Of a DNA stretch of 64,000 nt, positions 1-64,000 are shown in pieces. Numbering within the stretch: position 1 is the first letter of the stretch; each line of letters opens with the position of its first letter. Source of the stretch: Monosiga brevicollis MX1 (taxonomy: Eukaryota; Opisthokonta; Choanoflagellata; Craspedida; Salpingoecidae); NCBI RefSeq assembly GCF_000002865.3, contig NW_001865055.1, forward strand, positions 356,418-420,417, written 5' to 3'. The notes under the pieces are model-generated. The model was not told the DNA's origin, searched no databases, and saw only the letters and a list, made by a program, of their open reading frames with translations. The position numbers and the translations under genes were made by a program.

Positions 1-2529
1 CGGCAGCGGGGGACGTCGAGGGCACATGAGACGAGGCACGGGCGGTAGAGGCAGAGTGGCGGGCGCGAGGGCGAAACGGGGTGGTCATAGGGTCAGGGAA
101 AACATGGTTACGGTCGTGGCGAGCGCTGCCATGTTTCGTGTGTTTCGCAGAACGATGAGTTTGGGAAGGCGAGGTGGTGGTGTTGCTTGGAGGTGACTCG
201 GCACTCGGGCGTTTAGCACCGCGGACCTGGGTCCAAGAATCCTCGCCGCCGGACTCAGTGGCCATGTCCGCGGGGCAAGCAAGCGAGCAAGCGAGCGGAC
301 ACGGTGGGAGCGAGGGCGCCGCCAAAACGCGGGCCGCAAGGAGCGGGGTTGCAGATTTTGTCTGACAACGTGGTTCACGCCAAGATGTCAGAAAAAAAAA
401 ACGTCTACGACCGCGTCCGCGACCACGTCCACGGCCATGCCCGTGCCCGCGCCCTCCACCATGCTCAACAGCAAAGGCACCCTGTTTAGGTTCGGCGCGG
501 GCACCAGCAGGCGTGAGTTTGTGCAGGTTAGCAGTCACCACCTCAAAGAACTTGCCCAAATCCCAAGACGGTTGATACAGGTTTGCAATCACGTCCCTGA
601 GTTTCGAAGGCAGGCCATCAACCAGTTGGGCGATGACGAGGGTTGCCGAGTAGGCGCCCTCAATGCGAAGGGTGTCAACGGCAGCAGTGATGGAGGAGCG
701 GTAGACAGGAAAGTCGTCGGCCGTGCGGATGCGTTGGTCGCGAAGAGCCTGAGAGGCTTGGGTAATGTCGTGACGAGTGGTCTGGAGGAAGAGGGCGCCC
801 ATCTGTTTGAACCAGGCGCCCAAGACGATGCGTTGGCGTGATTTTTCGCGCTGAAAACGAGAGGCAAGGTCACCTCTCAAGCACGGTAAGATCCAGTCAA
901 CCAGGATGTCGTTGACGTAGATGAGGTAGTCCAGGTCGGAAGAAATGTCGCCATAAATATCCTGGATACCAGCGGCGGTGCAGCCCTCTAGATCGAGGGT
1001 GGCCATATGCAGCAAGGGCTCGGCTTGGAGAAGAACGAGGGCCGAGTTGACATTTTCTTTGAGGGAGTCGAGACCTTTCTTGCTGTCACCGCGATAGGAC
1101 TCCCACTTGGTTGAGGTTTGGTAGGCTCGGTGCCAAACGTGGTGGGGTGGTTGAGTCCGAGAGCCGGCCCGTGGTGGCGCATTGGTGCCAAAGGCAACAC
1201 CAAATTGGGATGCATCCACTGCTTCCATGGGAGAGCGCCTGGGCGTGGTGGCTCTATCGTCATGTGCGGGAGAGCTCAAATAGCCATGACGATAACGAGA
1301 GTCGTGAGAGAGCGATTCGTGCACGGGCTCTCTCGGGAGCCGGGGTAGAGGGCGATTGGAGGCCAGGCCAAACGCCACTTCGCCATCACGGGCAGACGGG
1401 TGCGCCGCGGGCGAGGGAGCGAGCAAAGAAAAATCGGTCGCAAGGTCACGAGAAGGCGACTGGGTCTCGTGCGCGCGTAACGAACCATGTGAGCGGCCCC
1501 TGTCCGGGATGAGCCGAAGGGCAGCGTTTATCTCGCGTTCAAGCTCGGCAATCTGCGATTGGAGCTGATGTTGAGAGCCTAGAGAGTGCACTAGGGCTTG
1601 CAGGGTCCTGTGGACCTGGGCCACGGCGGCGTCATTGTTGCGGGGGGATCCAGGGCCCGCGGCGGCGGCTGATGTGGCGGCGGCGCTTGCGGCATGGCGA
1701 GAAGCGCTCGCGGTAGCCTCGACGGGAGCGGCTCCTGTCGAAGGCGTGGCCGGGTGCGACCCGGTGGCGGCCATTTTCGGCCTTTCCTCTTCCTCATGCT
1801 CGTTGACCAAGCAATCGAGAGCGTCGGGTTCGGCATGATCTTCTTCGTGCTGGAAGTCGCGCGTGAGGTCGGTGTGAGCCTCAAAATTTCTGGTGGCAGC
1901 AGCGCGAGCAGCGCTTTGCACAGCGCCACGGCTACGAGTGACTCGCTGGTCAACAGGAGTATGCATAACACTAAATGGCATGGTGGCGATGATCAAGGGA
2001 GGGGAAAGGTACAACAACAAGCAAGGAAGCAAGCAAACAAACAAAAAAGTATGACAATTTTGCACTGTCTCGAAACAAAGAGAACAAAGAGGGTTTTGAT
2101 GATTTTGAAACGTTTTCACAATACAAGCAGAAGACACAGGGAGGAAGCAGGAGGGAAACGAAGCAGCTGGAAAGCGCAAGGCAGGGTAACGAAAGAGAGG
2201 TTGGAAGAGTACACAACCGAGGCCCATAACCTTTTAAAGGTGTATGTCCAGTACAGTGTTATGTGTGTGGACAAGGCGATTGTCACAGAGGTATCCAACC
2301 AATCGAAGTGCATACGAGAACATGGATTGAAGCAAGGCGAAGGAACAAGACAGAACAAGACAGAAGGAGGGAAGTGGAACGACCGAGGTCAAGAAGGAAA
2401 ATGGTACCGATCCAGGGAGATCGCTCCCATTTATAGCAGGTGGAAACACACACACACAGTGGAGACAGAGAATGGACTATCACACTGAAGACAGGTGGAG
2501 GCGATATCAGCAATCTGTTGGGACCAACA
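1..2529 (-). mobile_element. LTR-type retroelement copy with Gag-like coding region, cut by the window edge
   Basis: The minus strand from an ATG at 1981 down to about 375 carries Gag-like coding. It starts MPFSVMHTPVDQRVTRSRGA, then has an Ala/Ser-rich stretch, a short coiled coil, a helical core with a retrotransposon-Gag flavour (for example DGLPSKLRDVIANLYQ) and a Gly/Arg/His-rich tail. A second frame begins at 265 (MATESGGEDSWTQVRG) and runs off the left edge, where further polyprotein would be expected. Upstream of the Gag start there is a TATAAA on the minus strand (2430-2435) and a near-palindrome TGTTGGGACCAACA at 2516-2529, a possible LTR end; I could not confirm a full LTR or primer-binding site. 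Gag coding is not one uninterrupted frame, so the copy looks broken, with at least one break. Ty1/copia or Ty3/chromovirus membership is undecided because no protease, RT or integrase lies in the window. Fairly young by its still readable coding. Confidence 0.6.
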
Positions 2530-2654
2530 GATGCCACAACAAGATGATACACCAAGATGGCACAGCAAGATGTTACACAACAAGGTGGGACAACATCAAG
2601 TACCAGAGGACACACAACGTGGTAAAGTATACCGTCTCAGATTGTGCCTCTAAT

Positions 2655-3290
2655 AGTCTGTCCTCGTCAACCCTGATCTGCCCGTGCCTGACCTGCTCGG
2701 AACTGATTTGCTCGGTTCTGATGTGCTCGGGCCTGTCCTTTTCAGACCTGATCTGCTCGGGCCCGATCCTCTCGAGTCCGATCTGCTCGGGCCTGACCTG
2801 CTCGGAACTGATTTGCTGAGGCCTAATCTGCTCGCGACTGATCTATTCGGTTCTAATCTGCTCGGGCCTGATATACTCGGTTTTGATGTGCTCGGGCCTG
2901 TCCTTTTCAGACCTGACCTGCTTGGGTCTGTCTTTGTCAACCCTGATCTGCTCGTGCCTGACCTGCTCGGAACTAATTTGCTCGGTTCTGATGTGCTCGG
3001 GCCTGTCTTGTCACGACTGATGTGCTCGGGCCCGATCCTCTTGAATCCGATCTGCTCGGGCCTGATCTGCTCGCGACTGATCTGCTGGGGCCTGACCTGT
3101 TCGGAACTGATTTGCTCGGTTTTAATATGCTCGGGCCTGATATACTCGGTTCTGATATCCTCGGGCCTGTCCTTTTCAGACCTGATCCTCTTGGGTCTGT
3201 CCTTGTCAACCCTGATCTGCTCGTGCCTGACCTGCTCGGAACTGATTTGCTCGGTTTTAATCTGCTCGGGCCTGATATACTAATAAATAA
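2655..3290. repeat. 15-bp minisatellite with a 270-bp higher-order period
   Basis: The tract is built from diverged copies of a 15-base unit close to CTGATCTGCTCGGGC. Larger blocks recur: the string CGTGCCTGACCTGCTCGG starts at 2683, 2953 and 3222, giving spacings of 270 and 269 bases, or 18 units. Because the unit length is a multiple of three and has few stops, frames stay open on both strands: DLLGP/DLLGS-type pentapeptides on plus and SGPSR-type on minus. No start context, splice sites or homology convinces me that it is coding. Confidence 0.85.
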
Positions 3291-3850
3291 ATTAGGTGTT
3301 TGAACCTCAGAGCTGAAAGCAAAGCTGTGCAACCCCGACATCAACATCACAAGGGCACGCAAAACAACACAAGAGAACAAGTTACATTCGCTGGCTTTTA
3401 TCATGCCAAGAAGTACAAGCGCGAAGAATCCTGCACACAGAACCAAAAATCGTACAAAACGACCAAGTATAACGAGAGATACAGCCATTTCAAACACTAG
3501 ACACCCAAAAACGGCAGTCAAGCATCACAAATATAAGCCATCACAGCACGATCACACAAAAAACACCACGGCACGCTCACATACAATAAGGCACAACGCC
3601 GGGTTGAAAAGGCAACCGACCACAGAAGAAGAAGACATCATACAAAGGACTTTACAAAAATACAGTAAAAATTAGTGCAAAATACGAGCAAAATTAAAAC
3701 AAAAATACAAGTCAAGCCATCATGAAAAGATCACAACGAGAACCACCTAGGGAGCGACTGGTGCACACAGGGATCCCCACAGAGGGACCCCCGAGGCGGT
3801 GCCTACCTACGACGAGCGTAGGCAGACACCGCCAAAGTGGCGCTGGATGT
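3291..3850. other. A-rich spacer, no gene seen
   Basis: This stretch is A-rich and low in complexity, in contrast with the GC-rich flanks. No frame has protein-like composition. At its right end (about 3842-3893) a unit near CAGCGTTCATCTGATGGAC is repeated in tandem. Confidence 0.5.
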
Positions 3851-4200
3851 GGTCAGCGTTCATCTGATGGACCAGCGTTCATCTGATGGACCAGCGCCGC
3901 GAAGCGACCCTTCCACCGAGGAACAAAGGCCTCGTCCAGCCCCGGCTGGTACACACCACGGGCCTCGGCGCAGCGGGCGAGCTGACCAAGCAGATCCACA
4001 AAGGAGGAGGCGAACCCACCGGTTCTCGTCATCGCCGCAGGGACGATCAGAGTTTTTCCATGGTTGAAACCGGTGTAGTAGTCGCGCTTCTCCTTTTCGG
4101 CTCGGCGAAGGGCAGCGCCCACCTTGATGCAGGCTTGCGAGGTGGTCAAGACACAGACCAAGACCAAATCACCACAAAAATTGCTCACAAATACCACAAC
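3850..4200 (-). pseudogene. Possible remnant of a reverse-transcriptase-like retrotransposon C-terminus
   Basis: A minus-strand frame of about 114 codons includes ALRRAEKEKRDYYTGFNHGK, then TGGFASSFVDLLGQLAR, then FVPRWKGRFAALVHQMNAG. The order 'ALRRAExEKxxxY', a hydrophobic 'VPAAMTRTGG' segment, 'F..LL..LAR' and a terminal Arg/Trp-rich helix resembles the C-terminal tail that follows the RT domain in many LINE-like elements. This is pattern recognition only. No RT catalytic motif (YxDD) is present, so at best it is a short fragment. It could instead be an unrelated short host frame. Confidence 0.3.
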
Positions 4201-4517
4201 CTTTTACGAAAATACAAGTCAAAACGCGGGCGAGCTGGCCGTTACTTTAAGGGATGTGAACCCTGGCAGCCGAGTCTCATCCCACATTCACGGAACACAA
4301 CATTGCAGCACAGCATTCCAATTTCAGCTCAATCAGGCAATCGCGTTCCTTCCTCAGCAGTGTATTTTCGACGACTGTCGTGTGTTATGCACCGACGTCA
4401 GTTGGTTGTCATGAGAAGAGAAAAAAAGATACATCGATATTATAGTATGACACTTTATGATATACCCGCTGTGTGCTGTAGCATAGGGAGGTGTCCGAAC
4501 TAAAAGCCGAACGCAGA
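4201..4517. other. Spacer downstream of the KH-PLD gene
   Basis: No coding signal is seen. An AT-rich patch at about 4430-4465 contains CACTTTATGATATA, whose reverse complement resembles the AAAGTGTGATATA element at 21760 and 27738. Confidence 0.4.
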
Positions 4518-6301
4518 TTAGTGGGCAAATTGCTTCCAAAGGCGCTCAAATTCAGCTTGATAGGGCTTCACCTAGTCAAGATATGGGGCATGAGGTCAGT
4601 TGGGTGACAAGTTGATGCAGGGCAGCACTTGGTCACAGCTGCACATGCATGGGCGTGTATTAACAGCAGTTGCAGCAGCAACAAGTAGGCTTCGTACCAG
4701 TTGAGGCTCGTTGGAAATGCAAATGTTCTCTTGATTATGGGTTGCGGCACCATAAGTCCAGTTGAAGCTGCCTGTAAGAATGACCTTGCTATCCAGAACG
4801 GCAAACTGGATCAAGCAAAAAGAAGTGAATGCAGTACAAGACCAACAATGAAAATAGCATGCAGTCTTTAAGCAAGTCAAGAGCCTTGCGACATGGGCAG
4901 ACCTTATGATGCATATGATACTCGCTGTGATCCGTGCGAACTGGAATACCAGCGTTTCGCAATTTGAGGATATCGCTGCCCTGGTTTGTCATGCATTCGT
5001 CGTCAGTAATGACGCGCACCTATGGGAAAAGTTCCGAATTGTGAGCGTGTTTGTTGGAACACAGGGCAGAGGGTGGTAGTGGGATTGGGGGCGTAGCTAT
5101 ACCTTGACGCCGTGGGCATGAAGACGCATGATGGTTTCGTAGATGCGATCGTCTGAGATCGTGAAGACACAGATCTCAGCGGTATGCTCGGCTGAATCCA
5201 GATACGTCAGGAAGCGCTGAAAGCTTGGCTATAGATTGTGCGAGTGGGGAAAGGGTGAGAATCAAACTTCCGGGTGAGTCTGCTCCTTGCAATTGAGGGG
5301 AGCAAGCCAACCTGGTTGGGACGTTCTGGAAAAAAGAGGACCTCATGAATGGGTTCACGGGCCTGCAGGTTGATGTGGGCACGGGGGGCGGGAATGTCGC
5401 TCGTTTCTGTTCCGAGCACCTTGAATTTCGTGACAAAAAGGCGGGAAATGAGGAACGCAAGTGGCACGATGGTTCTAGAGTCAGGAGAGCACGGCGAGCA
5501 CCACATACAGAGAAGGGAACCTCAACAATCTCACGGATGGCTTCAAGGGCTCGCTCCACATGGCCTTTGGCACCTGCAAGAGTGGCCAGGAAGTAAGAAA
5601 AAGAGGGGCATGTTCCTTTGGAGGTGAAGCAGCACGCAAGAGCTGACCCTGAATGGTGACGGGCCCATCTTGGCCTCGACGCGGAATCTCAATGGCACAG
5701 CCATGTTGGGTTTCTAGGTTTTGAAGCGTCGATCCTCGCGGGCCTTGGGCAACATGGCTCGTATGAGCACCACAGCATCTGATTCTGTAAGCATACGATC
5801 ACAACGCGACTCCTCGCGAATCTTCAAACGTACCGATGAGGCGACCGTGAACGCTGCTAGGGATGTCAAGCTGCGCGGTCAGAAGCGGGTCCTCGCCGAC
5901 TTCAAACTTGAGAATGTTGGCAATCTCACGTCTGAGGGCCAGAGGCAGATGCATGAACACGATCCTGTGGCCTACCCTTTTGCCGGTCCAAACAAGTCAA
6001 CGTGCAAACAAAGAAGAAGATTTGTGCACGCACCGACAGCCGTCGATGCCTGCGGGTGGGCCGACGATGGACACGATGCAACTACTATCCTGTGCAAAAG
6101 TACCAGGCCAGCGGCACGAATGAGCACGGGCAGTTGCTCCTGGGGTTGGTGGGTAGGATCACGCTCGTTGCAGCTACTCACGTCGCGATTGGGAATTGTC
6201 ACGTTGACGCTGAAGCTGCTCTCCAAGCGCCGGATGACGGAGCCGCCATGACCAATGAGGTCACTGTGAAACTTTTTGGGAATTTGCAGGTCGCACGCCA
6301 T
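4518..6301 (-). CDS. KH-KH-phospholipase D fusion, PLD6/Zucchini type
   Basis: Spliced, I read about 326 residues in about nine exons. KH domain 1 (about residues 3-80) has IPKKFHSDLIGHGGSVIRRL, with the GHGG loop. KH domain 2 (about 88-152) has HGRLIGPRGSTLQNLE, with the GPRG loop. The rest matches animal PLD6/MitoPLD/Zucchini: PIHEVLFFPERP, then TAEICVFTISDDRIYETIM, then VRVITDDECMTNQGSDILK, one HKD motif HHKFAVLD split by an intron, GSFNWTYGAATHNQEN, and the end KPYQAEFERLWKQFAH. One HKD per chain implies an active homodimer, as in PLD6. Known members hydrolyse cardiolipin or act as single-strand RNA endonucleases on mitochondria. The N-terminal membrane helix of animal PLD6 is not seen; KH domains stand in its place. 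The start is the ATG just before KH1; an upstream exon cannot be excluded. The neighbour RAE1 is divergent, 870 bases away. Confidence 0.85.
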
Positions 6302-6483
6302 GATGCCAGCAGGAAAAAAAAATGGTCACACCCTAAGAGATCCTCACGATTTTGATGATGCCAACGATGCCATTCCAGATTCAAAAGCAAGGTGAGGACG
6401 GTGAACTGGCTCAGTCAATACAGCTCGCCGTTGGTGGCAGCGCACCCAGCAGTACCTGATGAGCTTGTAGCCTGAATCCGACC

Positions 6484-6519
<36 letters not shown>

Positions 6520-7078
6520 CAGTGGGTGCGATGCATGTGCAATAACAGTCCTTATCATCCAGGAAGAGGAAAAAACTACAAAAGCTGACAAAAACCATTC
6601 TGAAAGTATACAAGGGTTTAACATAAACTCTTCCAAAACCGACATCAAGCCAAGTTACAGATGCGTAAACAACTGCAGTTGTGACCATGGACAACTGACA
6701 GTTGGTCATTTCGCTTTCTCTCTCTCTCTCTGCTCTTGTGAACGCTGCACGCTGCACACTGGGATCGGATCGAACGGCAGCCGGGTGTCGTGGTCGAGGA
6801 GCGCTCCGTCACTTGATTGTCGCCATTCTTGTTCTGCGTGCTTTATCCAGCACCGGTCCACATTGGGGATTTGGGCTCGAATGTAAGCAAAAAAGCTGAA
6901 CTTGTCTTGACGCATTGACAGAGGACTCGTCGCTCAGGTGTGTCGGCCAGCGCGCCTTCGCCTCTTACTCGGGTCCTTGTCCGATTGACGGCGACGGTTA
7001 CCACAAAACACGCGCCTCGCTATTTGGTTGAGGCACACGCACAAAGCTATCTCCGAACAGCATCTTATAAGTTGCTGG

Positions 7079-7110
<32 letters not shown>

Positions 7111-7172
7111 TGAATCTCAAATTTCAAAGGTGCCGCCGCCTTCTTGTTGCCTCTATCGGGTGAACCAACGAC
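6302..7172. promoter_or_regulatory. Divergent intergenic region between the KH-PLD gene and RAE1
   Basis: This region should hold both promoters. It contains a (GA)n microsatellite at 6488-6518, a CT-rich patch at 6715-6731 and a 30-base T run at 7080-7109, about 60 bases before the RAE1 start. No TATA box or other motif stands out. No gene is seen. Confidence 0.5.
6488..6518. repeat. (GA)n microsatellite
   Basis: About 15 GA units in the KH-PLD/RAE1 intergenic region. Confidence 0.9.
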
Positions 7173-9668
7173 ATGTTCGGTGCTGCCGCTGCATCGCGTG
7201 ACGTCGAGGTCCGTCCAGTACACCCCTCTTTTTTGCGTGAACCGCCCATCTTCTCTTTGCCTGACGTATCAGCGCTTTTACGCCTCAGCCTGACGATTGC
7301 TTCATCAGGTCAACCCGCCTCCCGGTGACACGCCGCAATGCATCAAGTGGTCACCTGTCAGCAATCATCTGGCTGTTGGGAGCTGGGACTCAACGGTACG
7401 TTATTGAATTCCGCTTGCTTTGCTCAACTTGAGTCCATTCGTGATTTGGGTCCCAACCCACGTGCTGCAAGTTCCACCCACACCTTATCTGCTCTGACCT
7501 TTTGCATCTTTCCGCTCTCTCGCATCCTTGCCTCATGGCCATGTGCTCAGGTTAAGGTTTATGAGATTAGCCCCCAGGGACAAAGTGCGCCTCGCCAAGA
7601 ATTCAAGTTTGGTGCACCCGTTCTTGACGTTGATTTTGTGGCGGTATGCATATCCGTCCTTGGAACCATCCATCCCTGAGGATTTCTTGCTACTTGATAA
7701 CCATCTGTGCATCCTTCCGCAATGTTTGGTTCACAAACATCTGGCTTGAGCCCTTATGTCGCCGTGTTCCAACACCACCTTGTTCTGTTTGACCGCTCGC
7801 ATAGGATGGTTCCAAGTGCGTGACTGCCGTGGCTGATAAGACGGCGCAACTTTGTGACCTGGCCACTGGCCAAACTCAGCAGATTGCCGCGGTTGGTTGT
7901 GACACCGTTCCACGTGTGACTGTAGTAAAGGCTATGCCTCTCATATCCTTGGCCTTCATCTTGGCCGATTGAATCTTGACTTGATTGTTCATGTCAATGT
8001 ATCGTCTTGCAGCATGATGCGCCGGTCAAGTCGGCACGATTTTTGCCCCAACTGAATGCCGTCATGACAGCTTCGTGGGATCAGACGGTCAAGTTTTGGG
8101 ACATGCGATCCCCCAATGCTGTGGCCTCGTTCACGTTGGGTGGTAAGACCTCCCCCTCCCCCCGCCAACACACAACACACAACGCCTTCTTTCAAACGAA
8201 ATGACGACTGAAGAGGGAAGAATGAAACACATCAAGGAAGAGGAGCAAGCACATGCGCACACAACCCACACACCCAACAACTACCAGCTCGCGTTTTTTC
8301 GGAGCTTTTTTTTCTTTTGCTCTTTCGAATTTGATTCTGACATGGACATGGCGTTGTGGTTGTCACTTGTTTGTATCAGGCCGCTGTTACTCTGCAGATG
8401 CCGTCAACAACCTTGCAGCCGTGGTTACCTCAGACCGCAAGGTGTCCGTCTTCACGCTCGATGGTGGCCCACGTCCTTTCCGCGAGATTGAGCTTCGAGC
8501 CACAACCGCGCAGGCCGGCCAGTCTGCTTCACAAGCTTTGCTCAACCTCCAGCCCCGCGTACTGCGCTGCTTCCCGAGTGGCGTAAGTTTTTTTTGGCTC
8601 TTTGGCCCTTTGTATTGTTTGTATTTGGGCAGGTCCGTGACAGAAACGCTTCTATCACTTGTTCTAAATCTTGACTTGTTGAACTGGGTTACAGGATGGA
8701 TTTGCTGTTGGCTCAATCGAAGGCCGTGTCGCCATCTTGTATGCCGACCCAGCTAAACACGAGGTAGGTGCAGTTCCTGACAATGTGGAGTTTCGGTTGC
8801 ACAAACATGCTTCTTTTCCCAAGCAGTCCACATCTGCTCGTTTCAAGCCAGGATTCTGGGTAGTCTGAGCGTCTCAGAGAATAGAGTCAGATCCCGTCCT
8901 GTGTTTCACGGTTCAATGTTGAATTATGGTAGAAGGAAAAGTTTTCGTTCAAGTGCCATCGCACGGCAGACAAGGGCTCAACGGACGCCTACGCGGTCAA
9001 TGATATTGCCTTCCACAAGCAGGTGTGTTTGTGTCGGGGTATGCGCGGTATTGGTTTGCGTTGTATTTAACATGGCTGGCGTCCACGGCGGTCGCTTGTC
9101 TTGTCTTGTTTTTTTTTTTTTTTTTTTTTTTCCCTTGTGTGTGTTACTGAATGCCCTTTTTTTTGCACGTTAGCACGGAACTTTTGCAACGGTCGGCGGC
9201 AATGGTGTCTTTTACTTCTGGGACAAAGTCAACCGCAACAAGCTCAAGGTAGGAGCTGCCTGTTCACGATCAAGAACAGCCGAAAGCCTGGGTGAACAGG
9301 CCTTGACGTTGGCGGCATGAGCGAGCATGGTTGAACCATTTGATTGGGCCGCGCTGCTGCACCCTTGCTTTGGGATAAACTCAGGAATTCCCCAAAGCCA
9401 AGGCCGAAATCACGTGTTGCGATTTCAATGGCGATGGCACGCTCTTTGCCTACGGGTGTGGCTATGACTGGTCCAAGGTTTGCCCCTGTTTTGCATTTTG
9501 CTAAAGCTGAGGTTTAGGTGCTGGCGCCACCTTACATCATGTGACATGGGTTGCTTTTTTGATGTTGCATAGGGCCACGCACATTATAATCAAGCCGGCT
9601 ACAAGGGTGTCTTGATTCATGCAGTGCAGTCAGCAGATATCTCCCCTCGCCCGGTGCAGCGCCGTTAA
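7173..9668 (+). CDS. RAE1: mRNA export factor RAE1/GLE2 (WD-repeat beta-propeller)
   Basis: A WD-repeat protein in about ten exons, opening MFGAAAASRDVE then VNPPPGDTPQCIKWSP. Diagnostic stretches include HLAVGSWDSTVKVYEI, ASWDQTVKFWDMRSPNAV, FAVGSIEGRVAILYADPAKH, TDAYAVNDIAFHKQ, GTFATVGGNGVFYFWDK and FAYGCGYDWSKGHAHYN, the last near-universal in RAE1/Gle2. It ends SPRPVQRR. Known members bind the GLEBS motif of NUP98 and help mRNA leave the nucleus; they also act in spindle assembly. The seven-blade propeller appears complete, with no broken blade. The start is the only in-frame ATG before the conserved first blade. Introns are short (about 60-200 bases), with T-rich tracts such as 9109-9131. 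Confidence 0.95.
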
Positions 9669-10246
9669 ATCCATTTTGTATTAAATTTCGTGTTCTTGGC
9701 ATCGTACAGGCAGGGCTGTTTGGCTTTGTGAATTGGTAAGTTCTGAGCTTACCGCTCAAGGGTGTCTGTTCTGTGATCAAGGTCAATAGCATTCGTCGAG
9801 TGCAGACTTTGTGGTGTGCAACAGCAAGCGTGTGATTGGTGCAATGTCCATCAAACGATATGCTCTTTTTTATTCAGAGGGGACTCGCAGAATAGTAAAC
9901 AGACAACTGAGAAAAAGAAGCGGTCAAATAAGACACGAAGACAGGAGGGTGGGCATGAGGACGCAAGTGACAGGGGGAGAGGGGAGCAGGGGCGAGAAGA
10001 GATGGGGCAAAGGAAAGAGAGAGAGAGAGAGAGAGAAGGCGAAAGAGCAGCCGGATGAGGGAGGGGTGGTACGGTTGACGTGTAACGTCTTGGCGGACCG
10101 GCCGCACGGCCAACAAGGAACATATCCACAGGGCACACACGCACATAAAGGCATAGACATTAGCATACAGCAAAGCAACGCAACACATCAGTGAAGATGG
10201 GCATGAGCGTGTGTCCGGTTGCTAGACACATCTACTCCGGCACCGA
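9669..10246. other. Convergent 3' spacer between RAE1 and RIB43A
   Basis: The 3' ends of RAE1 (plus) and RIB43A (minus) face each other. The spacer holds a purine-rich patch with a (GA)n run at about 10013-10036. I see no gene. Confidence 0.5.
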
Positions 10247-11492
10247 TTAGCGGGCGCTGGTGCCAAACTGGCTAAAGAAGCTGTCGTCAAAGGTGTTTTC
10301 TTCCCGCTGGGTGGCGCGAAGTGTCTGTTCCAGTCGCAACGTTTGATTGATGGTGGCGGCCTCTTGCAGCTGTGCTTGACGAGCGCGTTGCGCTTGGCGA
10401 TCCATCAACAAGGCCTGACGGCTCATCTGGGCGCGCAGTTGGGCTTCGCGCTCTTCTTCCTCGCGTTGCTGTTGCCGGCGTTGCTGGGCTTCCTCGGCTT
10501 GGCGGATTTGGTCGGCGCGAATCTGAGCCACCTGTTCTGGAGTCATGCCTCGGTAGCGGTCTTTCAGGACCTTGCCATTTCGGCCAAACGCCTCTGTGGG
10601 ATCTTCGCGCATGAGGGAGGAGTCGATTTCAGCCTGCTTCTGTGCCACGAGTTCCTCGGCTTCATGGAAGCGTTCGCGGCGGCGAGCAGCAGCCTTTTCA
10701 TCGGCCATCTTGCGATTGTACTCCGCGGCCTCGCGTAGGCGGGCCCGACGGGCTTCGTCTTGAGCGTGCTGTTGTTGAAGGCCCAAGAGAGCTTGGCTGT
10801 GGGCCATGTTTTGCGCCTCTTCAAATTCGGCTGATTCGGCTTGGCGCTGGCGTTGTTGCTGTTCCATCTGTTGGCGAGCCCATTCACGCTGTTGGGCCCG
10901 CTGCAGGGCCTCGCGTTCAATCTGACTGTCATCCTCACCCTGGAAGATTTGCAGAGAGGATGGGCCAAGCCGACTCTCGTCGGCGCCGTCGCCGCGGAGC
11001 GGAGCAGGCTCGCGCCACACCACCGTTTCCTCACGATGGCGCTGTTCTTCCCATTGGCGTTGCTGTTCGGCGAGTGCAGCCTTGGCAGCCATGCGTTGCT
11101 GTCGCTCGAGCTCCAAAGCCAGCTCGGCGTGCGCAGCCATTTCGCGATCTACATAGCAGCAAACGGGGTGGAGAGGTGATTGGTTCGTCGGGTTTGAGGC
11201 AATGCAGCTGTTTGCGTGTGCGTGTGCGCGTGCATGTACGCGTGCGTGTGCATGTTGTGATGGTGATGGTGGGGCGAGAGAAGGGGTCAGGGTAAACAAC
11301 GGCCTGATGGCAACATACCAGCAGCCATCTCAGCTTCGCGCTCGGCCTTTTTCTGCTCGCGCTTTTCGATAATCTGTTGCTGCAGGGCCTCGAGATCGCT
11401 GCCATTCTTGCTAATTTTGGGGTTTAGAATACGCTGCTTGCGCTCTTCCTGGCGCTGGCGACGCAGCTGTATCGCGGCCTCCTGTGCGAACA
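10247..11492 (-). CDS. RIB43A-like protofilament ribbon protein (RIBC family), 5' end lost in a gap
   Basis: A Glu/Gln/Arg-rich, almost wholly alpha-helical protein. Two exons join in phase across the intron at about 11144-11318: KISKNGSDLEALQQQIIEKR ... EREAEMAA then DREMAAHAELALELERQQ. Family marks are SSLQIFQGEDDSQIEREALQ, the long coiled coil, and MTPEQVAQIRADQIRQAEEA. The end is SFFSQFGTSAR. RIB43A proteins lie inside the doublet microtubule lumen of motile cilia as microtubule inner proteins. The coding frame enters the 50-N gap at 11493, so a few tens of N-terminal residues and the start codon are missing or lie in the gap and CT tract. The divergent CAP-Gly gene begins about 0.4 kb away. 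Confidence 0.85.
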
Positions 11493-11542
11493 NNNNNNNN
11501 NNNNNNNNNNNNNNNNNNNNNNNNNNNNNNNNNNNNNNNNNN
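11493..11542. other. Assembly gap (50 N)
   Basis: Exactly 50 N, a placeholder rather than a measured length. It cuts the N-terminal exon of the RIB43A gene. The right side is a CT microsatellite, a likely cause of the break. Confidence 0.95.
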
Positions 11543-11554
11543 TCTCTCTCTCCC

Positions 11555-11644
<90 letters not shown>
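11543..11644. repeat. (CT)n microsatellite
   Basis: About 100 bases of CT with a few CCCT interruptions next to the gap. Its true length is unknown. Confidence 0.95.
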
Positions 11645-11648
<4 letters not shown>

Positions 11649-11877
11649 CCTGTGGGTCGGGCCTCATTACTTCGTTGATCAGTGGCCATGGTCCCGTTCG
11701 TTTCTGGGATTCGATCTTGACCGCCTCATCTGGTGACCTGGCGTGCTTTTTAGGCATTTTCATTTGATCTCGACATCGCCTCTCACCCCGCCGTCATCCT
11801 GTTCCCAAACTGACACGACGTCGTCGGATCCTGCCCACCGAGGGCAGCCCGATGGGGCCTCGAGCCATCCCTCGGTC

Positions 11878-14800
11878 ATGATTTCCAGCAACGGTCACAC
11901 CACGGGCCCCGAATCGACCGGGCTTGCACCCTCGTTTGTCCATCAGGTTCACTCCAACCCCACAACTCTGCCTTTGCCACATGTCTGCGCCTTTTGATTC
12001 TCCCCAACCCCAGATGCAAGTCTGTCTCACGCTTTTATGCTAACGACGCAGCTGGCCAAGGCCGAGGCCGCTCTCAAGGCCCTCAAGACTGCCCTGGCCC
12101 AGCAGAAAAAGGTGGGTTCAAGCACCCATGCTCCTCTCAGCACCAGGGTTGCACTCATAATGGCCTTCTTTCTATAGCCCAAAAGGACGGAATTCGATCT
12201 TACGTGGCAGAAGCTTAGCATGCTCATGACAGCCCGCAGTCCTGTACAACGAGTATGCGCCTTGCACCTGCCTCTTACTCCCTTTGCTCCCCTCTCCCGC
12301 AGCCCTCCTTCCCTTCTCCTCACAGGCTCACGCCCACCTACACCTGTCCTTGCATCCTTGTCCAAATCGGCTCACCCGCCCAGCTCACACAAGAAGCTGA
12401 TACCCTGAAGCAGCAACTCAACGCGCTCAAAACCGACACCAAGCACCCTCTCGGTATTATCGTTTGAGTCATCTTGCCTCGACACGGTTGACCGCCCCGG
12501 CTTGCTGGGACGGACCTGTGCCCTGATAGCCTTGCGCTTTTTTTTTGCTCCGTGTCCCATTTCAGACGAGACCCAATCTCGCTGCATCGACGTGGCTCTT
12601 GAAGACGTCACTCAAGTTACCAACGCCTACGGTATTTGTCTTTGCCCAATGATACCCGACCCGTTCTTGTCCTCATGCGCTCCTCTTCTGAGCCGATGGT
12701 CATCCCCGCCTCCTGCCATCCATCATGTTTGTCGTTCTCTTCGTCTCATATCAGCTTCCCCTCTTTTCTCTTTTCCCTCGTATCGATACGTCTGCCTCCC
12801 ATTAGCCTCGGCCATGGACCCTCAAGCCGACCAAGCACAGAGCCACAAGGGTTCAGAGCCCCAGGCAAACTCCAACGCCAGCTCACCAAGCCGGGATAAA
12901 TCACCACCCCGCTCGCGCACCCCCATCTCCAGGGAAGCCCTTCGCCTCAGGGACGAAAGCTTTGAGGAGTCATCCGTGGGTCTTGGTCAAATGTCGCCCT
13001 CCATCCAACGTTTCGCCAGCTCCATGTCCGATGAAAACTTGTCCGACGGTATCCCGGAACGCGAACACGAACACGAACACGAACGCGAGCTCGAGCATGG
13101 CCAGCACAGCCAGCACGACCCCGATGAGCCCAACCCTGTCGATCTTGGCTCCAACGTACTCTCAAGTGCCACCGAGCGGCGACATGTCCTCCAGCATGCC
13201 CGCACCAGCCCCCCGGCCACCCCACTCGAGCTTGGCACCCGCGCCCTCTTGGACAAGAACTCTGCTTGTATTCTTCGATTTGTGGGCACCGTGGACAGCT
13301 TCCAAGTAAGCTACACGCTACCCCAGGCCCCGCATGCCCCGCACGCCGAGCTTGTCACGCCACCATTCATTGCTCCCAATCGCGCTCCCTTTTAACATCC
13401 CCTCCCCCTCCCCTCCACCACCTCACACTTCGCAGGGTACCATGTACGGCGTCGAGCTCCTTGATGCCAAAGGCAATACTGATGGCCAATTCGAAGTCAG
13501 TCAAACTTTTCTGAAACTAACGTACCCCAAAGTTTCATCTCAAATCTACCCCCAATGATATCGTTTCCGTGCACTTTCCGCTCCTTCGGCTTGTCTCACT
13601 TCTCAACATACTACTCGAAGGGACGTCGCTACTTCCGGTGCGCCCCAGATCGGGGTCTTTTTGTTCGACCTTGGCGCCTCAGTGCACTTGATGCTGCCTC
13701 CTTGATCGTGCGTCGCCCCAGTCTCCGCTCTGGCTGCACTTGTTCAATTTTCGACTTTTGATTGGTTGTTTCACTTGCGTACCCTTTGGTGCTGGAATTG
13801 TATCGCGAATCACAGAGCGATGGTTCACAGGGCCTTCGTGAGCCACAAGGGCGTACTCGAGCCAAGTCTGACGTGGCCATTCCCAGAGCCTCACTGATGA
13901 CCGTTGAAGAAACAGGTAGATTGAGCTCTGCTGATTCTCAACCCCTTTTCGCAGCATTCATCCCTACCAACAACAATGCAGCCTCGATTGCTTCTACTCT
14001 TGTGCATTTGTGTCGTGGCGAAGCTGAGCGCCTTTTGCCCAACTCTGAAACGTAGAGGATCGCCGTGCCTCACTGGGGGACCTTAGCTGCTCGACCTCAC
14101 AAGACTATTACGGCAATGTCAAGGCGGTGCCCAGCATTGTGCTTACTGGCGCCGGCGGCGAGGATTCGGTTTTGGTGGACGGCAAAGCTTGTGGAAGCAC
14201 CATCGGCGACGAGGATACTGCCCGCTCCGCTGGTGGCTCTCCGCCCCGGTCTTCTCCCAAACATTCCGAGACCAAGACACCAATACACCACCACTCCTCG
14301 CCGCGACACACCCATTCGTCACCAGGCAACAGTGTGCCCACATCGCCTGATAAGTCGCCTCAAAGGAACAACGCTCAGATTCCTAGCCGTGCCACGCCCC
14401 CAAGTCATGCAGCCCGTTTGCGAGATCAAGAGTAAGACATTTCCGCTCGTATTCCCCTTCCTCCACCACTCCTTCTCGTCCTCTTATTTACCGCTAGCCT
14501 CGAGGTCTGACACCACTTCCGTCCCCACGGCAGAGTCAAAGGTCCCCTGCAAGCCATTCTACGGCAACTGTCAGAAGCGAGTCGCTTGCCTTACTCCCCA
14601 TCCAGCTCCGACGGCGCTGAGACACTCGATGGGTTGCAGTTTCTGGTCGATGACTTGGTTCAGCAGCGAGACGACGCGCTCAGTCGAGCCGAAGTCTTGA
14701 CCAATCAGGCAGTTGACAAGGCCGTGCAAATTGCCAATCTTACACGCAGCCACCAAGAGCTCACCAACAACTTGGATAGCCATCTCAAGCATCTGAAGCA

Positions 14801-17800
14801 AGTCGAAGCCTCGGTTGTTGAGAAGGACGAAGACCTTCGCCTCTGCAAGGAGCACATTACTGTTTTGGAGGACAAGCTTGGCGCTCTTGACTCTGAAGGC
14901 AAGACGTTCTCAGCCCCCCCGCCGGCTCGCTATCAACGTGAACTGGACGCACAGGCTTCGCACATCTCCAAGTTGCGCATGGAGAACGAGGAGTTGAGGA
15001 AAGAACTCGAGGCTGCCAAAAATCTGACCCAGAAGGTGGACAATCCCTTGCGCCCAGAACTTGAGGCAGCTCAGCAAACAATCCTAAGCCTTGAATCTCA
15101 GCTCGAGCAAGTCCGGTCTGTGTCTTCCTCGCAGTATGCAGATCGCCTGCGCCAGGAAAATGACCGCCTGCGACGACGACTGGCCGCGCTCGAGACGGGA
15201 AACGCCACTGCTAACCAGCCGGCATCATCGATCACTTTACCAGACACAGAAGACCGCGCCACTTCTTCACCCCACCCCTCCAAACAGGGCGCGTCCGACC
15301 CTGCTGCCGTCGCGGCGCGTGCAATGTCTCCAACGCATAGCACGCCCTTGCGCAGTGTAACCTCTTCACGACCCCGGCCGTTTATGTCGCCTGCGCTCAT
15401 GCGCATGGAGAAGGTGCTCAATGATTCGATTGAGAAATCACTGCGCACCGAGTATGGTATTCGTCAGCGTCGCGCCGAGCTGAGTCAAAGCGGTGCAAGC
15501 GCGGTGGCCTCGCCCAACGTGACGCGAAATACGGCGGATGGGTCCAGTCCATTTCAAACACCGGTCGGGGTTAGCGCTGGGTCACCGCACTTTTCGACTG
15601 GGGCGAACGGTGCTGCAAGTGCCACTGGCGAAGCTGCATTGCGACAGCGTTTGCAGGAGGTCGAAGCACGCAACCGACACATGGAGCGCGAGCTAATGCA
15701 GATGCGCCTCGAGCGTGCAGCTGAGCATGCAAGTCTATCAGTGACCGCAACAGGTTCCAAAACCGAGGGCAAGGATGACTCGTCTAACGAGCCCCTCAAG
15801 GCTCAGTCAAGCGGTGATGATCGCAGCATGGACCAGAACGATGATTCTGTTCTTCAGCAGGTGCGGGGGTTTCGGCGTCACTCTCCGGGCTCTGGTCGCC
15901 CGACCGAGGTGCTACCAGGTGCACCGGCCCATCAAACGTCGACAACCGGTCCAGACATGGATGCGGCCGTTCAGGACACCGTCTCACACGGCACCGCTTC
16001 CATGCCCAATCAAAGTCAGGGGGCTTCCTTGACCATCGAAAAGTTGGCACAGCTCGAATCTCAGGTGGACATGATCTCGGATCAGGCATCTGACAAGCCG
16101 TCCAATATCAATGGTTGGGCTTCTGATGTCGCGCGATCGCGGGCGGATTCGGATGATGTTCGTCCCACTGGCATGGATGAGGATGAGACCAACGCTGGCG
16201 AAAGCTCGCGCAGTGGCTCCATAGACATTCGGGCAGCTCGCGAGTCCCATGGCTCCCTGGGATCAGCTGGGCGCAGTCGCCTGGGCTCCAACCATCGCTT
16301 CAGCGGTTCGCTGCTTGTGGATCGCAAAATTAGTCAAGACAACGCCTCCACTGATTCAGAGGGTGCGGCTAGCTACGTCCGGGACGATGAGGACACCGAG
16401 GACGATATGGAGAAACGGCAGCGCTCGTCCTTTGTTGATCTAAACGATCCCGATGCCTACTTTGAGAGTGAGACTGAGGAGTCCGAGGACGATAAAATGC
16501 ACACACGCACGCTCGAGTTGCTCGCTCAGTTTCACCAGCCGGCTTCTCTGGACGTGCTTGGCCTGGACGGTGCCAACAGTGTAACGCGTAGCGCCCTGGG
16601 TGTAGATGACGCAAGCGTGACGAGTTTGTCTCGCACGAACAGCGACGCTATTGATACCCTCTCAGTTCGGTCAAGCAGTGGCCGCCCCAGCTTGCTGGTG
16701 GATGAGGCTTCGCTTGCCTCACGTCGGAGCTCTCTTGAGAGCGTTCTTTCCTTGCATGGTGTTGCACACTTGCACGACATGGTTTGCAAGTGCCCCCGGC
16801 GTCCAGGGGACTGTCCGCGCCTGCAGGCGCTGCTCACACAACCCGGCGAACAGGATCGGCTGCATCGACAAATCTGTCGCCTCAAACACGTTGCTACTGA
16901 CTGCCCGACGATGCAATCCATATTGCAGAGCATGGATATTGCCATCGCACCAAGCCCAGCTGGGGCCACAGAGACGACGAGCAGCCCATTGGTCAACAAC
17001 GTGTCTGTGCACGGGCGTAGCCGCCCAAGTCCTTCTGTGGCTCGGCGCCAACACAGCTTGGCAGAGTCAGGCACCGGGCCGGACACGGAGCCGGGTAACC
17101 TGCTCAGAGCCGGTCAGCCTGATGATGATGACGAGGACGGCATTACTCCAACTGGCACTCCAACGGGGACGCCTACTCGAGGCAGCTTTAGTACCGGTGC
17201 CGGTGGTGCCACTCCCGTCCATACAAAGCGCGATGATGTCGACTTTGAGGACGACGAGGACACGGACGAAGAAGAGGCCAATCGCGAAGCCCTCTTGGCA
17301 TTGCAATCTCGATCGGGCAAGGGCCGCAGCCGTATCCTTGGCCCGACAAAGACCAACAACTCAGCGACAGGCTCTTCTTTCGGACTGGCAGGTGAGGAGT
17401 CGGAGACAGAGTCGGAGAGCAGTCACGCAATCGGCTTGTCGCGGCTTCGCCAGCTCAGGTCCTCTGGTATGAACTTTTCTGAAGCATCTTCTGTGATGGA
17501 GCATCATCACGAGGAATCGGAGGAATCAGGCTCGGAATCGGATGCAGGCGACCGCCTCACTGAGCTTCAGCGCCTCAGCAAAATTCAACTTCGACGCCAA
17601 GACTCGGCCACCACTGTCAACAGTGTGCAAACCGACGCATCAAAATCGACCGACCTGCCGCTGTCGCCCGAGCCACTGCGAGCCAATCGCCCAACTTGGT
17701 GGGAGCGGGCGCTGACTAAAAGCAAGGAGCGTAACCTACAGAAAGCCCTGACTGGTGAAGGTAATGACACCGTTGATAACTCTGAATCTTCGCCCCGTCT

Positions 17801-18479
17801 CTCTCGTTTTCGGTAAGACCTTTAGGCTCAGCCGCTGTGCATTGCTTTGGTCCCATTGTGCACTAAAACCTTGTGCTCACGCTTCCTGTCTTTGACCACA
17901 AACTTTTCCTTGAAAGTTCCATGGTGTTTGCTGCAGCCATGGCGAGTAAAGGCACGCGTGCTGTTATCGAAAAGCGTGGGCAATATCGGTAAGTCTATTG
18001 CACGAGCCTGGATTCTTGTGTTTGCGGCGCCAGCCTCTCTCACTTGTCATGCCGTTCATCACTTCCGCAAAACAAGGTCAATCCATGATTACAACTCCGA
18101 GTCGGAGCAGATGAGTGAACCTGAGGAGTTGGAGGATGATGGCGGTGCTGAATTGCTACGCCGGGCAGCGGCTGGGCCAATGCGCCGTTCCAGCTCTCGC
18201 TCTTCAAATGTGGGCACGAAGCCTGGTGCTGCAGGCGAGGGGACTGGTAAAGGCAAGCAGGGGTCTCAAGACGCATCTGCGGGTCCGGCCACCACCACCG
18301 CTGCTGCTGCTGCTGCGACACCAGCGGTCGTCACACAAAATGCCGGCCGACTGTTGAGTGCAGCCAAAACGTTGTTTTGGGTGCTAGCGATTGTATTGCT
18401 AGCCTGCCTGGTGATTGGTGGCATTGCAGTTGGCAGTCTGCACTTTGTTATCCCCCACCTCTACATTCCTTTTGTCTAA
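11878..18479 (+). CDS. CAP-Gly, coiled-coil protein with a C-terminal transmembrane segment
   Basis: About 1,700 residues. Five short 5' exons encode helical sequence (LAKAEAALKALKTALAQQKK; LTQEADTLKQQLNALK) and join in phase to the exon at 12806 (SAMDPQADQAQSHKGSEPQ). A CAP-Gly domain follows over three exons: ILRFVGTVDSFQ, GTMYGVELLDAKGNTDGQFE, GRRYFRCAPDRGLFVRPWRL. The usual GKNDG signature reads GNTDG. A large exon (about 14531-17812) gives a coiled coil (LQFLVDDLVQQRDDALSRAE onward), a long Ser/acidic low-complexity region and a Cys/His motif (HDMVCKCPRRPGDCPRLQAL). Two more exons end in a hydrophobic helix, TLFWVLAIVLLACLVIGGIA, then VPHLYIPFV-like residues and stop. CAP-Gly domains bind tubulin and EB-protein C-termini, so a membrane-to-microtubule linker is inferred. 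The start could also be the in-frame ATG at 11743, and the five 5' exons could be a separate gene, although their phases fit. Confidence 0.8.
18369..18452 (+). other. Predicted C-terminal transmembrane helix of the CAP-Gly protein
   Basis: The codons for TLFWVLAIVLLACLVIGGIA and the following GSLHFVI form a strongly hydrophobic stretch of about 25 residues. Only about ten residues follow before the stop, so the protein would be tail-anchored. Confidence 0.8.
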
Positions 18480-18839
18480 GTGTGACGATTGCGTTGCAGT
18501 CTTGTTGTTCTGACCCTTTCGCTTCTTGCAAAAAAAAAGAAAAAAAAAATTGACAGCCAGAGTAGTCAACACGATTAGCCTTTGATCTCGCACCCCAAAC
18601 ACTAGACCTCGACGCAACGCAAGTGCTTTTGGGCATCTGGCACAAAAAAAAAAAAAAAAACAGCATAACAATCTTCCAAATAATCAATTGTACATAAAAC
18701 ACAGTTCACAAAAGAGCTCATGGCAGAGGTGCCAGGAGGTAACACACAGACACAAACACGGAGATAAAAAACAAAAACGCAAGCGTGCTTGGAAACCCCT
18801 TTGGGGCGTCTAAATGCGCACAACTTTGACCCAACGTTA
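18480..18839. other. Convergent spacer between the CAP-Gly gene and gamma-tubulin
   Basis: AT-rich with several A runs (18530-18550, 18643-18660). This is 3' flanking DNA for both genes; no gene is seen. Confidence 0.5.
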
Positions 18840-21394
18840 TCACTGGCCGCCCATGGCTTGCTGTCGGCCCCAGTCCACGTACTCTGGGCGCTCAGCGGCT
18901 TGATACTCATCCACAAGCGACTGAACTACCTCTCGTGAGTCGTCAAACTCATCGAGGTTGTCCCGGAACATGCGCTCCTTGCGGAACTGATCCGCAAAGG
19001 CCTGTCAACAAAGACAAGAAAGGTATCGGTACAAGATTAAGAAAGGCTGACAGCCATGGCAGGGCGTGGGCGGAATTTCACTCTTCTGAGAAGGTCTCGC
19101 TGAAGATGACAGACAAGGCACAAACCTCACGACGGCGAAGCTTGTCGAAATCTTTGCAAGCTCGTGAAAAGAGCTGTGCAATGCTGGTGTGGTTGGCCAA
19201 GAGGAGACCACTCACGCGATGAGCAGTGGGGATGTACGGTGACTTGCGGGAGAGAGCGACTTGGATGCTGGCAGGACCCCAGGGGATGAAGGAAGCCAGC
19301 TTGCGCTCGCGTACGCGCTGCAATGACTTGTGAACCTGTGGTGCATGTCAGGCACGGGTGGCACGAGTCAATTCGCTGTTTTACTTATCTCGTGACAGAA
19401 CCAGCGTGAGCAGCACGTGGGCACACCTGCGTGGGATCCACATCGCCTTGAATGATGTTGAGGAGGGAGATGTAACAATGTGCTTCCGAACGCGACCGCG
19501 CCGTGGACACCATCATGTTCTTGGGTTGCAGCAAACGGCGCATGACGTCCAGCACGGTGGTTTTGCGCACCGTCGACGTGGTGCCATAATCCCCAGCAAT
19601 GACGGGTGTGTAACCTATGGTTTGTGTCAAGGTTCAATCGAAGGGTTAAGCATCACGTTAAACGCGAACACGAGACAGGACGGTCACCTCCAACGAACCA
19701 GTCATGAGGAAATGAAGCTTCGGGGTGGGGATAAGACTGGCAATCAGCCCAATCAGGTCATTGTTCATGTAGCCTGGGTAGCGCAGGGTTGTTGTGGATG
19801 CAGACATGATGGTGGAGACCTTTTTTTTTTTTTTTTTATCCAAAAATAAAGTGAGTGTATGAGCGAGAGAAAGTCAGACAGCAAAGGGCAAGCGTGGATG
19901 GGTCTGCTGGACAAAGGCATGGAACGATTAGGCATACCAACTGGTTCACCACAGATAGGTCAGGCTTGTCCATGTGCAGGCGATCAGCTGCAATGCGATT
20001 GAGAGCCGTGTTATCCAGCACCACCTGAAGCCGGTTTCAGCACCGCGAGAGCAATGTGTGAAGCACAGGATGGCGGGGCAAAGCCAGCATACAGACACTG
20101 AGGCAAGCATGATTTTTGCTCGTTCATACCACAGCATCAGCGTTGAGCGTTAGGCGCTTCAGGGTGAGCAAGCTGTTGTAAGGTTGGACCACCACCTCCG
20201 ACGTTTCGCCCTAATCGCGCGAAGCAAGTCTTAATCAAACGCCACGGGTCAAAAAAAGCCGGGTGACCATCTTCATTAAACGCACTGCGTGGGGGAAGAC
20301 TGAGTACGTTTGCACCAGCTTCTTTGGAAAACTAATGTATTCGAGGTCCAGGGCCAGTGAGCAAACAGAAGCGAGGAGGGGGAAGCGGGGGCCAGGAAAC
20401 AACCCAAGGAATGATTTCGCACCGGTCGTTGAGACGCTCAAGGACGTAGGAGCCGAGTCCAGAGCCCGTACCACCAGCAACAGAGTGGGTAAGCATAAAT
20501 CCTGCAAAAACCAAATCATCAACATTTATCGATGAGAGAAGAGGGAAGAGGCGTTGCAATGATTCAAAGCGGCTGGGCAGAAACAAGGGTTCGGGTTTAG
20601 TTTGCTTGCCTTCTAAACTGTCGCTATTGTCAGCCTCTCGGTCAATCATGTCAAAGAGTTCCTCGTGAACGCGCTCGCCCTAACAAAAAGCCATTCAGAA
20701 TGGTGCGTTTTCATATGAGGTGCTGGCAATATGTCATAGACGGATCTTGTACTGCAGGTAATACACGCACAGCAGCAAAACCCTTGGCCCAGATGTTGCC
20801 TGCGCCAGAGCCTTCTTTGTCGACAAAAATGTTTTCGGGGTTGTAGAGATTGGCGTAGGCTGAGGTGCGAATGCCATCGATGACCTGAGGAGACCCACGA
20901 GGATGTGTAAAGATAAGTGAAGGCCGTTGAGCAGCTGCGGGTTGCACGAGTTGAACGCAGCACTGCAATGCGATTTGAACACTTGAAATCAGTTGTCAGC
21001 AAGTCAAACCTACGCGGGGCTCGAGGTCCATCAACACGGCACGCGGGATGTAATGGTCATCGTCGGCCTGAGGATTTGATAGCCGATCAACAAGTGAGTC
21101 GAGGCAAAATGATGGATATTCAAGCGAACCAAAGCCTGTTCTGCACCACAAATGTGCAGTGCTGCAACTGGAACGGAACAGGGTGTGCGAAGCATGCCAT
21201 AAAACAGCACGGAAGGTCAAGCAATTACCAACCTGGTAGAAAAAGACATCCTTACGATCGGTACCACCGACAGCATAGTCTTCCAGGATGCCATCGGGAC
21301 GGATGCCATGCTCAGCACAGAGTTGCTTCCAAAACTCGCTGCCAATCTGATTGCCACACTGCCCAACTTGCAGCGTGATGAGCTCTCGGGGCAT
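18840..21394 (-). CDS. TUBG1: Gamma-tubulin
   Basis: The N-terminus [20 protein letters not shown] followed by [20 protein letters not shown] is typical of gamma-tubulin, as is [10 protein letters not shown], then [19 protein letters not shown]. The tubulin GTP-binding loop reads [20 protein letters not shown]. Later exons give [55 protein letters not shown], and the C-terminus [19 protein letters not shown]. There are about 12 exons. The protein nucleates microtubules in the gamma-tubulin ring complex at centrosomes and basal bodies. It looks whole; every conserved block of the family is present in order. The 5' flank has a perfect-arm palindrome at 21760-21783. Confidence 0.97.
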
Positions 21395-22176
21395 ACTGCT
21401 GGTGTTGCAAAATGCTCACTCAAACGTCTTTGTCGGCCCCAGTGTACCCGGGCACTTCTGGAGTTGCAAGAACAATAATTACCACGCCCAAGCGCTACGG
21501 GCGAGCTCGACCACAAGTCAGCTACAGCGCTCTATAGCTGCGCCCCAAGCCGCGGCCTTGACACAGACTCTTTTTTGCCGGCTTCTTCCTCTGCCTGTGG
21601 TACCGTAAACAAACCGCTCACGCCAGCAGCAAACGGCCAACGGCAACGACGCAGTGACGGCGACGCAGTGACGGCGACGCAGTGACGGCGACGTTCAACG
21701 GCAGCGCAACGTTTCGAGATTTTTTTTCGGATCTCTCGCAAATAACGGTCAAGAGACGCAAAGTGTGATATATATCACGCTTTGTGTTGGCCGATCGGGT
21801 TTCAGAGGAGGAGCCGGGCTCTGGATCAGATGTGATGAATTTAGAGGGTCGGGGTAGTGGATTTCAGAGATGTAGTGGCGATCGGTACTGATCTTTTGTT
21901 CGCTGAGGTCGGGTTTCTTTGATCCAGAATGGCAATAAGAATAAAACTCGTTTTGATTGTAAAACAATTCAACTATGAACCAGCCGCCCAAGTTTGAAAG
22001 TGGCGTTGAGCAAACTCGCTTCAGAGAGAGAGGGAGAGAGAGAGAGAGCACACGGTTTCAAGACAACAGGCCAAACGCATGATTGGCACTTTCCAGAATG
22101 GGATGGGATTGTATGTCTGGACATCAACAGGGGCAAAAAGCAGAACAACAACAAAAACGACCGTGGCCAGGTAGGT
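21395..22176. promoter_or_regulatory. 5' region of gamma-tubulin with a palindrome and short tandem repeat
   Basis: It holds the presumed gamma-tubulin promoter and the 3' flank of the homoserine kinase-threonine synthase gene. A 14-base unit GACGCAGTGACGGC is repeated three times at about 21648-21692. A 24-base near-perfect inverted repeat AAAGTGTGATATATATCACG/CTTT lies at 21760-21783, about 370 bases upstream of the ATG. A (GA)n patch is at 22022-22048. No gene is seen. Confidence 0.5.
21760..21783. promoter_or_regulatory. Palindromic AAAGTGTGATATATATCACGCTTT element
   Basis: A 24-base inverted repeat (one mismatch pair) upstream of gamma-tubulin. The half-element AAAGTGTGATATA recurs at 27738-27750 in another intergenic region. 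A transcription-factor site or small insertion footprint are both possible. Confidence 0.35.
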
Positions 22177-22795
22177 TTACCAGCGGACAAGTCGTTGCGC
22201 CAGCAGCCCGGCAGTAAAGGCCCCGGCGACAAGGGCAAGCGTCGGCCAGAATTGACTGGCAGATTTCACGTCACGAGAAACATTGGCCTCATGACCACTT
22301 TGCGGGGCGACAGGTGTCGTCAATCGGCCTATTTTCCCAGTGTGAAAAGAGAAAGAAAAACAGAAACGAAGAAACGAGATGGGATGAGTGGAGTTGGGAC
22401 CGGGGTAGGGTCGTGAAAGGGCAGATCGAACGTACGCTCGGCCAGCTCGGCGTGGCGCCGTGACATGGTTTCATGTACAAATGCCTTCAGGTCCTCCAGC
22501 GAGTGCTCAAGGTGGTGGCAGCGACGCGGCTGCGTTGTCAAGCCTGGCAACAGGGTCCGCATGTGAGCCCGCGATGAACCAGTCTTTATTTCTCTAATAT
22601 TTTGTTTGTTATAGTGTGACTTGAGGGTGAGCTTACCATCAAGTTGTGGAGGCAAGTGTGGCTGCATGGAGCGTGCCTCCTCCAAGCCCTCGCCAAACTT
22701 GGCTGGATGGGCCGTGGCCAAGCAGATGAAGGGCCCTGCAAGCTGGTCACGAAATCTACGCATCGAGCCAGCAGTCAGGCAATCTGGGCACACGT

Positions 22796-22850
<55 letters not shown>

Positions 22851-25800
22851 GCCGCCGCCACCAGCACCACCACTATACTGCCATGGCAGTGTCATCACGT
22901 ACTGTTCCATAGCAAAAAGACCAGCAGCTGAATGTGGACAGAGTGCATAGCTGCGCTGCTTCTTATATGTCGCCACAATGCCTGTACATCCCCGCACATC
23001 CCAGCATCGTCAGCGCTCAACTTCAGCAGGAGTGACCAGAAACAAAACCAGGCACATGCCCCCTGACAGAGGCTACAACCCATGTCGGCACATTGCAGCT
23101 AACCTTGGATGTCATCGTCAGAGGCACGGGCAGCCCCAAAAAAGGCTTGTGCTCGTTGAAGCAATCGGGCTTGATCAGCTCCAAAGTCAAGACGCCCAGT
23201 CAACTTGACCTTATCCATGACGGCTATTGGCCACAGTTAAGCACCGACGATGATGATGCAATCAACATCAACAAGACTGTGAGGAAAAGGGGGAAGTAGA
23301 ACGAAAAGAAAAAAAAGGGGGGGGGGGGGGGGGCATCGGTTGACAAAAGCAGCAAGCCAGCCCCGACTCAGGCGTCGCTGACCTTTACAGCGAACACTGT
23401 CACCATCCAGCAGCCAGTACACGTAACGCTCAAAGTTGGAGGGCACCACAATGTCCATGGCCGGTGCTGCTCGCGAGGCACAAATGATTGAATTAGAATG
23501 GTCATGCACTCGCGTTTTGGCGTGCAAGAGTGACAAAACGTACCCAATGATGGTTCCACCGGACGCGACGTGTAGTCGCCGTGCGCAAAGTAGCGATACA
23601 AGATGTCATTGCGGTTGGTAGCGACAACAAGGCGCGACACGGGCAAGCCCATTTGTGAAGCATAAAAGCCTGCTAGAGCGTTGCCAAAGTTGCCAGTTGG
23701 TGTCACGAAAGCCACAGGGGGGAGGGCTGCTGCTTCAATCTCCGACAAGTCCAAGTAGCGAAAGTAGGCATAAAAGTAGTACACAATCTGAAAGCAGCCC
23801 ATGCATGAAGAGTCAGCGAAGCATGAGGCGTTGAGCAGATCCCGGGCGCCTAGTCGGGGATGGGACAAGGCCACTGCTTGCTTTTGCAAGAGCTGTTTGC
23901 ATGCAGGGTGCATCGCCATGATCCTGTGCGCACCTGTGCCAAGATGCGAGCCCAATTGATGCTGTTGACCGCGGCCAGAGTGTGACGTTGACGAAATTCG
24001 GGGTCATTGAAGCATTCCTTGACCATCGCCTGGCAATCATCAAACGTGCCCTTGACGGCCACATTGTGCACATTGTCGTCCAAGACAGTCGTCATCTGCG
24101 ACAAAAAAAAAAAAAAAAAAGGAAGGGTGAGGTCTTGCATTTGTACGTCAAGCTTTTGGGCAATCCATTCCAAGCTCGATGCCGTACTTGCGCCTCTTGG
24201 ATGGGTGCAACGCGGCCTTCGGGGTGAAGAATGATTACATCCACGTTCGCCTTGCCTCGCAAGCCAAATATGGCGGCGCTGCCTGTATCCCCCGAGGTGG
24301 CACCAAGGACAGTGATGTGCTTGGGCTTCTCGCTCTGCCACCAACAGCAGCAACAAATCAGAAAGGTGTAGGGGTGAGGTTGGCGTGCCAATGATCACTT
24401 GACCAACGCTCGCATGCTTTGCAAGCAATGGCAGACCTGCGCATTGCGACGTGACAAAAAATACTCAAAAAGGTTGCCTACGAATTGCAACGCCACGTCC
24501 TTGAAAGCGCAGGTGGGCCCGTGAAACTGTTCGAGCAAGTACACACTGCCATCCTCTGAGAACTGTGAGAGCATAGCAGCCCGAAGCGACTGTGAGACGA
24601 TCAAAACTCGAGCCAGCGATACTACTTTGTTTGTCAATATCTGATCTGTCAAGATATGACGAGTGGTCGACAAATCAGGACTTTGCAAACAGCCGAACGC
24701 ACCTCAATGAGAGGCGTGACGTGCGCCGAGTCAAAAGTAGCGTAGGAGCGCTGTACCAGGGCTTCAAGCGTGCCCGCAGGTATCTCGTTCTGACCAATAA
24801 ATTTCCCCATCACCTGCGTGTATGAGAGCGAGGGAGGTTATGAGCGCGGAACATGGCGGTGTACCCGCTGTGAGTCTGCTCAGAAATCAAAATTAACCTC
24901 GACGGCAAGTTTGGGAAAGGAGAGTCGACGCCAGGCGCGCATGGTCTCTTCGGTGACTTTTGGGATCTATAGCCAGTCAAGTAAGGGCATCACAAATGAG
25001 AGTGGCGAGGGAGAAACCACAAGGCGACGGCAGGTCTTCAAAAGGGTCGGAGTGCGGCTTGAGCAGAGATGGGCCCACCTGGTTGGGTACATAGAGACCA
25101 CCGTCTGGAGCCAGGCCAGCCATCACGGCCTCTTCAAAAGACACGGCACTTGCTGTGGATGGGCAGGACAATGAAAGAACGCCAGGCGAAGGCAGGGTAG
25201 ATGCGGGGTGGGTGTGACCATCATGGCCTGTGACGCACCAGGGCCACCGCGCGTGCTGACGTAGCTGGGGCAATCGCCCTGGGCAGCCAAGCCTGGCCGC
25301 GTGATGGTTTCGGTGACTGCGACAACGTGGGCACCCACGGCCGTCGGGCGCGTGATGCGGACCGTGCCATCGACACCGTTGGCACGAGCGGCGGCAAGCA
25401 TGGCATCCGCCACTTGACGGTCACGTCTTTCCAGGGTGCTCTGGGCGTATACGTCACCGCGGGCGCCAACAGTCAGGGCCATGATACTGCTGCCTGCACC
25501 AGACAAGAATGCTCCTGATAGATGTTCCCATGCAACCAAGACAAGCAAGAGCATGAAAGAAAGCAATGACATGAAAGGCTTTGGGCTCGCATTTGTGAGC
25601 GCCATTGACGGCTCGCTCGAAAAGCGTGAGATGTATGTTATGTCGTAAAGTGTGATTGTGTGTACCTTTGGCCCCGGCGTCAAGCGCAGCTTGAATGACG
25701 GGATAAAGCGCAGGCATGACTTTGGCGGATCCGCGAACGGGCTGATGGAGTCGATCTTCCGTTGCTAAGAAAAAATATTCAAAATCAGGCCAGCACGAGG

Positions 25801-27015
25801 AATTGTGTGCGTAAGAACATGCGATTGTGCAACGAAGCTCGAAAGCAGGGGGTCTGGTGATACAATGACACTGATATACCTGCGCGCAAGGCTTCGTAAT
25901 CACGGGTGAGGATGCAATTGATGAGCAGAGCGGCGCGGCCAATGTTAAAGATGGCGTCCTCGCGAGAAATCTGGCAGCAGAGGGGCTGATGAGCGCACAG
26001 CTTCAAAACAAGACATGAAGAGCTCAGATTGGAGAGTGCATGCCATGGGGGGCCCACCTTGTCGGGCAACATGGCGCGAGCTTCGTGGGTAGACATGGGC
26101 ACATTGGGCGTGAGGACTACGCACTGGAGGCCAGCAGGTACTGGGATACCAGTCGTGTCCCACCGTTCACCATTGTTGACGCCAATCTGGAAGGCCATGC
26201 GAAACACGTAGCGAGTCGTGAAAAGATACAAAAGGCCTGCAACATTATACAAACGGAGGGGCGAAGGGGAGGCATTTGGGGAGAAACATCAGCTTGGCAA
26301 TCTACCTGGAGGTTGCCATAGATGCACGGGGAGAGGTTGTCAATGTGTCCTTCAATTTCGGCAGCAGCCTGCAGCATTTCTTCCTGCCCAGCAACGGCAA
26401 GTTCTTTGCCGGCAAGGACAAGACCAGCAAGCAAGCCGGAAACGATGGCGGCTGAGGAGGAGCCCAAGCCGCTGCCAAAAGGGATGTCATTGCGGCAAGA
26501 GTACGCCAATGTCGGCATGGGCACGCCAGCCAAGCGGAAGGCAAGTTCGGCGCCTTTGACCACCAGATTCTCGCCATTGCGCGGCAGCACATCTGCCCCC
26601 TCCCCCTCAATGTGGATCGAGAACCTAAACGCCCGTGCACAGGATGAAGGAAAGTGAGCGCGAGCGTGTTCAACTGGCCTCAACAGAGGATCCGAAAGGG
26701 CTGGAAGGGGGTTGGGCTTCCGGGCGGACGTGGCTGGGGCTGGGACGGCACTGACGCGCTGGCAAGCTCAACGGTGAGCTCATTCCAAATGTCCACAGCC
26801 ATGCCTAGGCAGTCGTAGCCACTGCCCAGATTGGCCGTCGTTGCTGGGACGCGCACCGTGACCTTGCTTCGAATGGCTGCACAAAATCAAGTGGATGGTT
26901 GGAAGCATGCAGCGCATCCAATGTTTTAGCAAGTTCAAACAAGACTAGACTTCCCGGCCTTGGCGTGTCGTGAGCCTCCTGGCGCGCAATGCGATAACTT
27001 ACGAGTTGCGGCCAT
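22177..27015 (-). CDS. Homoserine kinase-threonine synthase fusion (bifunctional) with C-terminal hydrophobic tail
   Basis: One gene of about 17 exons gives both last steps of threonine synthesis. The N-terminal half is a GHMP-family homoserine kinase: [20 protein letters not shown], the ATP loop [50 protein letters not shown], and [20 protein letters not shown]. The same exon (about 25245-25500) reads without a break from [16 protein letters not shown] into threonine synthase at [12 protein letters not shown], joined in phase to [20 protein letters not shown]. Then come the PLP-lysine region [74 protein letters not shown], and [20 protein letters not shown]. After the normal end ([13 protein letters not shown]) there is an extra tail of about 60 residues closing with [20 protein letters not shown] and LVRW, a possible tail anchor. 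Starts MAATPIRSK. Confidence 0.95.
22799..22850. repeat. (CA)n microsatellite in a threonine synthase intron
   Basis: About 26 CA units at the edge of an intron of the fusion gene. A second intron (23317-23333) has a 17-base G run. Confidence 0.9.
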
Positions 27016-27865
27016 GCTGTCGGTGGTGGATCCAACGTCGACGCAGGCCGATGTCATCAATGCTCAGTCTGCAACCAAGCAGCGAGCGACCGTGAGTCAG
27101 CCTTTGATCGAATGCCCCATCCATTCCATTTGACATGTAAATGCAAGCACAGCACAGCACAGCACAGCACAGCACAGCACAGCACAGCACAGCACAGCAC
27201 AGCACAGCACAGAGCAGCCATACTCCGTCTCTCTTCCCCCAGACAGTCTCTTCCGGGCACTACATGCACCATCACCATCGCTGCTACACGCCCCTCCCCT
27301 CCTCCCGGCGCAGCCACTGACCTCGCTCGAGCCACAGAGAGAGTCAACAACAACAACACTCCGACGTCGTATTGCAAAGCAACAGAAAATTGTCTGACAA
27401 GGGGGTTGATGAACTGAACATTGAGGTTTTTGTTGGGTATCAGGTACTGATAACGATAGTTAATGTTGTATCATATCTACTTATTGTAGGAAGATCAAAC
27501 TTGGGTTTGTGTAGCTATTTAGTTGGTTCGTGAAGACATGAAGCAAAGTCTCATGTTACTTTATGCTGAGCTTATAGCAGTATTTGCAGCATGCAGGCAG
27601 TACAGCAACAATGTCAGCAGTGCCCCGTCGCCAAGCAAAACAATGCCACAGCAACCAAACTCTCACTGCATTCGCTCCCCCAAAGAGGGTTCATCAATCT
27701 AAACTACCACTCTTCAATTATGATATTTGTACAACATAAAGTGTGATATACATTACAGTATTATAGCAGCTAAGTATTTTATTTTTTATTTTTATTTGGG
27801 TGTTCCACTGCACAAAATGCCGCCCACCAAATTGGTCCGCCGCCCCTTGTCTCTCGCGCTGAGCC

Positions 27866-27907
<42 letters not shown>

Positions 27908-28155
27908 CTGGCTGCCTCTGTCCTCTCTCTGTCTCTGTCTCTGTCTGTGTCTCCGTCTGCTCTTTTTGCCATGTCTGCCTTCTGTCTGGTCTATCTCTGC
28001 CTACTCTTCTCGTGCTCTCAAACTTTCTCGCGCGCTCCCCCTTCTCCTCCTCCTCTCCTCTCCTCCTCCTCCTCTCTTCTCCTCCCCCTTCTCCTTCTCC
28101 TCTCTTCTCCTCTCTTGATCGCCAGCACTCACCATTTTGACGCCGTGCCTGGCAG
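27016..28155. promoter_or_regulatory. Divergent intergenic region with AGCAC pentamer array and CTG repeat
   Basis: It lies between the start of the homoserine kinase-threonine synthase gene (minus) and the WD-repeat gene (plus). It contains 13 copies of AGCAC (27146-27210), an AT-rich stretch with CATAAAGTGTGATATACATT at 27735-27754, a (GCT)12 run at 27868-27903 and CT-rich DNA to 28110. An ATG at 27817 opens a frame with polyalanine from the GCT run, but it is low complexity and I cannot link it to the next exon. Confidence 0.5.
27146..27210. repeat. (AGCAC)13 pentanucleotide array
   Basis: Thirteen uninterrupted copies, 65 bases, just upstream of the homoserine kinase start codon. Confidence 0.95.
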
Positions 28156-31100
28156 GATGGCCAATCCTTTCTGGCCAGCTTGAGTCGGTTGGAAAAGGCG
28201 CACGGCAAGAAGCTCGTCCACTTTGTCCTTTGCTGCATTGAAGCTTGCAAAGATGGCATCACCTGGGCCGAGCTGGAAGATGTTGTTGCCCTGAATGATG
28301 AGGTAGCTTTCACCCATCTGCACACAACATGACCATGCTCTCCCCCTCTCGGACAACGTCTGCAACCTTGTCGTGTGATCCTGATCCAAACCACCGGCTC
28401 CCCCCACCAACATTCACTCATTGTGACCTGTTACCAACCAACCAAACCCGCTTCCTCTTTGATCTAGGTCCTCAATGAAGTATTCTCCAACCTTGGGCGC
28501 GCCCCGACGGCCGTGCGGCGCGTTCCTGAGCAGCAGTGGCGAGCCCTGGTTCATGCTCTGTCCAACTACGTCGAGGTCAAGCACACTGTCTTGCTTCGAA
28601 ACGGCTGACAAGTCCGCATGCTGACCTCACTCACTGGTTCACTTGCCGCTCACGTTGCCTGTTTCACCACAGGAGCATACCATCCACGAACATCCAGGCC
28701 TGCTCCAATTCTTCATCGAGGATTACGGCGATGTTGTGCAGGGAGACATGCTCTCCGAAATTCACACCTTCACCGCAGTTCACGAGCATTTGGCAGACTA
28801 TTTCTCCGGCAAATGGGCCGATGCCCCAAAGCCATTTCAGCATCCTCCTGAGATGGTCCGCCGTTTTGGCATTTCCGAGGTATCCCAACGCACAAATTCA
28901 ACCAGACACACTTTGGAGCAATCTTGTGTTGCTGCTGACGCCATCGCGCGCTCGTGCCTTGCATCTCCAATCCTCACACCCAAACGACGCCGGTGCACCT
29001 TGGTCGGTTCGTCGCCCCTTTGAGCAGAGCGGTGAAGCCGAGAGACAGATTCAAGACCAGCCGCTACAGTTTCCTCCAACGAGCGACAGAGGCCTTTTGG
29101 CCCGCGACGGCAAGCGGTACGTCACTTACCTTGGCCCACCCATCTTGCAACTTTCAAGTCACCTAACGGCAATGCCCAACTCGCCTGCGTTCCCGACCCC
29201 AGATACAATACCAGAAGACTTCGCGAGCTGAGCGACCACTTGATCGGTAGGCGTGCGAAAGCCACTTTGCTGGTCATCTTAATTGCCCGGCATCCTCTTC
29301 GATCGTTCATGTCACTACCATGACCGTGTTGCCGTCCAACCACAGCCGCCTGCCGCTGGAACGAGGTGATGGAGCTTTGTCTCGGCAACCCCGACTACAT
29401 CAGGGCTCGCATCCTCGTGACTGGAGATCTCGAAGACCTCGTCGAGGACTTTGATGCGTTGCCCGGTCGGTCACACACACATGATCATGCGCACCAGCGT
29501 CGCCTCCGCTTGATTCATCCCACCATCGATGCGGCCTCATGGATTGTATTTGGGTGTGGGCGTCGTGAGCTCACCTGCCGGTCATCTTGTTCAGAAAATA
29601 TGGCGCAGTCGCTCAAGACCTTCAAGCTGGCGTTGGCTGAGTCCCATTTTGCCCTCTCGCAATCCCCAGCACAAGTGGGTCGTGTTGCTTGGCAGGCCTA
29701 CCGCCAACGAGCAAATTCGAGTCCCCTTCCCAACGCGTTTCTCATCAAACTGACAACTCACCCGTGTGTGCGGCAAATCGCAGCTGCCTGTCCAAATCGC
29801 TGCGCGCCTATTGCCAGCTCGATGTCAACCTCAACCCTTCCGTGGGTGCGTCTCTGCCCCTCTCATGTGGCGCCGCGTTCTCCTCCACCCTCCCTTGCCC
29901 GGAAATTTTCTGGTCCAAGTGACCTCATCGTGCGCTGGCCGGCTGGCCTCGTTGTTAGGTTTCCAGCCAAATTTCTCGAGGTGGCACGCCTGAATGGCAA
30001 ACTCGAGGAACTGGCTCTGCTTCCACTTCATGCGTGTCTGCCCTCTGAGGCGCAGCTCTCCCTGGCCGAACTTCAGAGTCATCAACACGCCGTCCATGCT
30101 CTCACCTCGGCTCGGCGCCATTCCATTTACGTCACGGGCTCCGATGATCGCTCCATCAAGGTAAAAGCTCCCTTGTTGAATCTTCTTTGGCCTAAATGTC
30201 ATCTTTGCCGTGCGTCACTGTCTCGCCTCGCAAACTACCATCTCAACTCACCATTTTTTACACCCGGATCTCCACTTCAGGTGTGGCAACATGGACGGCG
30301 GCTTCCCATTCAGGTGCGAATCAGAATTCCTTTCCCTTTCTTCTCAAGCATCCATGTTGCTGGGCACAGCCGCCAGGCTGAGCTCGACGTCTTCATCCTA
30401 TACGCATCTGTTGCTTAGGTATTTGACGACCTACGTGATTGGGTCCGCTGCGTATCCTTGAATCGAGGTGCTACAAAAGTGCTGGCAGCAGGTCCCACAG
30501 GGTCTGTCATCTATATGGACGTGGCCCGTGGCGTGGTACGTGCTGCTGCAACACGCCCGGCATTTCCTGCACCTGCCTGCACCTAGCATTACGGGTAGTT
30601 GCTGTTCGCCTGGGCATCAACTGAAACCCACATCATCATCTTTGTCCACAATGACAGGTGCTGAAGGAGCTGCAGGGGCATAAGAAGAGCGTCAATAGTA
30701 TCGACTTTAGCCCAGACGGCACCATGGCTGTTTCTGGAGCCGATGATGGTCAGGGCATTGTGTGGGACTTGGCCCGTGACCGAGTTCAGTCTCAATTTAC
30801 CTTTGATTGTGCCGTAACTTCCACGCGCTTTGTGGATGACCGCCGAATCCTGGCCGCCGGCGGCGACGGTGCGTGTGGGACTGGACCAGGCCATTCTGTT
30901 CCTTGGCAACTCTGCACCTGCTCATCCTGCATGCCCCTCCCCGACTCATCTGTGCCACCGGAAACGCTCGTGTGCTTCAAAAGGCATGGTACGCATCCTC
31001 GATGCTGAAACGTCCCATCCACAAAATACATTGTTTGGAGCTTCGGAGGCCATCACCTGTGCCATCCCGACCATCAACGGCACCCATATCATTGCTGGTT

Positions 31101-33384
31101 TGGCCCTTTTTGACACGTCTGCATGGCACCTCACAAATACCAATGCTCAACTCATTCGCTTTGCATTCAACCGTGATTCATCGTCTATAGCAAGCGAGGA
31201 CTTGAGCCTTCGTGTCTACCCCACCCCCGATCGCGTGGCCGGCGACGTGCGCGTACGTCCTTGTCGTGCAGGCCTCCACGCAAATCGGTTCATCGTGCAA
31301 CTGACATAAATTGGCTATTTCCAGGATGCTGACGTCGTCTTCACCGGGCATACAAAGGCAATTAACGACATTGTGCACGTCGGTCAGTCACGATTTCTGC
31401 CAATAGACCATGATTTCTTGGCACCGCCGAATCCTCCTTTTTTTTTTTTTTAAACACCACTGGCTACTCGTCGCAGGCCCGGGAAGTGGGTTGATTTTGA
31501 CGGCGAGTGAGGATTGCTCTGTGCGCCTGTGGAATTTCATGCGCCGAACAGCCGTGGCCTCTTTCTTTGCCATCAGCCCAGTCCTTGGGGTTTGTCGCAT
31601 ATGCTCTGTACCAAACTGTACTTGATATTCGAGTTGAGGGGGCTCTGTAGCCCTTAGGTTCCTCACGCTTCCCCCGGCTTGCTCTGAACTGCCATGACAC
31701 GCTGCGCTCCTGATCGCGTCAGGTGGCTTCGCTGTTGACAGAATCAGCCTGTGTTTACAGTTGTGCTGATGGCACCGTTGGTGTCTTGGGCATTCACAAG
31801 AGTAAGTGCATGATATGTCAAGTTCCGGCCTCTCGAAACCTACACACTCACCTCGTACCTCGACTCGTGCCCATGTGCCAGCGCTGGAGTCGGTTCGGAA
31901 CGGACCCAGTTTTCTCGACGTGCCGGCCTTGCCACTTGTGCGTTTTTCTTCGCTTCGACGACCTTTGCGCGCTTCTTTGCTGTCAAACCTCCACCGAGGA
32001 AATGCCAGGCCTTGAAACAAGCTCTCCCATAGTCTCAGGGGATTGCCGAGCCAACTCATCTCGTGCCCAATCTGATCTGCAGGCTTATCATCCGACCGAA
32101 CCAAGCGTGACAATTACGGGAGGCAAGGGCTTGGAACTCATTCAGCAAGACGACGCAGCAGCAGGTTGAGACTACCATCCACCAACGTTGACAATGGCTG
32201 CGCCTTTGCCAAGGCTTTAGATTCACAGCATTGCGTTGGCATCGCACACTAGGCACAACTGCACCCGAATCAGAGGCGCAGGCAGCAGCAGAAGCCCCCA
32301 CGCTGTCAGCACCTGTTGAAGCCGCCGATCCGACCCAAGCGTTGGGTGAGTGGGAACTTGATGCCCAACGCAAGGACGAGGAGCGCCAGAAGCGTCGAGA
32401 AGAACAAGAAAAACGCCAAGCCAAGCTGGCCGCCCTCTTGGCAGAACTTGACGGTGAGCGTCTTGGGCGGTCACCTCAGCAGTCACGCATCAAAGAGCAA
32501 GACTTTGATTAACTAGCGCTGCACATGGGCACAACCTTTGCAACGATACGCATAGATGATGTATCGGCCGAAGCCAAGGCAACGCGCAAGCTGAGCCATA
32601 AGACGAGCGAAGGCAACATTTCCCGAAATTCGGTGGTAGGTTCTGGCTCGGCCACGCGTTTGGTTGATCAGTAATGTTCTGTGTTTTTATCTGTTGCATG
32701 TGCATTGGCTCCATTGAACCAACATTTGGGCTATGTACTCATTTGGCGTGTACAGTATGGCTTTGACGGGGAGGTTGAGGCTTCTTCGCCTGCACCTGAC
32801 AACTCGAGCAAAGCTACCGCAAATGCCACAGCTGCGAGTGCTACTGCGAGCGCAACAGCGTCTACGAGCAAGATGTCACGCGCCAAGAAGGCTCCCAAGG
32901 GAGCAGAAGAAGCCGATGCGCTGGCTGCGACGCGTGTCAGTGTATTGAAGGCTGCACAGGCCTTTACCAACTCAGCCCCAAGCTCGACCACGCCCAGCCG
33001 CCACGGTAGGCTGCGCATGCCCCCCCCCCCTTTTGTTTTCCAGTGTGCAGGGGGTGTCTCGCTGTATGAAGCATAGTCACGGTGCGCGCGATGTGGTGCG
33101 AATAGGATCGGTTGAAGTGCCGATTCAAACGGGCAAAGTACAAACGGTTGGTTGGCCGTTTGCACAAACTGTGGGCCGGAGGGATGCTTTTGCCAACTCT
33201 CCCAGTGGTTGTTTGGCCCCTCACAGTTTGGCACAATCTGTCTGACATACAGGTCATGCGACGCTTGACGCTGGGCAAGGGCATCACTGGCGATGATTTG
33301 GTGAGTGGGTCTAGCCGTGTGCCGGACGAGAAGAGACTGGCAAGAAACGGACAGTGGCCGAGAATGCGATAGCGGAGGGGGAGG

Positions 33385-33418
<34 letters not shown>

Positions 33419-34420
33419 CTTATTCGCCCCCCCCCCCTCTTTCCTCGATCCTGGAATGATGAATTAGATTGCGGATGGGGACGAGAGTCGCGAGCCGCGG
33501 CAGGTGGTCGTGAGCGATGATGAGGATGAGGATGCGGAGGTGGAGGTGGACAACCAAGTCGAGCCCGAAAATCAGGCCTCGGAGCAGACCGAACCAAAGG
33601 GGGCAGCGCCGGCGCTGTCCGTGACGGACGGAGATGCAAGCTTCGACCAGAAGGCGGGCGATGATGAGGAGATGGCTGACGTGTTTTTGGAAGACCGTGG
33701 CTTTGCCGATGTGGCCACGCAAGACATGAGTGCGGAGGAGAAGCAGGTGTGTCTACAAAATCCAGCATGCCTGCCGGCCTGCTTTGATGCCCCTGGGCGT
33801 GTATTAGGGGAACGTGGTGTGCTGGGGGGAGGAACAAGGATTTTATTGGTGTGGGCAAGCAAGTACGCTGGGTTGCACTCACTGGGCGGTGGTGTTGGCA
33901 GCGAGCGTTTGAGCGGTTGGTGCTGGGGGAGCACGCAGACGTGATGACGTTGGAGCAGGCTCGAGCATCGCGGCATGAGAGTGGCAGTAGTGTATCCTTG
34001 GTGTTACCCGCACGGGCGGAAACACCAGATACGTCGCGACGCAGTCGTCGTAGTCGACGAGACAAGAAGCGGCGGAGTCACAGCGAATCGGGCACGACCA
34101 CGCCGGTGGTCTCGCGCATGGGCTCAAGCTTACGTGTGGCGCCTCTATCTTCGCTGGATTCTGTGCGAGCTGGCTCGCCCAGCCCTGTGCCGCCAGGATC
34201 GCCCAAGCCAATGTTTGAGGAGACAAACATTTTGGTGGAGGAACCGTTGGAGGCGGTCAACGACACGGGCCTGACGCTACCGGCCCATTTTACGCAGCGC
34301 CGCAGTGGACACGGCCGCAACAAGAATGCGGGCGGTGGCAGCAGTCTGGCGCTGAGCAGCCACGACCCGGCGGGCGGCGACGCGAGTAGCAATGGCGGTG
34401 GCTGTTGCCTCATTCAGTAA
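28156..34420 (+). CDS. STAND-family WD-repeat protein lacking a NACHT domain, with C-terminal CaaX box (5' end uncertain)
   Basis: The first recognisable exon (GITWAELEDVVALNDE, then VLNEVFSNLGRAPTAVRRVP) resembles the winged-helix part that follows NACHT in NWD1/TEP1/NPHP3-type proteins. It continues with HEHLADYFSGKWADAPKPF, NTRRLRELSDHLIG and WNEVMELCLGNPDYIRARIL. About seven WD blades follow, for example HSIYVTGSDDRSIKVWQHGR, LKELQGHKKSVNSIDFSPDG and LILTASEDCSVRLWNFMRR. A charged helix (DEERQKRREEQEKRQAKL) leads, by an in-phase 62-base intron (about 32453-32514), into an Ala/Ser/acidic region. The end GGGCCLIQ is a CaaX box with an extra cysteine, suggesting farnesylation plus palmitoylation. 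No P-loop exists in the 1.1 kb upstream and the true start was not found. Alternatively the gene stops at 32512 and a second starts at 32525, but 12 bases is too little for an intergenic gap. Confidence 0.72.
33387..33418. repeat. Poly-T run inside an intron
   Basis: About 32 T followed by a C run (33428-33438), in an intron of the WD-repeat gene near its 3' splice site. Length is prone to sequencing error. Confidence 0.85.
34406..34417 (+). other. CaaX prenylation box (CLIQ)
   Basis: The last four codons before the stop encode C-L-I-Q. A C-terminal Gln favours farnesyltransferase, and the Cys just upstream is a possible palmitoylation site. Confidence 0.6.
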
Positions 34421-38159
<3,739 letters not shown>

Positions 38160-41100
38160 ATGCCGCGGGCTTCGACTCGGTTTGCCGGGCACGAGTCGTA
38201 CGATCTGAGCGATGAGGATACGCCGCTGAACCCTGATGCATTTCGGAATGATCATCCGCATCATGAGGAGGAGACGACCAAACACCGCACGCGATCCTTT
38301 ATCATTGCCACGAGTGTTGCGGTCATTATTGCCACCGCCATTATCCTTGCGGTGACCCTTTCGGGCCAGAAGGATGGCGATCACGTCACTGATCCCGACA
38401 TCTTTGCCAGCGCCATCCAAAGTATGGCTTGCAGCCTGGCTCGTCCTTGATCCTTGATGCCTGCTCTCCCCGCTCGCGCGCGCTCAAAGAGACGGGCCTG
38501 GTTCTTGGTCATTCATCCTGACCCCGGTGCCACCTGTGCTGATTGCATGCTTGCTCCTTTTCCTTCTCTTCCGCTTCTTGTGCAGCCTCCAACTTGATGA
38601 CCCACCTCAACGCTCTGCAGGACATTGCAAACGAGTATGAGGGCCGGCGCACCGCCAGCACGGGTTTCAATGCCTCTGTGGATTATGTCATCAAAGTTCT
38701 TCGCAATTACACCGACTACGATATCGAGTACGTTTGAACTGCTCCTGCACTTGCCAGCACAGGTACCTATGCCACCCAAACCAGGCCAGAGCTCCCGCGT
38801 CAATTTCTGAATATGCTGGCGCTTCACCTTCAGAACCATCTTCTTTGAGGTGAACGACTACCTTCCCATCACCCCTGGTAGCCTCTCCGTCGAAATGGAC
38901 GGTTCGTACGAGTGCGATACCCCGGACTCTTCTTTCACATCGCTCAATTTCTCCCTTCTCCCTTCTCCCTTCTCCCTTCTCCCTTCTCCCTTCTCCCCCG
39001 ACGTCGTTCTTCGGCCATCTTTTTCGCAGTGCGCCTGTCTCATAACCTGTGGTGATGCAACAGGAGTCGCCGTGGAGCTGCAAGCCAAGTTTGGATCAGA
39101 TCTCGACAATCTGCAGCCCCACATTGATTTCGAGACAATGGGCTTTTCCGGCTCGGGAAACGTGTCTGCTCCCCTCACAGCCGTGGCACTCACCGGCACG
39201 GATGCCTGGGGATGCGACGCCGCCGACTGGGCCTCCCTGGCCGATACCGTGGCTCTTGTCCCTCGCGGCGGTTGCGCGTTCTATGCCAAGGTCCTCCACA
39301 ATCGCCTGTGCCATACCACGCATGCCACCCTCCACCACCCTCATATTTCTTGCATGGCCGCCCACATTGACAGGCAGTCCTTGCTGAGGCTGCGGGTGTA
39401 GCAGCGATCCTTTTTGGAAACAATGTCTCTGAAACCGAGGCCTTGCGTTACACCGTCGCAGGTTTGCCCACTTGAAACCACGGGCCTGGATTGAAGCAAG
39501 GTGTTTCTAACAGTACAGCAAACCGCTTACCTTGGTGCAACGTGTTTTCTTCGTTCTGGTTTGTACAATTAGGCAGCGAGCCAGGCCAATACGTCAACAT
39601 TCCCATGCTTGGTCTGAGTGGCGCAACAACGCAACTTCTTTTTGATCTCGCCAAAGCTACACAGGATGTGCGTGAATCCAACCCCTCGCTTCTCTTGAAT
39701 GTTTGACAAGAGGCTCTTGCGCTTCTCATCCGTTGTTCTACTCTTAGGCCCCAGTCTCCATGAAGGTTTTGACCTCCACCAAAATTGGGACTGCAATTTC
39801 GCAGACCGTTATCGCCACGACCAAGACTGGGCGCCCTGATCGCGCTGTGGCTATTGGGTAAGTGAAGCATTTGTGTTCAGTCAATCGAAATTGGAGTTCA
39901 TGGTCATGTGCCTCCGTAATGAACTGCCCTGTGATTGGTTGTCTTGTTCCTAGTTCTCATCTGGATTCAGTCCCGTTCGGCCCCGGTACGTGCACGGGTC
40001 CGATTTGGTTTGCTTTTGCTTGCGCACTGTCATATGTGCTGACCACCACCGCCTCGCCCTCGCTTTTCAAGGTATCAATGACAATGGATCTGGCTCGTCG
40101 TTCAATTTGGAGCTGGCCATTCAGTTTGCTGCCAAGCGTGTTGAATTTGCTAATCAAGTCCGATTCCTCTTCTTTGGCGCCGAGGAACTGGGTCTTTTGG
40201 GCTCAAAGGCATATGTCCAGCACCTGCAAGACACAAACGTTCGTTGTTGTTTCCGCAACATATCCGGCGCTCTTCACCCGTGGTTCTCATGCATTACTGC
40301 AATTCTGGGTTGTAGATTGAGTCGCTGCGCAACATCAGCTGTATGCTCAATTTTGACATGAGTAAGAACCCTGTTGCTTCGTCAAGATTTGTTTTCTCTC
40401 TTTCTTCCTCGCTTTCTTCATAACCTTACTGGGCCTTGTGCAGTTGCATCCCCGAATTTTATCCGAGGCGTCTACAACGGCAGCTCAGCTGCTCCCGAGT
40501 ATGGGCAGCGTGTTCTTGATGGATCGACTGTCATTGAGGTTTGTGCTGATACGACACTCAGCCCATGTCCTTGCGCGCACACTCATCTGGCCCCTCCTCG
40601 GACCATGGCCACGCCACAGAACCTGTTCACGGACCGCCTGGAAGCCAAAAAACTAGCCCATGAGCTCACCGATTTTGACGGCCGATCTGACTACGGTCCC
40701 TTCATTGCCAACGGCATCCCTTCTGGTGGCCTTTTCACAGGTGCCGAAGTCACCAAAACGATTGAGCAACGCAACATGTACGGAGGGGTCCCGTATGCTG
40801 CCTACGATCCCTGCTATCACCAGGTAAAGGCTCCCATATCGGCGTGGCATCGCTGGGGTCGAGTTGAAAAGTCCAGGCTGAAGTCTCTTATCTTTGGCTT
40901 ACCGTGCGCTTAGGCTTGCGACACTGTTGAGAATATCAACCAAAAGGTTCTGGCCGAAATGGCAGATGCAGGGGCCTACGTTGCCTTTCAGCTTGCCATG
41001 GCCAAGGATCTCGATGCTCTACTGTTTCCCGAAGGAAAGCCTGGTCTACCCACGACACCAGGGCCGGCAACGACATCAACATCAACATCTATCAAGACGA

Positions 41101-41411
41101 CCACGACCACAGCTGGCCCCGCAACCTCCACCACGGCCGCCCCCACGACTACGACCATGACCACGGCCGCCCCCACGACCACGACCACAACAACGACCAC
41201 GGCCACAACAACGACCACGGCTGCCCCCGCGACCACGACCACAACCACGGCAGCTCCGACGACTATGACCACAATTACCGCGGCCCCCACAACCTCCACC
41301 ACCGCTGCTCCCACTGCCTCTCCCACGGCTGCTTCCTCAACGCACAGCCCCACCGATGCTTCTTCATCCACCGCCAACTCGACAGCGGCTGCACCGTCCA
41401 CCTCTACCTGA
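38160..41411 (+). CDS. M28-family aminopeptidase, type II membrane protein with PA domain and Thr-rich C-terminal tail
   Basis: About 14 exons. A cytosolic N-terminus (MPRASTRFAGHESYDLSDED) precedes a membrane segment SFIIATSVAVIIATAIILAV (about residues 46-66), which makes it a type II membrane protein. A PA insert domain is marked by TVALVPRGGCAFYAK. Metal-binding residues of the M28 fold are visible: SHLDSVPFGPG (His, Asp), INDNGSGSSFNLELA (Asp), FFGAEELGLLGSKAY (Glu), MLNFDM (Asp) and YDPCYHQACDT (His); the pocket has GRSDYGPFIANGIPSGGLFT. This is the Streptomyces griseus aminopeptidase / yeast aminopeptidase Y pattern. The tail (about 41050-41400) is Thr/Ala/Pro-rich, mucin-like and likely O-glycosylated. 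It is probably a surface or vacuolar zinc aminopeptidase. One intron contains a (CCCTTCT)n repeat (38953-38997). Confidence 0.92.
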
Positions 41412-41853
41412 GAAGTTACGAATTGCCGACTCGCTGGCCGGATTGACGTGACGCTAGAGCTATTTTCCCATAGACATCTTCCTCATGGCATTGTGGAAGA
41501 AGCCATGAAACTGTAGAATACCCAATTTAATGTTCAATTTCCAATCCAAGCCTTATATGTTCAATACGACTATCAACAAGTACGGAAACAGCGCATCAGA
41601 TTCAGCCGGGTCATCTTTCTTGGGCCCCCTTTGTCAGCAAAGACAGAGCACGCAGGAATAGGGATATCATAATGAAGGGGCACACACACAACTGGCGCAT
41701 AGCAAGACAGCATATCTCGATCGCTTGCTTGCGGGAACAATTCAAGAGTGCAGGAAACAAAAATCGATCGTAAAACAATTCATGGGCTCGACTCCCGAGC
41801 CAGTCCGAAAGTGCAGGCGTTGTGGTACGTTGACTTCATGCCGTGGAAGAGCT
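41412..41853. other. Convergent spacer between the M28 peptidase and the kinase
   Basis: 3' flanks of two convergent genes, moderately AT-rich. No gene, repeat or RNA gene is seen. Confidence 0.5.
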
Positions 41854-44175
41854 TCAAAGCGTAACCACACGCTTGAAGAAGCTTGACGTCATGGAACGAC
41901 TGTGCCGCCGTGCAATGGACGGGGCAGAGTTACGTGGGGCGCGATGTGCATCGATCAGAGGATGAGGGGGGTGAGCGCGACTGAAGGATCCTCGTGCGCC
42001 GGGAGGACGAAACCAGGGTTGCTCTGCAGCCAAGAATCCCCAAATGTCATCCAGCGAAGGTCGCTCTGTCGGATCAGGGGCCAATATGCGCAGTAGCAGT
42101 TCGTGAAGGTCGTCGGTAATTAGAGCCAGGGCACTGCTTGGTCCGGGAAGACGTCCAGTCACACAATAGCGGTGATAGTGAAGGTCGCTGGGGCGGGCGC
42201 GGTCCCAGGGAAGATCGGCAAACAGCACCGCATACCAAACAAGTCCCAGAGCCCAAATATCTTGCTCGGCGGCACATGGGGCACGATGAAAGGACTCGGG
42301 AGACATGTACAGTTCGGTTCCGGGGATGAGACGCTCGAGATGAATGGTGCCTTGTTGGACGGAGGAACCAAAGTCATGGAGATGCAGGTTGCCTTCTTCA
42401 TCGAGGAGGCAATTCTCTGGCTTGACATCACCATGCACCAAGTCAGCTGCATGCACCTCTTGCAGGGCCAAGACCAGTTGAAGCATCCATTGTCGCGCTT
42501 GGCGTTGTGTGACCTGATGCAGGCTTTGGGGCTTGATGCGATCAAAAAGGGTGCCACCGGTCATGTGCTGAAGCACAATGAAACAATGCTTGTCCTCTTC
42601 GAAATGCAGGCGCATGACGCCTAAATATCCAGCATGGGCCAAACGTTGATAGGCACGGAGCTCATTCTGAGCAGGCTGGCCTGGAGCACTCAGTAGTACG
42701 CCCTTGATCACAACAGCATCGTCGGTGAGCGTATCGACGGCAAAGTACACCGTCGAGTTGCGTTGGGACGCCAGGGTCCCAACCACAGCAAAACGCCCGT
42801 GATACAGAGTCGTTCTTGCGTGTGCATTGCTACCAGCTGACGCCACGGTCCCAGCAGGCTCCGATGCTGTGTTGGCCGAGGCTGTGTCGCTTGAGTTTTT
42901 GCGCCTCAACTGGTCAACGACGCGAGCCGCAGAAGACAAAGTGTTGTTGAGGGGCAACGTTGACCTCGTCGAAGATGCATCACTCGGGCTTTGAGCTTGA
43001 GTTGCTGAACCATGCTCCTCGCCCGCAGCATCGTCAGGCAAACGTTCCGACAAGCTGCTGCTGGAGGAGGTTGAGCAAGATTCTGAAGCGTCGAGATCTT
43101 CAGGACCAACCACCTCAGCCATACTGCTGATGCTGGCTTGCCGCAGCTGCGCCTCAAGTTGTGACAAGCTTGCCGCAACGGCACCCTGGTAGAACTTTTC
43201 TCGAGCTTGCCGGCGGCGCGTTAAAGCCCTACTTGCATCATTGTCCGTCCGGTCTTCCTGATCAAAATCCTCGCTATCGTCTTCCATCTCCGGCTCTTCC
43301 TCTTCCGACCTGTGACTGGAAGTATCACAATCTGATTCGATATCCTCAGCCTCGTTGCTCTCGTCTTCCTGTTCCTGCGTCAGAGTGTGACTTGGCACTA
43401 AAGAATTGTTCCCGAAGTCAGCCTTCTTTGAGATTGAGCACTGGATATGGCCGCCAGGTGGTGAAATAGCAGAGGTGGTAGTATCAGCCAGGTCAGAAGA
43501 TTGCCTGTGGACGGTGTTCTTGGAAGCACCTTGGCGGGCGCTGGCTTCGACCTTGAGCTGAGCTGCATGTAAACGGCGCTCATTGCCGAGCTGAGCAGCA
43601 GCCGCCAGCTGAAGCTCCAATGAGGTTGGGTGCTCCAACTCCGACTCGATGGGACCGGCCACTTCGGCAATTTCTGCGAGGTGGTGGGGCTGGTGAAGCA
43701 AAGTGGCTCGCTGGTTCCATCCAACAGGGCGATGACGCCGTACAACGTGTGCGCTATGGCGCCGGGGTTGTTGGGGTGCCACGGGTTTGGCGGGCAGGTG
43801 GTGGTGTGAGCGTGAACGCCCTCCCTGTCGAATAAATGGGACGTCTGTTGCTACATTGGAGCCCGCAGCGACGGCGCCATTGGATGACCCGGCTGAAGCG
43901 GTGGCAATGGTCGGGGATGGGAGCTCAAGCAAAGGTGCATCAAGAGCACTAGTTGGGGGCACGGCTGTCGCATCCTCGGAAGTCCTCGGGGTTGTGCAAA
44001 AGCGGGCCAGGCTCTGATATTCAATGTAGCCATGGCAGTATTCCTGTGAACTACGCTTGAGGGCCGGTGAGAGCTTGGGTGGTTTTGCACGTTGAGCAGG
44101 TGGCTGCAGTTGTTGCTGCTGATACTGTTCTTGCTGCCCGTGCACGGGAGCGGGAACGACCCAGCGTTCTGTCAT
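41854..44175 (-). CDS. Single-exon Ser/Thr protein kinase with atypical glycine loop and catalytic loop
   Basis: A 773-residue intronless frame. Residues 1-450 are low complexity and look disordered: Gln-rich start, acidic stretch (EEEEPEMEDDSEDFDQED), Ser runs. The kinase domain (about 455-735) has the lysine strand DAVVIKGVL, hinge FIVLQHMTGGTLFDRI, catalytic loop LVHGDVKPENCLLDEEG (HGD in place of HRD), LHLHDFGSS with intact DFG, LYMSPESFH for APE, and DIWALGLVWYAVLFADLPW. The glycine loop GTLASQRNSTVYFAVD has lost the usual GxGxxG. Asp, Lys and Asn of the catalytic loop remain, so activity is plausible. HGD kinases lack the arginine that senses activation-loop phosphorylation. The C-tail is basic (ARRHSRSMTSSFFKRVVTL). 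I cannot assign a subfamily. The lack of introns is unusual here. Confidence 0.9.
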   Translation of the reverse strand: MTERWVVPAPVHGQQEQYQQQQLQPPAQRAKPPKLSPALKRSSQEYCHGYIEYQSLARFCTTPRTSEDATAVPPTSALDAPLLELPSPTIATASAGSSNGAVAAGSNVATDVPFIRQGGRSRSHHHLPAKPVAPQQPRRHSAHVVRRHRPVGWNQRATLLHQPHHLAEIAEVAGPIESELEHPTSLELQLAAAAQLGNERRLHAAQLKVEASARQGASKNTVHRQSSDLADTTTSAISPPGGHIQCSISKKADFGNNSLVPSHTLTQEQEDESNEAEDIESDCDTSSHRSEEEEPEMEDDSEDFDQEDRTDNDASRALTRRRQAREKFYQGAVAASLSQLEAQLRQASISSMAEVVGPEDLDASESCSTSSSSSLSERLPDDAAGEEHGSATQAQSPSDASSTRSTLPLNNTLSSAARVVDQLRRKNSSDTASANTASEPAGTVASAGSNAHARTTLYHGRFAVVGTLASQRNSTVYFAVDTLTDDAVVIKGVLLSAPGQPAQNELRAYQRLAHAGYLGVMRLHFEEDKHCFIVLQHMTGGTLFDRIKPQSLHQVTQRQARQWMLQLVLALQEVHAADLVHGDVKPENCLLDEEGNLHLHDFGSSVQQGTIHLERLIPGTELYMSPESFHRAPCAAEQDIWALGLVWYAVLFADLPWDRARPSDLHYHRYCVTGRLPGPSSALALITDDLHELLLRILAPDPTERPSLDDIWGFLAAEQPWFRPPGARGSFSRAHPPHPLIDAHRAPRNSAPSIARRHSRSMTSSFFKRVVTL

Positions 44176-47034
44176 GACTTTGGTCTTGCGCCACTCTTGT
44201 GGAGCTTGATTAGAGGAGAGAGAAGCAAGAGCAAAGACAGTGGAGGTGAGCTATCGCCATGTGCACGAGGCAGACGGGCCCAGAGTTGAGGTTTGGTCTT
44301 GTCTTGGAACGACAGGGATACAGAGCAAGCAGAGAGTGATATCACAAGTTTTGAGCATGCAAACGCATGCCAGTGGGCGTCGTGATCAATGGTGGAAGCA
44401 AGAGTCCAGGTTGACCGGATGGCGGAGGAATGAAGCGGAGGAAGCACAACAGTTGGAAGAAGAAGTTGTGGGCCAGCTCACCTCAGACGTGTTCCGGCAA
44501 AAAAAAAAAAAAAAAAAAGTGGGGGAAGGCTTGAGCTCTCGCCTTCCAAAAGATTGAAGGGGATTTGGAGATAAGACTAAAGGCAGACCCAATCTGTCGC
44601 TCGGCAAGCAACCGAGCTGTCGGCCTTTTGCTTCAAACGACCAGGCCCGCGCCAGGCGCGATCGTTTCGTCGATCACAATGGTCTGTTAACCCTCGTCCT
44701 TCTTTTGAAACGGTTGGGGGGGGGGGGGGGGGGGGGGAAAAAAAACTCCAAAAACCCCGCCCCCGGAAATGATTTTCTTAAAAAAAAACCAAAAAGAAAT
44801 CCCCCCCCAAAACCCAGGAGCAAAAAGGGGATCNNNNNNNNNNNNNNNNNNNNNNNNNNNNNNNNNNNNNNNNNNNNNNNNNNGTTGGGGGGGGTGGGGG
44901 GGGGGGGGAAGAGAGCTCGGAAAGCACGGCAGCAGGAAGTGATTTGCTGAAAAACAAACGAGAATGAAGTCCCGTCCAGAAACCGAGGAGCAAAGAGGTG
45001 ATCCTTCCGGGCAGGGGCCAAGCATGCCCCAATTGCACCCCGAGGCAGCGCTTGTGGGGGAAGGAGCGGCGTTGAACGGCACAGTACAAAAGGGGAGTTG
45101 CAAAAGGAAATTGAGGACCCTTTGGAAAGAGGACTGTCGGGGAGAGGTGTGCGAGTTAGATTGAGGCAATCCAAGTTGGTGTGCACTGATTCAATGCGTT
45201 TGAGGCGTGGTTTTGCAGAGCATCGGTTGAACGCAGCCGACGCGCGCTTGTCCTGAGATCAACAACCAACGCCCTGATCGGGGATCAACACGATTCGCAC
45301 GACGATCCATCTGCCCATGCCTCTGCCGTTTTTTCCAAGAAAGCTCAGAGTCAGCCAGCCACACACACACCACACACACACACACGATCGCAACGCCTAT
45401 GACCATGACCATGCGTACCATCCATCATCTACAGCGTACTATCTACATCCATTACAATCTGCATGCGTGTGAAATTCAACCCATAGCCATTGCTTAGGCC
45501 CCATACAGATGTGCAGATGACGGATATTGGTCTACCATACACACTGCATACGTATGCATACGATACCCCCTGAGATGGGTACGGACGGGTACGGTGTATT
45601 CTTGCAGTCGAAACGACTTGTTTTTGAAGAACTGTTGTACGCCAGCTATCGAGTTGCTGTCGAGTTGGGCGGGGGTTTGCGGAGCTGGTTTCCCGTTCTG
45701 TCCTGCAAATGTGAGCCAAACAACCCAACACCACTGTGTGCTTGTTCCGACATGAAGTGTCCAACACGTGGCCCACAAAGACAAAACGGCAGCGACCGCC
45801 ACACAACAGCACACATAATCGATAGCGACGTCACGACAGTGCTGCTTTTTTCCTTAGAAACAGCTGCGAGTTTGGTGCGTAGGGTGCAGACGATACACTG
45901 ACGTCAGCGCGAGTATGGCATTGGTCTGGTCAAAGCGTGGTAGCGAAATCTCCATCTCGGCGCCAAAGTGAAGCGCACCCAACTTGCTGTTGCTGCAGGT
46001 GCCTTCACATATGACTGGCAGAAGAAAATTGAATTCCTGTTGCTCCATTGTGGCAGTCTCTGTCTCTGGGTCAGTCCCTGCCCCGTGGTCTCTGCGCTTT
46101 ACCTCCATTGGCAGCTGTCTATGTACCGGATTTGGTCAATCGGTTTTGCTTCAGATGCACAGCCATCGCCAAATACAAGAATAGCGAGGAATAGCTCCGA
46201 ACATAGCAGCAATTCCAATTGTTCATTTATTTTTTTTCAAAAAAAAAAAAGAGGGGTGCACCGCGTCATTTTTGCACCAGGCCCACCCCTTCTCCCCACT
46301 GCTGCTTGCTCGCCTTGACCACATAGAAGCGTAACAAACGACACACCTTTACTTTTGTGTGAAAGAAAAATGCGCCTCGTGTGCAGAAGTCACATCTTTG
46401 GTGCTGGGGATATGTGGGGCGCGTGTCATGGTGCCAATGACGTGGAGCAAGTATGCCTCATACAACCAAGAGGAATTTTGTGGAAGGACTCAGATATGTG
46501 ACGACGGGTGCTTTCTGCTGTGGCTGCTGCCCCCCTGTCGATGCCTCTGCCTGGCAGGTTGGAAGACCCAACGAGCACGCTCACATTATCTGTTTTCTCT
46601 TCGTCTCTTCCTTTACAGCTAGTCAGGCACAGCTGCAATCTCAGAGTGATGGTTCTCGGATCAATTGAGAACTGGCGGCATGAGCGCCAGCTCGATACGC
46701 AAGAAGAAATTAATGAGGAGAAGGACTAGTTCGCACGCATCACAGCGCATCACGTTCAAGGGCCTTTTCTGACAGCGAGACAAACAACAAACACCGTTTC
46801 GCTTATCCACTACTAAATGATCACGCAACACCATCACACAGGCCCTGAATCTTCAGCACACTTCTCAGGCAATAGATCAGCTACAGCACCACACACACAC
46901 ACACACACACACACACAGCTTAACCGACCAGAGCAAACCAGACATGACGCGGTCACGCTGTCAGCTCTGCGCCACCACGAGACCACATCGCCAGAAAGAA
47001 AGCCCAACCAACGATGGGCCAAAAGCGAGCGCGC
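44176..47034. other. Long spacer between kinase and dynein genes; no gene recognised
   Basis: It contains an A run (44500-44518), a G-rich artefact and 50-N gap (about 44700-44910), (CA)n runs at 45360-45385 and 46889-46918, and an A run at 46239-46250. Several frames of 60-120 codons exist on both strands, but none shows a domain or linked exons. The right 500 bases are 3' flank of the dynein gene. Confidence 0.45.
44834..44883. other. Assembly gap (50 N), probably not a real gap
   Basis: Fifty N. The sequence to its left (about 44710-44833) reads like a low-quality, homopolymer-smeared copy of the sequence to its right (about 44884-45003): both run from a G run through GGAA(A/G)TGATTT to an AGGAGCAAA block and GATC. 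Confidence 0.85.
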
Positions 47035-50000
47035 TTAATCGTCCAGTTGGCACAGCAACGCCACGCCTCGGCGAACCCAATGATCCGAAGGCATATCTGA
47101 CGGCACTCTGATTGGCAAAACGTAGTTGGTTGAGTGGCCTGTCGTCGACAGAGTTCCACGGCGCTCGCTTGTCTTATACACTGGGCAAAGATAGCTTGGC
47201 ACATCAGGCAACTCTTCCTTCTTGCCCGGCTTGAGCCAGATGGCAGGCATCACATCAAAGAGCACCTTGGGCATGGATTCACCGAGCACATGCTTAGACT
47301 TGACCCAGCTGTAAAAATCAAACAAACCCGACCGCATACCATGAGAGTCCCTCCATACCCCATGTGTGGCCGGCGCAAGCGCGCCAAACACTGGACCAGG
47401 CACAGAAAGCAAAGTACAGAGATGCGTACCGTGCACCATCCAAAAACAGGCCGTCAATCAGCACGCCATCTGCCGGCGCGGTGCGTGGGTCCTCGTCCCG
47501 CAAAACCTCAAAACCAAAGCCCAAGATGTCGATGGGAATCTTGTACTTGCGCGCATAGTTTTGCAGCGCACCCGTCAAGAATGCCTACCCCAAGCACGGC
47601 GTGTCCATGACATCACGCTCAACACAGGGCACCAACAGACCAAAGGCACAATCGCATCGCCGAATCGTACCTGTGTGAAATAAAACCCGCTCACCCAGAA
47701 CACGTCCGGCTTGCCTTGCTCGTACCACGTCTGCAAAAATTGAAGCCGTTGCAAAAAGTCCGAGACGTAGCTGCCCAATGGCTTCAAACTCGGGTAGGAT
47801 TTGGCCATCCACATGCCGGGCACCTTGCCAATGGTCAAGCTACGCCCGACCTCCTCCAAGGCCGGCGACATGAGCACCAAACCTGCAAGAACCCATGCAC
47901 GACCGTTCATGTGTGAGCACACGCTCGTCCTTGTCCGTGCTAATCCAAGGTCAGAGAGATATCCACGCCCCGCGCTCGCTGCCACACACACACACACAAA
48001 CCTTTAATGGCTTTGCGCAAATCGCGAAGAGACGTGACAATTACTTGCAGCAAGCGATTGAAACGTTGCATCTCCTGAACAAGCACCGTGTTCATCGACT
48101 CGTCGTAGCGTGTTGGAAACTTGGCCAATGCAGCTTCCAGATCGAAGAGGCTCGGCAACTACGGTAGCCATGCAATGTAAGTCGTTCGAGAGAATAGTGA
48201 AATAGAAGAAATGAATCAGGACAGCACTGCGCCAACCGCTTACCTTGGCCAAGATGCCTTCTGCAATCTCATCCATCAACTCTTCCACCCGATGACCCTC
48301 GCCGCCGCCACCGCCGCTAGTGCCTAGGTTGATGGGATCATACAGCCAAGTCAGGTCTCAGGTGACCTGAGAACGTCCCTATCCCTACAAAAGGCAAACT
48401 TCACAACCTCAAAAAGAAACGCCAGACTTACCCATGGTCGCAAGGCACGAGTCAAAAAGCAGGCGCGTTTCTTGCAAGTCCTTGGAAATGTCAACATTGT
48501 CATGCATGCCAAAGGCTTCTGGGGGCTGCTCCACCGGCAACTCCTTGATAAACTCGACGTAGTGATCGTAGCCCTCGGGTGCTGGTACGTGATAGACTCC
48601 GCTCGGTGACAACGCATACTTGGTCTGGACACACGCGTCTCGGCAAAAAGTATTTTTGAGAATCGAGACCAAGCAGCGTCTAATTGCACAGAGCACGAAC
48701 CAGTCAACAGGTGTCAGGTAAGCTCTTCAAAACTGCAAATTGGCTGCACCATCTACCCGCCCCGCCGCCACATGCCCTGACGGGACCTCATGCGACTTCA
48801 ACAAGTCAGCAAAGCCAGCAAGAAAACCCACCGATCCCAATCGTCAGTCACACGGCCACCATAGTTGCACTGGCCCGTCAAGTATTGCAGTGCATCCAAC
48901 GGCAGGTCATCGTACTCCTCCAAGAAAATCTATGGCCGGCAGATTCGGTGCAGACTGTGAGTTGGCTGACAAAGTTGATGCGACCGAGGCAGGTTTCAAG
49001 AGATTGTGTTATAGGAAGAACAACGAGCGCAGCTCACGTTCAACTGGCGCACGCTAATGCGCAGGTCGCTCTCATTGAAGCCGTAAGGAATGTTCCAGCC
49101 CAGCGGACCAAATTTGCGTCGCTCTTGCACGTTAGCATGGAAAAAGCACAAGCCAAAAAGCAGTTTTTGGAAAGCCTCATGCTTGGCCGGATTGTCCTCG
49201 AGTTTGTTGAAAAAGCTCGGATCTGAGATGGGATCCGTCAAGTAAGACTGCAACATATTCATGCGCAGGCCTGTTGGCGGCTCATTGGTCATCTTGACAC
49301 CGTTTTGCAGGACTGAAACAGGAAACTTGTCGGACGGATACGACGTCAGCCACAACCGAAACTCTTTGTGGACCTATACATTGTATTGTTTCAGCCAAGA
49401 CCACCGAGTGGATTGTGAGAGGGTGAAACACGCTGTGACACTCAGGACAAGATGATAGCCAGACCGCTCTGTCGCCTTGACTCGCAGGGCAGAGCTAAAC
49501 AACTGAATGGCTGTGCGTACCTTGGCTGGGTCCATTTCTTCGCAGATGCGCTCAAGAGCAGGCATCCATGAGACGGCCAAGTGGCAATTTTGCAATGCCA
49601 CCCACGACCCCTCGGCCATGGCTTTGGCAATCATGCGCTCAGCAAAAGGACCTTGCCCCTGACCCAACGAGATGGCGTTGAACTTGTCCCCGCCAAAGCC
49701 CACCGTGTCTGCAAACTTCAATAGCTGCGCCATTGGGTCAGCGCCCGGGCTCAGCACGAAAATCAGGGGGGCAGTAGCCACAGAGTCGTTGTAACTTTCT
49801 TGCAAGTTGAAAGGCGGAGGTTCCGTAAAACGCTGCCCGAGCTTGGACTGTACGAACAAGCGGCACAGTGGTACCGCCTTATCGGGGCGCATCACACGCA
49901 ACAAGGTCATGCGCTGAAAGTCCGTCAGCGATCCCTGCCAGGAGTCAGGAAGCTCCTCGTTGTAGGGTGTTTTGCTATCGTAAATGTACTTCCACTTGCG

Positions 50001-53000
50001 CGGGTCGGCCTCGAATTTCTATGCCCAAACAAACATGCAAAGTCAAAAGCCACGTGGCCGCACGTTAGCGCATGGGCCTCGCCTTTGCCCACACGCGCTC
50101 CCATAATCAAGATCTTTGACAAAAGCAGTACCAAAAGAGCCGTACCTCGAGGAATTTGACTTCCTGATAACTGGGAAGATCACCCATGCGACACAGCTCG
50201 TCCCACATTTTCTGCGAGATCCAACTCTCATCAGGGTTCTTGCGTGTGTTATCCAGACCAACACCACCCGTCAGGAAGAACATCAACTCGCTCTGATCCA
50301 GCTGATTGCTGCTCATGTGGAACACGGCATCAACACCACACATGGCGCCATGGCGCATTCAAGAAAAAAGAAAAAAAAGGGGGGCGGGGGATGAGGGGAC
50401 ATGTATCAGATCAGTGGCATCAAGCGGGTGCGAAAAAGCAAGATCGTTTTCATACCGTGACTTCAACAAAGCGCAGCAGAGCAAAAACGCAAAGAGAAGC
50501 TTGTCCTTTTCAAAGAGCGAACGGCAAACGTTGCAGTAGATGGAATACGTGAAATGATCTGTCAAGTATCGAAGGCGCTTGTCCAACTACGGCAGCATGA
50601 GACAAGGCAATCAGCGTCAGAGGGTGATGACGTATGCACGTCAAGTGAAATGCACATGCACATGAAAGGGGAATGGGGAGGAGGAAAGCGGAATAAAATA
50701 AAAGGAAGAGCAAGGACAAACGAAGCACTGAAATCGCTGACTCGTTTTAAGCCCCATTGGAATAAACATACCTGCTTGCTCTTCGTCGAGCTGTCGATGG
50801 AGGCAATAAAGAGGTTGACAAACCAAGTCAAAGAGTACTGATACATGGGATCAATGTTGGCCATGTCAGCAATCACGAAGAAAAGGACAGCCGAGTGAGC
50901 GGCCACGGGTTTATAGCCCTTGCGATTTTCGTTGATCTTGGCCTCGGTAGCCTCGGCCACCTTCTGCTTAGCCTGGATGTCGTCGGACACGATCTTGGCG
51001 TCATCCAGCACCTTGATGGCGCCTTCATCCTCGAGGATGTTGCCCTGAGAGTTGGACAGCGTGTCCAGAATGCGCTTCTCAATATCCTTGAGTTGACGTT
51101 TGTTCTCTGCACTTTGGATGATAAGCTGCTGTCGCTCAGCTTCGAGCTCGGGCTGCTCCTTGCGCACCACAATCCCGAGGAGTTGATCCTCCAAGCCCTC
51201 GGGCGTGATCATGAAATTGATGAGCGTGACCTTGGTAGCCGTTTCGGGCATGTAGTGGGGGTTTGGCAACTTGGTCGTGATGTAGAAGCGGAAATCGTCG
51301 CTGTATTCCAACACGTTCTCGCCAAGCTTCATGCACATGACACCCCCCTGTTTGAAGGTGGAGCGGAGCAAGAGGGGCTCGAGTGCGGGGTCGAGTTCCT
51401 CGCCAATGTTCTCGAGTAGCACGGGGGTGCCAAATTGAATGCCCGTCTCCAGATCACGCATAAAGTTGGGGTCGGACAGCTTGATAACCTTTAGTTGGTT
51501 GCTTGCCTCCATCTTCTTGATCCACTTGTTGGCCTGACCCTGCGGATCGATCATCAGAGGCCAGCGACGCGAGTTGTGCAACATCACGCCGTTGTCCACG
51601 GAAAAGCCGTCGGTGGGTAGCCCGTCGATGTTCCATGCACGGATCTTGACGGCATCGCCAAGGATGCTGCGTAGACTAAAGTCGGCCGAGCAGGGCAGAT
51701 TGGCGGCGCGGCACTGTGCCACCCAGTCAGCAATGGTGCTCTGGCGATACACCGAAGTGTACGGCCCAAGGTAGGCCATCACAGCGCCTGCCACAAGAAT
51801 GTCGCCTGTCAAATTGTCAAAGGCCACCTGTAGGTTGGCAGCCGCTTCGCTCCAACGCTTCTTCTCGCCACCCAGGCCACCAATCAACTTTTGTGCTCGT
51901 CCCAGCTTTTGAGCACAAAGCTCAACCTTTGCCTCCAGATCCGCTTTTTCTCGAAGTTTCTCATCCAACGCCGCATTGAGTTGCGCCACGCGGTCCTGGA
52001 CGGCCTTGAGCTCGTCCTGCTTGGCCTTGAGCTCGGCCATGAGGCCATTGACCTCGGTCTCCTTCTCAACCAGAGCCAGGCGCTTGGGCGCCACCACCTT
52101 GGCCACGCGATCATAGATTTCCATGGCTCGCACCCACTTACACAAGCCCTCGGCAGCTTGCGAAGCCTTGGCAACCTTTTCGGGCACAAAGCCCTCATCC
52201 GGAATGTACTTGTCCCGAATCTCCTGCATGATGTGCGGGGGAATGTTGTCCTTGTCGTACTCGCGGAGTGAGTCCAAAAACTTCATGTCGCTTAACAGCT
52301 TTTTGGCTGGACCCCAGTAGTCGAGCACCTTCTTTGTTCCGCCTGCTGGGTCATTGACCTTCTCGGGCTTGACGTCCTTCATCACGCACACAGCCTCCAT
52401 TACAAGCTTCACGCCCGCCGGCGGCGACTTCATCGTTTTGACCACGTCGACGTCTGACTTTTTCAGCGTGTTCAAAGCTGACAGGGCAGCATTCAGTGCG
52501 GGGACGGCATCTGCTAGCAATGCCTCACACTCGGCCTTCTCGGCCTGAGCCACGGCCGCCTTCTCGCTGACCACGGCCTCGTCTGCCTTGACGTTGGCCT
52601 CAATCTTGGCCGCCTCCTCCGACTCCTTGTTGATCTGCACCGTCATGGCCTCGTTCTCAACTTGAGCTGCCGCCAGCTTGGGCTGCAGCTCTTCGAGCTC
52701 CTGCTGCATCGTGGCCACCTGAGAAGCAGCAAACTCAAGCTTGTCCAACCCGGTGGTATACTGGTTCTTGGCCCGCATGACTTCGTCACGCTTGATTTGT
52801 AACAGCGACTTGAAGGCCTTGACCGATTCGAGAAAGGAAGTGGGAGTCACGTACGTGTGCCGGTTCTGCTCCGCTGTGAAGCGACGGCTCAGCTCGCGCG
52901 AGCTAATGTCAAAAGCTTGGCACATGGCAATCACGGCGCGACGCTCCGCATCGGCCATCTCGATATCGGCCACAAAGGAGGAAGCCACCATTTCCAGGGC

Positions 53001-56000
53001 TTCCGAGGGCCAGGCTTGAAACCAATCGATCGTGCAGCAGTTGACGAGCGAAGGGAACATGCGTAAGCGATCGCGGAAGGTGCTGCCAATGGGGCTAAAG
53101 GCCAAAATGACGTGCAGGTTATCACGACACTGGCTAATAAAGAAACTGTAGAGCTGCATGGGTGTGAGATCCACACCCGGATTGACCGCTTGCGCGGCAC
53201 TGCGCACACCCTCGCAGATCTCTCCCTTTTCGTCAGGAGCGAAAATATTGGCTACCTCGCCCGAGTTCAGCAGCGAGTCAATGTCCTCAAGCATCTTGTT
53301 TGACTTGAGCTGCGAGTCGGTGAGCAAGAAGACAGTCGGCCGTCCCTCCATGCCGGCCTTCTTCATAACGCGCTTCACGTCTTCCGCCCATTCCTCGTTG
53401 CCGTATTGCTTGCTGATTTCCGGCTGCACGAGCGTGTAGTCAGCCATGTGCGCAGCGAGGCGCGTGGTGGACTGCCGTCCTGAGCCGCCGACGCCCACAA
53501 GTAAGGCGTGGCCGCCATCCTGCTTGAGAACGCGAGAAATGCGGCTGAGGTGCTCAAGAACGTAGCGGAAAATGACCAAGTCCATTGGCGACTTGTTGAC
53601 TTGGTTGTACTCATCCAAACTGCTGCGAACGATATCCTTGAGGGCTTCAAGACTGGAGACTTCGTCGTAAGGGCGTGGCGAAGATTCCACCTCCATGAGG
53701 TCACAGAAAATAAGAGAGCCAAAGGCTTGACGGTCTACCGTGGTCTTGTCGCCGCTATCCGGAAGGTTGGAGAAGACAGCATCAAAGCCCAGCTTAAAAT
53801 GGGACTTGACAGTTTCTTGCAAAAGGCCAAAAAGCCAGTCGTGATCCTCCTCAAAGACGAGGCGATCACCAAAGACACGATACACCTCATGACACCAGAG
53901 GCGGCAGAGTTTGTTTTTGTCTCCAGCGCGGTGGCCATCCATGAGGAGGACGCCATTGACAACGCGTGAGAAGTCACGCAGGTTGAAGGTGTAGTGCGAC
54001 TTGGCCGGTGTTGGTAGCAGGCTTTGAATGGCACTCTTGTAGACGTGCATCGTGGCAGTCACAACGTTATTGCTCAAGCCCTGCAGCTCCATTGAGAATT
54101 TGCTCTCCTTAAAGGCCCGCGAAACAATCGTGCTAAAAATGCGGGTCATGGTATCGTCGTCAAACTCGGTAATGCCCACGGTGTTGACGTGGCGCAGCAT
54201 GCGCGTGGTGACGGGGTTGCGACCACCGCCTGGCGGACCCATGGCAGCTACAAAAAGAACGTCCACCAGATCCATGCGCGAGGTGTCCCAAGATCATACC
54301 AGAAGCCGTGGTCTAGGAACTGCCGCAACAGCTCAATGGGCGGTTGAGCTCCATATTTCTCAAGGGCCGGCATGTTGAGATCGTCGACAAAGACAACACA
54401 CTGCTGGCCCATGCGTGGCCCATAAATGCCTTTGCGGCGTTTGTCAAGCTTGGCCAAGACCAAATCCTGTGTTTGGTTGGCCGTGGTCTGTGCCGAGTAG
54501 GTGATGAAGAGAGGCTGGTAGGTATCCTCCAAGCCGTTCATGAGCTTGTCCTTAACGTACACGGACTTGCCTGTGCCCGTGGGGCCCACAAAGAGCAAGG
54601 GCACGCGGTTACGCACGCACAGATCCATAATGTACGTGTAGCGAGCCGTGTCCGTGGTCGGCACAATGGCATCCTTCAGCTTTTGGCCCGGGCGCAAATG
54701 CAGTTCCGGATCAATGGTATGCATCCAGCGGATCCACTTGCCCTTGCCCTTGGCCTCAAAAAGGTAATCATACACGGTGGCCTCGTCTGGAACGGGTGAG
54801 TCAAACTTGATATTGCTGTTCTCGAGTTCAGGATGCGTGCCAGCGACGAGGCTGCGGACAAACTCGTCAAACTTGACGCGGCCGTCAGTGTCCGTGGATG
54901 CGCCAAAGGACCAGACAAAGCACCAGACAAAGAGACCCTTGGTCCACTGTTCCAAAATCTTTGCATTCTTCTCTTCGGCAAAGGGCTCGGCCATGCTGCT
55001 CTCCAAAAGACGCAAGAGAGCATGCACCATCATCATCTCCTCCACCACGACGTATTGCTTGAGGTGCTTGCGCACAAACTCAAGGCCGACCGGGACAAAG
55101 GCGTCAAAGAGCTGCTGAAGAACATCCTTGAGGGGCTGCTGCACAAAGTCGGGCCGAGCCTGGAGCCAGGAGTCAGTATGTGGCCGCCAGCCGAGCTGTG
55201 AGGGCTCGAGGTAGATCATGCCACAGCGCGAGACGGTGGCCGGTGAGGCCTGCGACAAATCCATTGTCTCAAAGATGAGAGACATTGTGTCAGAGAGGGC
55301 GATGATTTCGCCCGACATCAGGCAGAGCTTCTTGTTGTCATCCAGCACAGTGTTCATGTTCTCAATCCAAATGGCATCAATGGGCCCATCAAAAACGACC
55401 CACTTGCGCTCCGGACTCGTGTCACTGGCCAGTTGACGGAATGTAGTGGCCAAAACGCCATCAGACCACTCGTGTGAGACTGGATCAAAGCAGCCGTAGA
55501 GTTGGCCCATGGTAATGGACTTGGGATTGATGATGCGATAATACACGCCGCGGTGTGCGATCTCCCCGTCCACCTCTTCGCCCTCGTGAGCAGCGGCGAT
55601 GCGGGTTAAAGCCGCAGCCAACACTTTCAGAACGGCCGTTTTGGCCGCGAACGGTTCGCCCACCAGCATAAAGCCATGGCGCACGATCATCATCTCGTAC
55701 ATCTGCGCAAGCTTTTCCAAAAACAGGTCAGTGGCCTGGAGGTTAAACTCAACGCAAGCTTCGCGAGCTGCACCAAAGAGCTCATCATAGTCTGTCTTGG
55801 GCAGCTCAATGCCGGGAAATAGATCGGAAATGATGCCGTGAAACAGCGGCACGTCGTGGCTCAAGAACTTGGGCAAGTTGACGTCAACAATAGCACGAAG
55901 AATGAGGACGCCCTCATCCTCGTCAGGGAACTGCAGCTTGAGGTTACCGGCGGCCGAGAGCACGGCCTTGACAGCACGCATGCCGTAGTCATAGTGGAAC

Positions 56001-56738
56001 TGCGACGAAAGCTGTTCAGAGCAGAGCTTGTAGGTCGTGGTAATCTTAATGGACATGGGTCGGGCGTTTACAAACCCGAACGAGTACAGCATAATCTCAG
56101 CAATCATGGCGTAATCCGGCACCATCATGGCCACAGTTCGGAAGAGCACCTTGAGGTTGTCGGGAAGCTCCGAGCGCCCGGCATAGCCGGGGTTCATGGT
56201 AATGTAGCTGTTGCACTTGGCGTTGAGGTCGAGTTCGGTGCCCTCAAAAGCGAATCGCTTGAGACCGACCTCAACGGCCCGTTGAATGGACTGAATCTGT
56301 TGTGCGACCACACTGAGCACCTCAAGGTCAATGCGGTTAAACTCATCAAAACAAGCCCAGGCACCGGCTGAGGCTAAACCCTTGAAGAATTTGCCCATGG
56401 CCTTGTAGTCGAGACCTAAATCGTCGTGGCGCGCACGGCACATGGTCAGCAAGCCCCGGTGTGAATCTCATTTCGACGGGTCAAGCAGAAAGAGACTGTG
56501 ACTCACCATCGGAGCAGTTGAAAACCACACATTGGATGGCCAATGCCTTGGCCAAGTCCTTGACCGTTTCCGTTTTGCCCGTACCAGCTGGGCCCTCGGG
56601 AGCGCCGCCAAGATGCAGGTAGTAGGCGCCAATCAGAGTTCGATAGCACCTATAGCAAATTCCCCGGAAAAAAAACAAACAAGGCAAAAAATGAGAACGG
56701 TCGCTGTCTGCCAGACGACACAGCGACCCGGCATAACC

Positions 56739-56826
<88 letters not shown>

Positions 56827-59800
56827 ACATACATACATACACAAAGGTATACAAGGTAGGTTACTAACCGATCTGTAAGGGGCGTGACCACGAGGCGAAG
56901 GCTGTTTCCGAGGTATTCGTAGCCGTAGTCGCAGGTCGAGTTGATCATGCGCACATACATGTTTTCATTCTCCCAGTAATAGCGCAGTTGGCACAACCAC
57001 TGGAAGTCGGCATCGGAGGCAACCTTGTTATCGCGAAGCTCCATAGTCACGTCACGTGCGTGCACATCCAAAGTCACAAGTGCGCTCAGGGTTTTGCGGA
57101 CTTGCTTAGGCAGCTTGCCGCGCACCAAGGCCACAATATCTTGCAACTCAGATTCGAGCTGATCGCAATAGGCGACGAGTGCACCCTGGCCATCTCGAAG
57201 GGCCTTGTGCACGCCGCTTGTCCAGTACGTCTGGCCGACACAAATGACAACCTGCCCAGGCCATTGCTGCACCCACTGGACGCGTTGGGTGTTGGCATAT
57301 GCCTCGAGAGCTTTGACAATTTGATCGCGCACCGACATGCGCATCAAACCCTCCAGTTCCAACAGCCATTTTTCAACCTGGCCGCGAGCCGCCGCTGTGG
57401 AAATGATACCCGAGAGCTCAACCTGCTCACCCTCAGAAGATATCATGGTCGTAATGTCTTGTTCTGCCTCGGTAAAGACAAGTTTGTTGATACCTAATGC
57501 ACAAACACGAAGTATGGGGTTCAGAAGATGACGGGCGGTCAACACACACACGCACACACACACACCAAAATAAAAGAAAAATAAAAGAGAAAAAAAAACC
57601 GGAACATAGTGCCATCAGAAGAAGTAAAAACCACAAAGCTGCCCCTGAACACGAGGGCACCCAACGTCGAGGCGTCGACAAACCTTCGAAACACTTTTTG
57701 AGGTGAGGCTGAACGCGCGTTGGGTCCTTGGTCTCGGACAGAATCTCAAGCATCTCATCGTTGGAGAGGAAGAAGAAGCGCGCAAAGTAGAGACGCTTCT
57801 TCTCGAGGTAGTCATTGAGGCCCTTGAGGATAATTTCCAGCTGCTCGTTGGCATGGGAGATACGCTCAAGCAGGCCTTCCAGGCTACAAGCAACCAGGAC
57901 AGCAGGGTTGGCAGCGCAGTGCGTCATGGTGCTCTTAAACTGACGATCAACCTGGACAAAAAGATCGCCCTCCGTTGGCATTTGAGCCATAATGTCGGGT
58001 GACGAGAAGATTGGCTCCAGGTAGAGCCAGGTTGCTTGCATCTTGAGCCAGCCGTCGATGATGTCCTGAGAAGCCACGAGCAGGCGCTCCCAAGCCACAA
58101 TGCGCTCTTGAAAGGGCTTGATAAAGGGGGAGCCTCGCATGGTTTGGGTCTTGACGAGGTGATCATCAAGCAGTGTCTGAATCTCATCAACGGAGGAGAG
58201 GATGTTCATGCCGCTGTCGCGATAAGGCACAACGTTGAACTCCATCGGTTGCCACTCGTTTTCCATTTTGTCCATGGCCTTTTCCAGAGAAAACTCTTTT
58301 GAGGCACCCGAAGACACGACCTCAAGTTCAGCAAGATGCTCGGTCAGATTAAGGTTGATCATGGCTTGCAACGTGGTGCTGGCATCTGGCGCGATGTTGG
58401 CGCCAACAAGGTCGGACATGGCCTTCCAGTGGCGCTCGCGGAGGCCCAAATTGCAGAGAACCTGGATGAGCTGGGAGTGTGCGCGAAAGTCCTGCACCTC
58501 ACCCTTGATTTTTTCGCACATGGCATACATGTTGCTATCCTTGGCGTAGCCCTTGGCCTTCTTATAGAATTCGCGATACACTTCATCCACCTCTGCCAAC
58601 ACCTTATCGGGATCTAGATCACCGAAAGGCCCTTCCATCCAGCGACGCAGCGACTTTTGCCAGTCAACAATGCCTTGGAAGAGAACCAGGAAGGGCTGGC
58701 ACTCATTGCTGAGCTTTTCGATGGCCGGGTATGAAGTCTGGTCCCATTCAAACAGGGCTTCCTCCTTGTTGATAAAGGCCACCTGACTGTTCATGTCAGC
58801 CAAACGCTTCAAAATGTTCTTCGAGTCCTTGAGGTAGTGCACTGCAGCACTCAAGTCCGCAGCCTCCTTGAACTCGTCAATTTGAAGGCGAACCTTCTCC
58901 AGCTCCAACAGGAGTTTCTCGCGCTTGCCAACCAAGAGCTGCTCGCTACGCTGCTTGACACCGTCCAACAAGACGGCGTTGTCGTCGAAGACGGGAAGAA
59001 TGTTGGTGGGCCACATGACCGCCAACGTGTTGAGGTCCATGTCTTGCGACGACACCTCGCAGGTTTCCAGCAAAAATTCCATGGTTTGCTGGCGAACGCC
59101 GATATCACGCTTCAACTGTTCCAAGTCGTGGGCGCGCACCTGTAGGAAAAATTGCAGCACAGACAAACCAATTGTGAGCATTGGCACCAGGAGGTGAGGC
59201 TCAGCTGGGCCAGGAAAGCAGCGAGCACAATAAGATAAATCGTGAGGGCCCGGCGCTTCTTACCTTGTCCATGTAAGACATGAGTGCAAACATTTCCTTG
59301 GAGTCCTCTGGCTCGGTCAAAGCGCGCTTGCGAATGAGCTCAAACTCTTTGCAAATGCGTGTATTCTCAGCAGCGTGGTGGCTCTTGAGCCTGGTCAAAA
59401 GACGTTGGATGGCGCCATCAACCACCTGCAGAAGCTGCTGGCGCAGGCGCACCATGTCCAAATGAGCCAGGTGGGTGATGCGTGTGTTGTCAATGGCAGT
59501 GATTTGTCGACGGATGGCCTGCAGTTCTTGGAGACGAGTTTGATAATCTCGGAGGTCAATCTCGCCCTCGTCCAAGAATTCGTCCAATTCTTGATGGACT
59601 TCCCCACCAGGCAGCACGCCTCGGAAGGCTTGGTTGCACTCAGCCTGAATGACCGCCAGGCGCTTGTAAAGCGCCTGTGTGGCCTTGGCAATGGCTGCTC
59701 TCGTCGAAGCCAGCTTGGCTGGGTCAACTGCCACCTATGAATTCGCGCAGAGTGGAAGTCACCATGAAGAACGACAACGGAAAAGTGAGAAGGGGAACTG

Positions 59801-61618
59801 GCAGAAGAAAAACTCGAGAACGTTTGCCCAGTGCAACATACGGTAAGAGTCTTCGTGCCGCCGGTCATCCAAGCTTGCAGGGTGGCAAACACTCGAGTGT
59901 TGTTCAAGACTTGATCTACAAGGCTCTGCATCTGTTCAATCATGGAATCACAGGAGGGCTGCAGCTCAAGTTTTTGATCCACCAGGACCAGAGCCACTGA
60001 AAAGACGGGGTGGTGGGCACCGGCATCGTCGCCGAGCCGGTCTGTAATGGCAGTCAGTGTCTCATGCACGAGTTGACCCAGTTGTCGGCTCAGCAAGGTT
60101 TCAGTCATGACAAAAGCCCGAGCTTGATCAAGCAGCATGGTATTTGCCTCCGAGCTGGCTGACCCCGAAGAACGGCGACCATTCGTAGAAGTGGCGGCAG
60201 CTGCAGCAGCAGCTTCGGGGCTCTGGAGGTAGGTGGAGATGGTATCGGCAATGTCGACATACCAAGTATTGTTGAGAAGCTCGGTGGTCGCAGCCACTTC
60301 CACACCAATTTCACGCGCAAACCCGGCAGGGGTATAGAGCATGTTTTCCTGCTGCTGGCGCAGGATCAGAGCCTCGATGTTTGCCAGGGGAGTATCAGCT
60401 TGTGCCTGTGTCTTGGCTGCCACGGTGCGCAGAACTGGATGAGTCAAAAACAGGTTGGCCCCCAGGTCAAGACGATGTTGCTCAAAAGCATCCCGCCAAG
60501 TGCTGCTGAAGTCAAGACCCTCGGGGAGAGGGGTATGCTGAATGCTATCTGCAGCTGATACGAGCACCTGCGCCACAGTCAGTTGGCGCAGGACATCCTC
60601 GTAGCCTAGTCGAATCTCATCGGAGATGGCCTGATACTGCCGCACAAGGCCCTTGTCAACAGGGGTGCGCTCGTCTGGAGGGATTTGATCCCGGTCTTGC
60701 CATTGTTCTGGTACGAGAGCGCAAATGCGTGTCCAGGCTTCATCGCTAAGAGGCACGATTTTGCTTTTGGCGGCTGTTTCTTGCAGCCGCCGCTGGTTGA
60801 GCTGAACCCGGCACAAGAGCAAGGGTAGTTATTGAGCTCAGATGAATCCAATCAAGGGGGTGGGTCGAAAAAAGAAAAAAAAAAAAAAAAAAGCCTACCT
60901 CCTCGCGATACTGCTCAGACATGAGAGCTTCAGGTAGCTGGGCAGGTGGGGGCGGTGGAGCCCGGGTTTTGATATGCTGCTGAACAATGCTCTCGGATGC
61001 AAGTCGGTTTTGTTGGCTACAAAAAATGTGATGGACAGCCACAAAACAAAGAAACAACGCACACAAGGGAATCGTACGAGAATAGGAAAAGCGGATGAGC
61101 CCATCTCTGAGAAGAGAGGAGGGAGAGTAGAACAAATACAAAGGCGGGGGCAAAGCGTACACTAGGGACGAGAGCTTGTCGCGAGTGACAGTAGTAGCAC
61201 GCCAGTTAACCGCCTGAGCAAGGGTTTCATCGTCTGCATTGCGCCCCGTTCTCTCATTCACGGTGCGCCTATCACCAAGGTCAACATTCCAGGGGAGCAA
61301 GCAAAATTCAGTGGTCAATGTCACGGACACATCGACTCGTGGATATACAGAGGCAATGCTGATGCACACCTGCGTGCTGCGGACATGTGCAGTTGCTCTG
61401 TAGAGGGAATCGGGGGCAACACTGGAAATGGATTGGTGGCCTAAGACAATCAGATCACAGACGGCATGAGCTGTTGCTTGAGAAAAGCGCACACTCTCAG
61501 CTTGAGCGCACACTGTCAGCTTGGTGGCCCAGGTCCCCACGAAACAAGCAGCACGGCCGATGTATCGTACGCATACCGAGGTTGGGCGCCCATTGGTCGA
61601 AGCGCCGGTGTCAGACAT
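47035..61618 (-). CDS. Axonemal inner-arm dynein heavy chain (DNAH3/7/12-like)
   Basis: About 25 exons, roughly 4,000 residues. The stem is in 57-61.6 kb (start [14 protein letters not shown]). The linker has [23 protein letters not shown]1 has P-loop [20 protein letters not shown] and [17 protein letters not shown]2 has [12 protein letters not shown]3 [11 protein letters not shown] plus [17 protein letters not shown], and AAA4 [20 protein letters not shown]. The stalk coiled coil and microtubule-binding domain lie at about 51.9-52.8 kb ([20 protein letters not shown]). AAA5-6 and the C-domain follow, ending [18 protein letters not shown] and [38 protein letters not shown] and [19 protein letters not shown] point to the single-headed DNAH3/7/12 group. 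It is an ATP-driven motor on ciliary doublets. Between WYDL and [10 protein letters not shown] the frame shifts by one base near 54287, in a CCC run. An intron carries (CA)n at 56742-56822. Confidence 0.96.
56742..56822. repeat. (CA)n microsatellite in a dynein intron
   Basis: About 40 CA units, then (CATA)n-like sequence to 56840, in the intron just before the AAA1 P-loop exon. Confidence 0.95.
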
Positions 61619-62072
61619 GACGCTGGTTATTAAATGAGGTTGCCGGACAGAGCCAAGAGGTCGAATCGGGACCAGCCGCGCCGATAACGCCGGCGAGGCG
61701 GGCGCGATTCCGTTTTCAACTGGCTTGTGCCCGAGTCACGAGGAGATGCTTCAAAGGGCATCAAAAGTGTCTCCAAGGCTGCCTGCCAGGCAGGGTGGCC
61801 AGCCGATCGCGGCAAGGCCCTAAGGCAAATCGCAGGTGCTGCCACGCAATATCGGGGCTGTGTCGATGAGCAGACCAAGCAAGCACAAGGTGACCGTGAG
61901 CTTTGTCCTGTACGCAACGTCAAGGAACACACATGCACAACAACTTGGACGTGAAGATGCTGACGCTGTCAGGTTGCGACACACCCCATCCAGCATCCCA
62001 AACACACCACACCCTGAGCCGGGCACCTCGCAGCAACCAAGACTGCCAACCGGCCGTTCAGCCAGCCGGCCG

Positions 62073-62106
<34 letters not shown>

Positions 62107-62733
62107 TCGATAGCGCGCGAGACACGAGCGAGAGAGAGAGCGAGAGAGAGAGACCTGAATTTGAAGCGTTGCGAAGGAAATGGACGTCAACAACAGTTTG
62201 CAACAGCTCGACGTGCTCCTTCACACGGACGGAACGAGTGCACAAGGAGGTCGAGTACAATTGTTGTTCACAACAAGTGTTTCTCAAGAGTTTGTGACTT
62301 ACTTGGCAACGAGAAAGAGAAAGAAAAAGAAAACACGATGACCAACAGTTTCTTCTATTTTCAACGCATCAACTGCCGGTGAAACTCAACGCTGTTACAG
62401 TACTACTCTGATCGATTTCTGCACATTCTGCCATTCTTGCTGCTTCTTCTCTCCTTTCAAGGGCAAGCGTAACAACCGCCGCAGGATCCCGACAACTGCG
62501 CGAATTGGCCACACGCGCAGGGACAGGGGAGCTTGCGCAGGGGGTGTTGGTTGGTGGGGATTCGACGACGGAGAGGGTGGTGTCTGTGTGTGAGTATACA
62601 CGTACCAAGCCGAGGCTGGGACTGCGATTTTTCTCGTATCCGCTCGGGTCTGGGTCTCCTCTGCACTCGTGTGGCCCGTGTGTCTCGTGTGTCTCGTGTG
62701 CGCTCGTGAGTCGGCGCACAGGGAGCCAGCAGC
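61619..62733. promoter_or_regulatory. Divergent promoter region between the dynein heavy chain and IQUB
   Basis: Two axonemal genes are transcribed away from this 1.1-kb region. It has (CA)n at about 62079-62102, a (GA)-rich patch at 62124-62152 and repeated TGTCTCGTG units at 62680-62700. I did not find a convincing X-box (RFX site), though a full motif scan was not possible. No gene is seen. Confidence 0.5.
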
Positions 62734-64000
62734 ATGGCGGCACCCGAGGATGGTGTCGTGGATGCGGTGATTGCTGTACCTCTGGCCAACGAGGAGCCGG
62801 GTGAGGTGGAAAGGGACTTCAATGCTGGCCCGTCAGCCTCCGATGCAGTTAGCACGATCGGTGCGCCCGAGGACTCTGGCGACATCGAAGCTGATGTGGG
62901 CGCCGAGGCTGTTGATGTTGAAATCGACGCCGATGGCGATGCGAAAGCCGAGCCCGACGAACCAACCTACGATGAGCAAGATGCGGACACGGAAGCGCGA
63001 GCTGCTCAGGCCGACGAAGATGCCGAAGCCGGCACCGAAGCGGCTGCACAACCCAGCGGCCCCCGACACATGAACGTGATTGTCAAAGGTCCGCTGTCGA
63101 CCCTGATGCGACACAACCGAGTCCTACTTCCTTTCTCATTCACGCCCATTGGCGGGATGATTGAATTGTTTTTTTCTCATAGGGGAAGATGACGTTGAAA
63201 AGACGTACATTGTACATCTGGAAGGACCCACACATCGCAAGCCATTCTTGGGTGGCTATCGCCATCGCAAAACAGGCGTTGTCTTTCACAACGCCGCGAC
63301 TCAGACAATGCGCCGCGCCCGCACGCCCGCGGTAAGCCCGGTGCCGCTCGTGGCGTGTTGCCCCAGTCGTCCATTGACACCATGCCAACTCATCTGTCTG
63401 ATACCGTTAAATCGTTGGTAGCGTGACCTGTATCACCGCACCACGCAAACAGCTATCCTGCGCTCAGAGCCAAAGTTTGCCACTCAGACCTCTGTACACA
63501 CTTCCACGCAGATGGTACGCAAACCGGGGAGAGGGGCTGGATACCGCCCCATGCGTTCTTGGTCGCGGCTCTATGCTGGTCACCCAACTCGTTGATCACT
63601 CACGCGCATGGCTGTGTCGCTCACACTTCGTGCCGGACATCTAACAGAGCAAAGTGGGGCACTATGTGACGCGGGAAACCGACAAGGTCATACAAGGCGC
63701 AGGCTACGAAACGGCTCAAGACTGGCATGCGCGCCGGGTCAAGGCTGTGATTGTTATTCAGACCTTTTTTCGCCGTTGGAAGGCGCAAACTTTTGTCCAC
63801 CAGCTACGCGAAGCTCGCGACAACTATCAGCGCTGGGTGATCGAGGAGGCGCAGCGCGAGCGGGATGCCGAGGAACGAGCCTTTGAATGGGATATGTTCC
63901 GCCGGCTCAATCCACGCACGGCGGAAGACTTTGATATGCTCTATAGCTCCCTGGAAACTTGGCGGAGGGAGCAGGAAGAACGCATCCAGACGCTCCCTGC
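62734..64000 (+). CDS. IQUB: IQUB-like IQ-motif ciliary protein, 3' end beyond the window
   Basis: It starts MAAPEDGVVDAVIAVPLANE, with an acidic Asp/Glu/Ala-rich N-terminus of about 110 residues. Exons then join in phase: MNVIVK to GEDDVEKTYIVHLEG, RKPFLGGYRHRKTGVVFHNA (the IQUB hallmark GGYRHK-TG-x-HHA block), ATQTM, repeated HRTTQTAILR and TQTSVHTSTQM, then AVIVIQTFFRRWKAQTFVHQ, an IQ motif, and DFDMLYSSLETWRREQEERI. IQUB binds calmodulin and sits at the base of radial spoke 1 in motile cilia. The N-terminal ubiquitin-like domain of the animal protein is not evident here; the acidic region takes its place. Only the first four exons are in the window. Confidence 0.82.

Follow-up and report, generated by a model that had tools for sequence, protein, structure and literature searches.

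Homoserine kinase (HSK, ThrB; THR1 in yeast) and threonine synthase (TS, ThrC) carry out the last two steps of threonine synthesis. Animals lost this branch of metabolism on their stem, which makes threonine an essential amino acid for them. Loss of the threonine pathway in animals has been reported (PMC6040629). Among the titles and passages listed from the open-access literature, none describes a fusion of HSK with TS or an anchored TS. The first-pass annotation of the locus studied here had described the two enzymes as products of separate genes in yeast and plants, and on the fungal TS side this agrees with the retrieved proteins, which stand alone. HSK and TS are also encoded by two separate genes in Capsaspora, and presumably lie apart in Creolimax, Corallochytrium and Ichthyophonus, as named by the prefixes of their labels.

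The window, a 64,000-nucleotide stretch of the Monosiga brevicollis genome, is predicted to carry on its minus strand (27015-22177) a single spliced HSK-TS gene of 20 exons and 880 aa in the corrected model. The choanoflagellate identity of the genome is supported by an Unc18 match to 2xhe, a structure from M. brevicollis. The start ATG lies at 27015 and the stop codon at 22177-22179, so that the outer limits coincide exactly with those of the first-pass annotation, and the 19 introns are all GT-AG and 77-159 bases long. The exons and the two enzyme parts are as follows.

27015-27003, 26876-26756, 26624-26306, 26186-26058, 25970-25880, 25764-25666, 25514-25239, minus strand: exons 1-7 of the HSK-TS fusion gene (corrected model)
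25152-25079, 24966-24898, 24813-24703, 24562-24437, 24334-24188, 24095-23934, 23787-23544, minus strand: exons 8-14 (corrected model)
23466-23383, 23223-23104, 22981-22903, 22755-22637, 22543-22436, 22328-22177, minus strand: exons 15-20 (corrected model; Pfam on the spliced protein)
25321..27015, minus strand: HSK part, aa 1-322, exons 1 to 7 (TIGR00191 thrB over cut-off; PF00288, PF08544)
22436..25263, minus strand: TS part, from YVSTR (aa 342) onward, PF24857 ending at aa 818 in exon 19 (TIGR00260 thrC over cut-off in the first model; PF14821, PF00291, PF24857)

The splicing proposed for M. brevicollis is drawn from its sequence and from its relatives. A first model of 872 aa was discarded, since alignment with P0001, P0002, P0010 and P0011 pointed to one missing exon and one wrong acceptor; family cut-off scores, homologue searches, tail counts and those trees that were not repeated refer to that first model, whose HSK part and last exon are identical to the corrected one.

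Both enzyme halves are complete. In the first model, the HSK half scores 218.1 bits against TIGR00191 (cut-off 168.25) and the TS half 236.8 bits against TIGR00260 (cut-off 167.1), and in the corrected model PF00288 and PF08544, the N and C domains of GHMP kinases, exceed their cut-offs in the HSK part, as do PF14821 (Thr_synth_N), PF00291 (PLP domain) and PF24857 (C-terminal domain) in the TS part. The glycine-rich loop of GHMP kinases is present, the motifs GLGSSSAA and LSGAGSS align with solved HSKs, and the lysine of FKD, which we take to be the PLP-binding residue of TS, is aa 455 and is aligned to the yeast structure 1kl7. Judged from these features, the fused protein would have both activities. 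The gene holds the only Thr_synth_N match of the genome and the best of its five GHMP_kinases_N matches; a second HSK may be among the other four, and a second TS may exist in a form without Thr_synth_N. Because both halves exceed curated cut-offs and the relatives share their order and junction, a chance association is excluded.

The junction lies in a single exon.

25239..25514, minus strand: exon 7, with the HSK end, the linker and the TS start in a single open frame (sequence)
25264..25320, minus strand: linker, aa 323-341, without methionine (junction comparison and model)

The first-pass annotation had proposed a fusion of the two enzymes in one gene, with an exon at about 25245-25500 open from the HSK end into YVSTRGG and followed by an intron in phase. 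This reading is borne out: both peptides lie in exon 7 with no stop between them, the donor after it is in phase 1, and the result is a single open chain of complete domains that recurs in the same order in relatives. That the fusion is an artefact of assembly or annotation is thereby ruled out, its probability being negligible, as the junction falls within one exon and is found again in independent data sets; nothing was found in favour of an artefact.

A new start between the domains, which the first-pass annotation had named as part of what would refute the fusion, does not occur in M. brevicollis: the linker contains no methionine, leaving TS without a separate initiation codon at this point. 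Two proteins could still arise from the locus through a post-translational cut of the fused product or through re-initiation at the old TS start. Of 35 junctions, 7 have a methionine no more than 3 residues ahead of Y-x-S-T-R. All 7 belong to the 14 rows of choanoflagellate or INCI type, and the methionine may be the scar of an old TS start, in line with the fusion proposed below. Residues 329-334 of the linker have a pLDDT below 50 in the predicted model of the Salpingoeca rosetta protein P0003. However, the linker methionine is also absent from P0001, P0003, P0004 and P0007, and we consider two separate products highly improbable.

The structure predicted for S. rosetta P0003, with a mean pLDDT of 92.4, consists of two confidently predicted domains, whose halves match the TS (1kl7) and HSK folds, joined by a loose linker, and ends in a predicted C-terminal helix (858-881). 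Because the pTM is 0.66 and the linker loose, the mutual placement of the HSK and TS domains is not predicted.

Homologue searches, each listing the 120 best matches of a capped set of candidates, gave a working set of 322 proteins. Both halves are present in 39 of them, 36 in the order HSK-TS and three in the order TS-HSK, a count that includes the window protein, fragments and one isoform. The same domain order, proposed earlier as worth seeking in other choanoflagellates and holozoans, is found in S. rosetta and in further transcriptome and metagenome proteins. Several fused relatives bear record names of transcript assemblies, and the m., g. and comp records are presumably choanoflagellate transcriptomes. 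Capsaspora, Sphaeroforma, S. rosetta, Thraustotheca, Balamuthia, Lithocolla and the fungi were named by the search tool, and Creolimax, Corallochytrium, Ichthyophonus, an ichthyosporean and Pigoraptor by label prefix; INCI, the label of P0008, we take to stand for Incisomonas. No match to a few exact peptides of P0015 turned up in a pattern scan of viral_contigs, and scanning genome_contigs in the same way for P0247 gave 43 stretches, none of which was confirmed; both results are weak evidence of absence.

First trees of 74 rows for HSK and 70 for TS were built from proteins chosen among the 322. The careful HSK tree retains 69 rows, without P0028, P0032, P0246, P0247 and one of two rows for Capsaspora, and the careful TS tree 52, without P0242, P0246, P0247, the bacterial rows and four yeast-like ones. 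On the HSK tree the 25 fused halves form one clade (support 100/99), inside which the HSK-only record P0121, probably a fragment, adjoins P0008. The concatenated tree, with 21 fused rows and five species with separate genes, also unites the fused rows in one clade (100/99), and its main groups were unchanged when it was rerun with the corrected model. The fused clade of the TS tree also contains five proteins with TS only (P0030, P0045, P0048, P0064, P0092), and the data do not reject a topology constrained to unite the 24 fused TS (AU p 0.257). The earlier suggestion that each half be placed on a tree to look for one source is therefore answered in part, by a single clade for HSK and by a TS tree that is compatible with one origin without demonstrating it. 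We infer that the fusion had a single origin in the lineage of this gene, and the order of events given below is likewise proposed. P0032, which also has the order HSK-TS, lies outside the fused clade in the first HSK tree and in the careful TS tree, and this order therefore arose at least twice if the long-branch placing is right.

The fused clade includes eukaryotes that are not obviously choanoflagellates, among them P0008/P0009, P0012, P0013 and P0015, and this bears on whether the fusion passed between choanoflagellates and another eukaryote, in either direction. P0008/P0009 are placed within the choanoflagellate-type rows on the HSK tree (96/86) and beside them in the concatenation (90/92), where the data do not reject, at the 0.05 level, a tree that joins them to P0005 and P0006 (p 0.062). 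On the other hand, P0008 may be contamination, and the fused clade adjoins holozoans with separate genes, as vertical descent predicts, with modest support (80/75 on the HSK tree, 96/91 on the TS tree). Such a transfer, which would be compatible with our preferred explanation, seems to us possible, with the balance somewhat against it.

The last exon, overlooked by the first-pass annotation, adds to the C-terminus a hydrophobic stretch that is followed by a basic tail.

22177..22328, minus strand: last exon, C-terminal extension (exon 19 with a GTACGT donor, followed by a pyrimidine-rich intron and joined in frame)
22180..22251, minus strand: predicted tail anchor, aa 857-880 (hydropathy, basic tail, same in relatives)

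The hydrophobic segment lies near the C-terminus and is followed by a 5-residue end with a net charge of +2; read-through of the last intron would give a different C-terminus. Judged from the sequence, the stretch is probably a tail anchor, and its insertion into a membrane, as well as the identity of that membrane, is proposed on this basis. Among the matches listed, 18 of 147 TS-containing proteins pass by hydropathy, of which P0020 and P0031 were dropped as anchors, as they leave the TS sequence early (P0020 half-way). All 16 that remain end in 2-6 residues with a net charge of +1 to +3, although the basic end had not been a criterion for picking them. A fixed rule combining hydropathy and basic end is positive, among the matches listed, in 11 of 39 fused rows (P0020, not counted as an anchor, being one of the 11), in 6 of 143 TS-only and in 0 of 140 HSK-only proteins.

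These data also bear on whether the enzyme is a soluble bifunctional HSK-TS, whose hydrophobic C-terminus would come from wrong splicing of the exon or be a helix buried in the protein, in either case anchoring nothing. In M. brevicollis the hydrophobicity of the segment is no more than moderate, and it ranks as the weakest among the 16, with a mean hydropathy of 1.62 across 17 residues. Elsewhere in the protein, 7.1% of 40-aa stretches are equally hydrophobic, and when windows of 19 residues are used the HSK core reaches 1.83 against 1.53 for the tail; this core is presumably soluble, since the domain has been crystallised. The last exon is predicted from sequence, and in the P0012 group those fused proteins whose C-terminus can be read lack the segment. 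Against a soluble protein, the segment occurs, always 2-6 residues from the end and with a basic tail behind it, in all nine choanoflagellate-type genes with a readable C-terminus, in one case only in an isoform (the P0001 record lacks the tail and was scored by its isoform P0010). Six stand-alone TS carry the tail too, including that of Sphaeroforma and, presumably, going by label prefix, those of Creolimax and Corallochytrium, whereas it is found in none of the 10 fungal TS on the TS tree. The position of P0032 outside the clade and the greater hydrophobicity of the HSK core lower our confidence in the explanation preferred below, a tail-anchored enzyme fused once in its lineage, and raise that in a soluble enzyme, which we nonetheless regard as unlikely. 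The tail requires at least seven changes on the TS tree (16 rows with it, 32 without, four with unreadable C-termini set aside), which makes both its age and a single origin uncertain.

On balance, the gene is probably best explained as a bifunctional, tail-anchored HSK-TS: one polypeptide with two working enzymes, fused once in its lineage. The HSK half would phosphorylate homoserine and the TS half would convert the resulting O-phosphohomoserine to threonine, while the tail anchor would hold both enzymes on an organelle, facing the cytosol; the mitochondrial outer membrane or the peroxisome is the most likely site. The fusion would have arisen through loss of the HSK stop, HSK being joined to the beginning of a TS in which the anchor was probably present beforehand. 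More tentatively, and with less confidence than in the tail-anchored enzyme itself, unicellular holozoans may carry out the final threonine steps on a membrane: TS may first have become tail-anchored to an organelle, and HSK would have joined it later in a lineage including the choanoflagellates, creating a membrane-bound pair inherited as a single gene and perhaps also transferred among eukaryotes. Channelling of O-phosphohomoserine, suggested by the first-pass annotation, is a hypothesis; the fusion may bring no more than equal dosage, co-localisation and an intermediate that is locally at high concentration.

The fusion had been called informative about pathway loss in animals, which holds in part: the fused clade is wider than the obvious choanoflagellates, and since animals lost the pathway, they give no indication of whether the fusion is older or younger than their own split. 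If it predates the split, a single gene loss would remove both steps in animals, and the fusion would offer a simple route for their simultaneous loss. That the closest relatives of animals hold the last two threonine steps in one gene, probably membrane-bound, is a concrete and testable state, and fusion and anchor together form a shared character for placing unidentified eukaryotes.

Compared with known systems, the HSK half resembles ThrB of the GHMP kinase family (TIGR00191) in its complete domain and in its sequence matches to 6cyz, 5wat and 4p52, but is the first half of a longer chain. The TS half resembles ThrC with Thr_synth_N (TIGR00260, 1kl7), being complete and having the FKD lysine aligned to that of yeast; it differs in lacking a start of its own and in its C-terminal hydrophobic tail. 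Other fusions have the order TS-HSK, in Balamuthia P0028 and the bacterial-looking P0246 and P0247, or HSK-TS, in P0032; they lie outside the fused clade and were rejected as the same event on order or tree position, being read as independent events, with the caution that long branches make their placing uncertain. Among the matches listed, no text was found that describes S. rosetta P0003 as a fusion. This public protein, with 62% identity to that of M. brevicollis, has the same domain order, a short linker and a similar tail, but is filed under one half only, as "threonine synthase" at NCBI and as "Homoserine kinase" in UniRef.

Homoserine kinase (HSK) and threonine synthase (TS) are encoded by a single spliced gene on the minus strand, which runs from an ATG at 27015 to a stop codon at 22177. 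The first-pass annotation had claimed that one exon spans the end of HSK and the start of TS, and this observation of a fused gene in a relative of animals is right and solid, as the 16-residue peptide from the HSK end and the motif YVSTRGG share one open frame of the minus strand. The corrected gene model has 19 introns of 77–159 bases, with GT-AG borders in 19/19. The correction of an 872-residue model, in which one exon is absent and one acceptor is wrong, is supported by alignment with the homologous proteins P0001, P0002, P0010, and P0011. A pentamer repeat (cagca) is found at about 27145–27212, directly upstream of the start of the gene, and a CA repeat lies within intron 17, at about 22800–22850.

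Features of the window
27015–22177, minus strand: HSK–TS gene, corrected model (20 exons, 880 residues)
25514–25239, minus strand: exon 7 of the corrected model, the HSK/TS junction exon
54248–56467, minus strand: dynein heavy chain exon with AAA_6, AAA_7, AAA_5, and lid domains (Pfam)
10247–11329, minus strand: RIB43A-like ciliary protein (Pfam)
41854–44250, minus strand: long open frame with a protein kinase domain (Pfam) in its final third

The long minus-strand frames that flank the dynein exon appear to continue that gene, and an open frame of 1101 codons on the plus strand (14511–17816) has zero Pfam matches. In the corrected fused protein, the Pfam domains GHMP_kinases_N, GHMP_kinases_C, Thr_synth_N, PALP, and THR4_C score over their own cut-offs, and the 872-residue model reaches 218.1 bits for the NCBIfam family thrB (cut-off 168.25) and 236.8 bits for thrC (cut-off 167.1).

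The same domain order, which the first-pass annotation had proposed to look for in other choanoflagellates and holozoans, is present in Salpingoeca rosetta and in further proteins. With the whole chain as query, the matches listed include at least nine fused proteins (P0001–P0009; 54–69% identity, 91–100% query coverage), among which S. rosetta is named, and the record names of P0001, P0002, P0005, P0006, and P0007 are of the transcript-assembly kind. P0012, P0013, and P0015–P0027 form a more distant fused set. Both halves occur in 39 of the 322 proteins gathered, a count that includes one isoform, fragments, and the protein of the window itself, with the order HSK–TS in 36 and TS–HSK in 3. 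In Capsaspora, TS (P0081) and HSK (P0126) are two proteins, the Sphaeroforma TS (P0043) stands alone, and the two enzymes are also apart in what we take, from label prefixes, to be Creolimax, Corallochytrium, and Ichthyophonus. The predicted protein P0081 also holds, behind its TS, a methyltransferase-like region, which makes it a further TS composite in holozoans. In P0101 (Ambispora), TS is fused to a stretch that UniRef names guanosine bis(diphosphate) pyrophosphohydrolase, which may be a gene-model merger.

The trees of the two halves are the check on a common source that the first-pass annotation had proposed. The HSK tree (69 rows, without P0032) unites 25 fused HSK halves in one clade (100/99), in which the HSK-only record P0121, probably a fragment, lies beside P0008 (labelled INCI). 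In the TS tree (52 rows), the 24 HSK–TS rows other than P0032 fall in a clade of 29 (100/100), but five TS-only proteins stand within it. Constraining the 24 fused TS halves to stand together is not rejected (p 0.257), and neither is a constraint on the choanoflagellate-type rows together with an unnamed group (P0012, P0013, P0015, and others), without P0008/P0009 (p 0.163). In the concatenated tree (26 rows), the 21 fused rows form one clade (100/99), where P0008/P0009 adjoin the choanoflagellate-type rows (the latter alone 90/92) and the unnamed group lies beside both. Given these three sets of results, a single fusion event is the simplest reading for the fused clade, which HSK supports and TS does not contradict. 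P0008/P0009 may come from other lineages, from transfers, or from contamination; the HSK tree alone places them among the choanoflagellate-type rows (96/86), and a position beside P0005/P0006 in the concatenated tree is retained at the 0.05 level (p 0.062). P0032, a divergent EukProt record also of the order HSK–TS, falls outside the fused clade in the wider HSK tree, where it and its neighbour Balamuthia have long branches. Its TS half likewise lies outside in the TS tree, and P0032 is read as a putative separate fusion. The reverse order, found in Balamuthia (P0028) and in the bacterial-looking metagenome proteins P0246 and P0247, is similarly read as the probable product of separate events.

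A Met stands just before Y-x-S-T-R in 7 of 35 junctions, and each of these 7 belongs to one of the 14 rows of choanoflagellate or INCI type. Since stand-alone TS proteins such as P0029, P0030, P0033, and P0043 begin at that position, this Met is read as the putative old TS start, which M. brevicollis has lost.

At the other end of the chain, the last exon contributes 24 residues that probably provide the fused protein with a membrane anchor, overlooked in the first-pass annotation. A similar end was found, by hydropathy, in 16 of 147 TS-containing proteins, both fused (the window protein, P0002–P0007, P0009, P0010, and P0011) and stand-alone (P0033, P0039, P0043, P0048, P0064, and P0065), P0010 being an isoform of the P0001 gene, while P0001 itself has a different end. 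In 16/16, an uncharged stretch of 16–33 residues precedes 2–6 residues with a net charge of +1 to +3. A fixed rule that includes charge is positive in 11/39 fused, 6/143 TS-only, and 0/140 HSK-only proteins, with P0020, one of the 11, not counted among tails, as it departs from the TS sequence half-way; the C-terminus of P0008 is garbled. The tail has the character of a tail anchor, and those of the mitochondrial outer membrane and of peroxisomes combine moderate hydrophobicity with a basic end. Against an anchor, the segment of the window protein ranks last in strength among the 16, and in 19-residue windows the HSK core of the same protein scores above it. A further point against it is that the tail needs at least seven changes on the TS tree, and therefore it may be gained and lost easily.

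Profile searches of the genome (39.5 Mb, 57 contigs) place the single Thr_synth_N match and the best of 5 GHMP_kinases_N matches in the fused gene; with the PALP search considered, a second TS that lacks Thr_synth_N could still lie elsewhere. A stretch of the Unc18 gene of this genome is identical to 2xhe_A, the M. brevicollis protein, except at the point where two exons were joined. Matches to homoserine dehydrogenase, to aspartate-semialdehyde dehydrogenase, and, at 131 bits and below its cut-off with a partial protein as the only query, to an aspartate kinase-like stretch suggest that the rest of the threonine route is present, and its upstream part may be mitochondrial. The frames of the aspartate kinase-like stretch and of aspartate-semialdehyde dehydrogenase (L030 1345–2289 and L028 949–2004, other sequences of this genome) have arginine-rich N-terminal starts that, by eye, resemble a mitochondrial presequence.

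Threonine-synthesis families are described as retained in choanoflagellates and lost from animals (PMC6040629, eLife 2018), in a report whose main text does not contain the word homoserine. Acquired genes of the aspartate-derived pathway are discussed for M. brevicollis gene transfer (PMC4046809, 2013) and for S. rosetta (PMC7971027, 2021), and M. brevicollis is among the genomes searched in PMC4523565, where the words fused and bifunctional are absent. The open-access literature matches listed hold no account of an HSK–TS fusion or an anchored TS; the domain architecture is already public in the S. rosetta entry. The fusion may bear on the loss of the pathway in animals.

The structure model of the S. 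rosetta protein P0003 (68 rows) has a mean pLDDT of 92.4 and a pTM of 0.66, with pLDDT < 50 in the linker (residues 329–334) and at residues 855–857, after which the hydrophobic end forms a helix (858–881). The model does not fix how the two halves are placed relative to each other, and channelling between them is therefore neither supported nor refuted. The fused gene joins two standard enzymes in one chain, an arrangement common to choanoflagellate-type genes and some other eukaryotes. Each half of the P0003 model matches a solved structure, 1kl7 for TS (TMt 0.86) and 6cyz for HSK (TMt 0.85), and in sequence the TS half resembles the solved TS structures 1kl7 and 4f4f, and the HSK half the solved HSK structures 6cyz and 5wat.
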